Source: Breoghania corrubedonensis
GTDB taxonomy: Bacteria; Pseudomonadota; Alphaproteobacteria; Rhizobiales; Stappiaceae
Assembly (NCBI RefSeq): GCF_003053845.1
Contig: NZ_QAYG01000001.1
Location: forward strand, 1,618,078 to 1,682,077
DNA: 64,000 bases
Direction of reading: 5' to 3'
Every line of letters starts with the position of its first letter. The first letter of the stretch is position 1. Shown in pieces: positions 1 through 64,000 of the stretch. The translations under genes and the position numbers were made by a program. The notes under the pieces were generated by a model. That model was not told where the DNA came from. It worked only from the letters and a program-made list of their open reading frames with translations, and did not search any database.

Positions 1-391
1 CTGCGTCAACGCGCCAGCGCAATATGCGGGGCTTGCGGCATTGACCGGCCCGCAGGACGCGGTTGGCGAAATGGTTGCGGAATTCGACGCCCGGCGCAAG
101 CTGGTGGTCGATGGCCTCAACGCCATACCCGATGTGTCGTGCATCATGCCGAAGGGCGCCTTCTATGCCTTTCCCAATATCGCGGCGACGGGCTGGAAGG
201 CCAAGGCGTTGGCCTCCGCGCTTCTGGAGGAGGTGGGCGTGGCGCTCATCGGCGGGCCGGATTTCGGCACGCTGGGCGAGGGGTATGTGCGCGTCTCGTA
301 TGCCAATTCGCGCGAGAACATCGCCCGCGCACTGGAGCGGATGGAAGACTTTCTGGCCATGGAAACGAGGGCGCGGCGGGTCGAGCGCTGA
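1..391 (+). CDS. Aminotransferase class I/II, C-terminal part (partial at window start)
   Basis: Only the last ~129 residues are in the window; the reading frame is open from base 2 and ends with TGA at 389-391, so the true start lies upstream. The segment fits the C-terminal small domain of fold-type I PLP aminotransferases of the aspartate aminotransferase group: a CVNAPAQYAG stretch, then PKGAFYAFP, typical of this family, and a late YVRVSYANS motif that supplies the substrate-carboxylate Arg region. The PLP lysine is outside the window, so substrate cannot be judged. It is followed by a hairpin-T-tract and converges with the YeiH gene. Confidence 0.8.
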   Translation, partial: CVNAPAQYAGLAALTGPQDAVGEMVAEFDARRKLVVDGLNAIPDVSCIMPKGAFYAFPNIAATGWKAKALASALLEEVGVALIGGPDFGTLGEGYVRVSYANSRENIARALERMEDFLAMETRARRVER

Positions 392-403
392 ACGACCCGG
401 TCC

Positions 404-443
404 GGCGGGCAATCGAAGGATCGCCCGCCCCGGCCATTCTTTT
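404..443 (+). terminator. Candidate intrinsic terminator after the aminotransferase
   Basis: A perfect 7-bp GC stem, GGCGGGC (404-410) with GCCCGCC (423-429), lies just after the aminotransferase stop and is followed by a short T-rich run near 438-443. It sits between two convergent genes, so it could serve either. Confidence 0.45.
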
Positions 444-451
444 GCTCCCGC

Positions 452-1459
452 CTACTGGATCGCCAGAACGTTCAGCAGGATCGCGGCCAGGGTGGCCAGG
501 ACGAGCAGCGACATGACCGCCGCGCTCATGACGCGCAGGCCGGCATTGGCGAGCGAGCGGATATCCACGGTCAGACCGAGAGCGGCCATCGAGATGATGG
601 TCAGGATGCCGGAGGTCTTCGTCAGCGGCGTGATCAGCGTTTCCGGCATGAGACCCGCCGAGCGCACGGTCATCATGATCAGAAAGCCGACAATGAACCA
701 CGGCACCAGCTTGTTGAGCCCCGCGCCGCTTTCCCGGTTTCCCGGCAACATGCCGAGCGTGAAGATGACCGGACCCAACATCAGGACACGCACCACTTTC
801 ACCAGCGTACCGACCTGTGTTGCAACAAGGCCGACGGGGGCGGTGGCCGCCAGAACCTGCGGAACGGCATAGACCGTGAGGCCGGCGAGAACGCCGTAGC
901 GCGTCTGGCTCATGCCGAGGGCCGCGCCGATCACAGGCAGGATCAGGACGACGGCGATGCCGAGCACGGCTGTAAAGGCGATGGAGGAGGCGACATCGTC
1001 GCCTTCGGCCTTGATCACGGGCGCGGTCGCGGCGATCGCGGAATTGCCGCAGATCGCGTTGCCGCAGGCCACCAGCGTTGCCAGCCGGCGGGGCAGGCCC
1101 AGCGTGCGGCCGATGAAATAGCCGGCGGCGATGGTCAGCACGACGATGCAGGCGATACCGCCGACAAGCGCGGGGCCGGCCGCCTGGATGGCGCCGAGAC
1201 TGATCGTCCCGCCCAGCAGCACGATTGCCGCCTCGAGAACCTGTTTGGCGGCGAAATCCACGCCGGGGCGGAACATCGCATGAAAGGTCAGCGTGGAGCG
1301 CACGAGGGCGCCCAGCAGAATGGCCAGAACGAGGGTTTCAAGCCAGTCGCGCCCGAAGACGAGGACCTCCAGACGGTCGAGGAGAAAAGCTGCGACGGTG
1401 ACGGCGAGAGTGAGGAGAAGTCCGGGAAGGGCCCGAACGAAGAAGCGGGGGAGGTCCAT
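452..1459 (-). CDS. yeiH: YeiH-family (UPF0324) putative sulfate/sulfite-type exporter
   Basis: 335-residue integral membrane protein with about ten hydrophobic segments, the usual length for the YeiH/UPF0324 family. The ACGNAICGNSAIAATAPV segment near residue 130 is the family hallmark. Members are predicted anion exporters of the inner membrane; substrate is not certain. It is divergent from a LysR regulator 165 bp away, the same pairing as yeiH/yeiE in Escherichia coli, which supports regulation by that neighbour. An AT-rich stretch at about 1500-1560 between the two should hold both promoters and the LysR sites. Confidence 0.82.
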   Translation of the reverse strand: MDLPRFFVRALPGLLLTLAVTVAAFLLDRLEVLVFGRDWLETLVLAILLGALVRSTLTFHAMFRPGVDFAAKQVLEAAIVLLGGTISLGAIQAAGPALVGGIACIVVLTIAAGYFIGRTLGLPRRLATLVACGNAICGNSAIAATAPVIKAEGDDVASSIAFTAVLGIAVVLILPVIGAALGMSQTRYGVLAGLTVYAVPQVLAATAPVGLVATQVGTLVKVVRVLMLGPVIFTLGMLPGNRESGAGLNKLVPWFIVGFLIMMTVRSAGLMPETLITPLTKTSGILTIISMAALGLTVDIRSLANAGLRVMSAAVMSLLVLATLAAILLNVLAIQ

Positions 1460-1624
1460 GAGCGGTTACCGTTGGGAGGAGAGGTGTGGACGCTCGCATG
1501 GAAATTCATTTTACTCCATCGGATAATATTGGATATTTGTTTCAAGAAAATCGAACAATCGAGCATGCGGACGAGATGCCGATGCCGCATGACGGCATCG
1601 CCGCGCGCTTGTCACCGGGGCACT

Positions 1625-2530
1625 ATGACCTTCGAGCAGCTTTCCATCTTCGTCGCCGTGGCCGAACGCGAACACCTGACGCGGGCGGCGGAGGCGTTGC
1701 ATCTGACACCGTCAGCGGTGAGTTCGGCCTTGCGGGCGCTCGAGGGCCATTACGGGGTGACTCTGTTCGACCGGGTGGGGCGCGGACTTGTTCTCAACGA
1801 GAATGGCCGGCTGTTTCTGGGCGAGGCCAAGGCGGTGCTGGCGCGTGCGGAAGGCGCGCAGCTCGTGCTTGCGGAACTGGGCGGACTTCGGCGCGGCCGG
1901 TTGACGGTCGCCGCAAGCCAGACGATCGCCGGATATTGGCTGCCGCCCTTCATGATGCGGTTCCACGCACGCTTTCCCGGGATCGAGCTTTCCCTCTCGA
2001 TCGGCAATACGGCGACGGTCGCCGGAGCCGTGCTGGCGGGTGAGGCCGATATGGGCTTCGTGGAGGGTCATGTGGACGTTCCCGCCCTCAGCGTCGAGAA
2101 GATCGCCGAAGACGCGCTGATCGTCGTGGTCGGCGCCGACCATCCCTGGGCAGACGGCCAGGCGGTCGCGCCGGAGGATCTTGCGACCGGCAGCGCCTGG
2201 GTGCTGCGCGAGCGCGGATCGGGAACGCGCTCGGAATTCGAGGCGGCCCTCGCCGCGCACGGGGTCGAGGCGGCGAGCCTTCAGGTGGTTCTGGAGCTTC
2301 CCTCCAACGAAGCGGTTCTGTCGGCCGCGCGTTCGGGAATGTGTGCCGCGGTTGTTTCTGCGTCCGTTGCCGGCCCGTTGCTGAGCCAGGGCGATCTCGT
2401 CGCCGCAAATTACGAATTGCCGGCGCGCGCCTATTCGCTGCTTCACCATCGCGAACGCCGGTTGAGCCGCTCGGCAACGGAACTGATCAGCCTGTGCAAG
2501 GGCGGTATGCCCGCTTCAGCGGGTGGATGA
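1625..2530 (+). CDS. LysR-family transcriptional regulator (YeiE/CbbR-like)
   Basis: 301 residues, normal LysR length. The N-terminal winged helix-turn-helix starts MTFEQLSIFVAVAEREHLTR and contains the classic AAEALHLTPSAVSSALRALE recognition region; residues ~90-295 form the periplasmic-binding-like effector domain with ERGSGTR and LPSNEAVLSAARSG segments seen in YeiE/CbbR/CysB-type members. A longer frame is open upstream to 1280 but runs antisense through yeiH, so ATG 1625 was chosen. Divergent from yeiH, which it probably controls. Its stop overlaps the convergent hydrolase gene by 15 bp. Confidence 0.85.
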   Translation: MTFEQLSIFVAVAEREHLTRAAEALHLTPSAVSSALRALEGHYGVTLFDRVGRGLVLNENGRLFLGEAKAVLARAEGAQLVLAELGGLRRGRLTVAASQTIAGYWLPPFMMRFHARFPGIELSLSIGNTATVAGAVLAGEADMGFVEGHVDVPALSVEKIAEDALIVVVGADHPWADGQAVAPEDLATGSAWVLRERGSGTRSEFEAALAAHGVEAASLQVVLELPSNEAVLSAARSGMCAAVVSASVAGPLLSQGDLVAANYELPARAYSLLHHRERRLSRSATELISLCKGGMPASAGG

Positions 2531-3319
2531 GAGCTGGCGCAGCACGTCGGTGAAAGCGTCCGCCTCCTCCAGATGCGGCGCATGGCCGGAGCGGGCGAAG
2601 TCGTGGATCGTCGCGTCTTTCAGCCGTGCCGCCTGCCATTCGGCGACGTCGCGTCCGTAAAGCGCGCTGCGGCTGCCAGAAACGAGATGGACCGGGATCT
2701 CGATCTTCGCGATCAGGGAGCGGAAATCCTGCTCGGTCAGCGAGGCCCACATCGGGGCGATCAGCGCCGGATCGGCGGCCAGCATCTCGCGCTTGGCATA
2801 GGCGAGCAGTGCCGGGTCGGGTTTCAGCCCTTCGGCGAAGATGCCCTCGGCGACCTTTTCGCCGACCGTCGGCCAATAGGCGCGGATGGCGGCCAGTACT
2901 TCCACATTGTGCTCGGCATTGTTGCCGTTGCGCGTGCCGAGCCGCCAGTACTCGTCGTTCAGCACCTTCGGCGTCATGTCCTCGGTCAGCAGGGCTGCGA
3001 CGCGATCCGCGCCGTGGCGCTCGAGCAGCGCGAAGGCGACATGGGCGCCCATCGACCAGCCGGCGAGGACGATCTTGTCCAGCCGCCGCTCCTCCAGCAG
3101 GGCGGCAACCGCGTCGGCGGCCGCCTCGATGGTGAGGTCGATGGCGTCGCCCGTCTTGCCGTGTCCCGGCATATCCGGGGCGATGACCAGCGTTTCGTCG
3201 GCCAGCGCCTCAATCTGGCGGTCGAAGAAGCCGCCATGGCACGACCAGCCGTGCAGCAGCACGACGGGCAGCATCTGCGGACTTTTCACCCCGTTTTCGC
3301 GAATATGGAGGCTGCTCAT
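2516..3319 (-). CDS. Alpha/beta-fold hydrolase, last gene of Liv operon
   Basis: 267 residues with the alpha/beta-hydrolase layout: LLHGWSCHG oxyanion strand near residue 20, PDMPGHG turn, GWSMG nucleophile elbow near residue 95, and SGHAPHLEEAD carrying the catalytic His near the C-terminus. The usual acid after the sixth strand is not obvious; the local sequence is VSGSRSALYGRD. No signal peptide, so cytoplasmic. Its ATG overlaps the livM stop by 4 bp (ATGA), indicating translational coupling; the enzyme probably acts on the imported compound, perhaps an ester or amide. The substrate cannot be read from sequence; BioH- or esterase-like activity are alternatives. Confidence 0.8.
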   Translation of the reverse strand: MSSLHIRENGVKSPQMLPVVLLHGWSCHGGFFDRQIEALADETLVIAPDMPGHGKTGDAIDLTIEAAADAVAALLEERRLDKIVLAGWSMGAHVAFALLERHGADRVAALLTEDMTPKVLNDEYWRLGTRNGNNAEHNVEVLAAIRAYWPTVGEKVAEGIFAEGLKPDPALLAYAKREMLAADPALIAPMWASLTEQDFRSLIAKIEIPVHLVSGSRSALYGRDVAEWQAARLKDATIHDFARSGHAPHLEEADAFTDVLRQLSSTR

Positions 3320-4377
3320 TTCACTTCTCCCCGCAAACGGCCAACGATCCCTGTGGGAAAGAAATAGACCGACAGGATGAACAGGACGCCCAGCCACAAC
3401 AACCAGCGTTCCGGGGCGATCAGTTCCGAGAGGAGCGGAATGCCATCGGTGGCTTTCGAGGCGATGCCCATCAGGTCCTGCAGGTAGGTCTGGGCGAGGA
3501 TGAAGATCGTCGCCCCCACCACCGCACCGTACATGGTGCCCATGCCGCCGATGACGACCATCAGCAGAATGTTGATCATGATCTCCATCGAGAGGGTGGT
3601 CGCGGGCCCGGTATAGCGCAGCCAGATGGCGAGCAGGGAGCCGGCGAGCGCTGCGACAACGGCCGAGAGTACCGTCGCGCCGGTCCGGTACCAGATCACC
3701 CGGTAGCCGATGGCCTCGGCGCGGAAGGAATTGTCGCGCACTGCCTTCAGCGTGGTGCCGAACGGTGAATTGACGATCCTGAGCAGCACCAGGAAGAGAA
3801 CGAGCGCGCAGAAGAAGATGAGGTAATAAGCGAGCAGCCGGCCGTTGATGGAAACGTCGAGGATCTTGTCCGTCATCAACCGGAACGCCGGGGTCAGCTC
3901 GCGCGGAATGCGGTAGGTGAGCCCGTCCTCGCCGCCGGTGAAGGCGGACATCTGCGAGACCAGAACGGCGAAGGCGGAGGCGATCGCCAGCGTCACCATG
4001 GCGAAGAAAATGGCGCGCACGCGCAGTGAAAAGAGCCCGATCAGCAGCGCGAGGACGGCCGCGACCAGCGCGCCCAAAAGGGTGCCGAGACCCATTGCCC
4101 AGAAGCTCGGACCCCACGCGTCGAGCGCCAGCGCGGTGCCGTAGGCGCCGATACCGTAGAACATGGTGTGCGCGAAGGAGACGATGCCGGTGTAGCCGAG
4201 CAGCAGGTCGTAGCTCGCCACCAGCACGATGAAGATGGCGATGCGCGCGGCCGTGTCGAGCGACTTGATGCCCGGAAACAGGAACGGCGCGAACAGCAAC
4301 GAGAAACCGATCACCAGCACGATCAGCGACAACAGTCGGCTTCTCGGCATATCGCCGGAAATGATCCTGACCAGCAT
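3316..4377 (-). CDS. livM: Branched-chain amino-acid-type ABC permease LivM
   Basis: 353 residues, ~9-10 hydrophobic segments, with the LivM signatures LLLGYTGIVSFAHTMFYGIGAY near residue 60 and IGGMGTMYGAVVGA near residue 290. It forms the inner-membrane channel with the LivH protein encoded immediately upstream. ATG 4377 lies 8 bp after the livH stop; a longer open frame to 4686 runs inside livH in another frame and was rejected. The C-terminal codons overlap the hydrolase start. Substrate is unknown: Liv-type systems import branched amino acids, amides, urea or aromatic acids. Confidence 0.88.
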   Translation of the reverse strand: MLVRIISGDMPRSRLLSLIVLVIGFSLLFAPFLFPGIKSLDTAARIAIFIVLVASYDLLLGYTGIVSFAHTMFYGIGAYGTALALDAWGPSFWAMGLGTLLGALVAAVLALLIGLFSLRVRAIFFAMVTLAIASAFAVLVSQMSAFTGGEDGLTYRIPRELTPAFRLMTDKILDVSINGRLLAYYLIFFCALVLFLVLLRIVNSPFGTTLKAVRDNSFRAEAIGYRVIWYRTGATVLSAVVAALAGSLLAIWLRYTGPATTLSMEIMINILLMVVIGGMGTMYGAVVGATIFILAQTYLQDLMGIASKATDGIPLLSELIAPERWLLWLGVLFILSVYFFPTGIVGRLRGEVK

Positions 4378-4385
4378 GACGCCCC

Positions 4386-5414
4386 TCACTTCGCCTTGAC
4401 CACGGGATAGAGCCCCTGCGGCCGCCACATCAGCACCGCCACCATCAGCGCGATGGTGGAGACGAGCGCGACCTTGGGGGCGAGGAAGGCGGCATAGTTG
4501 GCGAGAAGGCCGACGAGCAGCGCGCCGATGAAGCAGCCCTCGACCGAGCCGAGCCCGCCGATGATGACGACGACGAAGACCAGAACCATGATCTCGCTGC
4601 CCATTTGCGCGGTGATCGTCTCCTGATAGAGCCCCCACATGACGCCGCCGAGCCCCGCAAGCGCGGAACCCGCCACGAACACCCACAGAAACAGCGCCTT
4701 GATGCGATAGCCGAGCGCCTCCACCATTTCGCCGTTCTCCACGCCCGCGCGCACCAGAAGGCCGATCCGCGTCTTGCGCAGGACATGACGCATGGCGAAA
4801 AACAGCGCGAGGCCGACGGCGACCGCCAGGATCCGGTATTTCTCGATGGCCGCGCCGAAGACGATGACGGAGCCCTGAAGCGTTTCGGGCCGGGCGATAT
4901 GGAGCGCGTCAGGTCCCCAGATCACGTGGATCAACTGCTCGGTGACGATGAGCCCGCCCATGGTGACCAGGATCTGCTTCAGGTGGAAGCCGTAGACCGG
5001 CATGACGATGACGCGTTCGAACAGCCAGCCCATCGCGCCGGTGGCGATCATCGCCGCCAGGATGGCGAGGAGAATGGCGGAGATGTTCATCACGATGTCG
5101 GGCGTACCGGTCCAGCCCGAAAGGAGGCTGAGCACCGTCACGCCGACGAAGGCGCCGACGGCGACGAAAGCGCCGTGGCCGAAATTGATCACGTCCATCA
5201 GGCCGAAGACGATGGTCAGCCCCGAGGCCATGATGAAGATCATCAGCCCCATCGCGAGGCCGGCCACTGTGAGCGTCAGCCAGGTCGTGGGATCGCCAAT
5301 GGCGATGAGGCCGAGAACCGCCAGAACCGGGGCCAGCAGCAGTGGGGCGTGTTCGCCGAGCCTTTGCGAAAACGACAGTTCGTCGAAGCGCGGGCGGATG
5401 CGTTCGTCGCTCAT
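4386..5414 (-). CDS. livH: Branched-chain amino-acid-type ABC permease LivH
   Basis: 342 residues with a hydrophobic core of ~9 membrane segments. GLTIVFGLMDVINFGHGAFVAVGA near residue 65 and IIGGLGSVEGCFIGALLVG near residue 285 are LivH hallmarks. The ~25-residue polar N-terminal extension is a little longer than in E. coli LivH (308 aa). The start overlaps the livF stop by 4 bp, so the genes are one transcriptional and translational unit. Partners LivM in the membrane channel. Confidence 0.88.
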   Translation of the reverse strand: MSDERIRPRFDELSFSQRLGEHAPLLLAPVLAVLGLIAIGDPTTWLTLTVAGLAMGLMIFIMASGLTIVFGLMDVINFGHGAFVAVGAFVGVTVLSLLSGWTGTPDIVMNISAILLAILAAMIATGAMGWLFERVIVMPVYGFHLKQILVTMGGLIVTEQLIHVIWGPDALHIARPETLQGSVIVFGAAIEKYRILAVAVGLALFFAMRHVLRKTRIGLLVRAGVENGEMVEALGYRIKALFLWVFVAGSALAGLGGVMWGLYQETITAQMGSEIMVLVFVVVIIGGLGSVEGCFIGALLVGLLANYAAFLAPKVALVSTIALMVAVLMWRPQGLYPVVKAK

Positions 5415-6136
5415 TGATGCGCCTCCAGGCTCAATCCCATCAGCCTCTCCTGCAGGCCCGCGTCGGCGCTCAGGTCCGCCATGTCGCCTTCATGAATGAT
5501 GCGACCGTCGTCCATCACCGCCACGGTGTCGCCGAGTGCGCGCGCCATGGAGAAGTTCTGCTCCACCAGCAGGATCGTGGTGTCGGTTTCCTTCAACTGC
5601 CGGAGCGCCGCCGTCATCGCCTTGATGATGGCCGGCGCCAGCCCCTTGGTCGGTTCGTCGATCAGGATCAGCGCGCGCGGCTCGATGATGGCGCGGGCGA
5701 CGGAAAGCATCTGCTTCTGTCCGCCCGACAGGGTGCCGGCCGGCGAATGCCAGAAGGTTCTGAGCGGGGGAAAGAGATCGCAGATCCAGTTGAGGCGCGG
5801 GCGGTCCGGCGCACCGGAACGGGCGGCGAGCATCATGTTCTCCTGAACCGTCAGGTCGGTGAAGATGCCCATGTCCTCGGGAACGAAGGCGATGCCGAGT
5901 TTGGCGATGGCCGGCGTGTCGAGCCCGGCGATATCGCGGCCGTGGAAGCGGATCGTGCCGGCGCTCGCCTTCCACAGGCCCATGATGGTTCTGAGTGTCG
6001 TCGTCTTGCCCGCGCCGTTGCGGCCGAGCAGCATGGCGACGCCGCCGGCCGGCACCTCGAGGTCGACACCGTGCAGGATGTGGTAGGGCCCGATATGGGT
6101 ATGGACGCCGTCGAGCGTCAGGAGCGCTTCAGGCAT
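5411..6136 (-). CDS. livF: Liv-type ABC transporter ATP-binding protein LivF
   Basis: 241 residues, the LivF length. Walker A GRNGAGKTT at residues 38-46, ABC signature LSGGQKQ, Walker B LILIDEP, and the late LLVEQNF switch segment are all intact. It powers import through LivHM together with LivG. The start overlaps the livG 3' end by 8 bp. Confidence 0.9.
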   Translation of the reverse strand: MPEALLTLDGVHTHIGPYHILHGVDLEVPAGGVAMLLGRNGAGKTTTLRTIMGLWKASAGTIRFHGRDIAGLDTPAIAKLGIAFVPEDMGIFTDLTVQENMMLAARSGAPDRPRLNWICDLFPPLRTFWHSPAGTLSGGQKQMLSVARAIIEPRALILIDEPTKGLAPAIIKAMTAALRQLKETDTTILLVEQNFSMARALGDTVAVMDDGRIIHEGDMADLSADAGLQERLMGLSLEAHQ

Positions 6137-6911
6137 CGACAGTCTCCTCTTCCGGCTCGCGGCCGAGATAGGCCTGTTGCACGATCGGCGAAGCGATGAC
6201 TTCGGCGGGCTCCCCGTCGGCCACCAGCGCCCCGTTGTGCAGCACGATGATGCGGTCTGCGAGCGAGCGGATCACGTCCATCTTGTGCTCCACCAGCAGG
6301 ATCGAACGGTCCGTGTCGCGCTTCAGCCCCGCGATGAGGTCGAGCACGACGGGCACCTCGTCGACGCTCATGCCGGCGGTCGGCTCGTCGAACATGAGAA
6401 CCTGCGGCTGCAGCGCGATCAGCATCGCGACTTCCAGTTTCCGCTGGTCGCCATGGGAAAGCGCCGCGACGGTCTGGTCGGCCTTTTCAATGAGCCGGAC
6501 CTCGGCCAGAACGTGTTCGGCGCGCTCGATCAGTTCGACATGCGAGGACGCGACGGAAAAGAGATCGTAGCCGCGCCGTGCCCGGGCCTGCGCGACAAGG
6601 CGGACGTTCTCGCGCACCGTGAGGCTTGGAAACAGGTTGGTCAGCTGGAAGGCGCGGCCGATGCCCCGATCGGTGCGGGCCGCAACCGAGAGACCCGACA
6701 GATCCTCGCCGTTCAGCAGCACCTTTCCCGATGTCGCGGTGAGCTGACCGGAGATCAGGTTGAAATAGGTGGTCTTGCCGGCGCCGTTCGGGCCCACGAT
6801 GGCGGTCGTCGTGCCGCGCTGGAAAGCGCAGGAAACCGCATCCACGGCGACGTGGCCGCCGAAGCGGATGGTCAGGTCGCGGGTCTCAAGGACGGGATGT
6901 TCGCTGGTCAT
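6129..6911 (-). CDS. livG: Liv-type ABC transporter ATP-binding protein LivG
   Basis: 260 residues with Walker A GPNGAGKTT (40-48), Walker B VLMFDEP and a diverged signature LSHGDQRKLE in place of the usual LAYGQQRRLE. The SHGDQ form recurs in a sub-branch of LivG-like proteins and does not imply inactivation. The C-terminal region with AYLG is typical of LivG. It is the first gene after the 293-bp gap containing a palindromic element that separates it from the binding-protein gene. Confidence 0.88.
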   Translation of the reverse strand: MTSEHPVLETRDLTIRFGGHVAVDAVSCAFQRGTTTAIVGPNGAGKTTYFNLISGQLTATSGKVLLNGEDLSGLSVAARTDRGIGRAFQLTNLFPSLTVRENVRLVAQARARRGYDLFSVASSHVELIERAEHVLAEVRLIEKADQTVAALSHGDQRKLEVAMLIALQPQVLMFDEPTAGMSVDEVPVVLDLIAGLKRDTDRSILLVEHKMDVIRSLADRIIVLHNGALVADGEPAEVIASPIVQQAYLGREPEEETVDA

Positions 6912-7204
6912 GGGCGATCCGGTGTTCTTCGGGTGGGCGATGATGGAAAACCCACCGCAAGGATTGCGCGGCGTGTCGGTTCCTCGTCATCCCGGACAAG
7001 CGAGGCGAAGCCGAGTGCAGATCCGGGATCCAGCGACCAAGCGGCGCGAAGCGCCTCAATAGGGTCTAGTGAGGAAGGCGGGTTTTCCTGCGAAAGCAGC
7101 GCTTCGCGCTACTCATTACGCTGGATCCCGGGTCGTCTCCGCTTCGCTTCGCGCCCGGGATGAGGGATTTGGGGGACGCACGCGCGCGCCCCCGATCCCT
7201 CCGC
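6912..7204. other. Intercistronic gap between binding protein and livG
   Basis: 293 bp without a coding sequence, between two genes of the same operon on the minus strand. Almost all of it is taken up by the long imperfect palindrome at 6987-7163 described separately. It may act as an RNA stem-loop that lowers livGFHM expression relative to the binding protein or stabilises the upstream message. Confidence 0.6.
6987..7163. repeat. Long imperfect palindromic (REP/RIME-like) element
   Basis: Outer arms of about 47 bp at 6987-7034 and 7119-7163 are inverted copies with some mismatches: both begin TCATCCCGG on their own strand and end in GGGATCCAGCG. The 84-bp middle contains a second GC-rich inverted pair, GGCGCGAAGCGC (7043-7054) facing AGCGCTTCGCGCT (7098-7110). 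TCATCCCGG...GATCCGGGATCCAGCG blocks of this kind are commonly dispersed between genes in Rhizobiales and related bacteria; other copies cannot be checked here. Confidence 0.65.
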
Positions 7205-8425
7205 TCACTGGTTGTGGATCGGAATGTCCATGTCGTCGATCTTCAGTTCCCTGACGAGTTCGGGAACGCCCCATTCCAGGTTCGGATCAACCTTGATCTT
7301 GAAGTGGTACATGGACTGCAGCGCCTGGTGATCTTCCTTGCGGAAAACCATCTTGCCCTTCGGCGTCTGCCACTCCATGCCTTCCATCGCGGCGATCAGG
7401 TCCTCGGTGTCGGTGGAGCCACCGGTCTTCTTCAAGGCCTCGACGATCGCCATGCCCGCCGCCATGCCGCCGGCGGTGAAGAAGTCGGGCGGAGTGCCGA
7501 AGCGCTTCTCGTGCTCGGTCACCAGCCAGTCGTTCACCGGGTTTTTGGGGATGTCGTAATAGTAGTAGGTCGCGCCTTCCATGCCGGGCAGCGCCTTGTA
7601 GGCCTTCATGGCGGCCAGGATGTTGCCGCCCGTGGCGATCTCGATGCCGAGGCGGTCGGGGTCCATCGCCTTGATCTTGCCGATCGGGTTGTTGCCGCCG
7701 GCCCAGATCACGAACAGGAACTTGCGGCCCTTCTCACCCTTCAGGGCATCGAAGATGCGCTGGGCGGAGGCGGTAAAATCCTGCGTGTCGGTCGGGGCGT
7801 ATTCCTCGAACACCAGTTCCGCGCCGGTTCCCTTCAGCGCCTGCTTGAATGCGGCGACGCCGTCGCGGCCGAAGGCGTAGTCCTGGGCGAGCGTCGCGAT
7901 CTTCACGCCGGGCTTGCCGAGCGCGACGGCGTTGGCGACCGCGTCCTGCGAGGAATTGCGGCCCGTGCGGAAGATGTAGCGGTTCCAGTTCTCGCCGGTG
8001 ATGCTGTCGGCCACCGCCGGTTCCACCAGCAGGATCTTGCCGTATTCCTCGGCGACCGGAAGCATGGCGAGCGCGACGCCGGAAGATACCGGGCCGACCG
8101 CGATGGCGGCATCGTCGTCACCATAGGCTTCGGCCAGCGCGGCGCGGCCGACGTCGGGCTTCAGCTGGGTGTCCTTTTCGATGACGACGAGCTTGTTGCC
8201 ATCGACCTCCATGCTGCCGTCGGTGGCGTATTCGAGGCCCATCATCAGCCCGGTATGGGACTGCTTGGCATAGGCCTCCAGCGCGCCGGTCTTGCCGTAG
8301 ACATGGGCGATGGTGATGTCCTCGGCCGCTGCCGGGGCGATGCCGGCGGCAAGAAGGGCGATGCCGGCTGCCATGCTGGCGGCCAAGCCGGCGCGACGGC
8401 CGGCCCAATTGAATGCACGGTTCAT
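7205..8425 (-). CDS. Periplasmic substrate-binding protein of the Liv-type ABC transporter
   Basis: 406 residues with an export signal (Arg-rich start, hydrophobic stretch, cleavage near APAAAEDITIAH at residue ~33-35) followed by a type I periplasmic-binding fold (Peripla_BP_6). It begins the mature chain with ITIAHVYGKTGALEAYAKQ, similar to branched-chain, urea and amide-binding members. It is the first gene of the SBP-livGFHM-hydrolase operon. The ligand cannot be read off the sequence; the coupled hydrolase suggests something that is cleaved after uptake. Confidence 0.85.
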   Translation of the reverse strand: MNRAFNWAGRRAGLAASMAAGIALLAAGIAPAAAEDITIAHVYGKTGALEAYAKQSHTGLMMGLEYATDGSMEVDGNKLVVIEKDTQLKPDVGRAALAEAYGDDDAAIAVGPVSSGVALAMLPVAEEYGKILLVEPAVADSITGENWNRYIFRTGRNSSQDAVANAVALGKPGVKIATLAQDYAFGRDGVAAFKQALKGTGAELVFEEYAPTDTQDFTASAQRIFDALKGEKGRKFLFVIWAGGNNPIGKIKAMDPDRLGIEIATGGNILAAMKAYKALPGMEGATYYYYDIPKNPVNDWLVTEHEKRFGTPPDFFTAGGMAAGMAIVEALKKTGGSTDTEDLIAAMEGMEWQTPKGKMVFRKEDHQALQSMYHFKIKVDPNLEWGVPELVRELKIDDMDIPIHNQ

Positions 8426-8801
8426 GACCTGTCTCCTCCCGGTCGTCGCGGCAGTGGGGATGCGGTGTTTGCCGTCATCGGGCGCCGTCGGTACTCGTCT
8501 TTCCCTTGTGCGGAAATGGCTCCTCTTCCACTTCCCCCTCCGCAGGCGGAGCGCGTCCAGACCGTTTTCCTCAGTGGGTTCCCGTCAGGCCACTGCGGGT
8601 TGGCCGACCGAAACCTCCCAGGACGTCACATCACGCGCTTCGAGCAATTATATGACGCATGATTCATGTTTCATGTCAATCGGCGCATGAGGTCGTCAAA
8701 CGCGCGAGTCCCGCCGGCAAGGCAGGGGCAAGACGCGGGAGCCGAGCCACGGCTCGACCGGGAGACGAGGGCCATGCCGTCCGCCAGGGCGCACCGGGCG
8801 G
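8426..8801. other. Intergenic region with TCATG-rich dyad
   Basis: 376 bp with no supportable gene, between the Liv operon start (8425) and the end of the Amt-GGDEF-EAL gene (8802), both on the minus strand. It must carry the Liv operon promoter. Near 8651-8690 there is a cluster of TCATG/CATGA words, including the dyad CATGA-T-TCATG at 8658-8668, about 235 bp upstream of the start codon. No regulator can be assigned to it. Confidence 0.4.
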
Positions 8802-11800
8802 TCATTTCTTCGCGGTGACGTCATCGTCCGCAGTCAGGGGAACGTCGCGCATCTGTTCCGCCAGTTCGCTCAAGCGGCGGATCTCCTTGGTTCCCGCGGA
8901 GGCTGCCGCAACCGTCTTGAGGGCGATGGGCGGGGCACCGGTGGGGACGATCTTTCTGGGCGTCGGTTTGCCGATCAGGTAGCCCTGCACCTCGTCGCAG
9001 CCTTCGGCGACCAGAAGGCGAAGCTGCGAACTCGTTTCCACTCCCTCCGCCACCAGCCGCATGCCGAGCGCTCTGCCCAGTTTGAGGATGGTCTGCACAA
9101 TCGCCATGGCGTTGTCGCTGGTCTGAAGCCCGGCGATGAAGGAACGATCGATCTTGATGGCGTCGAAGGGGAAGCGGCTCAGATAGCCGAGTGCGGAATA
9201 GCCGGTGCCGAAATCGTCAAGCGCGATCCGCACGCCAAGCCGCTTCAACGCCTTCAGGATGGTGAGTGCGCGGGCGTCGTCATCAATGACGACATTCTCC
9301 GTGATTTCGATTTCAAGCTTCTCCGCATCCAGTCCGCTGCCTTTCAACGCCTCCTCGACCGTATCGACGAAGGCCTTGTCGCGGAACTGCAGAGGGGAGA
9401 CGTTGACCGACACATGCCGTTCGCCGAAATCCTGCTTGGTGATCCGGCAGGCGTTGATCAGCACCCATTTTCCGATCTGCACGATCTGGCCGGAATGCTC
9501 CGCGACAGGGATGAAATCCGTCGGGCTCACGAGCCCCCGGGTCGGGTGGTGCCAGCGGATCAGGGCCTCATAGCCGGCGAGGGAGCCGTCAGCGACCGCC
9601 ATGCGGGGCTGGAAGTACAGTTCGAACTCGTCGCGCTCGATGGCGACAGCGAGATCGGCCTCCAGCTCCCGGCGCACCTTCATCGCGGCGTCCATGCCCT
9701 CCTCGAAGGTACAATAGGCGCCCCTGCCCATACTCTTCGCCTTGTAGAGGGCTGTGTCGGCGCGCGAGATCAGGGTGTCTCCGGTTCTGCCGTTGGTGGG
9801 GGCAACAGCGACACCGATGCTGGCGCCGGCGCGGACGACGAGCCCGTTGCCGCAATCGATCGGCTTGGCCAGGATCTGCAACAGACGGTGGGCGAGGTCG
9901 GCGGCCTGATTGGCGAAGCCGATATCGGCCTGGATCACGGCGAATTCGTCGCCGCCGAGCCGCGATACCGTGTCGCCGCTGCGCACCGCCTTGCGCATGC
10001 GTTCGGCGGTGACCTGGATGACCGTGTCGCCGACCGGATGCCCGTGCAGGTCGTTGATGTCCTTGAAGCGGTCGAGGTCGACAAGAAGCACAGCGGTCAG
10101 GCTCGCGGTATTGTCCAGCGTAGCCAGCCGCGCTTCCAGGCGGTCGGTGAAGACCGCACGGTTGGGCAGGTCCGTCAGGGGATCGTGCTGGGCGAGATGG
10201 CGGATGCGCTCCTCCGCCTTCTTGCGTTCGCGAAGGTCGACCACCGCGGAAACGCGCGTGTGCTCGCCGCGATAGACGATCTCGCGGGTGCGCACTTCGA
10301 CCGGAATGCGCTGGCCGTCGGCATTGACTGCCAACATTTCGCGAGGGCTGCCTGCCTCTTCTGCGGAAGCGGGTTCCTCGTCGCCCTGCACCGACAGGAA
10401 AAGGGTCTGTGCGCCAACACCCTTCAGGCTTTCGAGGGGGTGGCCGAGCAGCTCTTCCAGCGCCGCGTTGCCATCGACGACCTTGTCATCGATGGTGATG
10501 ACAATGGCCTCGAAAGTGGAATTGGCAAGCGCAGTCAAGCGTTCGGCTTCTTCCTGGGAACGCTTCTTCTCGACCGCGTAGTTGCGCGCGAGTTCTTCGT
10601 TCTGGATGGAATCCATGAGCTGGTTGAAGAGTGCCGACAGACGTTCCGCCTCGTCGCCGGGAATGACCGGCAGGCGAAGCGACAAGTCGGTCGTGCCGCC
10701 GATCAACTGGGAGTAGGCTTCCTCCACGTGGCCGATGCCGAAGCGGGTATTGTGTTCGGCTTCGTTGAGCCCCTTGATCTCGCCGGCGTCATCGACACGC
10801 ACACGCATGACTTTTCCGAGCGCCCAGAAGAAGACCAGGCCGATACTGAAGGCCCAGGTGAAGTTGATCCCCACCCCCAGCGCCTGAACGCCGAGCTGGT
10901 CCAGCCGGGAACCTGCGGGAAGGTTGGCGACCGGAGCCAGGATCGCCGGCGCCAGCGTTCCCACCACGCCGGCCGCGCCATGGACGCCAACCGCACCGAC
11001 GGCGTCGTCGATCTTCAGCCGCGTCTCCATGAACCTGTTTGCCCAGACGGCCGCAAACCCGCCAAGAGCACCGACGAGAAGCGCGCCGGCGGGCGTGAGC
11101 ACCATGCAACCGGCGGTGACCGCCACCAACCCGCCGACCATGCCGGAAAAGGCCTTTTCGGGATAGATGAGCCCGTCCTGGCGCTGTCCTTCCAGATATC
11201 CCGCCACACCACCCGTACCGGCCGCGAGGACCGTATTGGCGATGATATGCGCGATCGCGGGAACAGCCGCCGCCGTTGAGCCGCCGTTGAAGCCGATCCA
11301 GCCGACGAAAAGCAGGAAGGCGCCGGCGGTGGCCAGAACGGGGCTGTGACCCTGGATGCGGATCGGGGAGCCGTCCGCCGCAAATCGTCCGATGCGCGGG
11401 CCGATGACGATGCAGGCGGCCAGCGCGATCCATGCGCCTGTGGAATGCACCACCGTGGATCCGGCGAAGTCGATGAAGCCCATATTGCCCAGAAAGGCGG
11501 AGGCGTTCGCGATAAGCGCGCCGCCCCAGGCCCAGTGCACGAAGATGGGATAGACGAGGCCGGCAATCAGCATCGAACAGAGAATATAGGCGGTCAGCGG
11601 CATGCGTTCGGCCACCGCTCCGGAAACGATCGTCGCCGCCGTGCCGCAGAACATCACCTGAAAGGCGAAGAAGCCGAGGCCCCACTCATCGAGCCCGTGC
11701 AGCATGAAGAAGCGGTAATCGATGCCCAGCCAGTGGCCGTTGCTCGCGCCAAAGGCGAACATGAACCCCACGGCGGCGAACATGATCACCGAGAACACGA

Positions 11801-12137
11801 AGTCGAGCATGTTCTTCTGGGCGACGTTGACCGAGTTCTTGGACCGCACCATGCCGGCTTCCAGCAGCATGAAGCCGACCTGCATCAACAAGACGAGAGC
11901 GGCTGCGATCAGCAGCCAGATGAAGTCGAGGTGACGGCTGTAGGCTTCCAGCCGGGTGACACGATCGACAAGGTCGTTGAGATCGCCAGGTCCGGACGCG
12001 GCCGATGACATGGCAGGGCCGGGCGCCGTAGCGGCCGCGTTTGCAGCCGCAGCCCAAAGGGGCGCCGTTACCAGGCAGGTTGCGGCCACCAGGCCCGGCC
12101 CGCCTGGTATCTCTGGTCTCAGACGAATTCGACGCAT
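8802..12137 (-). CDS. Ammonium transporter fused to PAS, GGDEF and EAL domains (putative ammonium-sensing c-di-GMP enzyme)
   Basis: 1111 residues. Residues 1-34 look like a signal peptide, ~65-450 are an Amt/AmtB channel with about eleven membrane segments, ~485-520 is a HAMP-like linker (DLSLRLPVIPGDEAERL), ~530-640 a PAS domain, ~640-805 a diguanylate cyclase and ~815-1065 an EAL phosphodiesterase. The channel twin histidines are kept (H231 in VHSTGAW, H386 in VHGAAG). The cyclase has GGDEF at 728-732 and an inhibitory RxxD site (R719-D722) at the correct spacing; the EAL domain keeps EAL at 857-859, ITENV, DDFGTGYSAL and AEGVE, so both catalytic domains look active. Monocistronic. It may link external ammonium to cyclic di-GMP; that role is inferred from architecture. 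Confidence 0.92.
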   Translation of the reverse strand: MRRIRLRPEIPGGPGLVAATCLVTAPLWAAAANAAATAPGPAMSSAASGPGDLNDLVDRVTRLEAYSRHLDFIWLLIAAALVLLMQVGFMLLEAGMVRSKNSVNVAQKNMLDFVFSVIMFAAVGFMFAFGASNGHWLGIDYRFFMLHGLDEWGLGFFAFQVMFCGTAATIVSGAVAERMPLTAYILCSMLIAGLVYPIFVHWAWGGALIANASAFLGNMGFIDFAGSTVVHSTGAWIALAACIVIGPRIGRFAADGSPIRIQGHSPVLATAGAFLLFVGWIGFNGGSTAAAVPAIAHIIANTVLAAGTGGVAGYLEGQRQDGLIYPEKAFSGMVGGLVAVTAGCMVLTPAGALLVGALGGFAAVWANRFMETRLKIDDAVGAVGVHGAAGVVGTLAPAILAPVANLPAGSRLDQLGVQALGVGINFTWAFSIGLVFFWALGKVMRVRVDDAGEIKGLNEAEHNTRFGIGHVEEAYSQLIGGTTDLSLRLPVIPGDEAERLSALFNQLMDSIQNEELARNYAVEKKRSQEEAERLTALANSTFEAIVITIDDKVVDGNAALEELLGHPLESLKGVGAQTLFLSVQGDEEPASAEEAGSPREMLAVNADGQRIPVEVRTREIVYRGEHTRVSAVVDLRERKKAEERIRHLAQHDPLTDLPNRAVFTDRLEARLATLDNTASLTAVLLVDLDRFKDINDLHGHPVGDTVIQVTAERMRKAVRSGDTVSRLGGDEFAVIQADIGFANQAADLAHRLLQILAKPIDCGNGLVVRAGASIGVAVAPTNGRTGDTLISRADTALYKAKSMGRGAYCTFEEGMDAAMKVRRELEADLAVAIERDEFELYFQPRMAVADGSLAGYEALIRWHHPTRGLVSPTDFIPVAEHSGQIVQIGKWVLINACRITKQDFGERHVSVNVSPLQFRDKAFVDTVEEALKGSGLDAEKLEIEITENVVIDDDARALTILKALKRLGVRIALDDFGTGYSALGYLSRFPFDAIKIDRSFIAGLQTSDNAMAIVQTILKLGRALGMRLVAEGVETSSQLRLLVAEGCDEVQGYLIGKPTPRKIVPTGAPPIALKTVAAASAGTKEIRRLSELAEQMRDVPLTADDDVTAKK

Positions 12138-12556
12138 CGCACTTGCCTCGCCAAGGCCGTTGGCCCGCTCATGGTATCTTGCCTAACGTTTTCATCGTTA
12201 AAATTCGCATAAGGGGAAACTGCGCGATTGCTCAAAATGAAGGCAGTGCCCGAAAGAGACTACGGAATTGGCAGTTGCGCAGACACATGACGTGCGAACG
12301 CTTGGCGCGCGCGGCGCGCGACGCCGTCAAGCAGAAATAACGGTAAGGAATTGACTGGGTGCGACCAAAAACACCATTTCATCCCCGCGATATTGTCGAT
12401 CTTTACAAAATGCCCCCTAAACACGAGTGATTAGTTCGTCTATACCGAAAATCCTGTGATCCACGACTGCTGATCCGGGGGCCGGTTCAATCGACTGCGC
12501 ATCGTGGTGGGCTTTCGTTTCCATTCATCAAGAAAAGTCATCGGGAGGATTTCCGT
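12138..12556. other. Divergent promoter region, no gene seen
   Basis: 419 bp between the divergent Amt-fusion and symporter genes. It is less GC-rich than the flanks and should contain both promoters. A GC-alternating run occurs at about 12304-12322. A TTGACT hexamer at 12351-12356 could be a -35 box for the symporter, but the -10 position 17 bp downstream is poor. No sigma-54 (GG-N10-GC) promoter was found, which argues against simple NtrC control of the Amt fusion. Confidence 0.4.
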
Positions 12557-13516
12557 GTGAAAATCCTGGCTTCCATCTCCGCCTTCGTCGGGCGAACCTT
12601 TGCACTCTGGACCATTCTGTTCGCCTTGCTCGGCTTCTTTCTGCCCGACCTCTTCAAGCTTCTGGTACCCTGGATCGTGCCGTTGCTGGCGCTCATCATG
12701 TTCGGCATGGGCCTGACGCTTTCGGGCCGCGATTTCGCCGAGGTCCTGCGCCGGCCCTTCGAGGTCGGCATTGGTGTCGTCTCGCAATTCCTGATCATGC
12801 CGCTCATCGCGGTGGCGCTGACGAGCGTCATCCCGATGAGCCCGGAAGTCGCCGCCGGGGTCATTCTCGTCGGCTGTTGCCCGGGTGGCACGTCGTCGAA
12901 CGTCATGACCTATCTCTCCAAGGGAGATCTCGCGCTTTCCGTCGCATGCACCAGCGTGACGACGGTGCTCGCTCCCTTCGTGACGCCGTTCCTCGTCTAC
13001 ACGTTCGCCAGCCAGTACCTGCCGGTGGATGCCGGGGCCATGTTCCTGTCGATCGTCAAGATCGTGCTGGCGCCGCTGGCGCTGGGCTTCATCCTGCAAA
13101 AGCTTGCGCCGAGGCTGGTCGCTGCTGCCGTTCCGGCGCTGCCGCTGGTCAGCGTCGCGGGCATCGTGCTGATCGTCGCCGCCGTTGTTGCCGTCTCCAA
13201 GGGCAAGATCGTGGAATCCGGATTGATGATCTTTGCGGTCGTGGTGCTGCACAACGGCCTTGGCTACATGCTCGGTTTCTTTGCGGCGCGCACCTTCGGG
13301 TTGTCTCTCGCCAAGCGCAAGGCGATCGCGATCGAGGTCGGAATGCAGAACTCAGGCCTGGGCGCGGCGCTTGCCAGCGCTCACTTCTCGCCGGCCGCGG
13401 CCGTGCCAAGCGCGATCTTCAGCGTTTGGCACAATATATCGGGTGCGCTGATCGCGAACTATTTCGCCGGCAAAACGGAAGAGAAACCGTCGCGCCTCGG
13501 TGTCAGAAACGCCTGA
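12557..13516 (+). CDS. Bile acid:sodium symporter family transporter (PanS/YocS-like)
   Basis: 319 residues, ten predicted membrane segments, SBF family. The ILVGCCPGGTSSNVMTYLSKGD segment near residue 95-115 and EVGMQNSGLGAALA near residue 255 are the two crossover motifs that bind sodium and substrate in this fold. Starts with GTG 12557 preceded by a strong GGGAGGA at 12543-12549. Bacterial members carry keto-acids or pantoate/ketopantoate, taurocholate or other organic anions; the substrate is not determinable. Stands alone, divergent from the Amt fusion. Confidence 0.88.
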   Translation: MKILASISAFVGRTFALWTILFALLGFFLPDLFKLLVPWIVPLLALIMFGMGLTLSGRDFAEVLRRPFEVGIGVVSQFLIMPLIAVALTSVIPMSPEVAAGVILVGCCPGGTSSNVMTYLSKGDLALSVACTSVTTVLAPFVTPFLVYTFASQYLPVDAGAMFLSIVKIVLAPLALGFILQKLAPRLVAAAVPALPLVSVAGIVLIVAAVVAVSKGKIVESGLMIFAVVVLHNGLGYMLGFFAARTFGLSLAKRKAIAIEVGMQNSGLGAALASAHFSPAAAVPSAIFSVWHNISGALIANYFAGKTEEKPSRLGVRNA

Positions 13517-13662
13517 GAGGGCCGAGATGCCGCGTGGCCGCCTTCTTCGCCGTGCCCCGAATTTCGGCGGCGTGGAGGGTGGCACAAGCGCGCCGGCAGG
13601 CCTTGTACGGGCGCCCGGCGATCTCTAGATATTCGTGGATGTGAATATTATTGGGGGTCCCA

Positions 13663-14100
13663 ATGGAAGACGCGGTCAAACTGGTATGCGCCGAGTGCGG
13701 GCAGACCAACCGGATTCCGCTCGCCCGGCTCGCTGCTGGTCCCAAGTGCGGGACCTGCGGCGCGCGGCTGGCCTCAGGCAAGGTGCTGGAGTTGGACGCG
13801 CGCGCGCACGACAAGGCCACACGGACCGATGAATTGCCTCTCGTCGTCGACTATTGGGCGCCCTGGTGCGGTCCATGCCGGATGATGGCGCCGGAATTCG
13901 CCAAGGCGGCTCAGGCCGTCGGACCCCAGGTGCGGTTTGCAAAGATCAACACGGAAGACTTTCCCGCCGTTTCGCAGCGGCTCGGGATCCGGGGCATTCC
14001 GCTCCTCATCCTGTGGCATCGAGGCCGGGAGGTCGCCCGTCTGACCGGGGCACGGCCCGCGTCCGACATTGCCGCCTTCGTGCGCGAGAGCGTTTCCTGA
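13663..14100 (+). CDS. trxC: Thioredoxin 2 (TrxC) with N-terminal zinc-ribbon
   Basis: 145 residues against 139 in E. coli TrxC. The N-terminus has two CxxC pairs (C9/C12 and C29/C32) that form the Trx2 zinc site, followed by a thioredoxin fold with the redox motif WCGPC at 68-72, cis-proline in GIRGIPLLIL, and the typical end. Cytosolic disulfide reductase, usually oxidative-stress linked. ATG 13663 was chosen over a TTG four codons earlier because it starts exactly at the MEDAVKLVCAEC zinc-ribbon and follows a GGGGG stretch. Confidence 0.92.
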   Translation: MEDAVKLVCAECGQTNRIPLARLAAGPKCGTCGARLASGKVLELDARAHDKATRTDELPLVVDYWAPWCGPCRMMAPEFAKAAQAVGPQVRFAKINTEDFPAVSQRLGIRGIPLLILWHRGREVARLTGARPASDIAAFVRESVS

Positions 14101-14114
14101 TATCGCTCTCGCGC
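14082..14114. terminator. Stem-loop overlapping the trxC stop codon
   Basis: Perfect 11-bp arms GCGCGAGAGCG (14082-14092) and CGCTCTCGCGC (14104-14114) with an 11-nt loop that contains the trxC stop. It lies between convergent genes (trxC and the aldolase). There is no T-run on either side, so Rho-independent termination is doubtful. Confidence 0.35.
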
Positions 14115-14184
14115 GAACGACCGGGCTCCGCACCGATAACCGTTTCAGCTCAGGACTTGCCGTGATTTCGCGCCGCTTGAGGTT

Positions 14185-15231
14185 TCAGACAAGCCCCTCG
14201 ATCACACGGGTGAATACCTCAGCGGCCTTGCGCACGTCCGCCTCGCTGGCATCGAGGTGGGTGACGACGCGCATGCGCTTGTCCGATTCCGCACCGATGC
14301 GCACGCCGCGTTCGGCAAGCGCCTTGACGATCTCGCCGGAGGTCAGCGGGCCGTCGAGTTCCAGGAACAGGATGTTGGTCATCACTTCGCGCGGAGAGAC
14401 GGTGACGTGCGGCAACCCGGTCACCAGGTCGGCGAAAAGCTTCGCATTGGCGTGGTCTTCGGCCATCCGCTCGACATTGTGCTCAAGCGCATAGAGACCG
14501 GCGGCCGCCAGCACGCCCGACTGCCGCAGCGCCCCGCCAAGCCGGTGCTTCCAGCCCCACGCCGCCGCGATGAAATCCTTAGATCCCGCGAGAACCGCGC
14601 CGACCGGGCAGCCGAGACCTTTGGACAGGTCGATCCAGGCGCTGTCGAAGCCCCGAGCAAAGGTTTTCGCAGGTGTGTCCGCAGCTACGGCCGCATTCAT
14701 GAGGCGCGCGCCATCCATGTGGGCGGCAAGGCCGTTTGCGTGGGCGGCTTCGACGAGGGCCGCGAGGGTTTCGACCGGCCACACCAGACCGCCGCCGCGA
14801 TTGGACGTCTGCTCCACCGAGACCACACTGGAGCGCGGGCTGCGCATGCGCGGAGCGCGCAGTGCGGCCAGCACGTCGGCTGCCTCGAATATGCCCGTCG
14901 GCGTCGCGATCGGTCGCATCTGCGCGCCAGCCAGCGCCGCCGCCCCGGCGCCCTCAGAGGCGACCACATGGGCGTTTTCGGCGGCAATGATCTCGTCGCC
15001 CGGCCGACAATGCACGAGGAATGAGATCTGGTTGCACATGGTGCCCGATGGCAGGAACACGGCCGCCTCCATGCCCAGAAGCCCGGCCACTTCCTCGTTG
15101 AGCGCGAGGGTGGTCGGATCCTCGTTCTTCTGCTCGTCCCCAACGGGGGCGGAGGCCATGCGCGTCAGCATGTCGGCGCTGGGGCGTGTGGTGGTATCGG
15201 AGACGAGGTCGATCTCGATGGCGGACGTCAT
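14185..15231 (-). CDS. ltaE: Low-specificity L-threonine aldolase (PLP enzyme)
   Basis: 348 residues, beta-eliminating lyase/threonine aldolase family. IDLVSDTTTRPSADML at the start, HVVASEGAG, AAHMDGARLMNAA (the Asp-Gly-Ala-Arg that contacts PLP) and the Schiff-base lysine in WIDLSKGLGCPVGAVL are all present. It cleaves threonine and other beta-hydroxy amino acids to glycine and an aldehyde. ATG 15231 was chosen because AAGGA lies six bases upstream; an in-frame ATG at 15249 is possible. It is the last gene of a minus-strand run with gntR and an amino-acid ABC transporter, 105 bp after aapP, suggesting that the system feeds on hydroxy amino acids. Confidence 0.9.
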   Translation of the reverse strand: MTSAIEIDLVSDTTTRPSADMLTRMASAPVGDEQKNEDPTTLALNEEVAGLLGMEAAVFLPSGTMCNQISFLVHCRPGDEIIAAENAHVVASEGAGAAALAGAQMRPIATPTGIFEAADVLAALRAPRMRSPRSSVVSVEQTSNRGGGLVWPVETLAALVEAAHANGLAAHMDGARLMNAAVAADTPAKTFARGFDSAWIDLSKGLGCPVGAVLAGSKDFIAAAWGWKHRLGGALRQSGVLAAAGLYALEHNVERMAEDHANAKLFADLVTGLPHVTVSPREVMTNILFLELDGPLTSGEIVKALAERGVRIGAESDKRMRVVTHLDASEADVRKAAEVFTRVIEGLV

Positions 15232-15336
15232 GATGCTTCCTTGGATCATTTGCGCCGGGCCTGTCGATCGGGCCCGTGCCGGAAATACGAAAGTGTGCAG
15301 ATCGGACGCACGGGATGAAGAGCCGCCCCGGCGCGC

Positions 15337-16101
15337 TCACACCGAAGTTGAAATCTTGCCGAGGAAATCGCGGGCGCGATCGGTGGCGGGGTTGGCGAAG
15401 AAGTCTTCCGGCGGGGCCGCCTCGATGATCTCGCCCTGGTCCATGAAGACGACGAGATCGGCGACGCGCCGGGCAAAGCCCATCTCGTGGGTGACCACGA
15501 TCATCGACTGGCCGTCGCGGGCAAGCTCTTCCATGACGTCGAGGACTTCCTGGATCATCTCCGGATCGAGCGCCGAGGTCGGCTCGTCGAAGAGCATGAC
15601 ATCGGGGGTCAGCATCAGCGAGCGGGCGATCGCCACACGCTGGCGCTGGCCGCCGGAAAGCTGGCCGGGAAATTTCGCCGCCTGGTCGGACAGGCGGACG
15701 CGTTCCAGCAGCTCCCGGGCACGCGCGATCGCGGCCGCCTCGGGTTCGCCGCGCGCATAGACCGGGCCGATGGTAAGGTTGTCGAGCACGCTGAGATGCG
15801 GGAACAGGTTGAAGTGCTGGAACACCATGCCCGTGCGTCGGCGGATTTCGGTGAGCGAGGCCGGTTTGCCGTCCATCGTCGTGCCGCAGACCGTGAGAGT
15901 GCCTTCCTGGAAGCGCTCCAGCCCGTTCACGCAGCGGAGCAGCGTCGACTTGCCTGAGCCTGACGGTCCGCACAGGACGATCCTCTCGCCATGGGCGAGG
16001 CCCAGCGAGACGTCGCGCAGCACGTGATGGTCGCCGTACCACTTGTTGAGCCGGTCGAGCGAAACGACCAGGTTCGCCGGGGCGTCTTCGTTGCCGGTCA
16101 C
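15337..16101 (-). CDS. aapP: General amino-acid ABC transporter ATP-binding protein AapP
   Basis: 254 residues, polar-amino-acid uptake ATPase. Walker [10 protein letters not shown] near 45-53, Q-loop FQHFNLFPH, signature [13 protein letters not shown], Walker [15 protein letters not shown] and the HEMGFAR switch histidine are complete. Starts with GTG 16101, which overlaps the aapM stop by 4 bp (GTGA). An open frame extends to 16230 but that part is out-of-frame aapM sequence. Confidence 0.92.
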
Positions 16102-17222
16102 TGTTCGGCCCTCCGCGTGCGCCGGGCGTGGTCCTGCTCCAGCGAGCGGCCGTAGAGCGACAGGCCGGAGCAGATCAGGAAGTAGAGCAGGAACACGAAG
16201 AGATAGCCCTCCAGCCCGTAGCGCACCCATGCGGGGTCATCGAGCGCGACCTTGGTGGCGCCGAGCACGTCGAAAAGCCCCAGAATTGCGAAGTAGGTCG
16301 TGTTCTTGAACGCGCGGATGATGTCGTTGAAGAGCGCGGGGATGGCGATGGCGATCGCCTGCGGCAGCACGATCTTGCGCATCCTCAGCCAGTAGCCCAT
16401 GCCGAGCGCCTTCGCAGCCTCGTCCTGACCGTCGGCGACTGCCTGCAATCCGCCTCGGATCACCTCCGCCGCATAGGCCGCGAAGAAGATCACCATGCCG
16501 ATCTCCGCGCGCACCAGCTTGTCGACGTCCAACTGCGGCGGCAGGAACAGCGGCAGGATCAGCGTGCCGAAGAAGAGCACGACCAGCAGCGGAATGCCGC
16601 GCACGCCCTCGATGGTGGCGATGGAGACGAAGCGCACGACGGGGAATACGGAGCGCCGGCCGAGCGCCAGCAGGATGGCGAGCGGTATGCCGAAGGCGAT
16701 GGTTCCGCCGAAGACAAGGAAGGTCAGCGGGAGGCCGCCCCACGCATCAGTGCCGATGTAGGAAAGCCCGAACACGCCGCCGCGCATCAGCACGAGCGTG
16801 ACAGCGAACACCGCGAGCCAGCCGGCGAGCCTGAGGCGAAGCGGAAACAGCCGGAAGGCGGTGAGCACCGCCCAGACCACCCAGATCGCGATGATGAGCG
16901 CACTGCGCCATTGCTCGTCATAAGGATAGGTACCGAGCAGGATGACCCGGTATTTCTCCGTGATCACCGCCCAGCAGGCGCCGCTTGCCGTCCGGCAGGC
17001 CTCGGCGGTCGGGTCGTACCAGACCGCGTCAATGATGCCCCAGCGCACGAAGGAGACAACCGCCCAGACTGTCATGAGGCCAAGCACGATGGTGAGGAGG
17101 CTTGTGCCGGGCGTCGCGAAATAGCGCGCCTTCAGTTGCGCCAGACGTCCGGCTCCGTGTGGCGCGGGCCGGCGCGGGGCGTCTTTGCCGATGGTGGCGT
17201 AGGAACCGATGGCCGCGCTCAT
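16098..17222 (-). CDS. aapM: General amino-acid ABC transporter permease AapM
   Basis: 374 residues, close to Rhizobium AapM, and much longer than HisM-type permeases because of an N-terminal extension with extra membrane segments. The permease core has the EAA motif [22 protein letters not shown] near residue 270 and [15 protein letters not shown]. Forms the channel with AapQ. ATG 17222 overlaps the aapQ stop by 4 bp. Confidence 0.9.
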
Positions 17223-18418
17223 GACGTGCGCCCCGGGATCGCGAAATAGCGGTTGGCGGCGTTGGAGACCGCGCCGATCGCCAGCGCCATGACGAGGTAG
17301 ACCGCCGCCATGATGCACAGCACCTCAATGGTGCGGCCGGAATAGGTGAGCATGGTGTTGGAGATGGAGAAGAGGTCCGGATAGCCGATGGCGACGCCGA
17401 GCGAGGAGTTCTTCAACAGGCTCACATACTGGGCGGCGAGCGGCGGGATGATGACCCGCAGCGCCTGCGGAGCGACGATGCGGCGGTAGATGTCACCCTT
17501 CGACAGTCCGATGGTGTTGGCCGCCTCGAACTGGCCGAAGTCGACACTACCGATGCCGGCGCGCACGATCTCCGCGATATAGGCCGCGATGTAGAAGGAA
17601 AGGCCGAAATAGATCGCAAGGAATTCCGGCGAAAGCGTCGCGCCACCCTTGAAGTTGAAGCCCTTGAGATGGGGAACGGACCAGTCGGCGGGCGCACCGG
17701 CGGCCGCCCAAACGACGAGCGCGGGCGCAAGGATCAGCGCCAGCTGCACGAGGCGCAGCGGCTTCCAGCGCAGGCCGGTGCGGCGCCGGCGACGTTCAAC
17801 GAGGATCGACACGCCCCAGGCGACGAGGAAACCGACGAAGCCGGCCGCGGCAGCCTGCGCGAAGACCGCGCCGTTTTCAGGCGCGGGCAGCGCCACGCCG
17901 CGGTTGGAGGCGAAGATCAATTCGCCGATGGACCATGAATCGCGGGCATGCGGCAGCAGCGTGAAGAAGCTGTACCAGAACACGATCTGGACGAGCTGCG
18001 GCGTGTTGCGGAAGGCGTAGACGTAGGCCTGGGCGAGGCCGCTTGCCAGCCCGTTGCGCGACAGGCGCGCAAGACCGACCAGCGTTCCGAGAAGCGAGGC
18101 GGTGATGATGGAGACGACCGAGACCATCACCGTGTTGCCGAGGCCGACGGCGAAGGCGGTCAGGTAGGTCTCGCCCGGATGAAAGACGAAGAACGCCTCG
18201 CCCAGCGAGAATTGCGCCTGGTCGAACAGGAAGCCGAGCCCCGAGGTCATGCCGCGCGCATCGAGCGCGGCTCTTGCGTTCATCACCAGCCAGGCGGCGA
18301 TTGCCGCCAGCGCAACCAGTAGCGCCGCCTGCCAGAAGATGGCCCGCGGCGAAAGCCGGCGGCGCGGCGGCGGGGGAGCTGCGTCCCCCGCCGTGGCTTT
18401 TTTCCTGAAGATGGACAT
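17219..18418 (-). CDS. aapQ: General amino-acid ABC transporter permease AapQ
   Basis: 399 residues, same length as the Rhizobium AapQ/BztB type. A Pro/Arg-rich cytoplasmic N-terminus is followed by about eight membrane segments, FRNTPQLVQIVFWYSFF and an EAA loop around EAANTIGLSKGDIYRRIVAPQALRVIIPPLAAQ. Inner-membrane partner of AapM. Encoded 22 bp downstream of the binding-protein gene. Confidence 0.9.
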   Translation of the reverse strand: MSIFRKKATAGDAAPPPPRRRLSPRAIFWQAALLVALAAIAAWLVMNARAALDARGMTSGLGFLFDQAQFSLGEAFFVFHPGETYLTAFAVGLGNTVMVSVVSIITASLLGTLVGLARLSRNGLASGLAQAYVYAFRNTPQLVQIVFWYSFFTLLPHARDSWSIGELIFASNRGVALPAPENGAVFAQAAAAGFVGFLVAWGVSILVERRRRRTGLRWKPLRLVQLALILAPALVVWAAAGAPADWSVPHLKGFNFKGGATLSPEFLAIYFGLSFYIAAYIAEIVRAGIGSVDFGQFEAANTIGLSKGDIYRRIVAPQALRVIIPPLAAQYVSLLKNSSLGVAIGYPDLFSISNTMLTYSGRTIEVLCIMAAVYLVMALAIGAVSNAANRYFAIPGRTS

Positions 18419-18440
18419 GGTGTTCCGTGTCAGCCCGGGC

Positions 18441-19466
18441 TCACAACGGCGGGGCGTAGATCATGCCACCGTCGCTGTACTGCGCGTTCAGCGCGCGTTC
18501 CAGCTTGAGGGCGGAATCCTTGCCGACGTTGCGGTCGAAGACCTCACCGTAATTGCCGACCTGCTTGATGACCTGATAGGCCCAGTCGGGCGCAAGGCCG
18601 AGGCCCTTGCCGCCGGAGGTTTCCACGCCGAGCAGGCGGCGGATGGTGGCATCCTTGCTGTCGGCCTTCATCTCGTCGACATTCGCCGACGTGACGCCGC
18701 TTTCTTCCGCCTGGAAGAGCGCGAAAACGGTCCACTGGACGATATCGCGCCACTGGGCATCGTCCTGGCGCACGATCGGGCCTTCGGGATCCTTGCCGAA
18801 GCGCTGGGGCAGGATGACGTAGTCGTCCGGGTTGTCAGCGACGGCCGCGCGGGTCGACGACAGCGCGGAGGAGGACTGAACCATCGCGTCGCAACGGCCG
18901 CCGAAGAAGGCGGTGTTGACCTCCTTCTGATCCTCGATGACGACGAGCTTGAGCTCGATGCCCTTCTTCTTCTGTATGTCGGAGACGACGCGCTCGGACG
19001 TGGAGCCGGGACGCACGCAGACGCTGGCACCGTCGAGATCGTCGACGCTTTCCACGCCGAGCTCCTTGGAAACCATGAAGGCCTGGCCGTCGTAGAAGGT
19101 GGGGGCGATGAAGTCGAGGCCGAGATCGGTGTCGCGGGCCCGCGTCCATGTGGTGTTGGCGGCGGTCATGTCGACCTCGCCGGTCTGAAGCGCGGTCAGA
19201 CGGGTCTGGTTGTTGGTCTTCAGGAACTGGACCTTGCCGGCATCACCAAGAACGGCGGCTGCGACAGCGCGGCAGGTATCGACGTCGAGGCCGTGCCAGT
19301 TGCCTTCGCTGTCCACGGAGGAGAAGCCCGGCCGGCTGCCGTTGACTGCGCATTTGAGGACGCCCGCTTGCTTCACGTTGTCGAGGGTGCCGGCAACGGC
19401 AGCGCCCCCGAGAGCACCGAGAGAGACGGCGCCGACGAGCAAGGAACGCAACACTACGTTCTTCAT
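18441..19466 (-). CDS. aapJ: General amino-acid ABC transporter periplasmic binding protein AapJ
   Basis: 341 residues, identical in length to typical AapJ. Signal peptide of about 25 residues ending GAAVAGTLDNV; the mature protein carries the family stretch LKCAVNGSRPGFSSVDSEGNW, in which the G-x-x-x-G-F-S-x-x-D pattern is characteristic of AapJ/BztA, and TGEVDMTAANTTWTRARDT. Captures L-amino acids in the periplasm. ATG 19466 overlaps the gntR stop by 4 bp, so regulator and transporter are translationally coupled. Confidence 0.92.
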   Translation of the reverse strand: MKNVVLRSLLVGAVSLGALGGAAVAGTLDNVKQAGVLKCAVNGSRPGFSSVDSEGNWHGLDVDTCRAVAAAVLGDAGKVQFLKTNNQTRLTALQTGEVDMTAANTTWTRARDTDLGLDFIAPTFYDGQAFMVSKELGVESVDDLDGASVCVRPGSTSERVVSDIQKKKGIELKLVVIEDQKEVNTAFFGGRCDAMVQSSSALSSTRAAVADNPDDYVILPQRFGKDPEGPIVRQDDAQWRDIVQWTVFALFQAEESGVTSANVDEMKADSKDATIRRLLGVETSGGKGLGLAPDWAYQVIKQVGNYGEVFDRNVGKDSALKLERALNAQYSDGGMIYAPPL

Positions 19467-20161
19467 TCGATGTTTTCCTTTGGCCTGGAGGTGAGTTTTT
19501 GGAGGTTTGGGGAAGAACGGTCGAGGTCGAGGCGGATCTGAAGGCCCCGGCGGAGATGGGCGCGCATCAGGTCTTCCGCCGTATCCGGTGAGCGGTTCGC
19601 GATCGCCTCGAAGAGGGCGATGTGTTCGAGAAGGATCTCCGCTACCAGCTCGTGCGCGAAATAGCGCGGCAGGTGAAAGGCGAGGCGGAAACGCATGCGC
19701 ATGAAGCGCACCATTTCCTCAAGCGGCGTGCTGCCGGCACTCTCGATCAATGCGTCGTGGAACTCGGTTCCGACATCATCGATCTCGCGGGAGGTGAAGG
19801 CGGACGGATCGCGGCCCATGACGCGCAGCCGGGCGCCGCAGTTCGCCAGCGCCGGCGAGGGGCCGCGCATGGCGGCGCGGCGCGTTGCGAGGCATTCCAG
19901 CGATTCACGCAGTTCGTAGACTTCGGTCAGGTCGTCGGCGGAGACGGTACGGATGAAGGTGCCCCGGGCGGGCTTCACCTCCACCACGCCCTCGCGCTCG
20001 AGCTTGCGCAGTGCCTCGCGCACCGGCATGCGCCCAATGCCGAGGCGCTCCGAAAGCTTGCGCTCGGACAGCGGCTTGGCCGGATCGACGGCACCGCCGA
20101 AGATCAGTTCGACGATGCGGCCGTAGGCGCGGTCACTTTCGAATTCGAAGGTATCTGCCAT
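19463..20161 (-). CDS. GntR-family regulator, FCD (FadR) subfamily
   Basis: 232 residues. N-terminal winged helix with LSERKLSERLGIGRMPVREALRKLEREGVVEVKPARGTF (recognition helix near residue 45-60), then an all-helical FCD ligand domain with a D-x3-H-x2 metal pattern (GTEFHDALIE) and further His residues. ATG 20161 was preferred over 20200 because a perfect palindrome occupies the intervening promoter region. It is the first gene of the operon gntR-aapJQMP-ltaE and probably represses it through that palindrome. Confidence 0.88.
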   Translation of the reverse strand: MADTFEFESDRAYGRIVELIFGGAVDPAKPLSERKLSERLGIGRMPVREALRKLEREGVVEVKPARGTFIRTVSADDLTEVYELRESLECLATRRAAMRGPSPALANCGARLRVMGRDPSAFTSREIDDVGTEFHDALIESAGSTPLEEMVRFMRMRFRLAFHLPRYFAHELVAEILLEHIALFEAIANRSPDTAEDLMRAHLRRGLQIRLDLDRSSPNLQKLTSRPKENIE

Positions 20162-20177
20162 TCCGATATACTGGACG

Positions 20178-20191
20178 ACTGGTATACCAGT
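20178..20191. promoter_or_regulatory. GntR/FCD-type operator
   Basis: ACTGGTATACCAGT is a perfect 14-bp palindrome 17-30 bp upstream of the gntR start codon. The core TGGTATACCA fits the TNGTATACNA-like and TGGTNNNACCA-like operators known for FCD-subfamily GntR repressors, so autoregulation of the whole operon is likely. Confidence 0.7.
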
Positions 20192-20480
20192 TACAAGCAA
20201 AGCTTGTGTGCGATGTCTGCCGCATTGCGCGCCAACTCAAACCGCGATCCTGGAAAGCGACACGCGTTCGCCTCGAATCCGTTTGAATTTCAAGGTGATG
20301 ATCCTTGCCATCTGGCGCGCGCATTGCCCGACGTGTGTGTCCAAAATTTGAGCTGGGGGCTATTGCGGAAGACCGTACAGGTGTGTCCGAACCTGTTTCA
20401 GGGCAGGGCAGGTGTGCCGGTCCGGCGGCCTTCGGGAGGTCGCGCTGCAAGTGGTCAATGCCGGGCGATGACGGAAATGA
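20192..20480. other. Intergenic stretch, no gene seen
   Basis: About 290 bp between the gntR operator and the pta terminator. It should contain the gntR operon promoter on the minus strand. No coding region or RNA gene can be supported. Confidence 0.4.
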
Positions 20481-20518
20481 CGAGACATCATCCGGCGGTT
20501 GGGCCGGATGATGTCTCG
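20481..20518 (-). terminator. Intrinsic-type terminator of the ackA-pta operon
   Basis: Perfect 15-bp arms CGAGACATCATCCGG (20481-20495) and CCGGATGATGTCTCG (20504-20518) with an 8-nt loop, starting 48 bp after the pta stop codon. On the minus strand the hairpin is followed by TCATTTCCGT, a weak U-run. Confidence 0.65.
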
Positions 20519-20566
20519 AGCGGTTACGGATCCTGCGGCGGATAATGCCCGCCGGCGCGTGCCGGC

Positions 20567-22273
20567 CTATTCGGCCGCCGTGCGTGTCAGGCCGGCTTCG
20601 TCCTGCTGCGAAGACATTGCCTGAATGGCCGTCAGCACGATGGTGTAGACGATGTCGTCGACCAGCGAGCCCCGGGACAGATCGTTCACGGGCTTGCGCA
20701 GGCCCTGGAGCATCGGGCCGATGCTGACGACGCCGGCGGAGCGCTGCACGGCCTTGTAGGTCGTGTTGCCGGTGTTGAGGTCGGGGAAAATGAAGACATT
20801 CGCCCGCCCCGCGACCGTGCTGCCCGGCGCCTTGGTGCGGCCGACGCTTTCAACGCTCGCGGCATCGTATTGCAGCGGTCCGTCGATGGTCAGGTCGGGA
20901 CGAAGCTCGCGGACGCGGGCGGTCGCCGCCTTCACCTTGTCCACGTCCGCGCCCTGGCCGGAATCGCCGGTGGAGTAGGAGATCATCGCGATCTTCGGGT
21001 CGATGCCGAAGGTGATGGCGGTGTCGGCGGTCTGGACGGCGATCTCGGCCAGTTGCTCGGCGTTCGGGTCCGGGTTGACGGCGCAGTCGCCATAGACGAA
21101 CACCTCTTCCGGCATCAGCATGAAGAAGACGCTGGAGACGAGGCTCGCGCCCGGGCGGGTCTTGATCAGCTGTAGGGCCGGGCGCACCGTGTTGGCGGTG
21201 GTGTGAACCGCGCCGGAAACAAGCCCGTCCACGTCATCCTCGGCAAGCATCATGGTGCCGAGAACGACCCGGTCGCGCAATGCTTCGTCCGCCTGTTCCG
21301 GCGTCAGCCCCTTGTTCTTGCGCAGGGCGACCATCGGCTCGATGTAACGCGGGCGCAGGTCGGCCGGGTTGAGGATCTCGATGGTGTCGGGCAGCGTCAC
21401 GCCGATGGCTTCGGCGCTTGCGCGCACCTCTTCGGGCTGGCCCAGCAGCACGCAGCGGGCGATGCCCTTCTCGGCGCAGATGGCTGCCGCCTGGAGCGTG
21501 CGCGGTTCGTCGCCTTCCGGCAGCACGATCCGCTTGTTCGCCTTCCGGGCCATCTCCACCATCCGGTACCGGAAGAGCGGCGGTGTCAGGCGGCGCAGGC
21601 GCGGGTCGCGGGAAAGCTCGGGAAACCAGTCGCGCATGCCGTCGGCCAGCCGTTCGATACGCGCAGGCGGGAATGGCGTGGAGGTGGCGGGCTCCGTGGT
21701 TTCGATCAGATCGCAAGGGCAGGCGAAAGCCCGCTCGTCGATCAGCGCGCGCAGGAGTCCGGCTCGTTCCGGATCTGCGGGCGCTCCGACAATAACCCGG
21801 ATCGGGCTGCGGCCACGAGAGCGCCGGATGCCGTGAAGGACGTCTTCGATCCTGTCGATCACATCCTGCGGATCGGCGGTATCGCCGCTCACGTAGGGAA
21901 TGACGTCGCAGCTCAGGCCGCGCGCCATGGCATAGTTCAGGTCATCGAGCAGCGAATGGCCGGGAAGCGGCGCGACGCCCTCCACGATCATGAATTCCCG
22001 GTCGCCTCTGGCCGCGACAACAATGCCGACAACTTCGTCCAGCAGATCGGCGGTGCGGTCCTGCCGGATCATCAGTTCAGCGTTGCGCCGTGAAACGAAG
22101 GGGCCTGCGATCTCGTCCGCCGCAACGCCCGCTTCAGCCACCGGCTTCACGTGACCGACCTTGTGCCCCGCCTCGGAAAACAGCAGACCCAGTGCGCGGG
22201 CGATATCCGATATCGGATCCTCGGCGAGCGTGGGAACCACAAACAGGGCACGCCCCTTTGGAAAGTTACTCAT
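20567..22273 (-). CDS. pta: Phosphate acetyltransferase (short form)
   Basis: 568 residues. C-terminal half (about 235-560) is the PTA/PTB catalytic domain, with [45 protein letters not shown] and [16 protein letters not shown]. The N-terminal half is a shortened BioD-like P-loop-type domain ([12 protein letters not shown]); compared with the 714-residue E. coli enzyme about 150 residues are missing, so the DRTGG regulatory domain seems absent. Converts acetyl-CoA and phosphate to acetyl phosphate. ATG overlaps the ackA stop by 4 bp. Confidence 0.9.
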
Positions 22274-23499
22274 TGAACCATAGCCTTAGCTTCCTCGACC
22301 GGCCTGGGAGCTAGTCCCGTCAGGGTGAAGGTGTCGAGTGCGATCATTCGTTCTTCGTTGGTCGGGATGACGGCAACGACGCCGCCCGGGCCGCGTCCGA
22401 TCACGCGGGGGCCGCGGTGCTGGACGGCGGAATTGGCAGCACAGTCTTCGCGAAGGCCGAGGGCTGCGAGACGGCTGACCACGTCGGAGCGCACCTTGAC
22501 AGAGTTTTCCCCTATTCCGCCGGTGAAAACAAGCGCGTCCAGTCGGGGAAGCGACATCGCCAGTCCGCCCACATGGCGCGCGATGGAATGGGCGAAGACC
22601 GAGAGCGCCGTGCGTGCACCTTCGTGTCCGGCTGCGGCTGCGGCTTCAAGTTCCCGACAGTCGCTGGAAAGTTCGGAAAGGCCAAGCAGCCCGCTGTCGC
22701 GGTTCAGCATGTGTTCCAGTTCGGTGACGTCCAGCCCGCGTCGCCGTGCCACATGCGCGAGCGCGCCGAAGTCCACGTCGCCGGACCGCGTTCCCATGAT
22801 CAGGCCTTCGAGCGGCGTCATGCCCATGGTCGTGTCCATCACCTTGCCGTTGAGAACCGCTGTCGCGGATGCCCCGTTGCCGAGGTGGGCGATGACAAGG
22901 CAATGGTCTTCGCGGGGCAGGGCAAGCAGGCGCAGGGCTTCGGTGGCGACATAGCAATGGGAGATGCCATGGAAGCCGTAGCGGCGCACGCCGAGTTCAC
23001 GGTAGAGCCCGCGCGGCAGGCCATAAAGATAGGCTTCGGGTTCCATCGTCTGGTGGAACGCGGTGTCGAAGACCGCGATCTGCGGCAGGTCCGGCAAAGC
23101 CTTCATCGCACCGTAGATGCCGGCCAGGTTCGCCGGATTGTGAAGCGGCGCCAGCGAGCTGCATGCCTCGATGTCGGAAAGCACGGTCGGGGTGATCAGG
23201 GTCGATGTCTTGAAGGTTTCACCGCCGTGGACGACACGATGGCCAACGGCACCAATGGCTTCCAGCAGGCCCTGTTCTCTCAATGCGGTCAGGAAGTGCT
23301 CAAGCGCGTCCCGGTGGACACCGTTGGGCATGGCGATCTCGGTGTGCTTGTCGCCGCTCTTGATGGTCAGGCGGGCTTCCCGCGTTCCAATGCACTCGGC
23401 CAGACCGCGTATGCGCGGATCCGCGTCGGCGGGAGAAAAAACTGCGCATTTCAGGGAGGAGGACCCGCAGTTTACGACAAGAACCAGATTGGCTCGCAT
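22270..23499 (-). CDS. ackA: Acetate kinase
   Basis: 409 residues, normal length. Contains the ASKHA phosphate loop VNCGSSSLK (9-17), [17 protein letters not shown], the GFHGISH signature and FTGGIGENS. Interconverts acetyl phosphate plus ADP with acetate plus ATP. First gene of the ackA-pta pair; its promoter should lie in the AT-rich stretch 23600-23745. The C-terminal stop is translationally coupled to pta. Confidence 0.95.
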
Positions 23500-23802
23500 G
23501 GCAGCGCCTCAAGGGATGGTTGATCTGATCAAGAAGGTTGGCGGGTACCGCAGAGTGCGGCACCCGCCTGCAGACACCCCCGATCGGCAGGAGAGGGGGC
23601 ATCATAGGTTTGATCCACGCGAAATGATGGAAACAATAACGCTTCCGGAGAGGTATTATTTGCATTCATCATTGCATTAAGGATCGTACCGAAAGTTATT
23701 CTTTTTGTATATTTCGTTTATTCAGGTGGGGTATAAGCATTTTGAATGGAAGCCGGGGCGGTTTGTCGCATCGTGAATTGCTGCCCCGGATCCGCGTCGC
23801 GG
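23500..23802. other. ackA leader/promoter region with stem-loop
   Basis: 303 bp, gene-free. It contains an AT-rich promoter-like zone at 23620-23745, a near-perfect 13-bp stem GGCGGGTACCGCA (23540-23552) pairing with TGCGGCACCCGCC (23556-23568), and the dyad TTGATCTGATCAA at 23520-23532, only 21 bp upstream of the ackA start. The stem-loop would form in the ackA 5' leader. Confidence 0.45.
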
Positions 23803-24978
<1,176 letters not shown>

Positions 24979-25069
24979 GGTAGGTCTCCTGTTGGGAGGT
25001 CCGACGCACCCTGGTGCCTTCTTCGAGGTGATGTCAGGGGTGCGAACGGGCTTCAAGAACTGATGGGTG

Positions 25070-25092
25070 GCGGGGGCGGTGACCGTCCCCGC
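25070..25092. repeat. Intercistronic stem-loop between atoE and thiolase
   Basis: GCGGGGGCGG (25070-25079) can pair with CCGTCCCCGC (25083-25092) with one mismatch and a 3-nt loop. There is no U-run after it on the minus strand, so it may be an mRNA-stabilising structure and not a terminator. Confidence 0.35.
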
Positions 25093-25109
25093 TTGTCTCG
25101 CGGGATTTT

Positions 25110-26564
25110 TCAGCCTGCCAGGGTTTCTCCGAAGAACCACAGCAGGAAGAAGACGATCGGGGCGCTCACCAGCAACTGGGTGAACGTGAAGCCGACGATG
25201 TCCTTCGCCTGCAGCTTGACGATGCCGAGCAGCGGCAGCATCCAGAACGGGTTGATCAGGTTCGGCAAGGCTTCGGCGGCGTTGTAGACCTGGACGGCCC
25301 AGCCCATGTGGGCGTGGATGTCCTTGGCGGCCTGCAGCACGTAGGGTGCCTCGATGATCCACTTGCCGCCGCCCGAGGGGACGAGGAAGCCGAGGATCGC
25401 GGAATAGATGCCGATGACGATCGGGAAGACATCCTCGTTGGCGATGCTCACGAAGAGGGCCGACAGATGGTGCGAGATTGTGACACCGTCGGAGCCCGCG
25501 ACATGAGTGAGCATGGCCGCGATCGCGCCGTAGAACGGGAACTGGATGATCACGCCCGTCGTGGTCGGCACGGCCTTGGTGACCGCGGTCAGGAAGCTGC
25601 GGATGTTCTTGTGCAGCAGCAGGCCCAGCATCAGGAAGAAGAAGTTGTAGTTGTTGAGGCTGGAGACGGTGCCGAGCACGCCCTTGGTGGAGAATTCGCT
25701 CCAGAAGTAGCCGACGGCCAGCAACACGATGAGGATCGGCAGCACGGGCGTGAATTCGAACCAGTCGCCGGGACGTTCCTGCTTCTGCGGGGCGGCGAAC
25801 TCGTCAAAGACGTCGACGCCGAGGTCGGCCGCGGTCTTCACCTGGGCGCCGCGCGGGCTGGCGAAGTAGAACACCACCACCGAGCAGATCATCAGGACGA
25901 AGTAGAGCGCCACGGACTGCCACAGGAAGATCGTCTCGCTGAGCGGGATGACGCCGCTGATCTGCGAGATTGAAGCCGGCAGGGAGGCCGGGTTGGCCTG
26001 GAGCATGGCCGAGGAAGACGAGAGGCCGAGCGCCCAGGTCGAGCCCAGGCCGAGATAGGCCGCTGCACTGGCGCAGCGATAGTCCATGCGCAGGTCGGTG
26101 CGCCGTGCGATCGCCCGGACCAGAAGGCCGCCGAGGACGAGGCTGAGCGCCCAGTTCAGGTAGGACGCGCCCATCGAGACGAAGGCGACCCAGGCGGTCG
26201 CCTGCGGGCCGGTCATCGGCACGCTGGCGAGCTTTGCGATCAGCTTCGAGCACGGCGGCGAGGAGGCGACCACGAAACCGGTGATCGCGACCATGGCCAT
26301 CTGGAGGGTGAAGGGGATCAGCGACCAGAAGCCGGAGCCAAAGCCGCTCGCGATCTCGAGCGGATGGGCGCCTACGGCGAGATCCGCCAGCGCGACGACG
26401 ATGGTCGTCAGGATGACGAAGATGAAAGCGTCGGGGAAATACTTCTCGGCGAGTTTGGTGAACCCGAATGCCAGTCGCGCCAGACCGCGCGACTGTTGTT
26501 CTTCACCGGCCGCGAATTGGCCAGCGGCATCCGTTTCCACCGACTGTACGGTGTCGGTAGGCAT
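25110..26564 (-). CDS. atoE: Short-chain fatty acid/acetoacetate transporter AtoE
   Basis: 484 residues, a multi-spanning AtoE family permease, somewhat longer than E. coli AtoE (440 aa) because of a polar N-terminus of ~30 residues. Family segments include [42 protein letters not shown] and [15 protein letters not shown]. Proposed to import acetoacetate or butyrate. Lies 34 bp after the CoA-transferase B-subunit gene and 131 bp before the thiolase gene on the same strand. Confidence 0.92.
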
Positions 26565-26598
26565 GTCAGTTGTCCTCAGAATCTTGTGTGGGCGGGTG

Positions 26599-27255
26599 TC
26601 AGGCCGCCAGTTTCATGACGCCGATATCCGGGGCGACGATAAGGGAGGCCTCGGTCGCGGCCTTGACGTCGTCGACGGTCACCTCGGGAGAGATCTCACG
26701 CAGCACGAGTCCTTCCGCCGTCGGTTCGATGACGGCCATTTCCGTGACAATCAGGCTGATCCGGCGCACTGCGGTCAGCGGCAGGTTGCACTTCTTCAGG
26801 ATCTTCGGTGCGCCCTTGGCGGTGTGGGTCATGGCGACGATCACGCGTTTTGCGCCGGCCACCAGATCCATCGCGCCGCCCATGCCGGGCACCATCTTGC
26901 CGGGGATCATCCAGTTGGCGAGCATGCCGTCCTCATCGACCTGCATGCCGCCGAGCACGGTCACGTCGAGATGGCCTCCGCGGATGAAGCCGAAGGAGGC
27001 GACGCTGTCGAAGGCGGCGGCACCGGGAATGACGCTGGTGGGCGAGCCGCCGGCATCGGTGAGTGCGTCCAGGGCCGAACCCGGGCCATCGAGCGGCTGC
27101 ATGCCGATGATGCCGTTTTCCGACTGGAAGAAGCAGCGGACGCCGGCCGGCAGATAGTTCGCGACCATCGTCGGCAGCCCGATCCCGAGGTTCACCAGGT
27201 CGCCGTCGTTCATTTCCTGGGCGACACGTTGGGCGATGATTTCCTTGGCATTCAT
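26599..27255 (-). CDS. atoA: 3-oxoacid (acetoacetate) CoA-transferase subunit B
   Basis: 218 residues, CoA-transferase beta subunit. The catalytic glutamate is in SENGIIGMQPL near residue 45-52; VNLGIGLPTMVANYLP precedes it and GGAMDLVAGAKRVIVAMTHTAKGAPKI follows. With the A subunit it moves CoA from a donor, probably acetyl-CoA or succinyl-CoA, to acetoacetate. Its start lies 3 bp after the stop of the A subunit, so the two subunits are made in equal amounts. ScoB/PcaJ-like naming is possible, but the atoE neighbour favours AtoA. Confidence 0.92.
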   Translation of the reverse strand: MNAKEIIAQRVAQEMNDGDLVNLGIGLPTMVANYLPAGVRCFFQSENGIIGMQPLDGPGSALDALTDAGGSPTSVIPGAAAFDSVASFGFIRGGHLDVTVLGGMQVDEDGMLANWMIPGKMVPGMGGAMDLVAGAKRVIVAMTHTAKGAPKILKKCNLPLTAVRRISLIVTEMAVIEPTAEGLVLREISPEVTVDDVKAATEASLIVAPDIGVMKLAA

Positions 27256-27258
27256 GAT

Positions 27259-27912
27259 TCAGTCCTCCCGGCCCACGAGGGTGTCGACAATGACGCTCAC
27301 CGTTTCCACCTGGTCCGGCGGAATGACGCCGACCGGCACGATCTCTCCGGCCTCGGCGATCACGGTGCCGGCGGCCATGGCCATGGGGGGATTGAAGTTG
27401 CGGGCGGTGAGCTCGTACTGCAGATTGCCGAAATGATCGGCGCGCCAGGCGTAGATCAGCGCGAACTGGGCTATGAGCGGCTTTTCCAGAAGGTAGGTGT
27501 CGCCGTCCACGTCGATGGTCTGCTTGCCTTCTGCAACGACCGTGCCCACGCCCGTCTTGGTCAGCACTCCGCCGAGGCCGGTGCCGCCGGCGCGGATGCG
27601 CTCGGCGAGCGTTCCCTGCGGAACGAGTTCAACCTCGATTTCGCCGGCGATCATCTGTTTCTGGGTCTCGGGATTGAGCCCGATATGGGATGCGACCAGC
27701 CGTGAAACGGCCTTGGCATCAATGAGCTTGCCGATGGCAAAGCCTGGCTTTGCCGTGTCGTTGGCGATGATCGTCAGGTCGTGCTTGCCCTGCCTTATCA
27801 GTTCGTCGATCAGCTTCAGCGGCGAACCGACCCCCATGAAGCCTCCAATCATGATGGAGGCTCCGTCGGGGATCTCCTCCACGGCTTTGGAGAGAGAACT
27901 TACCTTACTCAT
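27259..27912 (-). CDS. atoD: 3-oxoacid (acetoacetate) CoA-transferase subunit A
   Basis: 217 residues, CoA-transferase alpha subunit with IMIGGFMGVGSPLKLIDELI near residue 20-40 (CoA-binding glycine region), PQGTLAERIRAGGTGLGG and LTARNFNPPMAMAA. ATG 27912 was chosen for its GGAAGGAAG ribosome site; the frame stays open to 27966 without one. First gene of the atoDAE-thiolase operon, opposite the AtoS/AtoC-type sensor pair. Confidence 0.92.
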   Translation of the reverse strand: MSKVSSLSKAVEEIPDGASIMIGGFMGVGSPLKLIDELIRQGKHDLTIIANDTAKPGFAIGKLIDAKAVSRLVASHIGLNPETQKQMIAGEIEVELVPQGTLAERIRAGGTGLGGVLTKTGVGTVVAEGKQTIDVDGDTYLLEKPLIAQFALIYAWRADHFGNLQYELTARNFNPPMAMAAGTVIAEAGEIVPVGVIPPDQVETVSVIVDTLVGRED

Positions 27913-28023
27913 GCATCTTCCTTCCCTGGGTATGTCCAGGCACTGTCGAAAACGGGGCACGTTCATTGATGCCCCAGTATTGTTTCAACGTGTTGCCTTG
28001 GATCACCGCGACGACCATGTATA

Positions 28024-28039
28024 TTCAATGATCGTGCCA
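28024..28039 (-). promoter_or_regulatory. Candidate sigma-54 promoter for atoDAEB
   Basis: Read on the minus strand the sequence is TGGCACG-ATCA-TTGAA, against the consensus TGGCACG-N4-TTGCW. The -24 element is perfect; the -12 element has one mismatch at the usually conserved C. It lies 112 bp upstream of the atoD start codon and downstream of two dyads, the layout expected for an AtoC-type activator. Confidence 0.55.
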
Positions 28040-28118
28040 GTTCGTGCTATGGGGAAGAAAAAGTATATAATACAGCAGCTTATACAACTTTATGCGATCT
28101 GGAATGATTCCGAATAGA

Positions 28119-28142
28119 GTGAAAAAATGAAATTAATTTCAC
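28119..28142. promoter_or_regulatory. Dyad: candidate AtoC-like enhancer site 1
   Basis: GTGAAA at 28119-28124 and TTTCAC at 28137-28142 flank 12 bp; a perfect 14-bp palindrome TGAAATTAATTTCA (28128-28141) overlaps the right half. It lies about 80-100 bp upstream of the -24 element. Confidence 0.45.
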
Positions 28143-28190
28143 TAAGTGTGCAAATTCTTGCTAGGCGCGTTTCAGTCTAGATTCCGAAGA

Positions 28191-28229
28191 TGTGAAATTA
28201 ACTGCACGTCGTGTGCATATTTTTTCACA
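28191..28229. promoter_or_regulatory. Composite dyad: candidate AtoC-like enhancer site 2
   Basis: Two inverted pairs share one centre at 28210: TGTGAAA/TTTCACA (28191-28197 and 28223-28229) and TGCAC/GTGCA (28203-28207 and 28213-28217), all spaced by exactly 5 bp. The outer half-site GTGAAA/TTTCAC is the same as in the dyad at 28119-28142. Confidence 0.5.
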
Positions 28230-28319
28230 TGCGGCAATATAGTTTGCCGTTGGTGTCATAAATTCACTATGTATGGCGAGGTTCTTGCTAACACGCGCGA
28301 CGATCCGACGGAGGGGTGC

Positions 28320-30200
28320 ATGGCGTGGAATGGTCGGTTGCAACCCTGGTTCGATCGGGCGAATTTCGTCATCAAACCCAGCCTCAAGACCCGTCTGGTC
28401 CTGATGTCGCTGTTCGTGGCGGCGCTGCCCATCGCACTGGTATCCTTCATGCTGGAGCACGAAGGGCAGGAAACGCTGACAGCGGAGAAGACCGACAAGC
28501 TCTTCGCCCTGACGCATATTCTGGATGAGGAGCTCGGGCCGGGCGGTTTCGACGGCCTGCTTGCCGATCTGCCTTCCGGGACATCCGACCGCGCGGCGGC
28601 CGTGCGCTATCTGAACGGCAAGCTGAGACGGATCACCGACGAGGTCGCCCATGCCGATCCTGGGGTCGGCGTCGGCTACTATTCCCGCAAGCTGGACGCG
28701 ATCATCAGTTACGGGCCGAGCGAGCAATATGGCGGAACCGTGGGCCAGAGCATCACGGCCGGCCATCCCGGACGCGAGGTTCTGGACACTGGCAATCCGA
28801 AGATCGCCTATGGCAGCATGGTGCGCGGCCAGGTGCTCAATGCCATGCTGCCGATCAAGCGCCATGGCGAGGTGACCGGTTACATCTGGGCCAACGAATT
28901 CACCGAGGCGGTGGAACGGCAGAAGGATGCGATCCGCGAGGCGGTAGGTTACGGCGTCGTCGCCGGATTGCTGCTGGCGCTGGTGGCAACCTTCTTCACG
29001 TCCCGGGGGCTCACCAACGACGTCAACCTGATCATCCGCAGCCTTGACCAGATGAAGGCCGACCTGCGGGTCACCGTTCCGCCGATGAAGAACGAGCTGG
29101 GTGACATCGGCAATGCCATCAACCGCATGGCCCAGGACCTGCTGGACGCCCGTTCGCTTACCGAAAACGTCCTGTCCTCGGTCGCCGACGGTATCATCGC
29201 CGTCGATCTGGAGGGTAATGTCCTGATGTTCAATCCGGCCGCCGAGGACCTCTACAACGTCGCCGGCAAGGATGTGATCGGGCGATCCTATCAGGAGCTG
29301 TTCGAGGAGCGAAAAGGCATGGCGAGCGTGATGCTCGACACGCTGAAGACCGGCCGTTCGCATATCGGCGAAAACCTCGAGATCGCCTCACTGGGGTCCG
29401 ATCGCAAGATCACGGCTTCCTCGTCCGTGCTGCGCAATGGCGAGGGGCAGTGGATCGGCGCCGTCGTGGTGCTCAAGGATGTCAGCGAGCGGGACCGGCT
29501 GATGGGGCAGGTGATGCGGGCCGACCGGCTGGCGGCGCTCGGCGAGCTGACCGCCGGCATCGCCCACGAAATCCGCAATCCGCTCACCTCCATCCGCGGC
29601 TTCATGCAATATCTGAGCGAGAACAACACGGTGGAGGAATGGCGTGAATATGCGCCTCTGATCATTCGTCAGGTCGACAATCTCAACCACATCATCGAAG
29701 GCCTGCTGGTGTTCGGACGGCCTTGGCCGCCACGTATCGCCAGGGTTCAGCTCAACCGACTGGTGGAGGAAATGGCCTTCCTGACCAAGGGCAAGTCCCG
29801 GGCGCGGATCGACCTCGATCTGGGCGACGATGTGCCGGTGATCGACGCTGACGGGGAAGCCCTCAAGCAGGTTCTGCTCAATCTCCTCATCAACGCGCTT
29901 CAGGCGATGGGTGACGAGGATTCGGGCGTCGTAACGGTCTCCACCCGCCGCAAGACCGACGAGGTCATGATCGCGGTCAAAGACAACGGTGTCGGTCTGC
30001 CCGACAAGTTCAAGGGCAAGGTCTTCGATCCCTTCTTCTCGACGAAACCCGCAGGCACCGGCCTCGGTCTGGCGATGGTGCTCCGGATCGTCGACGCCCA
30101 TCAGGGAACCATCACGTTCGAGAGCAAGGAAGGGGTCGGTACGACGGTGACCATATTGCTGCCTGTCGCACGAAAAAGCATCGAGGAGACAGTCTCTTGA
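28320..30200 (+). CDS. atoS: Sensor histidine kinase, AtoS-like
   Basis: 626 residues (E. coli AtoS 608). One membrane segment at ~26-46, a periplasmic sensor of ~160 residues, a second membrane segment at ~208-228, HAMP at ~228-280, PAS at ~283-390, and a HisKA/HATPase core with phospho-His416 in GIAHEIRNPLTS, N box LLNLLINALQAM and G boxes DNGVGLPD and GTGLGLAMV. ATG 28320 follows GGAGGGG at 28310-28316. Membrane-bound, predicted to phosphorylate the response regulator encoded immediately downstream. Confidence 0.9.
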   Translation: MAWNGRLQPWFDRANFVIKPSLKTRLVLMSLFVAALPIALVSFMLEHEGQETLTAEKTDKLFALTHILDEELGPGGFDGLLADLPSGTSDRAAAVRYLNGKLRRITDEVAHADPGVGVGYYSRKLDAIISYGPSEQYGGTVGQSITAGHPGREVLDTGNPKIAYGSMVRGQVLNAMLPIKRHGEVTGYIWANEFTEAVERQKDAIREAVGYGVVAGLLLALVATFFTSRGLTNDVNLIIRSLDQMKADLRVTVPPMKNELGDIGNAINRMAQDLLDARSLTENVLSSVADGIIAVDLEGNVLMFNPAAEDLYNVAGKDVIGRSYQELFEERKGMASVMLDTLKTGRSHIGENLEIASLGSDRKITASSSVLRNGEGQWIGAVVVLKDVSERDRLMGQVMRADRLAALGELTAGIAHEIRNPLTSIRGFMQYLSENNTVEEWREYAPLIIRQVDNLNHIIEGLLVFGRPWPPRIARVQLNRLVEEMAFLTKGKSRARIDLDLGDDVPVIDADGEALKQVLLNLLINALQAMGDEDSGVVTVSTRRKTDEVMIAVKDNGVGLPDKFKGKVFDPFFSTKPAGTGLGLAMVLRIVDAHQGTITFESKEGVGTTVTILLPVARKSIEETVS

Positions 30201-31579
30201 GAGACACCGCGACAACCGCCCTGATCGTCGACGACGACGAGGCGATCTGCCATATGCTGGCGCCGGTCTTTTCCCGCGAGGGGTTCAACGTCGTGACGGC
30301 GGGTGACGGAAAGGAAGGTCTGGAGGCCTTCCGCCGGCACCATCCCACCATCGTGCTGCTCGATATCCGCATGCCGCGGATGAACGGGCTGGAGGCGCTG
30401 AAGGCGATCATCGAGATCGATCCGAAGGCTACCGTCATCCTGATGACCGCGTTTGCCGAGGTCGGCACGGCGGTGCAGGCCATGCGCGACGGCGCCTTCG
30501 ACTACGTGATCAAGCCGTTCGACCTCGATGAGATCCGGCTGCTGGTGCGCCGCGCGCTGGAAATCAACACCATGCGCGCCGACATCGTTTCGCTCAGGCG
30601 CGAGCTGTCGGAGCGCTACGGTTCGGAAGGCATCCTGACCGACAACGCCCGCATGATCGAGTTGCGGGACACCATCAACAAGGTCGCTCGCAGTCAGGCG
30701 ACGGTTCTCGTCCATGGCGAGAGCGGGACCGGCAAGGAACTCGTCGCCGCCGCCATCCACTATGGCAGTCCGCGTTCCGAGGGGCCGTTCGTGCGCGTCA
30801 ATTGTGCTGCGATCCCGGAAGGTCTTCTCGAGAGCGAGTTCTTCGGGCACGAGAAGGGCGCCTTCACCGGGGCGGTGTCGCGCCGCCGGGGGCGGTTCGA
30901 GCAGGCCGAACACGGAACGCTGTTTCTCGACGAGATCGGCGAGATGCCGCGCGAGTTGCAGGTCAAGCTGTTGCGCGTGCTGCAGGAACGCGAGTTCGAG
31001 CGGGTTGGCGGCGAGAGCACGATCCGCACCGATGTGCGTGTGGTCGTCGCCACCAACCGGGATCTGGAGGCGATGGTGCGCGAGGGCACCTTCCGCCAGG
31101 ACCTGTTCTTCCGTCTGAACGTGGTGTCGCTGAAGACCATACCCCTGCGCGAGCGTCCGGAGGACATACAGCTTCTGGCGAACCACTTTCTTGAGCGCTT
31201 CTGCGCCGAAAATACCGTGACCATCCGCGGCTTCGACGACGCGGCGATGGAGTGCCTTCTGGCCTATTCGTGGCCCGGCAACGTGCGCGAACTCGCCAAT
31301 GCGGTGGAGCGTGCGGTCATCATGTGTACGACCCCGGTCATTCTTGTCGAGAATCTTCCCGAAAGCGTGGCGCAGGGAAGGGCGCCGCTCACCGACCCGA
31401 TGACCATGCCGGGAGCGGACGACATCCGGCCCCTGCGCGAGATGGTGGGCCGGTTCGAAGCCCATATCATCGAGATGGCGCTCGCGCAGAACGACGGCAA
31501 CCGGGCCCGCACCGCGCTCCAGCTCGGCATCAGCCGTCGCGCGTTGCAGTACAAGTTGCAGGATTACAGCATCAGCTGA
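30197..31579 (+). CDS. atoC: Sigma-54-dependent response regulator, AtoC-like
   Basis: 460 residues, the E. coli AtoC length. Receiver domain 1-125 with phospho-Asp56 in LLDIRMPRMNG and Lys106; AAA+ domain ~145-380 with Walker A GESGTGKE (174-181), the sigma-54 contact loop GAFTGA (221-226) and LDEIGEMP; a Fis-type helix-turn-helix at the end (NRARTALQLGISRRALQYKL). Start is TTG 30197, within the kinase stop (TTGA), so the pair is translationally coupled. Expected to activate the divergent atoDAEB operon. Confidence 0.92.
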   Translation: MRDTATTALIVDDDEAICHMLAPVFSREGFNVVTAGDGKEGLEAFRRHHPTIVLLDIRMPRMNGLEALKAIIEIDPKATVILMTAFAEVGTAVQAMRDGAFDYVIKPFDLDEIRLLVRRALEINTMRADIVSLRRELSERYGSEGILTDNARMIELRDTINKVARSQATVLVHGESGTGKELVAAAIHYGSPRSEGPFVRVNCAAIPEGLLESEFFGHEKGAFTGAVSRRRGRFEQAEHGTLFLDEIGEMPRELQVKLLRVLQEREFERVGGESTIRTDVRVVVATNRDLEAMVREGTFRQDLFFRLNVVSLKTIPLRERPEDIQLLANHFLERFCAENTVTIRGFDDAAMECLLAYSWPGNVRELANAVERAVIMCTTPVILVENLPESVAQGRAPLTDPMTMPGADDIRPLREMVGRFEAHIIEMALAQNDGNRARTALQLGISRRALQYKLQDYSIS

Positions 31580-32675
31580 TCCCGGGTTCCCGCGAGGCGC
31601 CGTGCGCACGGGATTTCACTGCGCCGCCGCGTTCGTACCAGCCTTTGGAGCGGTTGACGATCCACACCACCGACAGCATGACGGGAACCTCGATCAGCAC
31701 GCCGACGACGGTGGCGAGTGCCGCGCCTGAGTGGAAGCCGAACAGGCTGATGGCGGCGGCCACCGCCAGTTCGAAGAAGTTGGAAGCGCCGATCAGCGCC
31801 GAAGGTCCGGCCACGCAATGTTCCTCGCCGGAGAGGCGATTGAGCAGGTAGGCGAGGCCGGAGTTGAAATAGACCTGGATCAGGATCGGCACCGCCAGCA
31901 GCACGATGATGCCGGGCTGGGCGATGATCTGCTGGCCCTGAAAACCGAACAGCAGCACCAGCGTCGCCAGAAGCGCAACGAGCGAGATCGGTTGCAGGCG
32001 GGACAGCAGCCCGCTCAGCGCCGCTTCCCCGCGCCGCAGCATCTGGCGCCGGATGATCTGCGCGATGATCACCGGCACGACGATGTAGAGCACGACGGAG
32101 ATCACCAGCGTTTCCCAGGGCACGGTGATGGCCGAAAGCCCCAGCAGCAGCGCCACGACGGGGGCGAAGGCGACGACCATGATAGCGTCGTTCAGCGCCA
32201 CCTGCGTCAGTGTGAAATGCGGCTCGCCCTTCGTCAGGTTCGACCAGACGAAGACCATGGCGGTGCAGGGCGCCGCGGCCAGCAGGATCAGGCCGGCGAT
32301 GTAGCTGTCGATCTGGTCGGCGGGCAGCATCGGACGGAAGAGCCAGCCGATGAAGAGCCAGCCGAGAAGCGCCATGGAAAAGGGTTTCACCGCCCAGTTG
32401 ACGATCAGCGTCACACCGATGCCGCGCCAGTGCTTCGTCACGCCGGAAAGGGCCGCGAAGTCGATCTTCACCAGCATCGGGATGATCATCAGCCAGATCA
32501 GGAGAGCGACGGGCAGGTTCACCTTCGCAACCTCGATGGCGCCGATCTGGTGGAAGAATGAGGGGACGAGCTGGCCGAGGGCGATGCCGGCGACGATGCA
32601 CGCGAGCACCCATACGGTCAGAAAGCGTTCGAAGAGGCCCATTGCCGGTGCGGCGGGCGCAGTCGTGTCGGTCAT
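31572..32675 (-). CDS. acr3: Arsenite efflux permease, ACR3 family
   Basis: 367 residues, ten membrane segments, ACR3/ArsB-type-2 family. The conserved cysteine lies in AAAPCTAMVFVWSNLT and the C-terminal motif in GASNFFELAVA. Exports trivalent arsenite, driven by the proton gradient. It is the last gene of arsR-arsC-acr3, 24 bp after arsC, and its 3' end overlaps the convergent atoC gene by 8 bp. Confidence 0.93.
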   Translation of the reverse strand: MTDTTAPAAPAMGLFERFLTVWVLACIVAGIALGQLVPSFFHQIGAIEVAKVNLPVALLIWLMIIPMLVKIDFAALSGVTKHWRGIGVTLIVNWAVKPFSMALLGWLFIGWLFRPMLPADQIDSYIAGLILLAAAPCTAMVFVWSNLTKGEPHFTLTQVALNDAIMVVAFAPVVALLLGLSAITVPWETLVISVVLYIVVPVIIAQIIRRQMLRRGEAALSGLLSRLQPISLVALLATLVLLFGFQGQQIIAQPGIIVLLAVPILIQVYFNSGLAYLLNRLSGEEHCVAGPSALIGASNFFELAVAAAISLFGFHSGAALATVVGVLIEVPVMLSVVWIVNRSKGWYERGGAVKSRAHGASREPGIS

Positions 32676-32699
32676 GTCAGGAACGTCCGGAAAACGGGG

Positions 32700-33212
32700 T
32701 TATCGGGCAGGCTCGCGTTCGCTGCGGCCGATGTCGTCGAGGCGCCGCTTGAGCGCCAGACGATCGATCGAGGCGACGGGCAGGTTCAGGAGCAGCGAGA
32801 TGCGGGTCGACAGCATCCGGTAGGCTTCCGAAAAGGCAAGACGTCGTTCGCTTTCGTTGCCGGTCGCGGCTGCCGGATCGGGCACGCCCCAGTGCGCCGT
32901 CATCGGCTGGCCGGGCCAGATCGGGCAGGCCTCGGCGGCCGCCTGATCGCAGACGGTGAAGACGAAGTCCATCTTCGGGGCGCCGGGGACGGCGAACTCG
33001 TCCCAGCTCTTGGAGCGCAGACCGGCGGTGTCGTGACCGCGCCCGTTGAGCAGGTCGATGGCGAAAGGGTGTGGTTCGCCCTTCGGGTGCGAGCCGGCCG
33101 AGTAGGCATGGAAGCGGTTCTTGCCTTCGGCATTCAGGATCGTCTCGGCAATCAACGAGCGCGCGGAATTGCCGGTACACAGGAACAGCACGTTATAGAC
33201 CGGATCGGACAT
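32700..33212 (-). CDS. arsC: Arsenate reductase ArsC, low-molecular-weight phosphatase type
   Basis: 170 residues, LMWPTP fold. P-loop CTGNSARS at 12-19, FTVCDQAAAEACPIWPG with two further cysteines that would relay the disulfide. That arrangement is the thioredoxin-dependent type found with ACR3. The C-terminal ~25 residues are basic and extend past the usual end. ATG 33212 starts at the fold; the longer frame to 33287 overlaps arsR. Confidence 0.9.
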   Translation of the reverse strand: MSDPVYNVLFLCTGNSARSLIAETILNAEGKNRFHAYSAGSHPKGEPHPFAIDLLNGRGHDTAGLRSKSWDEFAVPGAPKMDFVFTVCDQAAAEACPIWPGQPMTAHWGVPDPAAATGNESERRLAFSEAYRMLSTRISLLLNLPVASIDRLALKRRLDDIGRSEREPAR

Positions 33213-33223
33213 GCGGGTCTCCT

Positions 33224-33562
33224 TCAGCAGGCGCAGGCGATTTCGTCGATGAGCGGTTTGCACAGGTCCTCGCGCCCGCCGCAGCAATCGCGAAGCAGGA
33301 AACCGAGCAGCCTGCGCAAGCCGTCCATGTCGGCGAAGTAGCGGATCGAGCGTCCCTGCCGCTCGTTGCGCACCAGCCCGGCGTTCAACAGGATCGACAG
33401 ATTGGACGAGAGCGTGTTCTGGCGGACGTCGAGAGCGGTGCCAATCTCGCCCGCCGCCATGCCGTCGTGCCCCGCCCGGATCAGCAGGCGGAAGACGTCG
33501 AGACGGATCGGCTGGCTGAGCGCAGCGAATGCGATGAGTGCATAGCTTCTATTTTTATCCAT
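33224..33562 (-). CDS. arsR: ArsR-family arsenic-responsive repressor
   Basis: 112 residues, winged helix with LSQPIRLDVFRLLIRAG, DVRQNTLSSNLSILLNAGLV (recognition helix) and GRSIRYFADMD beta-wing. The inducer cysteines are at the C-terminus (CC in RDCCGG, then C and CAC), unlike the E. coli CVC-in-helix type. The start codon is inside the operator-like inverted repeat. Represses arsR-arsC-acr3. Confidence 0.9.
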   Translation of the reverse strand: MDKNRSYALIAFAALSQPIRLDVFRLLIRAGHDGMAAGEIGTALDVRQNTLSSNLSILLNAGLVRNERQGRSIRYFADMDGLRRLLGFLLRDCCGGREDLCKPLIDEIACAC

Positions 33563-33588
33563 ATATCCAGAATTCTCGATATATGGAT
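33557..33588. promoter_or_regulatory. ArsR operator-like inverted repeat
   Basis: Perfect 11-bp arms ATCCATATATC (33557-33567) and GATATATGGAT (33578-33588) around a 10-bp spacer. The left arm includes the arsR start codon, so bound repressor would block the promoter start region and the RNA could fold over the ribosome site. Confidence 0.65.
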
Positions 33589-33622
33589 GTTTGTCAACCG
33601 GAATCTCCGGGGCCAAGGTTGC

Positions 33623-34669
33623 TCAACCGACGGTGTGGCGCTCCACCAGATGAACCGGAACGTCGAACCGGGTCGTCGGCGCGCCGGCCGGCCGTTTGAT
33701 CGCCTCCATGGTGGCGCGGGTGAGCTCCTCCAGCGACTGGCGGATGGTCGTGAGACCATGCGAGGCCCAGCCGGAGATGGGAGCGTCGTCGAAGCCGATC
33801 ACCGAGACATCGCCGGGCACGGAGAGGCCCAGCTCGAAGCGCGCGGTGTTGAGCACGCCCAGCGCGATCTCGTCCGTCACGCCGAAGATGCCGTCGTGTT
33901 CGATATGTGGGCCAAGATGAGGGCCGGGGCGGGCGAGCAGGGCGCGGGCGGCCTCCGCGCCGGTCTGATAAGAATTCGCGCCGTCCGCCCAGCGGGTGAC
34001 AGGAATGCCGCGCCGGTCCATCTCCGCGCAGAAGGCGTCGGCGCGTGCGGTCTTGGCGGAGGTCCGTGAGCCGGAGACGACGACGGCAACCTTCCGGCAT
34101 CCGGCTTGCGCCAGTCTCTCCGCCGCCAGTCGCCCACCCCGGGCAGAATCGCACAGGATCAGGTCGGCGAGCGTGCCCTCCGGCGGGTGCGGCCGATTGA
34201 TCAGAACCATGCGGGCACCGTTCTGCGCGCACAAGCGGATCAGTTCGTCCGGTGTGGCGCCCGACAGCAGAACCACCGTGCGCACCCGGTAATCGAGAAG
34301 CCGCGCCAGATCCTCCGAGACGTCGCCGCCGGTCCGGGCGGTGTTCATCAGCAGGCATTGCAGTCCGCGGGCATGCAGCGCCGAACTCAGCGCGTCGAGC
34401 TGCGCGGAAATATAGGGGTTCGCGAAATTGCCGCCGACCACGCCGACGAGGTCGGAGCGCTCCTGGTGCAGGGTGCGGGCGAGGCGGTTGACGCGGTAGC
34501 CCAGTTCCTCTGCGGCCGCGAGAATCCGGTGCCGCGCCGATTTCGACACCTGCGCGCCGGGGGTAAAGGCGCGCGAGACGGTCGAGCGCGAGACGCCGGC
34601 CCGCTCGGCGACGTCGGCGGCGGAGACGAAGCGCCCCAGCGCTGCGATCTTCGAGCCCGGGCATGTCAT
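33623..34669 (-). CDS. LacI-family transcriptional regulator
   Basis: 348 residues. Helix-turn-helix and hinge at 15-65 (SAADVAERAGVSRSTVSRAFTPGAQVSKSARHRILAAAEELGY), then a periplasmic-binding-like sensor domain with VVGGNFANPY, LSGATPDELI and VIGFDDAPISGWASHGLTTIRQ. It is the last gene of a six-gene minus-strand run with an ABC transporter, an MBL hydrolase and a phosphatase; its ATG overlaps the phosphatase stop by 4 bp. Probably controls that operon in response to the imported sugar or sugar-phosphate-like compound. Confidence 0.88.
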   Translation of the reverse strand: MTCPGSKIAALGRFVSAADVAERAGVSRSTVSRAFTPGAQVSKSARHRILAAAEELGYRVNRLARTLHQERSDLVGVVGGNFANPYISAQLDALSSALHARGLQCLLMNTARTGGDVSEDLARLLDYRVRTVVLLSGATPDELIRLCAQNGARMVLINRPHPPEGTLADLILCDSARGGRLAAERLAQAGCRKVAVVVSGSRTSAKTARADAFCAEMDRRGIPVTRWADGANSYQTGAEAARALLARPGPHLGPHIEHDGIFGVTDEIALGVLNTARFELGLSVPGDVSVIGFDDAPISGWASHGLTTIRQSLEELTRATMEAIKRPAGAPTTRFDVPVHLVERHTVG

Positions 34670-35259
34670 CGCGCGAGAAGGCCCAGTTCCAGAACCTCGT
34701 TCGCGAGCGCGACCATCGGCGGCAGCGGATGCGTATCGGCAAGTCCGCGCAGCTGGCGCAGATGTCTGATGGCGGCCTCAAGGCTCGGATATTTCGCTGC
34801 GCGGCGCCAATGCAGCCACAGCGCCAGCACGGTGACCGAGCGCGAGCGTCCGCCCCGGCAATGGACCAGCAGCCCACCCGGCCGGTGCGCCGGATAATGC
34901 GGCTTGCCTGTCGTGTAGAGCCGGGCGAGCCCGTCGATCAGCATCACGGCGGCCGCGAGCGTCTGCGGCGCGTTGCCGGGGCCATCCAGCATGCCGATCT
35001 GATAGCGGCGCATCTCGGTGTCGTCAGTGAGCTTCAGCGGTGCGGGAAAGATGTTCATCGCCAGATTGAGGCTTGCCGTGATCCCGGCGCCTGAAAGGGC
35101 TTTCGGCTCCTCGGCAGCCGTCAGGTTGCCGAGCCAGAACCGGTCGATGCCCGGTCCGACATCGTCGGCCACGGGGATCAGCAGCGGCAGAACATCCTCG
35201 CGCGCCTCCTCGGGAGGAACGAAGGCGGGAAGGGCGTGTCGTGTGGCAGACTTGGTCAT
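34666..35259 (-). CDS. Dual-specificity/tyrosine-type protein phosphatase fold enzyme
   Basis: 197 residues with the cysteine-phosphatase signature HCRGGRSRS: Cys134 and Arg140 in the exact C-x5-R spacing, and a candidate general acid Asp92 in MLDGPGN. Upstream IDRFWLGNLTAAEEPKALSGAGITASLNLA is the usual DSP beginning. No signal peptide, so cytoplasmic. Coupled to the LacI gene and behind an ABC transporter, it may dephosphorylate an imported metabolite, not a protein; this is inferred from context. ATG 35259 was used because the frame to 35361 runs through a hairpin repeat. Confidence 0.8.
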   Translation of the reverse strand: MTKSATRHALPAFVPPEEAREDVLPLLIPVADDVGPGIDRFWLGNLTAAEEPKALSGAGITASLNLAMNIFPAPLKLTDDTEMRRYQIGMLDGPGNAPQTLAAAVMLIDGLARLYTTGKPHYPAHRPGGLLVHCRGGRSRSVTVLALWLHWRRAAKYPSLEAAIRHLRQLRGLADTHPLPPMVALANEVLELGLLAR

Positions 35260-35321
35260 GAGAGGCCTTGTTGAGAATGATCCATGGGATGCGGCACGCG
35301 AGATAGTCTGTCGGATAACCG

Positions 35322-35362
35322 CTTGCTCCCCTCTCCCCCCTTGTGGGGGAGAGGGGAGCAAG
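35322..35362. repeat. Perfect 18-bp hairpin, dispersed intergenic palindrome type
   Basis: CTTGCTCCCCTCTCCCCC (35322-35339) is perfectly inverted at 35345-35362 with a 5-nt loop. It lies in the 150-bp gap between the MBL hydrolase and phosphatase genes of one operon. Sequences with CTCCCCCTTGTGGGGGAG at the tip are frequent intergenic palindromes in alphaproteobacteria. In RNA it would be a very stable processing or attenuation site. Confidence 0.7.
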
Positions 35363-35409
35363 TGGCGCCTTTTCGGCGGTGGGTATGCCCGCCCCCGGCA
35401 TCCGCTTTC

Positions 35410-36435
35410 CTACACATCGACCTCGCTCTCGCGCACCAGCCTGTCGCCGAGCGCTGCGACGAGCCGGGGCGCGGCGGCGAGGTCGACGAAGGCGGGCAGG
35501 ATCCGCTCCGCTTGCGTGTCTTGCGAAAGCGCGATCATGTCGCAAAGCCGGGGGTGGACGTTCCAGCCCATCCAGCGCGCGCGGGCCTCGCCGATCATCG
35601 CATGGGCCGGGCTCGTCCTCGGCACGTGGCTTGAGAAGATGAAGCGGAAACCGTCGCGCGCGCAAAGGGCGGCGGGAAGCCCGTTCTCGGCGTTGGAGCC
35701 GCTCGCCACGATGATCTGGTCCGGCCGAGCGGTTTCCGCATCTGCGAGGGGCGGGGTCGTGCCCGTCAGCCGTTCGGTTTCCTCCGCAACCACCCGGCAG
35801 GCACGAACCTTCAGGCCAAGCGCGGAAAGAGCGGCGACCATCTCCGGTCCGCGCCCGTTGGAGGGACAGGGCAGCACGGCCCCGTCTCGGGCTTCGCGGG
35901 CCAGAAGGCCGATCTGGTCGGCAAGTGCGGCATCGCGGTCGCCGTAGGAGGCATCGGCCAGAACGGTCGCGGTCTTCGGGAACGGATCGCAGGCAAGAAG
36001 CGGGCCTTCGGTCGAGAAGTCGCCGGTATAGAGAAATCCGCCGCGTTCCGTTTCAAACCGCATCCAGATGCCGCCCGGCGCATGGCCGGCGCGTCCCGTG
36101 GTGACCGTCAGGCCCAGAACGTCGGTTTGCCCGCGCTCGCAAAGCACGCGCGCATCGGCCGGGCGGAACCCGTCGGGCAGGCGGGCGAGCGTTTCCGCGC
36201 TGGCAAAGACCGGCGGATTGCCGATCTCGTCCAGCCGGTCAAGCCCGCCGACATGGTCCACATGGCCATGGCTCAGCAGCACCGCGTCGATCGCTCCGGC
36301 GCGGGAAAGATCGGGACGCTCGCCCGTCTCCAGCCCGTCGCCGAGGTCGAGCAGCAGTCGCCGGCCCTCGATCTCCAGCAGGAACACGGCGGCTGCCTTG
36401 CGGCCCAAACCGCTGATCGCGGTCAATCGCGCCAT
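35410..36435 (-). CDS. Metallo-beta-lactamase-fold hydrolase, beta-CASP-like
   Basis: 341 residues. MBL metal motif SHGHVDH (H56-x-H58-x-D60-H61), then histidine in RAGHAPGG and Asp in LYTGDFSTEGPLL, completing a two-metal site. The later ASYGDRD and IIVASGSNAENG segments resemble the beta-CASP nucleic-acid processing branch (STYGDR and VASSGM-type motifs), although phosphodiester hydrolases of small molecules share the core. It overlaps the permease gene by 13 bp. Cytoplasmic; substrate unknown, probably a phosphoester given the phosphatase neighbour. Confidence 0.75.
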   Translation of the reverse strand: MARLTAISGLGRKAAAVFLLEIEGRRLLLDLGDGLETGERPDLSRAGAIDAVLLSHGHVDHVGGLDRLDEIGNPPVFASAETLARLPDGFRPADARVLCERGQTDVLGLTVTTGRAGHAPGGIWMRFETERGGFLYTGDFSTEGPLLACDPFPKTATVLADASYGDRDAALADQIGLLAREARDGAVLPCPSNGRGPEMVAALSALGLKVRACRVVAEETERLTGTTPPLADAETARPDQIIVASGSNAENGLPAALCARDGFRFIFSSHVPRTSPAHAMIGEARARWMGWNVHPRLCDMIALSQDTQAERILPAFVDLAAAPRLVAALGDRLVRESEVDV

Positions 36436-38159
36436 GGCAGCACCCCTTCCGGCAGGCGCCGGCCGAAAACGAGGCTCAGCCCCATCAGCACCAGAACCAG
36501 CACCACCATCAGGCAGCCGACGGCGGCGGCAAGCGTGGAGGATCCGGCCTCTTCCAGGAAGATGATGGTCGGCCCGATCGTCTGCGCCCTCGATGAGACC
36601 AGCAGCACCGAGGTCTGGATCTCGTTGATCGCCGTCATGAAGACGAGGATCGCGGCGGCGGTCGCGGAAGGCGCCAGTGCCGGCAGCACGATGTCCTTCA
36701 ATCGGGAGAAGATGCCGGCGCCGGCAAGCTGGGCGGCCTCGTCGAGACCGCGGTCGATCTGCGCATAACCGCCAAGGATCGGGCGCAGCGCCAGCGCCAG
36801 ATAGTTGGAGAGATAGGCCGCCAGGATCACCCACACCGTGCCGTAGAGCGAGGTGCCGATGCCCGGCAGCGGGCGCAGGAAGAACAGGATCATCGCGACG
36901 CCGATGATGATGCCCGGCAGCGCGTAGGCGAGCTCGGAGGCGAGCCTCAGCAGTTTCGCCACCCGCCCCTTGCGCCAGGAGAGCACATAGCCGAGCGCGA
37001 CGGCGACCGGGATGAGCACGGCGACGGTAACGAGCGTGATCCAGAGGCTCGTCAGGAACGCCGCGCGGATGCCCTCGTGATGGAAGAGCGCGTTGGCGAA
37101 GTTTTCAAACGTGATCGTCTCGGCGTTGAGCGGCTGGCCGTAGCCACGCACCAGCGCCGTGCCGAAAAGGGCGGAGAGCGGCAGCAGCAGGCAGATGACC
37201 AGATAGAGCCAGGCGGCACCCGAGACGGCCATGCGCCAACGGCCGAGCGCCATGCGCGGCGGGCGCTGTGCGGCATCGACGCGCTGGTCGCCCTGCCTGC
37301 CGAGCCAGGCGGTCAGCCCCATGCCCATCACGGTCAACGCCGCCAGCAGCAGGGCCAGAAGCGCCATGTCGGAGAGCGCGGAGGGGCCGTAGGAATTGAG
37401 CCGGCGGTAGATCATCGTGATCAGCGTGGAGACGCGCGCGGGAATGCCGAGCATCGCCTGGATGCCGAAATTGCCGATCGAGGAGACGAAGGCGAGCGCA
37501 GCACCCGCGAAGATGCCGGAGCGGATCAGCGGCAGCACGATGTCGCGCGTCACCGCGCCGGCGCCGGCACCGTTGGAGCGGGCGGCCTCGATCAGCGAGG
37601 CGGGCAGGCGCTGCAGGCTCGCGCGCACCGACAGGAAGACGAGCGGGGCATTGTAGAGCCCGAGCAGGAAGACGATGCCGCCCATGGAATAGAGCGGATG
37701 CGGCGTTCCCGGCGGCAGGGTCAGGCCGAGCGGGCCGAGCACCGGGCTTGCCGGCGAGAACGCCTGGATCCAGGCAAGCGCGGTCACCTGCGGCGGGATC
37801 ATCAGCGGCAACACGAAACCGAAGACCCATGCCGTGCGGTAGCGCATGTCGGTGAGGCTCACCAGAAGGGCCGCCGCCGTGCCGGCGATCGTGGCGAGCA
37901 TTGTGGAGGCGACGGAAATCTTGACGGTGTTGAGGGTTGCTTCCAGCACCCGGCGGCCGCCGAGGATGTCGGCAATCCGCTCCGCATCGAAAACGCCGTG
38001 CGGCATCAGCGCGGACCAGGCGAGGCGTGCGAGCGGGACGACGGACAGGACGCCGACGAAGACGACGAGCGCCAGCAGCAGGAGGTATTCGCCACTCAGG
38101 CGGCGCGGGAACCGAAGCGCCCGGGTGGGGCGCTTCGGCATGTCGAGAGCGAGGCTCAT
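36423..38159 (-). CDS. Iron(III)/sugar-phosphate-type ABC permease, fused double domain
   Basis: 578 residues made of two fused MetI-type permease domains (about 12 membrane segments), as in FbpB and AfuB. Each half has an EAA loop: SLIEAARSNGAGAGAVTRDIVLPLI near residue 190 and GLDEAAQLAGAGIFSRLKDIVLPAL near residue 480. ATG 38159 was chosen, 5 bp after the binding-protein stop; the open frame to 38207 would overlap that gene. Mediates import with the ATPase and binding protein upstream. Confidence 0.87.
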   Translation of the reverse strand: MSLALDMPKRPTRALRFPRRLSGEYLLLLALVVFVGVLSVVPLARLAWSALMPHGVFDAERIADILGGRRVLEATLNTVKISVASTMLATIAGTAAALLVSLTDMRYRTAWVFGFVLPLMIPPQVTALAWIQAFSPASPVLGPLGLTLPPGTPHPLYSMGGIVFLLGLYNAPLVFLSVRASLQRLPASLIEAARSNGAGAGAVTRDIVLPLIRSGIFAGAALAFVSSIGNFGIQAMLGIPARVSTLITMIYRRLNSYGPSALSDMALLALLLAALTVMGMGLTAWLGRQGDQRVDAAQRPPRMALGRWRMAVSGAAWLYLVICLLLPLSALFGTALVRGYGQPLNAETITFENFANALFHHEGIRAAFLTSLWITLVTVAVLIPVAVALGYVLSWRKGRVAKLLRLASELAYALPGIIIGVAMILFFLRPLPGIGTSLYGTVWVILAAYLSNYLALALRPILGGYAQIDRGLDEAAQLAGAGIFSRLKDIVLPALAPSATAAAILVFMTAINEIQTSVLLVSSRAQTIGPTIIFLEEAGSSTLAAAVGCLMVVLVLVLMGLSLVFGRRLPEGVLPWRD

Positions 38160-38163
38160 CGCA

Positions 38164-39132
38164 TCACAGCCCGAAGATGTCTGCGAACTTGGCGCGGACC
38201 TCTTCATTGGTCTTCACCGCGTTGTCGACGTCGTAGCCGAGGAGCTTCATGTCTTCCATCTTGGGGAAGCCTTTCGGCCCGGCGACGCCCGGCAGGATCG
38301 GCAGGTTGCCCTGGCTGGCGGCGAGCTCCTGACCTTCTTTGGAAAGCAGGAAGTCGATGAAGAGCTTGGCTTCCTTCGGGTGCTTGGTGGTAGCCATGAT
38401 GGCGGCCGGCTCGGTGATGAAGGAAACGCCGTCCTTGGGCGCGATGAAATCGATCGGCGAGCCGTCGGCCTTGGCGCGCAGCGCGTTGGCATCGACCACG
38501 ATGGCGTATTTCGCCGCGCCCGAGGCCACGGCCTTGATCGCCGGGCCGTTGCCGCCTTCCGGCACGATGCCGAGATCGTTCAGGCCTTCATAGAAGGACC
38601 AACCGATGGCGGGATCGTTGATCAGCGCGTGCAGGTGGTTGAGCGCGGCGCCCGAATAGAGCGGCGAGGGCACGGCGATCTTGCCGCGGTTGTCTTCGCT
38701 CAGGAGCTCCTTCCAGGTGGAAACCGGCTTGGCGATCTTGGTGTTGTAGGCGATGCCGGTGGTGATGGCCTTCGTTCCGAAGAACATCATGTCCTTGTCG
38801 TAGGTCGCCGGGTCGTAGTTGTCGACGGGCGCGTCCGGGTAGGCCATCAGGTGGCCGCCGGCCTTCAGCTCGCCGAGGTTGATGACATCGGCCACCAGCA
38901 GCACGTCGGCCTGGACCTGACCGGCCTCGATCTCGGCGCGCATCACGTTCATCAGCGCGGACGTGCCGTTGCGCGTCCACTGGACCTTGATGTCCGGGTG
39001 GGCGGCCTCGAAGGCATCGACGGTCTGCTGCGCCTGTTCGGGCGGCTGGGAGGTGTAGAGCGTCAGCGTGGTTTCGGCGTAGGCGGCGCCGGAAAACAGC
39101 ACGGCGGCGAGCGTGAGGGAGAGCAGTTTCAT
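38164..39132 (-). CDS. ABC transporter periplasmic binding protein, Fbp/AfuA-like
   Basis: 322 residues; signal peptide of 19 residues ending AAYA before ETTLTLYTSQPPEQAQ, then a type II binding fold. The paired tyrosines that bind iron in FbpA near the C-terminal third are not seen (the region reads YAIVVDANALRAKADG). This favours a non-iron ligand. The AfuABC system, formerly called ferric, is known to carry hexose phosphates and offers a precedent. Third component of the transporter with the ATPase at 39167 and permease at 36423. Confidence 0.85.
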   Translation of the reverse strand: MKLLSLTLAAVLFSGAAYAETTLTLYTSQPPEQAQQTVDAFEAAHPDIKVQWTRNGTSALMNVMRAEIEAGQVQADVLLVADVINLGELKAGGHLMAYPDAPVDNYDPATYDKDMMFFGTKAITTGIAYNTKIAKPVSTWKELLSEDNRGKIAVPSPLYSGAALNHLHALINDPAIGWSFYEGLNDLGIVPEGGNGPAIKAVASGAAKYAIVVDANALRAKADGSPIDFIAPKDGVSFITEPAAIMATTKHPKEAKLFIDFLLSKEGQELAASQGNLPILPGVAGPKGFPKMEDMKLLGYDVDNAVKTNEEVRAKFADIFGL

Positions 39133-39166
39133 GGATTTGTCCTGAGGCTTTTCGGGAGGTTGGGGA

Positions 39167-40300
39167 CTAGAGGCAGGCGGAGGAGGGGAGGGACGATGCG
39201 GCGGCCGAGTGAACGGTCTGGGGGATGACCCAGCCGTCGCGCAGCGACAGGGTCACGCGCTGGCCCTGCGAAACGGAGGCCGGCGCGGGAATGTTGATGG
39301 AAAGCGGCACGGAACCCTGCGGTCCGGCCATGACATCGGCGCGCAGATAGGCGCCGCGATAGGTCGCCCGCGTCACGTTGGCGGCGATGCCGCCCGCATC
39401 CGCATTCGCGGTCGCGTCATCGGAAACGAGATGCAGATCGCCGGGGTGAATGGAAATGCTCGCGCGAGAACGCGGGCCTTCGCCGGGGGCGCAGCGCAGC
39501 TCCACTTTCTGGCCGAGCAGGGAGGCGGCGGCGCGGCCGTTGCCGAGCGGGCGGATGTCCTCCGCCTCCAGCACGCGGCCCTCGCCGATGAAGCCGGCGA
39601 CCGTCTCGTTCGCGGGCCGGGCGAACAGCGCCTCCGGCCGGTCGAACTGCAGGATGCGGCCCTTGTCCATCACCGCGACGCGGTCGGCCAGCGCCAGCGC
39701 CTCCGACTGGTCGTGGGTGATGTAGAACATCGTCGCGCCGGAGCGCTTGTGGAAGGCGGCGAATTCCTCTTCCAGCGCGCCGCGCAGGTGTACGTCGAGA
39801 TTGGCGAGCGGCTCGTCGAGCAGCACCGCGCGGCTTTCCATGGCGAGGCAGCGCGCGAGCGCCACGCGCTGACGCTGGCCGCCGGAAAGATCGGCGGGAC
39901 GGCGGTCGGCAAGCGCCCCGAGTTCCACCACCTCCAGCACCCGGGCGACGCGCTCCGCACGCTGCTTCTTCGCCAGTCCGGCCACTTTCAGCCCGTAGGC
40001 GACGTTCTGCGCCACGCTCATGTGCGGCCACAGCGCGTAGTTCTGGAAGACGACGCCGATGTTGCGCCGTTCCGGCGGCACGTGGTGGCGCGGGGCGGAG
40101 ACGAGTTCGCCGCCGATCTCGATGCGGCCGCCGTCCAGCGTCTCGAAGCCGGCGAGACAGCGCAGGAGCGTGGTCTTGCCGCAACCCGAAGGCCCGAGGA
40201 TCGCCACGAACTCGCCCGACGCGATGTGGAGCGACACCTCGCGCAGAACGGCGGTGTCGCCGAAACTCTTGTCGATCGCGTCGATGCGGATGTCGCTCAC
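39167..40300 (-). CDS. ABC transporter ATP-binding protein, Fbp/Pot/AfuC type
   Basis: 377 residues. Walker A GPSGCGKTT (36-44), signature [16 protein letters not shown], Walker B VLLDEPLANLD, switch FYITHDQSEALAL, and a C-terminal TOBE domain from ~270. First gene of the operon ATPase-SBP-permease-MBL-phosphatase-LacI. A perfect 18-bp palindrome lies 30-47 bp upstream of its start codon. Confidence 0.88.
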   Translation of the reverse strand: MSDIRIDAIDKSFGDTAVLREVSLHIASGEFVAILGPSGCGKTTLLRCLAGFETLDGGRIEIGGELVSAPRHHVPPERRNIGVVFQNYALWPHMSVAQNVAYGLKVAGLAKKQRAERVARVLEVVELGALADRRPADLSGGQRQRVALARCLAMESRAVLLDEPLANLDVHLRGALEEEFAAFHKRSGATMFYITHDQSEALALADRVAVMDKGRILQFDRPEALFARPANETVAGFIGEGRVLEAEDIRPLGNGRAAASLLGQKVELRCAPGEGPRSRASISIHPGDLHLVSDDATANADAGGIAANVTRATYRGAYLRADVMAGPQGSVPLSINIPAPASVSQGQRVTLSLRDGWVIPQTVHSAAASSLPSSACL

Positions 40301-40650
40301 GGTTCACCCCGTCTGTTGTCGAAAGGACGGCTGCACAGCTGTGCAGCGCCGGCCCTTGGACTAAGCGCGACAGGCAACAGGGCGATGACGCTCACATGAC
40401 GTTTCGATGAACAATCGGGTCCGAAACAACCGCCGCGGATGGGGGGCTTGGCTCCCCTGCGGCACGTTGTTATTCCGACCCGGCCAACCCGGCCCGGACC
40501 AGCGGGAAAACGGCGCGCTCGGCCTCTCCCGGGGCTTGGCCGCCTCAGGCTGTAAAATGTAAAAAAAACCGGGTGATGAGGCTTTGCGGGGTCCTTTGGA
40601 AGAACGACGGGTTCGCAAAGGTCACGCGGGCAATGGTCGCCTGCGTGTGT
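40301..40650. other. Promoter region of the ABC operon and 3' region of the XRE-cupin gene
   Basis: 350 bp without a gene. It contains the 18-bp palindrome at 40330-40347 and, at 40561-40568, an A8 run that would be a U8 tract after the XRE-cupin gene on the minus strand. A 7-bp stem CTTTGCG/CGCAAAG (40582-40588 and 40614-40620) lies about 13 bp before that tract, giving a weak terminator. Confidence 0.45.
40330..40347. promoter_or_regulatory. Perfect palindrome, candidate LacI-family operator
   Basis: GCTGCACAGCTGTGCAGC is a perfect 18-bp palindrome 30-47 bp upstream of the first gene of the ABC/MBL/phosphatase/LacI operon. Size and position fit an operator of the LacI regulator at 33623-34669; the centre is AGCT and not the usual CG, so another regulator is possible. 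Confidence 0.55.
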
Positions 40651-41424
40651 TCAGAACGTCGCGGGTGTCGCCACCCACAGGATACGTGTGACGCCGATGT
40701 CGAGGTTGCGGTAGCGGTGCGGCAGGGTCGAGGCGAAGAAGAAGCTGTCGCCGGCGGTGAGATGGTAGCTCTTGCCGGCGACGATCAGCTCCGCGGTGCC
40801 TTGCAGCACGTAGCCGACCTCCTGGCCGGCGTGCTGGATGTCGCCGCCGCTTTCCGCGCCCGGTTCCAACGTGTGGATGTTTGCCGAAAGCATCATGTCG
40901 GGCACTGTCGGGGACAGGCGTTCCAGAAAGATCGATGCGCCGCCCTTGTTGCGCCTGACCTGCACGGCCGGGCGCGCATCGCTGCGGATGACGCTGATCT
41001 CCTCCGGCTGCGCTTCCGCTCCGAACAGGTGCGTGATCGAGATGTCGAGTACCGCCGCGATGCGATGAAGGGTGCGCAGCGACGGGGTGGCCTGTTCGGT
41101 CTCGATCTTGGAGAGCATCGAAGGCGAGCACCCGACCTCGTCGGCCACCTCGCGCAACGTCATGCCCTTTTCCTTGCGGGCCTTGCGGATCCGGGCGCCG
41201 AGATCTGAGAGCGTCATCTGGGACGCATGGGCGGACGACGCCTCGCCCGATGTCGGAACGCGCGACCGGGGTACGGTCTCCGGTTCGCCGTCTCGTTCCG
41301 CGGCATCGACGGCTGCCCGGGACGAAGTCTGTCGCCCACCGGCGCCGAACGTCTCGGGAGCGCTTGCGGGCAGGGGGGCGGCATCGCGACCGATTACGAT
41401 CGTCTGCCTAAGTTTTGTGCTCAT
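40651..41424 (-). CDS. XRE-family regulator with C-terminal cupin domain
   Basis: 257 residues as read from ATG 41424. The conserved part begins at residue 70: helix-turn-helix LGARIRKARKEKGMTLREVADEVGCSPSMLSKIETEQATPSL, then a small beta-barrel cupin (HTLEPGAESGGDIQHAGQEVGYVLQGTAEL...GDSFFFASTLPHRYRN) that binds the effector. Family members usually have ~185-190 residues, so the inner ATG 41217 is a real alternative; the first ~69 residues look disordered. Divergent from the Liv-amidase operon, which it probably controls. Confidence 0.85.
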   Translation of the reverse strand: MSTKLRQTIVIGRDAAPLPASAPETFGAGGRQTSSRAAVDAAERDGEPETVPRSRVPTSGEASSAHASQMTLSDLGARIRKARKEKGMTLREVADEVGCSPSMLSKIETEQATPSLRTLHRIAAVLDISITHLFGAEAQPEEISVIRSDARPAVQVRRNKGGASIFLERLSPTVPDMMLSANIHTLEPGAESGGDIQHAGQEVGYVLQGTAELIVAGKSYHLTAGDSFFFASTLPHRYRNLDIGVTRILWVATPATF

Positions 41425-41499
41425 GCCTCACCGAAGTGCTCAAATGTATATCTGAACGTTTGAATAAAGATCACTTTTTCCGCAGTCCCTACATTAAAG

Positions 41500-41514
41500 T
41501 TGAATGACATTCAA
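41500..41514. promoter_or_regulatory. Palindromic candidate operator for the XRE-cupin regulator
   Basis: TTGAATG-A-CATTCAA, perfect 7-bp arms, lies midway in the 194-bp region between the XRE-cupin gene and the divergent Liv operon. A partial half-site, TTGAATAAAGATCA, occurs at 41459-41472. Confidence 0.5.
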
Positions 41515-41618
41515 TTTTTTGCCAGCCTGTACGTCATCAGGCGCGATTGCCATGCAAGATGACCGAAGAAGTCCATCGGCACTCGAAAATATATCAAATG
41601 CAATAGAGGGACAACGAA

Positions 41619-42803
41619 ATGACGTCCGGTACTTTCCACTCTGCACGTTTGGCCGTTCTGACGGCGGTGACTGCCGCGGGGCTCGCACTCGGTGGCCCGG
41701 CCATGGCCAAGGATACCGTCGAGCTCGGCTTCGTCGGTCCGCTGACCGGTGGCGTCTCGGCGATCGGCGTTGGCGGCCGCAATTCCGCCGAGCTCGCCGT
41801 CAAGCTGCGCAACGCCGACCCGAAGAGCAAGTACCACTACGAGCTCCAGGCGCTCGACGACGAATGCAAGCCGAATGTTGGCGTTCAGGTGGCGACGAAG
41901 CTCGCCGCCAACCGCAAGGTCGCCGGTATCGTCTCGCACTACTGCTCTGCGGTGGCGATGGGAACCGTCGATATCTATCACCGGTTCGGCCTGCCGGCGA
42001 CGGTCTGGGGCGCTGTGCTGCCCGACATCACCTACGGCAACGACTACGCCGAGATCACGCGCGTCAACGGCACGATGATCAACCAGAACGAGGTGGCCGC
42101 GAAATTCATGGCCGACCGGGGGTACAAGACCTGGGCCGTCATTCACGACACCACCGACTACGGCAAGGGCCACGACAAGTACTTCACGAAGTTCCTTGAA
42201 GCGGATGGCGGCAAGATCGTCGGCGACTTCGGCGTGACCTCCGACCAGCAGGACTTCACCGCCGAGCTCACGCAGATCAAGCAGCTCAACCCGGATGTCG
42301 TCTACTTCGCCGGCCTGACGCCGCTTGGCATCCGCGTGCGCCAGCAGATGGACAAGCTCGGCCTCAAGGCCGTCTTCCAGGGCGTGTCCGGCATCAAATC
42401 GGACTCCTTCTTCGATGGCATCGGTCCGGATCTGGCCGAAGGCACGCTGACCTTCCTCGAAGGCGCTCCGGCCGAGAAGCTGCCCGGCGGCGCGTACTTT
42501 CTCAAGGAGTACCAGAAGGCCGGATTCGACAGCGCCGCCGAGGCCTACGGTCCCTTCGCCTTCGCCGCGATGAACCTGCTCATGGACGCGGTCGAGACCG
42601 TCGGACCCGATCGCAAGAAGATCGTCAAGTACATGGGCACCGTGAAGGATCACGACTCCATCACCGGCCCCATCACCTTCGACGAGCACGGCCAGAACAC
42701 CGTCGCGCTGATCACCCCCTACGTGGCGCAGGACGGCAAGTGGGTGGTCTGGGCCGACAGCGAATACGCTTCCGGCAAGCGCAAGCTTCCCGGCCAGAAC
42801 TGA
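41619..42803 (+). CDS. Periplasmic binding protein of the second Liv-type ABC transporter
   Basis: 394 residues, signal peptide of ~30 residues ending GGPAMAKDTVELG, then a type I periplasmic-binding fold: VGPLTGGVSAIGVGGRNSAELAV, VAGIVSHYCSAVAMGTVDIYHRFGLP and a late GPITFDEHGQN typical of LivJ/K relatives. First gene of the SBP-livHMGF-M20 peptidase-amidase operon. Ligand unknown; the two hydrolases suggest an N-acylated or amide compound. Confidence 0.88.
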   Translation: MTSGTFHSARLAVLTAVTAAGLALGGPAMAKDTVELGFVGPLTGGVSAIGVGGRNSAELAVKLRNADPKSKYHYELQALDDECKPNVGVQVATKLAANRKVAGIVSHYCSAVAMGTVDIYHRFGLPATVWGAVLPDITYGNDYAEITRVNGTMINQNEVAAKFMADRGYKTWAVIHDTTDYGKGHDKYFTKFLEADGGKIVGDFGVTSDQQDFTAELTQIKQLNPDVVYFAGLTPLGIRVRQQMDKLGLKAVFQGVSGIKSDSFFDGIGPDLAEGTLTFLEGAPAEKLPGGAYFLKEYQKAGFDSAAEAYGPFAFAAMNLLMDAVETVGPDRKKIVKYMGTVKDHDSITGPITFDEHGQNTVALITPYVAQDGKWVVWADSEYASGKRKLPGQN

Positions 42804-42826
42804 TCGTACCTTGAACACGTGAACGT

Positions 42827-42860
42827 CCCGGGCCGGTCAAGCCGGCCTGGGTTCTTCTTT
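42827..42860 (+). terminator. Intercistronic attenuator between binding-protein and livH genes
   Basis: A 10-bp stem (CCCGGGCCGG 42827-42836 with CCGGCCTGGG 42842-42851, one G-U pair, 5-nt loop) is followed directly by TTCTTCTTT. A partial terminator here would keep the binding protein in excess over the membrane parts, as in many ABC operons. Confidence 0.65.
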
Positions 42861-42892
42861 CCCGTCCCGTATCCGGCTGGAAGGCTCCGACG

Positions 42893-43813
42893 ATGGATCT
42901 CGGACTGATCGCCCAATACCTGGCCAACGGCATCATGCTGGGCACCATGTACGCCCTCGTTGCCGTCGGCTTCACCCTGTTCTTCGGCGTGCTCGACGTC
43001 ATCAAGTTCAGTCACGGCGACGTGCTGATGCTCGGCACCTTCGCCGGCTTCACCGTCTGGCTGGGGCTTCAGGCCGCCGGCATCGTCAATCCCTGGCTGC
43101 AGCTGGTCATCATCCTGATCGCCTCCATGGCGTTCACCGCCGCCATCGGCGCGATGATCGCAAAGTGGCTGGTGCTGCCGCTCAAGAAGGCGCCGCCGCT
43201 CAACACGCTGCTCCTGACCTTGATGCTGGGCACGGCGATCCGCGAGGCGGTGCGCCTGTTCTATCCCAACGGCTCCAACCCGAAGGCCTTCCCCGCGCTG
43301 CTGCCGTCCGCCTCGATCGATCTCGGCGGGTTCCTGCTGCGCGCCGACAGCGTCATTCTGGTCGCCGCCGGGCTTTCGCTCATCGCCGGGCTGAACCTCG
43401 TGCTCAACCGCACCCGGCTCGGCCTTGCCATACGCGCCGTCGCGCAGGACGAGGAGACGGCGCGCACGATGGGCATCAACTACATGCTCGTCGTGCTGGC
43501 GACGTTTGCCATCGGCTCCGGTGTCGCCGCCTTCGCCGGCATCATGAACGGCCTCTACTATTCCGAGATCAATTTCGGCATGGGCCTGCTTCTGGGCCTG
43601 ATCGGCTTTTCCGCGGCCATCGTCGGCGGGCTCGGAAATCTCTACGGCGCGATCCTCGGCGGCTTCATCTTCGCCGGCCTTCAGGTGGTCGGCGCGGCGC
43701 TGCTGCCGTTTGCCTCCGCCTACAAGGACGTCTTCGCCTTCGCGGTGGTCATCGCGATCATGGCGTGGAAGCCGACCGGCCTCATTCCCGAACGCACCAG
43801 CGACAGAGTCTGA
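42893..43813 (+). CDS. livH: Liv-type ABC permease LivH (second system)
   Basis: 306 residues, ~8 membrane segments, LivH family with VGFTLFFGVLDVIKFSHGDVLMLGTFAG near residue 25 and IVGGLGNLYGAILGGFIFAG near residue 240. ATG 42893 follows GGAAGG. Pairs with the downstream LivM. The gene pair is separated from livM by 4 bp. Confidence 0.9.
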   Translation: MDLGLIAQYLANGIMLGTMYALVAVGFTLFFGVLDVIKFSHGDVLMLGTFAGFTVWLGLQAAGIVNPWLQLVIILIASMAFTAAIGAMIAKWLVLPLKKAPPLNTLLLTLMLGTAIREAVRLFYPNGSNPKAFPALLPSASIDLGGFLLRADSVILVAAGLSLIAGLNLVLNRTRLGLAIRAVAQDEETARTMGINYMLVVLATFAIGSGVAAFAGIMNGLYYSEINFGMGLLLGLIGFSAAIVGGLGNLYGAILGGFIFAGLQVVGAALLPFASAYKDVFAFAVVIAIMAWKPTGLIPERTSDRV

Positions 43814-43817
43814 TCAG

Positions 43818-44996
43818 ATGAGCGATATTGCCATTGACGCGCCGGCCCGGCCGAAAGGCCTCCTGCCCGGCGCCGCGACCATCCTTGCCGTCTCCGTCTA
43901 CGGCTGGGCGCTGCTGACCGCGGAAGAGGACTGGCAGGTGATCGGCCTGCTGGTTCTGGCCGCAGCGGTCGGTCTTGTCGGCAAGCTGGCGGGTCTCGGC
44001 CCCAAGGTTCTGGCGTCGTGGAGCTCGAACGAGGCGACGATGAACGGCGGCGCCGTTCTCGGCCTGCTGGCCGTCATCTTCGCCCTGTCGACCCAGCATT
44101 TCCCGCTCCTGATGCTGACCACGACGCTGCTCTACTTCATTGCCTCGCTCGGCCTCAACATCCAGTTCGGCTACACCGGCATGGTGAATTTCGCCGGCGC
44201 TGCCTTCTTCGGCGCCGGCGCCTACACCGCCGCCGTACTTGGCGGCTACGCCTGGATACCGCCGCTGCTGACAATCCTTGCCGGTGGCGTCGTGGCGATG
44301 GTCCTCTCGCTTTTGCTGGTCTATCCGATCGTGCGCACCACCGGCCATTACGCTGCGGTCGTCACCATCGCCTTCGGCGTGCTGTTCAAGACCTTTCTCG
44401 AAGTGAACGAGATCCTGGGCGGGCCGCAGGGGCTGATGGTGGAATCCATGAAGCTGCCCGGCTGGGACTTCAACAACGGGCCGGTGCTGTTCGGCGTGGA
44501 GATGTCGTTCTATCTGAACTACGCGCTGTTCGCGACGGCGCTGGTCGCGCTCATCTTCTGTCTCGTGCGGCGGCTGGAGCGCAGCTGGCTCGGCCTGCAC
44601 ATGGATGCCGTCCGGCTCGACGAGACGGCGGCGGCCTGCTTCGGTATCTCCGTCCACCGCACCAAGATCCTGGCGTTTCTCTCCGGCAACTTCATTCTCG
44701 GCATTGCGGGCGCGCTCTACGGCATGATGATCAGTTTCATCGCACCCGCCTCCTTCACCTTCTCCGACAGCCTGCTGATGGTCTCCATCGTGCTGCTCGG
44801 CGGCATGGGCAGCCCCTGGGGCGGGGCGCTTGCCGCGGCCATCGTCGTGCTGTTGCCGGAAAAGCTCCAGGTGCTGCAGGAATACCGCTTCCTGCTGTTC
44901 TCGGTTCTGGTGATGCTGGTGCTGCTGTTTCGCCCCGACGGGCTGCTGCCGCGCCAGATCCGCAACTACTTCCCGGGCCGGGAGGGTGGCAAATGA
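43818..44996 (+). CDS. livM: Liv-type ABC permease LivM (second system)
   Basis: 392 residues; polar start then ~10 membrane segments. SLGLNIQFGYTGMVNFAGAAFFGAGAYTAA and LLGGMGSPWGGALAAAIVVLLPE are LivM signatures. ATG 43818 was preferred; a frame to 43710 lies inside livH in another register. The stop overlaps the livG start (ATGA). Confidence 0.9.
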   Translation: MSDIAIDAPARPKGLLPGAATILAVSVYGWALLTAEEDWQVIGLLVLAAAVGLVGKLAGLGPKVLASWSSNEATMNGGAVLGLLAVIFALSTQHFPLLMLTTTLLYFIASLGLNIQFGYTGMVNFAGAAFFGAGAYTAAVLGGYAWIPPLLTILAGGVVAMVLSLLLVYPIVRTTGHYAAVVTIAFGVLFKTFLEVNEILGGPQGLMVESMKLPGWDFNNGPVLFGVEMSFYLNYALFATALVALIFCLVRRLERSWLGLHMDAVRLDETAAACFGISVHRTKILAFLSGNFILGIAGALYGMMISFIAPASFTFSDSLLMVSIVLLGGMGSPWGGALAAAIVVLLPEKLQVLQEYRFLLFSVLVMLVLLFRPDGLLPRQIRNYFPGREGGK

Positions 44997-45769
44997 GCGA
45001 ACGACTTCTCGAATTCCAGGCCGTGACCAAGCGCTTCGGCGGCGTGACGGCGCTCGACAGCTTTTCGATGCATCTCGACAAGGGCGAAATCCTCGGCCTC
45101 ATCGGGCCGAACGGCTCGGGCAAGACGACGAGCTTCAACCTCCTGACCGGCATTTATCCCAAGACCGGCGGCAGCATTCATTTCGATGATCGCGACATCT
45201 CCAGCATGAGCGCTCGCGAGGTCTACGAAACCGGCATCGTGCGCACCTTCCAGCGCTCGCGCCTGTGTCTGCCGCTGTCGATCTACGACAACATCATGGT
45301 CGGCGACACCTCGCGTCTGCCCAAAGGGCTCTGGTCGAACCTTGTCAGGCGTCGGGCCTTCCGGCGCCAGTATGAGGAGACCTTCAAGGTGGCGCGCGAT
45401 CTCGTCGCCACCTTCTCCGGCAACCTCGCGGACCGGATGCTCGATCCCGTCGGCGCGCTGCCGATGATCGAACGGCGGCGCATCGAGATCTGTCGTGCGC
45501 TCATTTCCGGCCCGCGTCTGTTGCTGCTCGACGAGCCTTCCGCCGGCATGACGCATGACGAGACCAACCAGCTCATGAGCGACATTCTCGATGTGCGGGC
45601 GCGCGGCGAGGGCCTGTCGATCATCATCGTGGAGCACGAGATGGGCGTCATCGAGCGCATCACCGACCGCTGCGTGGTGCTGAGCTACGGCAAGAAGATC
45701 GCCGAAGGCACCTACGCCGAAATCGCTTGCGACAAGGAAGTGCAGAATGCCTATCTGGGGGTCGACTGA
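44993..45769 (+). CDS. livG: Liv-type ABC ATP-binding protein LivG (second system)
   Basis: 258 residues; Walker [10 protein letters not shown] (38-46), Q-loop and a signature region reading [16 protein letters not shown] in place of LSGGQ-like text, followed by Walker [12 protein letters not shown]. Altered signature motifs are common in LivG proteins, but this one is more diverged than the LivG at 6129. The long frame open from 44018 is out of register with livM and was not used. Confidence 0.88.
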
Positions 45770-46476
45770 TGGCGCAAATCGAAGTTCGCGGCCTGTTCGC
45801 GGCCTATGACAAGGCCGACGTGCTGCACGATATCTCGCTCGACGTGAAACCGGGCAAGATCACCTGCCTGCTGGGCTCCAACGGCGCCGGTAAGTCGACG
45901 CTCATCCGCGCCATTCTCGGCCTGACGCCGCCGCACACCGGCAAGATCCTGCTGGACGGCCACGACATCACCGGCCTGCCGACGCACAAGATCGTCTCGC
46001 GCGGCATCGCGGCGATCCCGGAAGGGCGCAAGATGTTTCCCAAGCTCACCGTGACGGAAAACCTGCGTCTGGGGGCCTTCCAGGTCGCGGACAACAAGGT
46101 CATCCGCGAGCGCATGGACACGGTCTTTGAGGCCTTCCCGCGTCTCGCGGAGCGTCGCGATCAGCTCGCCGGAACGATGTCGGGCGGCGAGCAGGCGATG
46201 GTTTCCATCGGTCGCGGGCTGATGGGCGCGCCGAAGATCCTGCTCATCGACGAGCCCTCGCTCGGTCTTTCCCCGCTCTACGTGAAGGAGAATTTCCGCA
46301 TCATCGAGGGGATCCGCGAGCAGGGCATCACCGTCTTCCTCGTCGAACAGAACGTGCGCCAGACACTGGCCATCGCTGATTATGGCTATGTGCTTTCCGG
46401 CGGCAAACTGGTGGGCGAGGGAACCGCCGCGGCCCTGTCGAGCGACAGCGCGGTACACGCGGCCTATTTCGGATAA
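45769..46476 (+). CDS. livF: Liv-type ABC ATP-binding protein LivF (second system)
   Basis: 235 residues; Walker [10 protein letters not shown] (36-44), [16 protein letters not shown] signature, [13 protein letters not shown] Walker [13 protein letters not shown]. Its ATG overlaps the livG stop by one base (TGATG). Energises import together with LivG. Confidence 0.91.
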
Positions 46477-46488
46477 GAAGACAATCAA

Positions 46489-47598
46489 ATGGATGTCATA
46501 GAACTCACCCGCTGTCTGGTCGCTTTCGACACGATCAATCCGCCGGGCGGCGAGGCGGAGGCCATGCGCTTCGTCGCCGGCCTGCTTGGCGAGGCCGGTT
46601 TCGACTGCCGGGAGATCACGCAAGGTGAAGGGCGCTGCAATCTCGTGGCGACCCGGGGGCTTGCCGGCGAGGCGAAGGCACTCGGCTTCACTGGTCATCT
46701 CGATACCGTGCCGCTGGGCGCCGCCGCCTGGCGCCATCCGCCGCACGAGGCGGTCGTCGCGGACGGCCGTATCCATGGTCGCGGCACGTCGGACATGAAG
46801 GGCGGTGTCGCCGCCTTCGTCTGCGCCGCCATGGAAGGCCCGACGCCACCCGGCGGCATCGCCCTGCTCATCACGGCGGGCGAGGAAACGGGAAGCGACG
46901 GGGCGAAATGTATCGTTGCGGCCGGCGATCTGCCGGATATCGGCGCGCTGATCGTGGCCGAGCCGACGCTCAACCGTGCCTTGCCGGGCCACAAGGGCGC
47001 GCTGTGGCTGAAGCTCATCGCGCGCGGCGTCACCAGTCACGGTTCCATGCCCGAGGAGGGCGTCAACGCCGTCATGATCATGGCGCGCGCGCTTTCCGTC
47101 CTCGACGGCTTCGTGCCCGGGCCCGTGCATCCGATCATGGGGCCGGCCACCTGCAATGTGGGCATGATCCACGGCGGGCTGAACATCAATTCCGTTCCCG
47201 ACCTGTGCGAGGTCACGATCGACATGCGCTCCGTGCCGGGCACCGACCACGCCGCGATGCGCGCCGCGCTTGCCGAGCGGATCGGTCCCGCTATCGAGAT
47301 CGTGACCCTGATCGACCTGCCTTCGGTCTGGAGCGATCCGGCCGATCCGTGGGTGGCGAGCCTTGCCGGCCTTGCCCGCGATCTGGCGGGGGCCGATCCC
47401 GCCCCGGCAAGCGTTCCCTATTTCACGGATGCCTCGGTCTTCACGCCGGCGCTCGGTGACGTGGCGACCGTGATCCTGGGGCCGGGCGATCCCGCGCTCG
47501 CCCACAAGACCGATGAAAGCGTTGCCATCGACAGACTGCAGCAGGCGCAGGCGATCTTTGCCGCCGCGCTCGGGGACTGGGACGGACGGGCACGATGA
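46489..47598 (+). CDS. M20-family deacylase/peptidase (ArgE/DapE-like)
   Basis: 369 residues. Metal ligands appear in order: His in TGHLDTVPLG, Asp in GRGTSDMKGG, the general base Glu-Glu in AGEETGSDG, the acidic ligand in VAEPT and the final His in GPGDPALAHKTDES, the last closely like the ArgE C-terminus. A dimerisation lid with VTSHGSMPEEGVNA lies between. Cytoplasmic zinc enzyme that removes an acyl or amino group from an N-substituted amino acid. Lies 12 bp after livF and overlaps the amidase by 4 bp, so it probably processes the imported compound. Confidence 0.85.
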   Translation: MDVIELTRCLVAFDTINPPGGEAEAMRFVAGLLGEAGFDCREITQGEGRCNLVATRGLAGEAKALGFTGHLDTVPLGAAAWRHPPHEAVVADGRIHGRGTSDMKGGVAAFVCAAMEGPTPPGGIALLITAGEETGSDGAKCIVAAGDLPDIGALIVAEPTLNRALPGHKGALWLKLIARGVTSHGSMPEEGVNAVMIMARALSVLDGFVPGPVHPIMGPATCNVGMIHGGLNINSVPDLCEVTIDMRSVPGTDHAAMRAALAERIGPAIEIVTLIDLPSVWSDPADPWVASLAGLARDLAGADPAPASVPYFTDASVFTPALGDVATVILGPGDPALAHKTDESVAIDRLQQAQAIFAAALGDWDGRAR

Positions 47599-48887
47599 CC
47601 GGCGCGGTGGAGCGGCCGCTGGGGGCGCTGGAAACCCGCACCGCGATCGCCGAGGGCCGGTTGAGCGCCGAAGCTGCAACCGAGGCGCTCATCGAACGCA
47701 TTGCCGCGCTGGAACCGGAAACCGAGGCCTGGGTCGCGGTCGATGCCGATGGGGCGCGGGCGGGGGCACGGGTGCTCGACCGGGGCCCCGAGCGCGGCGC
47801 ACTTCACGGCGTCGCCATCGGGGTGAAGGATATCTTCGCTGCCAATGGTCTGCCGTGGCGTTGCGGATCGCCCATCTGGGCCAACCGGATCGCTACCTTC
47901 GATGCGGCGTCCGTGGCGATGGCGCGGGCGGCGGGAGCGATCGTTCTGGGCAAGACCGAGACGACGGAGTTTGCGAGCTACAAGCCGTGCCGGACCCGCA
48001 ATCCGGCCGCGCCGGGGCGTACGCCTGGCGGGTCTTCGTCTGGATCGGCGGCGGCCGTGATGTCAGGAATGGTGCCGCTCGCCTTCGGCACGCAGACGTC
48101 AGGCTCCATCATCCGACCGGCCTCGTTTTGCGGCGTGGTCGGCTACAAGCCTTCCTTCGACCTGATAGCGGGGAGTGGCGTGGCGCCGCTGGCGCGCAGT
48201 TTCGATACGGTCGGCCTGTTTGCCCGAAGCGTCGCGGATATCGCCTTTGCGGCCGGCGCCCTGACCGGGCTCGATCTCGCACCGGAAAACGCGGCGACGC
48301 CACCATGCCCCGTCGGGCTTTTCCGTTCCGCCGCCTGGGAATTCGCCGAGCCGGATCTCATGGCCGTATGGGAGACGTTCGAGGCCGACATGTCCGCCTC
48401 GCCCGCCATCCTCTCGCAACCGGTTCCCGCGCACTTCGCGGATGAACTGGAAGGCGCGCTCGACCTGCATGCCCGGATCATGGCGGTGGAAACGGCCGAG
48501 GCGCTCGCGCACGAGGCGGCGATCGCCCCGGAATTGCTCTCTGAAGGTCTTGTGCGCGAGATTGCCGCCGGCCGGGCTTTGTCGTCTGCACGGCGTCATA
48601 CGGACCGGCTTTCGCTGCACCGCCTTCGCGCCCGCGCGTTGGATTGTCTGGACCGCCAAGCTGTCTGGCTGACGCCATCGGCCTGCGGCGCGGCGCCGGA
48701 CTGGAACTCGGGAACGGGAAATCCGGCGTTCAACCGGACGTGGAGCCTGCTGGGCCTGCCGGCCTGCTCGGTGCCGTTGCTTGCCGATCCGGCGGGACGT
48801 CCGATTGGCGTTCAGGTCGTCGGCGCGATGGGCAACGATGCCGGCGTTCTCGCCGTCGCCGACTGGCTGCGGCGCCATTTCACATAG
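47595..48887 (+). CDS. Amidase-signature family hydrolase
   Basis: 430 residues. The Ser-cisSer-Lys triad is visible: Lys78 in VAIGVKDIF, the cis-Ser in TPGGSSSGSAAAV (147/148) and nucleophile Ser171 in GTQTSGSIIRPASFCG. The conserved GYKPSF follows. Start ATG 47595 overlaps the M20 gene stop by 4 bp. Expected to hydrolyse a small amide to acid and ammonia; substrate not identifiable. Last gene of the second Liv operon and the last core gene before the island. Confidence 0.88.
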   Translation: MTGAVERPLGALETRTAIAEGRLSAEAATEALIERIAALEPETEAWVAVDADGARAGARVLDRGPERGALHGVAIGVKDIFAANGLPWRCGSPIWANRIATFDAASVAMARAAGAIVLGKTETTEFASYKPCRTRNPAAPGRTPGGSSSGSAAAVMSGMVPLAFGTQTSGSIIRPASFCGVVGYKPSFDLIAGSGVAPLARSFDTVGLFARSVADIAFAAGALTGLDLAPENAATPPCPVGLFRSAAWEFAEPDLMAVWETFEADMSASPAILSQPVPAHFADELEGALDLHARIMAVETAEALAHEAAIAPELLSEGLVREIAAGRALSSARRHTDRLSLHRLRARALDCLDRQAVWLTPSACGAAPDWNSGTGNPAFNRTWSLLGLPACSVPLLADPAGRPIGVQVVGAMGNDAGVLAVADWLRRHFT

Positions 48888-49051
48888 CCGGCAGTGATGT
48901 GACCCGGGGCGAAAGCGGGTGCACCATTGCGCACCGCGGTATTACTGTGGGATTTATTCAGGTCCGCACGACACTCGACACGGAGACTTCGCAACGAATC
49001 TTGCGTTTCCGACAGGATGAGCCCTGCGGAACGAAAAACGAACATGTGAAG
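48888..49051. other. Gap between amidase and left island boundary
   Basis: 164 bp with no gene. In the uninserted ancestor this stretch would have been directly followed by the tRNA-Ala gene now at 54977-55052. Confidence 0.5.
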
Positions 49052-49071
49052 AAATGGTGGAGCCGAGGGGA
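49052..49071. repeat. Attachment site attL (tRNA 3'-end duplicate)
   Basis: AAATGGTGGAGCCGAGGGGA, identical to 54974-54993. It reproduces the CCA end and part of the T-arm of tRNA-Ala without the rest of the gene. Confidence 0.9.
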
Positions 49072-49179
49072 GAGTCTCTTCCACCGAAAATTCCCGAATA
49101 GAAACAAAATGTTCTTGCCGTCTCAACGGCTTCTGGTGCCTTCTGTGGGTACGCATTTGGGTACGCAGAAGACCTCCTA

Positions 49180-50541
49180 ATGGCACGATCCTCCTCCACC
49201 GACCGCCGTTACCTCGAGCTTCACGGGGGCAAATGGCGGGTGACGATATCCATTCCCCGCGACCTCCAACGGAAGCTCGGAACGAAACTGAAGCACCCTT
49301 TGAACACCGACAGTCTCGCAGTGGCCAATCGGCTGAAGTGGCCGGTGATAGCCCGGTTAAAGGAGAGGATTGAGCTGGAAAGAGGGGGCGGTCTTCACGC
49401 GTCCCATATCAAGCAGGCCTTGGTTATGTCCGACTCTCGCCGCAGCGCGGTCAGCGATGTCGAACTGGTCGCCTCTGATGCGGCCATCATCGAACTGGCG
49501 GATCAAATTCTTGGGCCGGTTGTCGATGAGGGAACAAACGCCGTAACCGGGCAGGTCGAGCCGGTCTACAATAAGGACCGTGAAAAGCGAGCGGTCGAGT
49601 TTGCCAAAGTGGCTCTTGGGCATGCCACTCCCATGGACCGACATCACCAGCAATATCTCGACCAGCTGACGGTCAAGCCACGCACACGAGCGGACGACGA
49701 ACGTGCCATGAAGTACCTCAAGGCATGGTGCGAACTGGAGGGAGTCTCACCGGTTCTTCAGAGCTTCACCCGGAAGACCGCTGTGCGTTTCATGGATGGA
49801 CTGTCAGGCGTTGCCCAGGGCCTTTCGCCGGTGACGCTCAACAAGTATCTGCGGCGTCTCTCGCGGTACTGGCAGTGGCTCGAGATGCGCAATGAGGTCG
49901 AGGACAATATATGGCGAGGGTTGACCATCGCCGAGCCCAAGACGGCGTACGACGAAGCCGAGCGTTCCTTCACCGATGATGAAGTGCGGAGGCTGCTTCA
50001 GGGCGAGGCGACACAGCACATGCACGATCTGATGAGGATTGCAGCGCTGACCGGCGCTCGCATCGATCCTATCGTCTGTCTAAGGGTCTGCGATTGCGCT
50101 GATGGTGTCTTCATCTTCAAGCCGCAGAAGAAGGAAAAGAAGGAACGCGCCTGCCCCATCCATCCCGACCTTGCCGCCATCATCGAAAGGCGCGTTGAGG
50201 GAAAGGAGCCGGAGGATGCGCTCTTCCCGGAATGGCCTGCGCCACGAAAGAAGGGCTCAATGCGGGAGCGGTCTTTCAAGGCATCTAGCCAGTTCACGGA
50301 CTATCGTCGCAAGATGGGCGTCGATGAGGTGGTAAGCGGCAAGCGGCGCTCGCTGGTGAACTTCCACTCTTTCCGGCGGTGGTTCATCACCAAGGCGGAG
50401 CAAGCCGATCAGCCCGAGTCCATCATCGCGGCGGTTGTGGGCCACAAGAGGCAGGGGATGACGCTTGGCCGGTACTCGGCTGGGCCGCTTGTGGATCAGG
50501 CACGACGGTGCGTGGAAGCCGTCAACTTACCCTGCCCTTAG
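49180..50541 (+). CDS. int: Tyrosine recombinase/phage integrase of the island
   Basis: 453 residues. The catalytic set is complete: Arg294 in LTGARIDPI, a Lys in the KKEKKERACPIH beta-hairpin, His396 and Arg399 in NFHSFRRWF, His422 in VVGHKRQG and nucleophile Tyr432 in GRYS. An N-terminal arm-binding/SAM-like region precedes it (YLELHGGKWRVTISIPRDLQ, typical of alphaproteobacterial DUF6538-like integrases). Starts 109 bp inside attL and drives integration into the tRNA-Ala 3' end. Should be active by sequence. Confidence 0.92.
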   Translation: MARSSSTDRRYLELHGGKWRVTISIPRDLQRKLGTKLKHPLNTDSLAVANRLKWPVIARLKERIELERGGGLHASHIKQALVMSDSRRSAVSDVELVASDAAIIELADQILGPVVDEGTNAVTGQVEPVYNKDREKRAVEFAKVALGHATPMDRHHQQYLDQLTVKPRTRADDERAMKYLKAWCELEGVSPVLQSFTRKTAVRFMDGLSGVAQGLSPVTLNKYLRRLSRYWQWLEMRNEVEDNIWRGLTIAEPKTAYDEAERSFTDDEVRRLLQGEATQHMHDLMRIAALTGARIDPIVCLRVCDCADGVFIFKPQKKEKKERACPIHPDLAAIIERRVEGKEPEDALFPEWPAPRKKGSMRERSFKASSQFTDYRRKMGVDEVVSGKRRSLVNFHSFRRWFITKAEQADQPESIIAAVVGHKRQGMTLGRYSAGPLVDQARRCVEAVNLPCP

Positions 50542-50867
50542 GGATGACGGATCGAGGGGCTCTTGACGTTACTGCCCGAACGAGAGGCATCAGCGCCTCA
50601 CATTTTTCCCCACCCACGTTTTTCCGGCTGGGCATCATAGAAGCCCCCTGAGAGACTCATAGAAGGCAACGGGTCTCTTTGGAGCACTGTGGGTGGCGAG
50701 CGGTCAGGATGACTCCCTGTGAGTCTCCCAAAAGGCTTCGCGGCCGTGCAGGTGCTTTGCAGGGCATCGTTGGCGTAATGCTGTCTGCTTTGGTCGGTTG
50801 GCGGGGACGTATCTGAGGCCTTCGCCTCTGGCCCTTCAAAGGTATTTGGGGCAAACGGAAGAGCCGC
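50542..50867. other. Gene-free stretch in the island
   Basis: 326 bp between the integrase and the convergent ClpP-like gene. Small frames occur on both strands but none has a ribosome site or family features. Confidence 0.4.
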
Positions 50868-52019
50868 TCATTCCCCGCAGCAGACACGCTTCACATAGGT
50901 GTTGCCGAGGGTCACGAAGCTGTCCTGCGGGATTTCGCCCTTGCTCTTGAGAAGTCTGGTCAGACCGATAGCCTTGTCAACTTCATAGCTGTCGCCGACC
51001 GTGACGGCGTACCAGCCATTCGTGGCCACGAACACGGAAGCCTTCAGCGGGAATGCTCGAGCAAAGGTGTTCGCGTCATAGGCGTTGTCGAAGCTCTTGA
51101 TTTGGATGAGGCGCTGATAGCCCGGGGTGCCATCGAACTGATCCACGCGCACCCAAGTGTGGTGCAGGAAACCTGTGCGACCGTCTGCGCGGACGCGGTA
51201 CCAGCGGTCGGAGTCGCTAAGGATGGTTATGCGGGTGCCGTTCTTGAGCGTTGCGGCGTCCTCGGCTTTGGTGCCGGGCGAGGTCTTTAGATGCACCGCT
51301 CCCTTGGGATGACGCACGTATCCTGACCGCGCTGTTGGCAATGCGGGGGCTTTCCCGGAGGCATCCAACTGCGCCGTTGGCTTGTGAAACGGATTGTCCG
51401 TTACCTGTGGCGGCGGACTTCTTCTGGGTGATGTGGCATTGCCGACCCACGTCACGCGATACCGCGCCATCTCCTCGCGAGAGAGGTAGCGCATGTCGTT
51501 CGCCTCAGTCTTGAGGGAAAGCTGGAGAAGCGAAGGGTCAACTCCCATCTCCACCATGTAAGCGACAATGTCCGCCGTCATCTCTTGGATCACTGAGACC
51601 GCGACGTCCGCGTCCGGTGTAAACCCAGGTGAGAATGTGGACTTGTGAACACCGATTGCCCCGGCTTCGGCTCCTCGATTGACGCCGCCCATGAAGGCGA
51701 GTGCGCATGCCGAGCTGCATTCCAGCATGCGCAGTTGCAGGGTCGAGAGGTTCAGTTTGCGTATGATGCGTCCAAGCTCCATCGCCTTGGCAACGTTGCC
51801 TCCGGGGCTTTGGAAGCTGATGAACATGGGCTCGTGGATGATGGCCTGCGCGGCAAAGGTGGCCAAGTCATCATCGTGGTCGAACGTGCCCGATACGAGG
51901 ATAAACTTCAGGCCGTCGTTGGTCGTTTCGGGCACGAAGTCGAGCTTCGCTTGCACCCCCGTGGCAGCAACGGTTGCAGCGAAAAAAGTGAACGCCATCA
52001 TCAGGCTTGAAATACGCAT
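50868..52019 (-). CDS. Secreted ClpP-like serine protease-fold protein with SH3b domain
   Basis: 383 residues. Signal peptide 1-24 (FFAATVAATGVQA). Residues ~35-200 are a ClpP/crotonase-like fold, with SPGGN (71-75) as oxyanion loop, Ser103 in ECSSACALAFMGG, His125 in AIGVHKS, and a Tyr/Asp-rich end. A proline-rich linker (~205-235) leads to a bacterial SH3 region at ~240-300 (HLKTSPGTKAEDAATLKNGTRITIL...GRTGFLHHTWV) and a SPOR-like C-terminus. Such proteins are usually periplasmic and of unknown substrate; the SH3/SPOR parts point to the cell wall. It is cargo of the island. Confidence 0.75.
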   Translation of the reverse strand: MRISSLMMAFTFFAATVAATGVQAKLDFVPETTNDGLKFILVSGTFDHDDDLATFAAQAIIHEPMFISFQSPGGNVAKAMELGRIIRKLNLSTLQLRMLECSSACALAFMGGVNRGAEAGAIGVHKSTFSPGFTPDADVAVSVIQEMTADIVAYMVEMGVDPSLLQLSLKTEANDMRYLSREEMARYRVTWVGNATSPRRSPPPQVTDNPFHKPTAQLDASGKAPALPTARSGYVRHPKGAVHLKTSPGTKAEDAATLKNGTRITILSDSDRWYRVRADGRTGFLHHTWVRVDQFDGTPGYQRLIQIKSFDNAYDANTFARAFPLKASVFVATNGWYAVTVGDSYEVDKAIGLTRLLKSKGEIPQDSFVTLGNTYVKRVCCGE

Positions 52020-52061
52020 ACTTCCGCCCCGATACCCCGCCGGATCTCTCCTCGTATCAGC

Positions 52062-52438
52062 CTAGCACGTCAACTCTACACGCCAAGATGCCGTTGCCAA
52101 GACCCGCAGCCGTCGGCATGCGTCCAGTGTGCCGCCGTTCTTGCGGATGCTCGGGATATCCTCGCGGGTCACCCAGTCCTGAAAGGGCTTGGCCTCCGGC
52201 TTGTCGCTGCGCATGATTAGCTTGTAGAGGCCACTTTCCGAAAGGTGATGCATCTGTCGTAGCTGGACGCGCCCGTTCGAGAGATCCACTTGCATCCGAT
52301 GTAAGCGAACCTCATCGGCAGAGGGCGTGGAGAACCGCTTCGGAGTGAAGCACACACTCCCGACCATGCGTCGATAGCAATATCTAACGTACGGCCAACA
52401 TCCTGTACTGTGAACCACGGCTTCCCGTCGATCTCCAT
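52062..52438 (-). pseudogene. BRO-N-type phage antirepressor, frameshifted remnant
   Basis: Two overlapping frames together spell a BRO-N domain. The frame ending at 52217 begins MEIDGKPWFTVQDVGRTLDI, the usual BRO-N beginning. The frame ending at 52062 gives HHLSESGLYKLIMRSDKPEAKPFQDWVTREDIPSIRKNGG, the usual second half. No single frame covers both, so a frameshift or deletion near 52330-52380 has broken the gene. It is a phage-derived relic and supports a prophage origin for the island. Confidence 0.7.
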
Positions 52439-53137
52439 GACGCGGACGACGGGGGTGTGGAAGTCGTGACTGGGCTGGGTTGAAAGGCAGTCACCTAGAA
52501 CATCAAACGCTGCTCATCACAGTCCACTCAGGAGGAGGTTTTGAAGGACGTGCTGGGGCAGGGGCGGGTTTGAAACGTAGTCACTCAGTGGGGGATGATA
52601 CATGTCAGGAGTGTTCTTTAAGAGACTTAAGGATGGTGCTGGGTTGCCGTTCCCGTGACCGTCAAGGCCTGCGGCAGTGCAGTCCCTGAGCCCCAAGACG
52701 CCCATCGTGCCGCCAAGAGCGCAAGAGTGTCCTGCCGGTGTTCTCTGGTGGAACGCCACCCCGCACACCAAGCCCATCACCTCGGATGCTCCCCGCTCTG
52801 GTTGGTGGACGGCATCGACGCTCCACTAAGACAGACAGGGCGGGGTGGTCGTTTTCTAAGACGCCGCGCCATGCGAAAGACGCCTGAGGCTCCCCGGCTT
52901 CTCCGTAGCCTCTGATGACCCTTAGGCACCCGCGACCATTTCGGGGAAAAATCTGTTGGCTTATATCGATAGAGTTGCGCGGCAGCTTTCCCCCATACGG
53001 GGGTAGGGCTGCTGCTGCGACCTATACCGGGCGCTTCAACGCCGGAGACGGCGAGTCTCCGACGACTAAGCAGCGCTGTCTCAATTGGGTGCACCCCTGA
53101 GGGGCACTTAGGTGTGACATCGTGCCAAGTGATTTCG
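52439..53137. other. Gene-poor island DNA
   Basis: About 700 bp. Several small frames exist (for example 52655-52915 and 52777-53094) but they lack family features, ribosome sites and consistent codon use. Two loosely similar 20-bp blocks occur at 52478-52497 (TTGAAAGGCAGTCACCTAG) and 52570-52590 (TTGAAACGTAGTCACTCAG). This looks like degraded prophage sequence. Confidence 0.45.
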
Positions 53138-53200
53138 CGTCACAATAGGGTTGCTGCAGCTGTTATGTGACGATATGCAGTATGGGTCTAACCCTATTGT
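53138..53200. repeat. Nested inverted repeats upstream of the serine recombinase (res-like site)
   Basis: CGTCACA (53138-53144) faces TGTGACG (53166-53172), and ACAATAGGGTT (53142-53152) faces AACCCTATTGT (53190-53200). The second pair ends 14 bp before the recombinase start codon. Such dyads are where Tn3-type resolvases and invertases bind their own promoter and crossover site. Confidence 0.6.
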
Positions 53201-53214
53201 TACAGGAGGGACTC

Positions 53215-53775
53215 ATGTCCCGCATTGGCTACGCTCGCGTTTCAACCGCTGACCAACACACCGATACTCAGGTCGAGCGGCTCAAGGCAGCCGGGTGCAG
53301 TCCTGTCCGGCAAGAGAAGGCGAGCGGGAAGAGCCGGGAAGGGCGTGACGAGCTTGCAGCTATCCTCGACTTCATTCGCGAAGGCGATGAGCTGGTGGTG
53401 GTGAAGCTCGACCGGCTGGGGCGTTCCACGCGGGACGTCCTCAACCTCGTCCATGAACTGGAAGAGCGCGGCGCATCCCTGCGGGTTCTGGAGCCCGAGT
53501 TCTCAACGGGCGATGGGACCGGTCGCATCCTCGTCACCGTGCTCGGGATGGTGGCGGAAATGGAGCGTGAGTTTATCAAGGAGCGCCAAAGGGCCGGGAT
53601 CGATGCTGCCAAGGCCAAAGGGGTCTACAAGGGCCGCAAGGCGTCGGTGCCGGTGGAGCGTGTCAGGGAACTTGCCTCGGAGGGATGCGGAGCGACTGCC
53701 ATCGCGCAAGCGCTGGGGATCTCAAGGATGAGTGTCTATCGGGCTTTGGATGGCGTGGTGGCGTCGTCGGAGTAG
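53215..53775 (+). CDS. Serine recombinase, resolvase/invertase family
   Basis: 186 residues, Pin/Tn3-resolvase length. The N-terminal catalytic domain has the nucleophile Ser in IGYARVSTADQ, and the Arg cluster in VVKLDRLGRSTRDVLNLV; the long E-helix region (MVAEMEREFIKERQRAGIDAAKAKG) leads to a C-terminal helix-turn-helix (GATAIAQALGISRMSVYRAL). ATG 53215 follows AGGAGGG at 53204-53210. It could resolve or invert DNA around the repeats upstream. Confidence 0.9.
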   Translation: MSRIGYARVSTADQHTDTQVERLKAAGCSPVRQEKASGKSREGRDELAAILDFIREGDELVVVKLDRLGRSTRDVLNLVHELEERGASLRVLEPEFSTGDGTGRILVTVLGMVAEMEREFIKERQRAGIDAAKAKGVYKGRKASVPVERVRELASEGCGATAIAQALGISRMSVYRALDGVVASSE

Positions 53776-53898
53776 ATTCCGCTTCTATCGCGACTTCCTA
53801 ATTTTCTACTCCTTCATTTTTTAGGTTGTCGAGTGTGTCCACCCCGCATAGATTTGCATGATAAGTAATTCATATTACTCATACTTAAAGCAAGCTCA

Positions 53899-54729
53899 AT
53901 GATACCCGTCAGCGCGATTCTAACACTTAAAATTGAGACTGAAGAGCCAATCGAATTAGATGCGTTCGTCGGCGCTTTTACTTCGATAGCCGAAGAATAT
54001 AGGAGAAGTATCCGGGAATATCATCCGGATATAGAAGGCGATTCGCGTATCTATGTTAAGGAAATAAGAAAAGGGTCATATGAGGCGGATCTGATACCGC
54101 TCGTTGCTGCTGCGGCGGCTCCCTTGGTTTCCAGTATGGATCAGCTTTTGATTGCCGAGCAATTTGTTCGCACGTGGGGTGCGCGGATCAAAGCGTTAGC
54201 ATCGGGTAAGTTCGATGGTTGGGAGCCAACCAAGGGCGAGCTTGCAACGTTGGCGAATGCAACCAAAGCCATTGCGACAGACCCAAATGCATCGTCGACG
54301 TTATCAGCTGTTCGATACAGAGACGGGCGTCGAGACGTTGAAGCTTCTTTTGTGTTTTCAACACCGGACGCAGTTCGGGCTCAAGCGTCTATAGATGCCG
54401 CATATCGAGCGCTCGAAGCGACTGACCACTCTGAGTATCGGCGGGTATTAATGGTTTTCACGCGATCTGATATAGGTAGCGCTCGCGTTGGCAGGCGATC
54501 TGCTGATCGTGTGAAGATTGAAGAGCTTTCTCCCAAGCCTCTTGCGGTTATGTATGCATCGGACCTTGCTAAGGACCGTATAAAACATGAGATTAGAGAG
54601 AGCGATGATAATATCTACAAAAAAGGATTTGTTGTTGATGTAAATGTTCGTACGCTTAACGGTAAGCCGTCTGTGTATGCGGTAACTAATGTTCACGAGA
54701 TTATAGAATTACCTGACGATGACGAATAG
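53899..54729 (+). CDS. Unknown AT-rich island protein
   Basis: 276 residues from ATG 53899. Not recognised. No signal peptide; one weakly hydrophobic Ala-rich stretch at ~70-85 (DLIPLVAAAAAPLVSSMDQ). The N-terminal third reads like an alpha-beta domain (ILTLKIETEEPIELDAFVGAFTSIAEEYRRSIREY), the C-terminal third has VVDVNVRTLNGKPSVYAVTNVHEIIELPDDDE. Base composition is clearly lower in GC than neighbouring core genes, suggesting recent transfer. It is the last gene before attR, a usual position for accessory cargo such as defence or toxin genes, but no such domain can be identified. Confidence 0.7.
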   Translation: MIPVSAILTLKIETEEPIELDAFVGAFTSIAEEYRRSIREYHPDIEGDSRIYVKEIRKGSYEADLIPLVAAAAAPLVSSMDQLLIAEQFVRTWGARIKALASGKFDGWEPTKGELATLANATKAIATDPNASSTLSAVRYRDGRRDVEASFVFSTPDAVRAQASIDAAYRALEATDHSEYRRVLMVFTRSDIGSARVGRRSADRVKIEELSPKPLAVMYASDLAKDRIKHEIRESDDNIYKKGFVVDVNVRTLNGKPSVYAVTNVHEIIELPDDDE

Positions 54730-54976
54730 GTGGTGTGCGAGCGTCTCAACAACTTTCCATCTTACCATATTGCGATGTTGACATTGCGCAGTCCGATCGG
54801 TGCGGCATTGCTGATAGCTTCAGCTCTTGCGCATGTGTAGACGCAAGGGGCGGCGTAATCAAAATTCTTGCATCGGGAGCGGGTACGCAGCCTGGGTACG
54901 AATGTGGGTACGCACTGCCTCGCACCGTTCGGCTAAGGCATTGAAATAATTTCGCGATTTTAAATGGAAAACCAAA

Positions 54977-55052
<76 letters not shown>

Positions 55053-55381
55053 ATCTCTTGAGTGAGGCGCATTTAGTCGGCGAGGGAGGGGGCTGTCAAG
55101 GGACCCTGCGTGCGAAATTAAACGTTCTTTCCATCCATCCCCCGGGATGCCTTGAAAACGAGGCTTCGACCGCCTCTTTTTCCACTGCCGGGCTCAGGTT
55201 TCTGCCTGACGGACGGTGGTGCGGCTCGTCAGGTTTCGCCCGGGCGGAACCTGCCGCATTTACCGCCGTGGAGAACGCGGCGCTCACCCGTCTTGCCATG
55301 CCGCCGGGCTATCGCTACATCTGCGACACCAAATATCGCCGGAACCCAATTGAGACCCCGAACACGGAAAGATCGACCCAG
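55053..55381. other. Intergenic region between tRNA-Ala and yggT
   Basis: 329 bp holding the tRNA promoter and presumably that of yggT. A frame open from 55058 into yggT is not supported as coding; the real gene begins at 55382. Confidence 0.45.
55071..55099 (-). promoter_or_regulatory. Promoter of tRNA-Ala
   Basis: On the minus strand TTGACA (55099-55094) is separated by exactly 17 bp from CTAAAT (55076-55071), with the tRNA 5' end 19 bp beyond. A strong sigma-70-type promoter. Confidence 0.75.
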
Positions 55382-55678
55382 ATGGCCGTCGTCTGCTCCA
55401 TCGTCCCCGTCGTCCTGCTCGCGCTGCAGCTCTACTCCTACGTCATCATCGCATCCGCGATCTTCTCGTGGCTCTATGCGTTCAACGTCATCAATCCGCG
55501 CAACCAGTTCGTCGGCATGATCGGCCAGACGCTCTATGCGCTCACGGAACCGGTCTACCGGCCGATCCGCAACGTCCTGCCCGCCATGGGCGGGCTCGAT
55601 CTGTCTCCGATCGTCGTTCTGCTGTTGCTGATCCTCATCCAGAACCTGATCACGAATCTCAGCGGCTGCTACTTGTAG
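55382..55678 (+). CDS. YggT family membrane protein
   Basis: 98 residues, typical of single-unit YggT proteins, with two membrane segments ([25 protein letters not shown] and [14 protein letters not shown]) and the motif [24 protein letters not shown]. The family is linked to cell division, osmotic shock and membrane integrity, without a defined activity. Encoded 25 bp before a DUF167 gene, its regular companion. Confidence 0.88.
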
Positions 55679-55703
55679 CAGCGGTGCTTACCGGAGGCTG
55701 GCG

Positions 55704-56033
55704 GTGAGCGCGGATGCGCCCTGGCGCGTGGTCGAGGGCGGTGTCGATGTGGCGCTGCGGCTGACGCCGAAGGCGGCGAACGACCGGATCGACGGGGCGA
55801 GCGTCCTGTCTGACGGGCGCGCCGTGCTGCTTGCCCGCGTTCGCGCGGTGCCGGAAAAGGGTGCTGCCAACAAGGCGCTGGAAAAGCTTCTCGCCAAGGC
55901 GCTGAAACGGCCCGCCCGCGATGTCTCGGTCACGGCCGGCCACACCGCGCGCCTCAAGACCGTTCACGTTGTCGGCGAGCCGGGTGACCTCGTTTCCGCC
56001 CTTCAGGCTCTCGCGAAGCCGGCCGGAGGCTGA
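55704..56033 (+). CDS. DUF167 (YggU) family protein
   Basis: 109 residues, DUF167 fold: VDVALRLTPKAANDRIDG, then VLLARVRAVPEKGAANKALEKLLAKAL, and VSVTAGHTARLKTVHV. Start is GTG 55704 behind GGAGG. Function unknown; conserved next to yggT and folD in alphaproteobacteria. Confidence 0.88.
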   Translation: MSADAPWRVVEGGVDVALRLTPKAANDRIDGASVLSDGRAVLLARVRAVPEKGAANKALEKLLAKALKRPARDVSVTAGHTARLKTVHVVGEPGDLVSALQALAKPAGG

Positions 56034-56093
56034 TAAGAACCTCACCGTTCGGTCTTTCGCCTTATCCAGGCTTCCCTTTCAAGGACGTTATCC

Positions 56094-57005
56094 ATGAGCG
56101 CCACCCTCATCGACGGCAAGGCCCGCGCCGCCCGTTTGCGTGAAACGGTCGCACGGGCCGCGGAAAAGCTGAAGCATGACGAGGGCTTCGAGCCCGGTCT
56201 CGCCGTGGTGCTGGTCGGCGAGGATCCGGCGAGCCAGGTTTATGTCGCAAGCAAGGTCAGGCTGACGAAGGAATGCGGCATGCGTTCCATCGAGCACATC
56301 CTGCCCACTGATACCAACCAGGCCGATCTCGTCGCGCTGGTCGAGAAGCTCAACGCCGATCCGGGCGTCGACGGCATTCTCGTGCAGATGCCGTTGCCGA
56401 AACACATCGATTCCGATGCCGTCGTGCTCGCCATCGATCCGGCCAAGGATGTGGACGGGCTGCACCCCGTCAATGCGGGCCGCATCGTGCTCGGCAAGCC
56501 GGGGCTGGTGCCGTGCACGCCGCAGGGTTGTGTGATCCTCGCCAAGGAAGCCTTCGCGGACAAGACCGGCGGCGACCTTTCCGGCTTCGATGCGCTGGTG
56601 CTCGGCCGTTCCATTCTGGTCGGCAAGCCGGTGGCGCTTCTGCTGCAGAACGAGAACTGCACCGTCACCATGGCCCATTCGCGCACGCGTGATCTGGAGG
56701 CGGCCTGCCGGCGCGCCGATATCGTCATCGCCGCCGTCGGCCGGCCGCGGATGGTCAAGGGCGACTGGCTGAAACCCGGCGCCTGCGTCATCGACGTCGG
56801 CATCAACCGGGTGCCGGCGCCGGAAAAGGGCGAGGGCAAGACGCGGCTCGTCGGCGATGTCGATTTCGAGACGGCCGTCGAGGTCGCCGGCGCCATCACG
56901 CCGGTGCCGGGCGGCGTCGGCCCGATGACCATTGCCTGCCTTCTCGCCAATACCATCCGGGCGGCGTGCAAGCGGCGCGGGCTGGCGATACCCGAACTCG
57001 GCTGA
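56094..57005 (+). CDS. folD: Bifunctional methylene-THF dehydrogenase/methenyl-THF cyclohydrolase FolD
   Basis: 303 residues, slightly longer than E. coli FolD (288). Shows [29 protein letters not shown] with the catalytic Lys region, [10 protein letters not shown], the Rossmann segment [16 protein letters not shown] and [15 protein letters not shown]. Converts 5,10-methylene-THF to 10-formyl-THF with NADP. Last of the YggT-DUF167-FolD run. Confidence 0.95.
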
Positions 57006-57021
57006 CAGCTGACGGCGGGAG

Positions 57022-57069
57022 GGATGCGGCCGGAGGGTGGCGGGGCGATGCCCGCTCCCGGCCGCATCC
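57022..57069. terminator. Long stem-loop after folD
   Basis: GGATGCGGCCGG (57022-57033) pairs perfectly with CCGGCCGCATCC (57058-57069); an inner GCGGG/CCCGC stem fits in the loop. There is no T-run, so it may be a Rho-dependent or RNA-stabilising structure. Confidence 0.45.
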
Positions 57070-57178
57070 GTAAGAGCCCTCATCGCGCGTCTTTGCACCC
57101 CGGTGCGGCGAATTGTACCGAAACCATTGAGAACTTCTTAACGCGCGCGCCCCACGGTGGGGCAATGAGGAGCACGTC

Positions 57179-57367
57179 ATGAATGCCATCGCAACAGCCG
57201 CCGTCGTCGCCGACAGGTCGCAGGCCGTGACCACCATGCTCGCATCCTTCATGAAGCAGGGCGCTCAGCAGGCGCAGGCCATGGCGGCGATGCTCGAGGA
57301 AGCGGCGCAATCCGCAAAGGCCGCTGCCCCCGACGGCATGGGCAGCCAGGTCGACATCCAGGCCTAA
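57179..57367 (+). CDS. Small protein, YjfB-type putative motility protein
   Basis: 62 residues with GAGGAG 8 bp before ATG 57179. The sequence is one predicted amphipathic helix rich in Met, Gln and Ala (MLASFMKQGAQQAQAMAAMLEEA) followed by GMGSQVDIQA. That layout, a helix with ML/Q repeats ending in G-x-x-(V/I)-D-I, resembles the YjfB family named after a Bacillus protein. Cytoplasmic or peripheral; function unknown. Confidence 0.55.
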   Translation: MNAIATAAVVADRSQAVTTMLASFMKQGAQQAQAMAAMLEEAAQSAKAAAPDGMGSQVDIQA

Positions 57368-57369
57368 AC

Positions 57370-57400
57370 CCCCGGGCAGGCCTGAGCCTCCCGGGGTCTT
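57370..57400 (+). terminator. Intrinsic terminator after the small protein gene
   Basis: CCCCGGG (57370-57376) pairs with CCCGGGG (57390-57396), 13-nt loop, followed by TCTTTAAT. It directly follows the stop codon of the 62-residue protein. Confidence 0.6.
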
Positions 57401-57549
57401 TAATAGAATTTTAAAGACCTTATATACTGCGGGTTGAGGGAGTTAGGACTTCGTTCAGGTTCGTTACCCCGCGTTAATATGAAGCCGCGATCCTGAGGTC
57501 ACGTCCTGATACGCTCGGTATCACGTTCTGGTACAAGGAGTTCGTTCAC

Positions 57550-57813
57550 ATGCAAATCACCGGAGCCGGTCCGACGGTTCAACGCCAGTTCGACTTCGAC
57601 ACGAAGATCGAAAAGCAGGGCTCATCGGATCTGCAGACGAACAATCAGCAGCAGACGGCGCAGGCGGCCTCCGCGAACGCGGCATCACAGACGAACGAGG
57701 CAAACGAGAGCTCTCCCGTCGAGGCCGCTTCGGACAGCTCGAGCAGCAATGCTCAGGAGCGGTCCGAAAACCGGCAGCGCGGTGTCGGCCAGACACTCGA
57801 CATTTCGGTCTGA
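57550..57813 (+). CDS. Small disordered Gln/Asn/Ser-rich protein
   Basis: 87 residues with an AAGGAG site before ATG 57550. Residues 25-75 are low-complexity (Q, N, A, S, E), probably disordered, and the C-terminus is RGVGQTLDISV, close to the end of the neighbouring small protein (GMGSQVDIQA). No signal peptide. Family not recognised. A clear ribosome site, its own terminator and the shared tail motif make it a plausible real gene. Confidence 0.55.
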   Translation: MQITGAGPTVQRQFDFDTKIEKQGSSDLQTNNQQQTAQAASANAASQTNEANESSPVEAASDSSSSNAQERSENRQRGVGQTLDISV

Positions 57814-57842
57814 GGTCTCAGCCTGACAAGCGTTTCCTGACA

Positions 57843-57908
57843 ATCGCCGCCTTCCCCACGGCGGCGATCCGAAAGGCCGGTTCCGTGTGCGCACGGCGCC
57901 GGCCTTTT
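57843..57908 (+). terminator. Tandem terminator hairpins after the Gln-rich protein
   Basis: First hairpin ATCGCCGCC (57843-57851) with GGCGGCGAT (57860-57868), perfect 9 bp. Second hairpin AAAGGCCGG (57872-57880) with CCGGCCTTT (57899-57907), whose right arm leads into TTTT. Confidence 0.65.
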
Positions 57909-57971
57909 CGTTTGCAGGCCCTTTTCGTTTGCAGGCTTTGTGCCGGCGCAAGAAATGTGTGCCGGCGCAAG
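57903..57971. repeat. Two adjacent short tandem duplications
   Basis: A 17-bp unit CCTTTTCGTTTGCAGGC is repeated exactly at 57903-57919 and 57920-57936. Directly after it TGTGCCGGCGCAAG occurs at 57939-57952 and 57958-57971 (period 19). Both lie between the terminator and the end of tlpA. Confidence 0.7.
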
Positions 57972-58054
57972 GAAGGACGGAGCGCGATGCTTCGGGTCTC
58001 TCCGCCCGTCATCCGCGAGCCCGTTATCCTCAAGCCTGGCATTCCCGGGCCAAT

Positions 58055-58738
58055 CTACCGGTCCGCGGCCTCGTTTTTCTCGCCCATGGCGGCCTTCAGC
58101 AGCCTCTGCGCATCCGCCGAGTCCCATTCGGCAGGCCCGTACATCGTGCCGATCTCGCAGCCCTCGGGGCTTACCAGCATCGTCGTCGGCAGGCCCGTCG
58201 CCCGACTCATGGACCGCATCTCGTTGAAGATGCCCATCGTGTCGTCGGCATAGTGGGGAAGATGCGTGACGTTGATTTCCTTCATGAAGTTCCATGGCCG
58301 GTCGCCGCCGCGCGTATCCACATTGACCGGAACAACCTGGAAGCGGTCGCTTCCCATGGCCCCTTCCAGCCGGTCAAGCGCCGGCATTTCCTTGCGACAC
58401 GGGGCGCACCAGGTCGCCCAGAGGTTCAACAGCACCGTCTTTCCCTTGAAATCGGCAACCGTCATGTCCTTGCCGTCCGCGCTCTTGAAGGCCAGGTGAG
58501 AGACGTCGAGCGCCTTCGTCGTGGGCAGGAAGGCGGCCACTTCGCCGGTGGCCAGCGGCTTGATGTCCGCGGCCGTCTTCAGCGATGCGGCACAGGCACC
58601 TGTGCGGCTTGAGTTGCCATCGGGCAGTCCTATCCCGTATATCGCTGCCAGTCCGATGACAGCGCCAGCCAATCCGGCCAGCGCGATCAGTTTCAGGCCG
58701 TTTCCGCGTTTCGGGTTGTCATTTGCGGGTTCGGTCAT
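58055..58738 (-). CDS. tlpA: TlpA-family membrane-anchored thiol:disulfide oxidoreductase
   Basis: 227 residues. One N-terminal membrane anchor at ~16-36 (LIALAGLAGAVIGLAAIYGIG), then a periplasmic thioredoxin fold with the redox motif WCAPC at 110-114, cis-Pro in ATGLPTTMLV and a NVDTRGGDRPWNF insertion typical of TlpA. It reduces periplasmic disulfides, classically in cytochrome oxidase maturation. A single frame is open to 60514 across argH on the other strand; only the part to ATG 58738 is real. Divergent from argH, 33 bp apart. Confidence 0.9.
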   Translation of the reverse strand: MTEPANDNPKRGNGLKLIALAGLAGAVIGLAAIYGIGLPDGNSSRTGACAASLKTAADIKPLATGEVAAFLPTTKALDVSHLAFKSADGKDMTVADFKGKTVLLNLWATWCAPCRKEMPALDRLEGAMGSDRFQVVPVNVDTRGGDRPWNFMKEINVTHLPHYADDTMGIFNEMRSMSRATGLPTTMLVSPEGCEIGTMYGPAEWDSADAQRLLKAAMGEKNEAADR

Positions 58739-58771
58739 CTTTTTTGGCAACCTCGCTAAAAGGGCTTGAGG

Positions 58772-60169
58772 ATGAGCAATCGCATGTGGGGCGGCCGGTT
58801 CGCCGAAGGCCCCGACGCAATCATGGAGGAAATCAACGCCTCCATCGACTATGACCGCAAGCTCTACCAGCAGGACATCGCCGGGTCCAAGGCTCATGTC
58901 CACATGCTGGCCGCGCAAGGGATCGTCAGCGCTGACGATGCGGAGACGATCGCCAAGGGTCTGGACACGATCCTGTCGGAAATCGAGGCGGGCACTTTCA
59001 CTTTTTCGCGAGCGCTCGAAGACATCCACATGAACATCGAGGCGCGTCTGGCCGATCTGATCGGCGATGCGGCCGGCCGGCTTCACACGGCGCGCTCGCG
59101 CAACGATCAGGTGGCGACCGATTTCCGCCTGTGGGTGCGCGACACGATGGATACGCTCGACCACCAGCTGCACGATCTTCAAATGGCGCTTGCCGAGAAG
59201 GCGGAGGCGCATGCCGGCGCCGTCATGCCGGGATTCACGCATCTGCAGTCGGCGCAGCCGGTCACCTTCGGCCATCACATGCTGGCCTATGTCGAGATGC
59301 TCGCGCGTGATCGCGGACGCTTTTCGGACGCCCGCAAGCGCATGAACGAATGTCCGCTCGGCTCGGCGGCCCTTGCCGGCACGTCCTTCCCGATAGATCG
59401 CGAGGCGACGGCGACGGCGCTCGGTTTCGACAGGCCCACGGCCAACTCGCTCGATGCGGTCGCCGATCGCGATTTCGTGCTGGAGGCGCTCGCCGCCGCC
59501 TCGATCACGGCCGTGCACCTGTCGCGGCTGGCGGAAGAGATCGTGCTGTGGTGCTCGGCGCAGTTCGGCTTCGTCAAGCTGTCCGACAAGTTCACCACCG
59601 GCTCCTCGATCATGCCGCAGAAGCGCAACCCGGACGCGGCCGAACTGGTGCGCGCCAAGACCGGCCGCATATCGGGCGCACTGGTCGGGCTTCTCACCGT
59701 CATGAAGGGCCTGCCGCTCGCCTATTCCAAGGACATGCAGGAAGACAAGGAACAGGCCTTCGACGCGCTCTCCAACCTGTCGCTGGCGATCGCGGCGATG
59801 ACCGGCATGGTCGGCGACATGGAGCCGGACGTCACGCGGCTGAAGAAGGCCGCGGGCTCGGGCTATTCCACCGCCACGGATCTCGCCGACTGGCTGGTGC
59901 GGGTGCTGGGCGTGCCGTTCCGCCGGGCGCACCACATCACCGGCTCCATCGTCGGTATCGCGTCGGCGAAAGGCATCGAGCTGCACAAGGTGTCGCTTGA
60001 GGAGATGAGGCAAGTCGAGGCGGGTATCACCGAGGACGTCTATTCCGTTCTCTCCGTTGACAAGTCCATCAAGAGCCGCACCAGCTACGGCGGTACAGCG
60101 CCGGCCAATGTGCGCAAGCAGGCGCGGCACTGGCTGAAGCAGCTCGAGAAGGAAGCTGCCGGCCACTGA
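58772..60169 (+). CDS. argH: Argininosuccinate lyase
   Basis: 465 residues (E. coli 457), fumarase/aspartase superfamily. [11 protein letters not shown] at the start, [20 protein letters not shown], the catalytic-base His in TFGHHMLAY and the signature loop [12 protein letters not shown]. Splits argininosuccinate to arginine and fumarate. ATG 58772 was chosen over TTG 58766 because TTGAGG serves as its ribosome site. Divergent from tlpA, upstream of the small lipoprotein and lysA. Confidence 0.95.
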
Positions 60170-60371
60170 GGTCTTGCGTTCCTCGGGTCGCACGCGAAAA
60201 CAACGTCTTGAAGCGAATGCGTTTGCGTGCGACACGAGAACCGGCGCAGCCATGCGGCTGAGGCCCGTGTTGCGGCCGGAGTGAACCGATGCGGCCGCCG
60301 CGTCCGCAAGTCCACTCTGCCGAAAGCGCGGCGGCTTCGTGCCGCTTGTGTCGAGAAACCTGGAGAGATCC

Positions 60372-60593
60372 GTGAGCGCCGTTCGTTCCGCCCGTCTGGC
60401 CGTCTTCGCCGTTGCCGTTTTGGCGCTCACCTTGAGTGGCTGTGGACGTCGCGCCAAACCGGAAATGCCGAGTGCGGACCCGAAACCGGCGACGTCCAGC
60501 ATCGCCGGTGGCATACCCGGCGCCGTTCAGGACGAGAAACCGGCGCCGTCGAAAAAGCCCGACAGGCCCTTCATTCTCGATCCTCTGATCTGA
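60372..60593 (+). CDS. lptM: Small lipoprotein (LptM/YifL-like)
   Basis: 73 residues from GTG 60372, which follows GGAGAG (60362-60367). Signal peptide with lipobox LTLSGC (lipidated Cys near residue 25), then a short Pro/Lys-rich tail ending RPFILDPLI. Position between argH and lysA is the regular place of the LptM/YifL lipoprotein that assists LptD oxidative maturation; identity is by context and size. Confidence 0.75.
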   Translation: MSAVRSARLAVFAVAVLALTLSGCGRRAKPEMPSADPKPATSSIAGGIPGAVQDEKPAPSKKPDRPFILDPLI

Positions 60594-60613
60594 TCTCTCC
60601 GGAGCAAAAGCTC

Positions 60614-61885
60614 GTGCACCATTTTACATTTCGCGACGGCGTCCTCAACGCCGAAGACGTGAGCGTGGCCGATATCGCGCGCGAGGTCGGCACGCCGTTC
60701 TACTGCTATTCCACCGCCACCCTGGAACGCCACTACAAGGTCTTCGCCGGTGCTTTTCCGGGCATCGACACCATGGTCTGCTACGCCATGAAGGCCAATT
60801 CCAATCAGGCGGTGCTGACGACGCTGGCGCGTCTGGGCGCGGGCATGGACGTGGTCTCGGAAGGCGAGCTGCGCCGGGCGCTCGCGGCCGGTGTGCCGGG
60901 AAGCCGCATCATGTTCTCCGGTGTCGGCAAGACGGCCGCAGAACTCGCCTTCGCGCTCGACCATGACATCCTGTGCTTCAACGTGGAATCGGAACCCGAG
61001 CTGGAGCAGCTGTCCCGGGTGGCGGGGGGCCGAGGCAAGACAGCACGCGTGTCACTCCGCATCAATCCGGACGTCGATGCCCGCACCCACAAGAAGATCT
61101 CCACCGGCAAGGCGGAGAACAAGTTCGGCATTCCCTGGCAGCGGGCCCGCGCGGTCTACGCCCGTGCGGCGGAACTGCCGGGCATCGAGGTCACCGGCAT
61201 CGACATGCATATCGGCTCGCAGATCATCGAGCTGGAGCCCTTCGATGCGGCCTTTGCCCGGCTCGGCGAACTGATCGCGAGCTTGCGCGCCGACGGCCAC
61301 ACGATCGAGCATGTCGATCTCGGTGGCGGGCTCGGCATTCCCTATCGGGGCAACAACGAACCGCCGCCGCACCCCGATGCCTATGCCGCTCTGGTGAGGA
61401 AGCATGTCGAGAAGCTCGACTGCCGCATCATCTTCGAGCCCGGCCGGGTGATCGCGGGCAATGCCGGCATCCTCGTGTCGGAAGTGATCTACGTGAAGCA
61501 GGGCGCGGACAAGACCTTCGTCATCGTCGATGCGGCGATGAACGATCTTGTCCGGCCGACGCTTTACGAGGCATGGCACGATATCGGCCCGGTGAAGGAA
61601 CCCGCCGTCGATGCGCCGCGCATGGTCGCCGACATTGTCGGCCCGGTCTGCGAAACGGGCGATTATCTCGGTCACGACCGCGATCTGCCGGAGCTCTCGG
61701 CCGGCGACCTGATCGCGGTGTATTCCGCCGGCGCCTATGGCGCGGTTCAGGCCGGCACCTACAATTCCCGCCGCCTCGTGCCGGAGGTTCTGGTCAACGG
61801 TGCCGATTACGCGGTGGTCCGTCCGCGCCCCAGCTACGAGGACATGATCGGCCTCGACCGGCTGCCTGACTGGCTGAAGGGGTAG
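60614..61885 (+). CDS. lysA: Diaminopimelate decarboxylase
   Basis: 423 residues, fold-III PLP decarboxylase. PLP lysine 60 in VCYAMKANSNQ, GTPFYCYS, HIGSQI, VDLGGGLGIPY, FEPGRVIAGNAG and the substrate Cys/Glu in VCETGDYLGHDR are present. Final step of lysine synthesis. Start GTG 60614 with GGAGC upstream; the frame open from 60227 overlaps the lipoprotein gene and was rejected. Confidence 0.95.
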   Translation: MHHFTFRDGVLNAEDVSVADIAREVGTPFYCYSTATLERHYKVFAGAFPGIDTMVCYAMKANSNQAVLTTLARLGAGMDVVSEGELRRALAAGVPGSRIMFSGVGKTAAELAFALDHDILCFNVESEPELEQLSRVAGGRGKTARVSLRINPDVDARTHKKISTGKAENKFGIPWQRARAVYARAAELPGIEVTGIDMHIGSQIIELEPFDAAFARLGELIASLRADGHTIEHVDLGGGLGIPYRGNNEPPPHPDAYAALVRKHVEKLDCRIIFEPGRVIAGNAGILVSEVIYVKQGADKTFVIVDAAMNDLVRPTLYEAWHDIGPVKEPAVDAPRMVADIVGPVCETGDYLGHDRDLPELSAGDLIAVYSAGAYGAVQAGTYNSRRLVPEVLVNGADYAVVRPRPSYEDMIGLDRLPDWLKG

Positions 61886-62194
61886 GGCGAGGACTGCGGG
61901 CTTACCGGGTGCTCGAAGAATTCGCCGCTTGCTTCCGTCTCCCCCTTGCCGGGAAACGGGAGCAGGGCGCGTGGGCACGGCCCTCCGGTCAGTCTCGCGC
62001 CCGTATGCCCTCGACCCGCCGCTTCTGAACTCATTGTGACCGGCGAAACCACGCGGCGGCCATAATTAGCTTGCCGTATGGCGGCCTGCGCCACACCCTG
62101 TAGACTGTGCGAACCGTAACGCTGACAAAGCGGCGGCATCAGGAACGCTTGATGAGCCATCTTGGGGAGAGGCCGGCAATCGGGGAGCTTGATC
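61886..62194. other. Gene-free stretch before the DUF4175 gene
   Basis: 309 bp, no coding region seen. A short CTCCC...GGGAG hairpin lies at about 61938-61961. It presumably holds the promoter of the next gene. Confidence 0.4.
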
Positions 62195-64000
62195 TTGTCA
62201 GACCATCGTGACCCCCCGGGGCGTGTTTCCTCCGGGAGCGACCCCGCCGGACGTGATCCGAAAGCCGTGTTCGAGCGCAGGCTGGAGCGGGCGCTGGCGC
62301 TCGCGCGTGCCGGGCTCTTCTGGGAGCGGCTGTGGCCGGTCCTCTATCGTGTTCTGATCGTCGGCGGTCTCTTTCTCGCTCTCTCCTGGCTTGGTTTCTG
62401 GTGGATCCTGCCCGTCTGGCTGCGCTGGGTCGGTCTTGCGGTCTTTGCGGGCGCGATCACCTTCGCGGCCCGGCCGGCTCTGAAACTTGGCTGGCCGACA
62501 CGCGCGCAAGGCCTGGCGCGGCTGGAAGAAGCCGGCCACTATTCCCACCATCCGCTGGCCACTCTGGAAGACCGGCTCGCCACGGACGAGAGCGACCCGA
62601 CGGTGCGCGCCCTGTGGCAGGCGCATCGGGACCGCGCCCTGAAGGCGCTTGGCGCGCTGAAAGCCGGCTGGCCGCATCCGCAAGCCTTCCGGCGCGATCC
62701 CTGGGGGGCGCGCGTCATCGTCGCCATGCTGCTGGTCGTCGGGTTCGCCGTCTCAACGGGCGATCGCGGTGCGCGCACGATTTCCGCCTTTACCGGAAGC
62801 GAGGCCCCGGAGGCGCGCATCGGGCGTATCGACGCCTGGGTGACGCCGCCCGCTTATACCCGCCGCCCGCCGATCTTTCTCACCGGCGACATGGGGCCGG
62901 CGCGCGATCCCCAGGCCGTGGTCACCGTTCCCGAGGGCAGCGTCGTCATCGTGCGGGCGCAGGGCGACAGCCGCGATCTCAAAGTGACATTCGTGACCGG
63001 GATATCCGGGGCTGGGACATCCGCGACCGGCCAGACAGAGAGCGATGTCGCGCCGGAGACCCCGCGCGATCCCAATGCCGCCAGCGATGCGCCGCTCGAG
63101 CATCGCGTCACGCTCGCCGCGAACGGCGCGGTCGAGGTCCGGCGTGGCGGCGCGACGGTCGATCTCTGGCGCTTTGCCGTGGAGCCGGACGAAAACCCGG
63201 TCATCAGTTTCCTCGGGGAACCGGAAGGTCAGCTCAGCGGCACGCTCAAGCTCGCCTACGAGGTTTCCGACGATTTCGGCGTCGTCTCGGCGCGCGCCGT
63301 GATCGAACCGACCGCGGATGCGACGACCATCGCCGGGGCGACGGGCGAGCCGCATCCGCTTTACGAGGCGCCGGCCTTTCCGTTGTCGCTGCCGCATCGC
63401 CGCGCGCGCGAAGGCAAGGGCGAGACCTTCAAGGACCTGACCGCCCACCCCTGGGCCGGGTCGAAGGTCAAGCTGACGCTTGTCGCGACCGACGAGGCCG
63501 GTCAGGAGGGGCGGTCGCAGACGAAGCTCATCACCCTGCCGGAGCGGCGGTTCACGAAGCCGCTGGCGCGCGCCATTGTCGAACAGCGCCGCAACCTCGC
63601 GCTCGACGCCAACCTGCAGCCGCAGGTCGTCGACGCGATGGACATGCTGATGCTGGCGCCCGACGAGTTCATGGACAACCCGAAGAATTTCCTCGGCATG
63701 AAGTTTGTCTATGCCCGGCTCAACGAGGCGTCGGGCGACGATGAGCTGCGCGAGGTCGCGGACCTTATGTGGGAGCTGGCGCTCTCCATCGAGGATGGGG
63801 ACCTGTCGGTCGCCGAACGCGAGCTGCGTCAGGCGCAGGAGCGCTTGCGCGATGCGCTGGAACGCGGCGCCTCCGACGAGGAGATCGCCAAGCTCACGCA
63901 GGAGCTGCGTGAGGCGTTGCAGCGCTACATGCAGGCGTTGGCCGAGCAGCTCAAGAACAATCCGCAGGCGATGCAGCCGATGGATCCCAATTCCCAGATG
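62195..64000 (+). CDS. DUF4175/TIGR02302 family membrane protein (partial at window end)
   Basis: The frame is open from TTG 62195 to the window edge (602 codons) and has no stop. GGGGAG ends 7 bases before TTG 62195. Residues ~25-50 (VFERRLERALALARAGLFWERLW) and two early membrane helices (VLYRVLIVGGLFLALSWLGFWWILPVW and GARVIVAMLLVVGF) fit the family, followed by HPLATLEDRLA, periplasmic beta-rich repeats, and a Glu/Gln-rich helical region near the end (SVAERELRQAQERLRDALE). Alphaproteobacterial members run to about 850 residues. Function unknown; regularly follows lysA. Confidence 0.85.
   Translation, partial: MSDHRDPPGRVSSGSDPAGRDPKAVFERRLERALALARAGLFWERLWPVLYRVLIVGGLFLALSWLGFWWILPVWLRWVGLAVFAGAITFAARPALKLGWPTRAQGLARLEEAGHYSHHPLATLEDRLATDESDPTVRALWQAHRDRALKALGALKAGWPHPQAFRRDPWGARVIVAMLLVVGFAVSTGDRGARTISAFTGSEAPEARIGRIDAWVTPPAYTRRPPIFLTGDMGPARDPQAVVTVPEGSVVIVRAQGDSRDLKVTFVTGISGAGTSATGQTESDVAPETPRDPNAASDAPLEHRVTLAANGAVEVRRGGATVDLWRFAVEPDENPVISFLGEPEGQLSGTLKLAYEVSDDFGVVSARAVIEPTADATTIAGATGEPHPLYEAPAFPLSLPHRRAREGKGETFKDLTAHPWAGSKVKLTLVATDEAGQEGRSQTKLITLPERRFTKPLARAIVEQRRNLALDANLQPQVVDAMDMLMLAPDEFMDNPKNFLGMKFVYARLNEASGDDELREVADLMWELALSIEDGDLSVAERELRQAQERLRDALERGASDEEIAKLTQELREALQRYMQALAEQLKNNPQAMQPMDPNSQM

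Follow-up and report, generated by a model that had tools for sequence, protein, structure and literature searches.

An Amt domain in one frame with PAS, GGDEF and EAL domains in Breoghania corrubedonensis: a candidate ammonium receptor for c-di-GMP signalling

External ammonium sensing apart from uptake has been worked out in few cases, and we found two receptor Amts with solved structures (Ks-Amt5 and Sd-Amt1). A gene of Breoghania corrubedonensis, located in a 64,000-nucleotide stretch of DNA (called here the window), joins an ammonium channel domain to a cyclic di-GMP module, and raises the question of what such a protein would do with ammonium: sense it, transport it, or neither.

A single frame from Amt to EAL

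The open reading frame starts with ATG, encodes 1111 aa and has zero internal stops. Its features are:

8802..12137 (-): complete gene, Amt-HAMP-like-PAS-GGDEF-EAL, 1111 aa (single ORF; architecture repeated in 12 aligned orthologues)
11979..12137 (-): N-terminal 53 aa, hydrophobic, putatively signal-peptide-like, weakly conserved (alignment and model)
10746..11921 (-): Amt domain, residues 73-464 (PF00909, E 1.6e-100; Foldseek match 6eu6)
11622..11882 (-): stretch with the putative buried ammonium site, Q86, E93, N109, D112, T169 and S172 (alignment to Ks-Amt5)
10521..10736 (-): HAMP-like signalling linker and coiled coil, residues 468-539 (HAMP E 0.013; low-confidence model helices)
10233..10520 (-): PAS domain, residues 540-635 (PAS_9 in 13/13 proteins; fold match to FixL and LOV PAS)
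9723..10193 (-): GGDEF domain, residues 649-805, motif G728-F732, RxxD R719/D722 (Pfam and catalytic-position check)
8964..9659 (-): EAL domain, residues 827-1058, eight catalytic positions present (Pfam and position check)

The preliminary description had read these five parts in one frame and proposed a profile search for each of them; the uninterrupted frame, the Pfam matches and the like architecture of the 12 orthologues bear that reading out. The search gave strong matches for Ammonium_transp (73-464, E 1.6e-100), GGDEF (649-805, 5.1e-43) and EAL (827-1058, 5.3e-74), and matches below the gathering score, in the window protein, for PAS_9 (E 0.0018) and HAMP (E 0.013). Since the HAMP profile is marginal in the family too (6 of 13 proteins, best 2.6e-4), the cautious label 'HAMP-like' is the right wording. 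PAS_9, weak in the window protein alone, is matched by all 13 aligned family proteins (best 5.9e-9), and a predicted model of the 211-aa linker resembles solved PAS domains (FixL and LOV included), which together establish the PAS domain. The model places linker helices at 468-479 and 497-539 with low confidence and an N-terminal helix at 15-36 with pLDDT <50; the full-length AlphaFold model has a pTM of 0.44, which makes its arrangement of domains uninformative. The Amt domain is covalently joined to signalling output in one frame, the mark by which Amt-type ammonium receptors are recognised.

We regard it as extremely improbable that an assembly or sequencing artefact fused separate amt and GGDEF-EAL genes. 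Assembly faults do occur within the group, as the fragments of the same-genus genome G002 show (its architecture lies in pieces, and the fragmentation of its other Amt matches suggests a poor assembly), and beyond this we found no support for such an event; on the other side, 12 other genomes carry the corresponding full-length frame at 52-68% identity, and on the strength of this conservation a chance frame or an assembly fusion was rejected.

With regard to output, the GGDEF and EAL positions examined are those generally regarded as important in these families. Judged at these positions, both catalytic domains are intact in the window protein: the GGDEF motif (G728-F732) is accompanied by the inhibitory RxxD site (R719xxD722) and all eight EAL positions checked are kept, in agreement with the initial description. 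Among the 17 family rows, R719 and D722 are both retained in 12 and the eight EAL positions in every one.

The Amt half and the case for a receptor

By sequence, the Amt half is nearer to the receptors Ks-Amt5 (an Amt-kinase) and Sd-Amt1 (an Amt-GGDEF) than to transporters, its matches to solved structures being led by 6eu6 (Ks-Amt5, 4.1e-94) and 8qj3/8qpf (Sd-Amt1, ~2.5e-80), as against 2.6e-41 for the best transporter; the Foldseek search of its model gave target TM values of 0.93 (6eu6) and 0.92 (Sd-Amt1). The two channel histidines reported beforehand are in place (H231 and H386), together with an outer filter (W204 and S287) and a phenylalanine gate (F163 and F283). In the alignment, the six ammonium-site residues listed above correspond, in order, to Ks-Amt5 Q24, E31, N47, D50, T109 and T112, and the seventh Ks-Amt5 ligand (T51) to F113, a phenylalanine also in Sd-Amt1. 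The site is consequently identical to that of Ks-Amt5 at 5 of 7 residues (with S for T at one and F for T at another), and its letters (Q, E, N, D, F, T, S) match Sd-Amt1 at all seven. These scores and the six retained coordinating residues uphold the receptor reading modelled on Ks-Amt5. As a sole receptor marker the buried site was rejected, because 38 of the 61 unfused Amts in our 135-row set carry the same six residues.

The preliminary description had also remarked on the lack of an adjoining GlnK gene, and rightly so: the genome holds two P-II genes, of which the nearest lies 168 kb away, in a separate glnK-amt-amt operon containing the genome's other two amt genes, and the other on another contig. 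The arrangement that typifies assimilatory Amt/GlnK transporters (glnK beside amt) is therefore not that of the window gene. The genome has eleven GGDEF-EAL matches, one of them the window protein, and PilZ is matched in five places, so that c-di-GMP signalling is probably in use. Across the 12 full orthologous loci no neighbour is clearly conserved, which fits a self-contained one-protein system. A functional link was rejected both for the adjacent ABC genes of branched-chain/urea type at 4386-8425 and for the PanS/BASS-like symporter at 12557-13516: the four of these neighbours that were scanned (5411-6136 left out) match NCBIfam models below curated cut-offs only, and across the flanks of the 12 orthologous loci and one Amt-MCP locus weak ABC-type similarities (22-34% identity) appear solely in L086 and L090. 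A sigma-54 nitrogen-control promoter was likewise discarded, as 12138-12560 on the gene's strand holds no site at <=3 mismatches and the total of sigma-54-like sites over the whole window is below chance.

Taken together, we give a probability of about 0.68 to the reading of the window protein as a dedicated receptor for ammonium that acts in c-di-GMP signalling. Ammonium would pass the outer filter and the phenylalanine gate, bind at the putative buried site and cause a shift where the last Amt helix ends; the shift would be relayed through the HAMP-like coiled coil and the PAS domain (probably a second input or a signal relay) to the GGDEF-EAL pair, whose balance between c-di-GMP synthesis and hydrolysis would change. 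By analogy with Sd-Amt1, we lean slightly towards ammonium favouring the cyclase. Such a one-protein switch could let external ammonium directly set settling versus swimming.

Two other readings retain an Amt domain in the membrane and assign it a different role. The protein may be a transceptor, in which ammonium is still transported by the Amt half and the GGDEF-EAL part is informed of that flux: every pore residue checked is intact, two of the three bulky residues described as blocking the pore of Ks-Amt5 are missing (L92 and M96 replace Y30 and F34), with which transport by this Amt would be compatible, and the same site recurs in unfused Amts that are presumed transporters. We nonetheless consider this unlikely, given that uptake is covered by the separate glnK-amt-amt operon, that no P-II gene stands beside the window gene, and that Ks-Amt5, the closest solved relative by sequence, is reported to lack efficient ammonium translocation (PMC5764959). 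Less probable still, the working input may be the PAS domain, with Amt serving mainly as a membrane anchor or for another ligand. In its favour, a PAS-GGDEF-EAL protein persists in a sister genus with an Amt-like part whose site residues are replaced in 7 of 7 proteins checked; this sits poorly, however, with the window family itself, in which all 13 aligned proteins have the pore residues and all six residues of the ammonium site unchanged, and with PAS being the least conserved of the five domains (16/96 positions invariant, as against 154/392 in Amt).

Distribution and origin of the fusion

The combination of an Amt with both cyclase and phosphodiesterase had been called rare, which proved too strong. 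Amt-PAS-GGDEF-EAL proteins are not rare in the taxonomic family, where 23 of 61 genomes hold frames >=1000 aa with a strong Amt match (a count by frame length), and Amt+GGDEF+EAL was confirmed in at least 15 of 398 phylum genomes (the source genome included; domains by profile scan, in one case by alignment instead). In the class the confirmed count was low, at least 2 of 385 genomes, pointing to a scattered distribution. Genome draws used E <=1e-60, and the class and phylum draws scored <=4 candidates per genome, so that the counts of these draws are lower bounds; L152-L155, which lie outside the PAS/HAMP scan, were counted as window-family members on the basis of frame length and of alignment of their Amt and GGDEF-EAL parts. 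Among the matches listed in a scan of named genomes, most were distant or unfused Amts. Titles and abstract openings in the open literature yielded no paper on an Amt-GGDEF-EAL protein, although one may exist.

In the Amt tree the window protein falls among fused receptors only (support 88 in the 135-row set and 86 in a reduced set, both moderate and under the 95 mark), and its family forms a subclade with Amt-MCP proteins (support 99). The receptor Amts sampled fall into a single clade of moderate support; their outputs are of kinase, chemoreceptor, SpoIIE-type phosphatase or c-di-GMP type. A single origin of all Amt-GGDEF-EAL fusions was rejected on the Amt tree by the AU test (p-AU 2.1e-5), a result weakened by the fact that this architecture-defined group was tested after the 135-row tree had been viewed. 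In the GGDEF-EAL tree, the window module lies with others from the same family and genome, apart from those of the gammaproteobacterial fusions. With the Amt half placed among Amt chemoreceptors and the module with its own family, outputs appear to have been exchanged between Amt receptors.

The 135 rows include 57 of 80 named loci (20 had no frame bearing the motif; L187, L196 and L162, which duplicates L150, were omitted). Further exclusions were L022 (the L112 locus), L103 (Amt-PAS-PAS), L147 (too diverged), L109 (unclassified), the kinase-type L027, L037, L042, L043 and L047, the plasmid L241 and L242, and locus-less database matches. The AU-test tree dropped five long or unsure rows (L145, L110, L160, L218, L167) and a further 42, of which 36 were unfused and 6 were near copies. 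The 22 kinase rows comprise six scanned with Pfam (L023, L025, L110, L112, L113, L168), Ks-Amt5, and 15 assigned by motif only. In the GGDEF-EAL tree the 'Amtgamma' label takes in L146, a diverged member of the same family, and L167, of the Rhizobiaceae group, as well; L151, labelled MCP-PilZ by similarity in the 135-row tree, showed MCP and no PilZ in a later scan.

Eight of 16 sister-genus genomes contain a diverged relative, and in the seven checked the Amt-like part has lost all six ammonium-site residues. This part, in which one or both pore histidines are missing too, is nevertheless retained before a PAS-GGDEF-EAL part whose GGDEF-EAL module is related to that of the window family. A more encompassing scenario, which as a joint proposal we put forward tentatively and at less than even odds, is that the window protein is a two-way ammonium c-di-GMP switch that arose within an alphaproteobacterial lineage of Amt chemoreceptors by output exchange, independently of the gammaproteobacterial Amt-GGDEF-EAL proteins, and that the sister-genus receptor gave up ammonium. 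If true, the Amt fold would there have been re-used for sensing something other than ammonium. These degenerate relatives offer natural controls.

Comparison with known systems

The window family would provide, in relatives of Roseibium, a one-protein link from ammonium to the messenger of biofilm and motility, and in related receptors the same Amt input is joined to chemotaxis, kinase or phosphatase domains; whether a single ammonium-binding module can drive several different output enzymes, and what residues determine the coupling, thereby become testable questions. The precedent named in the preliminary description, Ks-Amt5 of Kuenenia (6eu6), holds with respect to sensor likeness, being the best-scoring solved Amt by sequence and having the twin histidines, filter and gate residues of the window protein; its pore-blocking residues differ at two of three positions. 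Its output is a histidine kinase, attached without HAMP or PAS, and it likewise has no glnK nearby (both as given in PMC5764959). For output the closest precedent is instead Sd-Amt1 of Shewanella denitrificans, a solved Amt-GGDEF receptor (8qj3/8qj4/8qpf) in which the Amt receptor half is followed by GGDEF (8qj3 residues 461-629), as in the window protein. At 644-661 aa (versus 1111 aa) it is too short for an EAL domain to follow its GGDEF, and in the Amt tree it sits in the other of the main receptor subclades. Sd-Amt1 is reported to possess a HAMP domain and to be switched by ammonium.

The GGDEF-EAL half is 41-42% identical to PA0575 (RmcA, 5m3c) and MorA (4rnh), and keeps its catalytic positions as do the GGDEF-EAL enzymes PA0575, MorA, DosP and PA0861, whose inputs, to our knowledge, are not Amt domains. 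The gammaproteobacterial Amt-PAS-GGDEF-EAL proteins (for example Marinomonas L173 and Vreelandella L172) bear the same outputs on a receptor Amt, but their GGDEF-EAL modules group apart from those of the window family. Assimilatory AmtB/GlnK transporters share the Amt fold, twin histidines and conducting residues with the window Amt; in contrast to them, the window gene has fused enzymes and no adjacent glnK, and EcAmtB and AfAmt1, unlike the window Amt, are devoid of the charged pair of the ammonium site. Amt-type ammonium receptors are already known (Sd-Amt1), and to these the window protein would add a distinct form with two enzymes.

Architecture and conservation of the fusion

The Amt, GGDEF and EAL domains that the preliminary description had placed in one protein are indeed encoded by a single uninterrupted open frame (1111 codons plus stop), and the Pfam assignments bear the observation out:

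8802-12137, minus strand: gene of the window protein (Amt-HAMP-like-PAS-GGDEF-EAL fusion)
residues 73-464: ammonium-transporter domain (Pfam)
residues 649-805: GGDEF (Pfam)
residues 827-1058: EAL (Pfam)

The PAS domain situated between Amt and GGDEF matched weakly in the window protein but clearly in related proteins, with hits in all 13 family members (best 5.9e-9); the HAMP match was marginal (6/13 family members, best 2.6e-4). In the AlphaFold models (fragment: mean pLDDT 63.5; full-length: mean pLDDT 75.1, pTM 0.44) the predicted PAS fold resembles FixL and LOV domains, the Amt fold matches the ammonium sensor Ks-Amt5 of Kuenenia and the receptor Sd-Amt1 of Shewanella denitrificans (target TM-scores 0.93 and 0.92), and the GGDEF-EAL part matches the enzyme PA0575; the low full-length pTM renders the placing of the domains relative to each other untrustworthy.

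An artefactual origin was ruled out by an alignment of 13 full-length proteins with the same architecture (the window protein, 11 more from its family and one from the same order; 52-68% identity to the window protein), over which the invariant positions amount to 154/392 in Amt, 22/72 in the HAMP-like linker, 16/96 in PAS, 54/157 in GGDEF and 82/232 in EAL. Throughout the 17 rows of the window family (i.e. the window protein and its orthologues) the EAL residue set is complete and the GGDEF motif is exact in all except one (AGDEF). The uneven occurrence of the RxxD site (12/17 rows) suggests that product inhibition may not be essential to the design of the family.

An Amt-linker match within an open frame of >1000 codons was recovered from 12 of 41 genomes (own, counted among the 12, and 40 relatives). 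Frames of >=1000 codons carrying a strong Amt hit (E <1e-90) came from 23 of 61 family genomes, and 16 of these were checked for GGDEF-EAL (12 by Pfam; L152-L155 by alignment). At the phylum level, Amt, GGDEF and EAL were confirmed together in 15 of 398 genomes (own included; L108 counted solely on its alignment with the window module, and one further locus, L109, left out of the count with no class assigned), and at the class level in 2 of 385 (own and L111), kinase outputs (assigned by motif) being the commonest in the class set. These counts depict a fusion that is widespread yet scattered. The preliminary description was right about the kind of protein but overstated its rarity (given the phylum and family figures) as well as the certainty of its function. 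Moreover, we observed that L103 (genome G708) encodes an Amt-PAS-PAS protein of 710 aa, which stops where relatives such as L102 and L104 run on into GGDEF-EAL and could represent a disrupted or truncated copy.

The genome harbors three full Amt genes (and one weak match under the family cut-off), of which the two others are ordered glnK-amt-amt at ~168 kb from the fusion (L076). The only other P-II match sits on another contig, in agreement with the earlier remark that no GlnK gene adjoins the fusion. In the sequence flanking 12 full orthologous loci no clearly conserved neighbour was found, and weak ABC-type similarities occur at L086 and L090 alone. The same genome contains 11 GGDEF-EAL matches at E <1e-40 (window protein counted) and PilZ matches in five places. 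Among its family is a genome that shares one identical protein with Roseibium aestuarii, which the NCBI taxonomy assigns to Stappiaceae. Elsewhere in the window, a phage-type integrase gene (49180-50541) borders a stretch of lower GC content (0.573 at 52001-56000) that includes a tRNA-Ala (54977-55052), and the region 49180-55052 may be an integrated element.

The putative ammonium site and the question of transport

Sequence comparison sets the Amt half far nearer to the two solved receptors (6eu6, E 4.1e-94; 8qj3, 2.5e-80) than to transporters (best 2b2f, 2.6e-41). The buried ammonium ligands of Ks-Amt5, as named in PMC5764959, are Q24, E31, N47, D50, T51, T109 and T112, which align with Q86, E93, N109, D112, F113, T169 and S172 of the window protein; Sd-Amt1 carries letters identical to the latter at all seven positions, whereas EcAmtB and AfAmt1 are devoid of the charged pair. 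Six putative site residues (Q86, E93, N109, D112, T169, S172) are invariant in 13/13 family proteins, as are the pore residues F163, W204, H231, F283, S287 and H386.

Within a set of 135 Amts the six residues were found in 70/74 fused and in 38/61 unfused sequences (the latter figure being biased upward, as the set was collected with receptor-type queries), and the site was consequently rejected as a receptor-only mark. Since it is shared with unfused Amts, and since two of the three bulky residues said to block the pore of Ks-Amt5 are missing in the window protein, the Amt half may still be capable of transport. Unfused Amts with the site include L062-L064, L067, L068, L164 and L170. A P-II motif was looked for in the ~1.5 kb flanks of six unfused Amts, and none was found.

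Outputs and evolutionary history of receptor Amts

The outputs joined to receptor Amts comprise histidine kinases (in L168, Planctomycetes bacterium syqfu, as an Amt-histidine kinase-receiver hybrid), methyl-accepting chemotaxis (MCP) domains, a SpoIIE-type phosphatase domain (L182 and L203, Pelagibacteraceae) and GGDEF-EAL modules with zero, one or several PAS domains. One Amt-MCP case with PilZ (L148:1117-3786, genome G816; Amt-HAMP-MCP signal-PilZ in one protein) may be a chemoreceptor for ammonium that also carries a domain binding c-di-GMP; G816 additionally has a 1093-codon Amt frame, similar in length to the window type. Amt-MCP fusions reach beyond Pseudomonadota (L163, Salibacterium qingdaonense, Bacillota), and one annotated as 'ammonium transporter' (L241:2929-5394, 821 aa) adjoins a recombinase and an IS481 transposase on the Phaeobacter inhibens plasmid pP88_b, typed as conjugative.

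The tree built from 135 Amt domains placed every fused row on one side of a branch with a support of 88 (under the 95 mark), and the reduced tree (88 rows) recovered the same split (support 86). The 17 rows of the window family formed a group (support 100, above the mark), nested in a clade (99, above the mark) that also takes in L167 (GGDEF-EAL without PAS, on a long branch) and 10 Amt-MCP rows. Outside this clade lie Sd-Amt1, the kinases and the Amt-PAS-GGDEF-EAL proteins of Gammaproteobacteria, as do the Amt-MCP rows L094 and L163. Within the clade, whose inner branches the tree does not order, either output may have come first. A single clade of all 28 GGDEF-EAL rows was rejected on the Amt tree (p-AU 2.1e-5). 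In the tree of GGDEF-EAL modules (47 rows, several on long branches) the closest group to the window family consists of diverged sister-genus proteins (99, above the mark), a weaker branch (82) adds 6 of 9 own-genome paralogues and L167, and the gammaproteobacterial modules are placed elsewhere. Taken together, the rejection of one clade and the agreeing module tree indicate that receptor Amts probably acquired GGDEF-EAL on at least two separate occasions.

No ordinary window-type protein was found in the 16 genomes of the sister genus g6 (0/16; among the 61 searched), but eight of them encode Amt-like proteins that match L145 and occupy long frames (1065-1115 codons); a ninth match (G792) was set aside, being the Amt-MCP protein L149. 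The GGDEF-EAL modules of L145, L146 (which has an internal stop) and L147 are the sister group to those of the window family (99, above the mark). All six ammonium-site residues are replaced in the PAS-GGDEF-EAL-type proteins L145, L147 and L266-L270, and of the pore histidines one is left in L145 and neither in the others, the alignment of these degenerate Amt parts being uncertain (22-29% identity); the Amt-like part of L145 is still recognised by PF00909. L145-L147 retain their GGDEF residues, and L145 and L146 their EAL positions (L147 is gapped at one); in L266-L270 both were checked by motif only. The simplest reading of these replacements is that the branch retains an Amt fold which would no longer sense ammonium.

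Proposed mechanism and comparison with Sd-Amt1

We propose that ammonium would bind in the Amt trimer and move the last Amt helix, that the HAMP-like coiled coil and PAS would pass this movement on, and that the relayed signal would shift the ratio of cyclase to phosphodiesterase. The window protein is of a kind already known from Sd-Amt1, an Amt receptor with GGDEF that is reportedly activated by ammonium; what is new is the addition of PAS and EAL and its probably separate origin.
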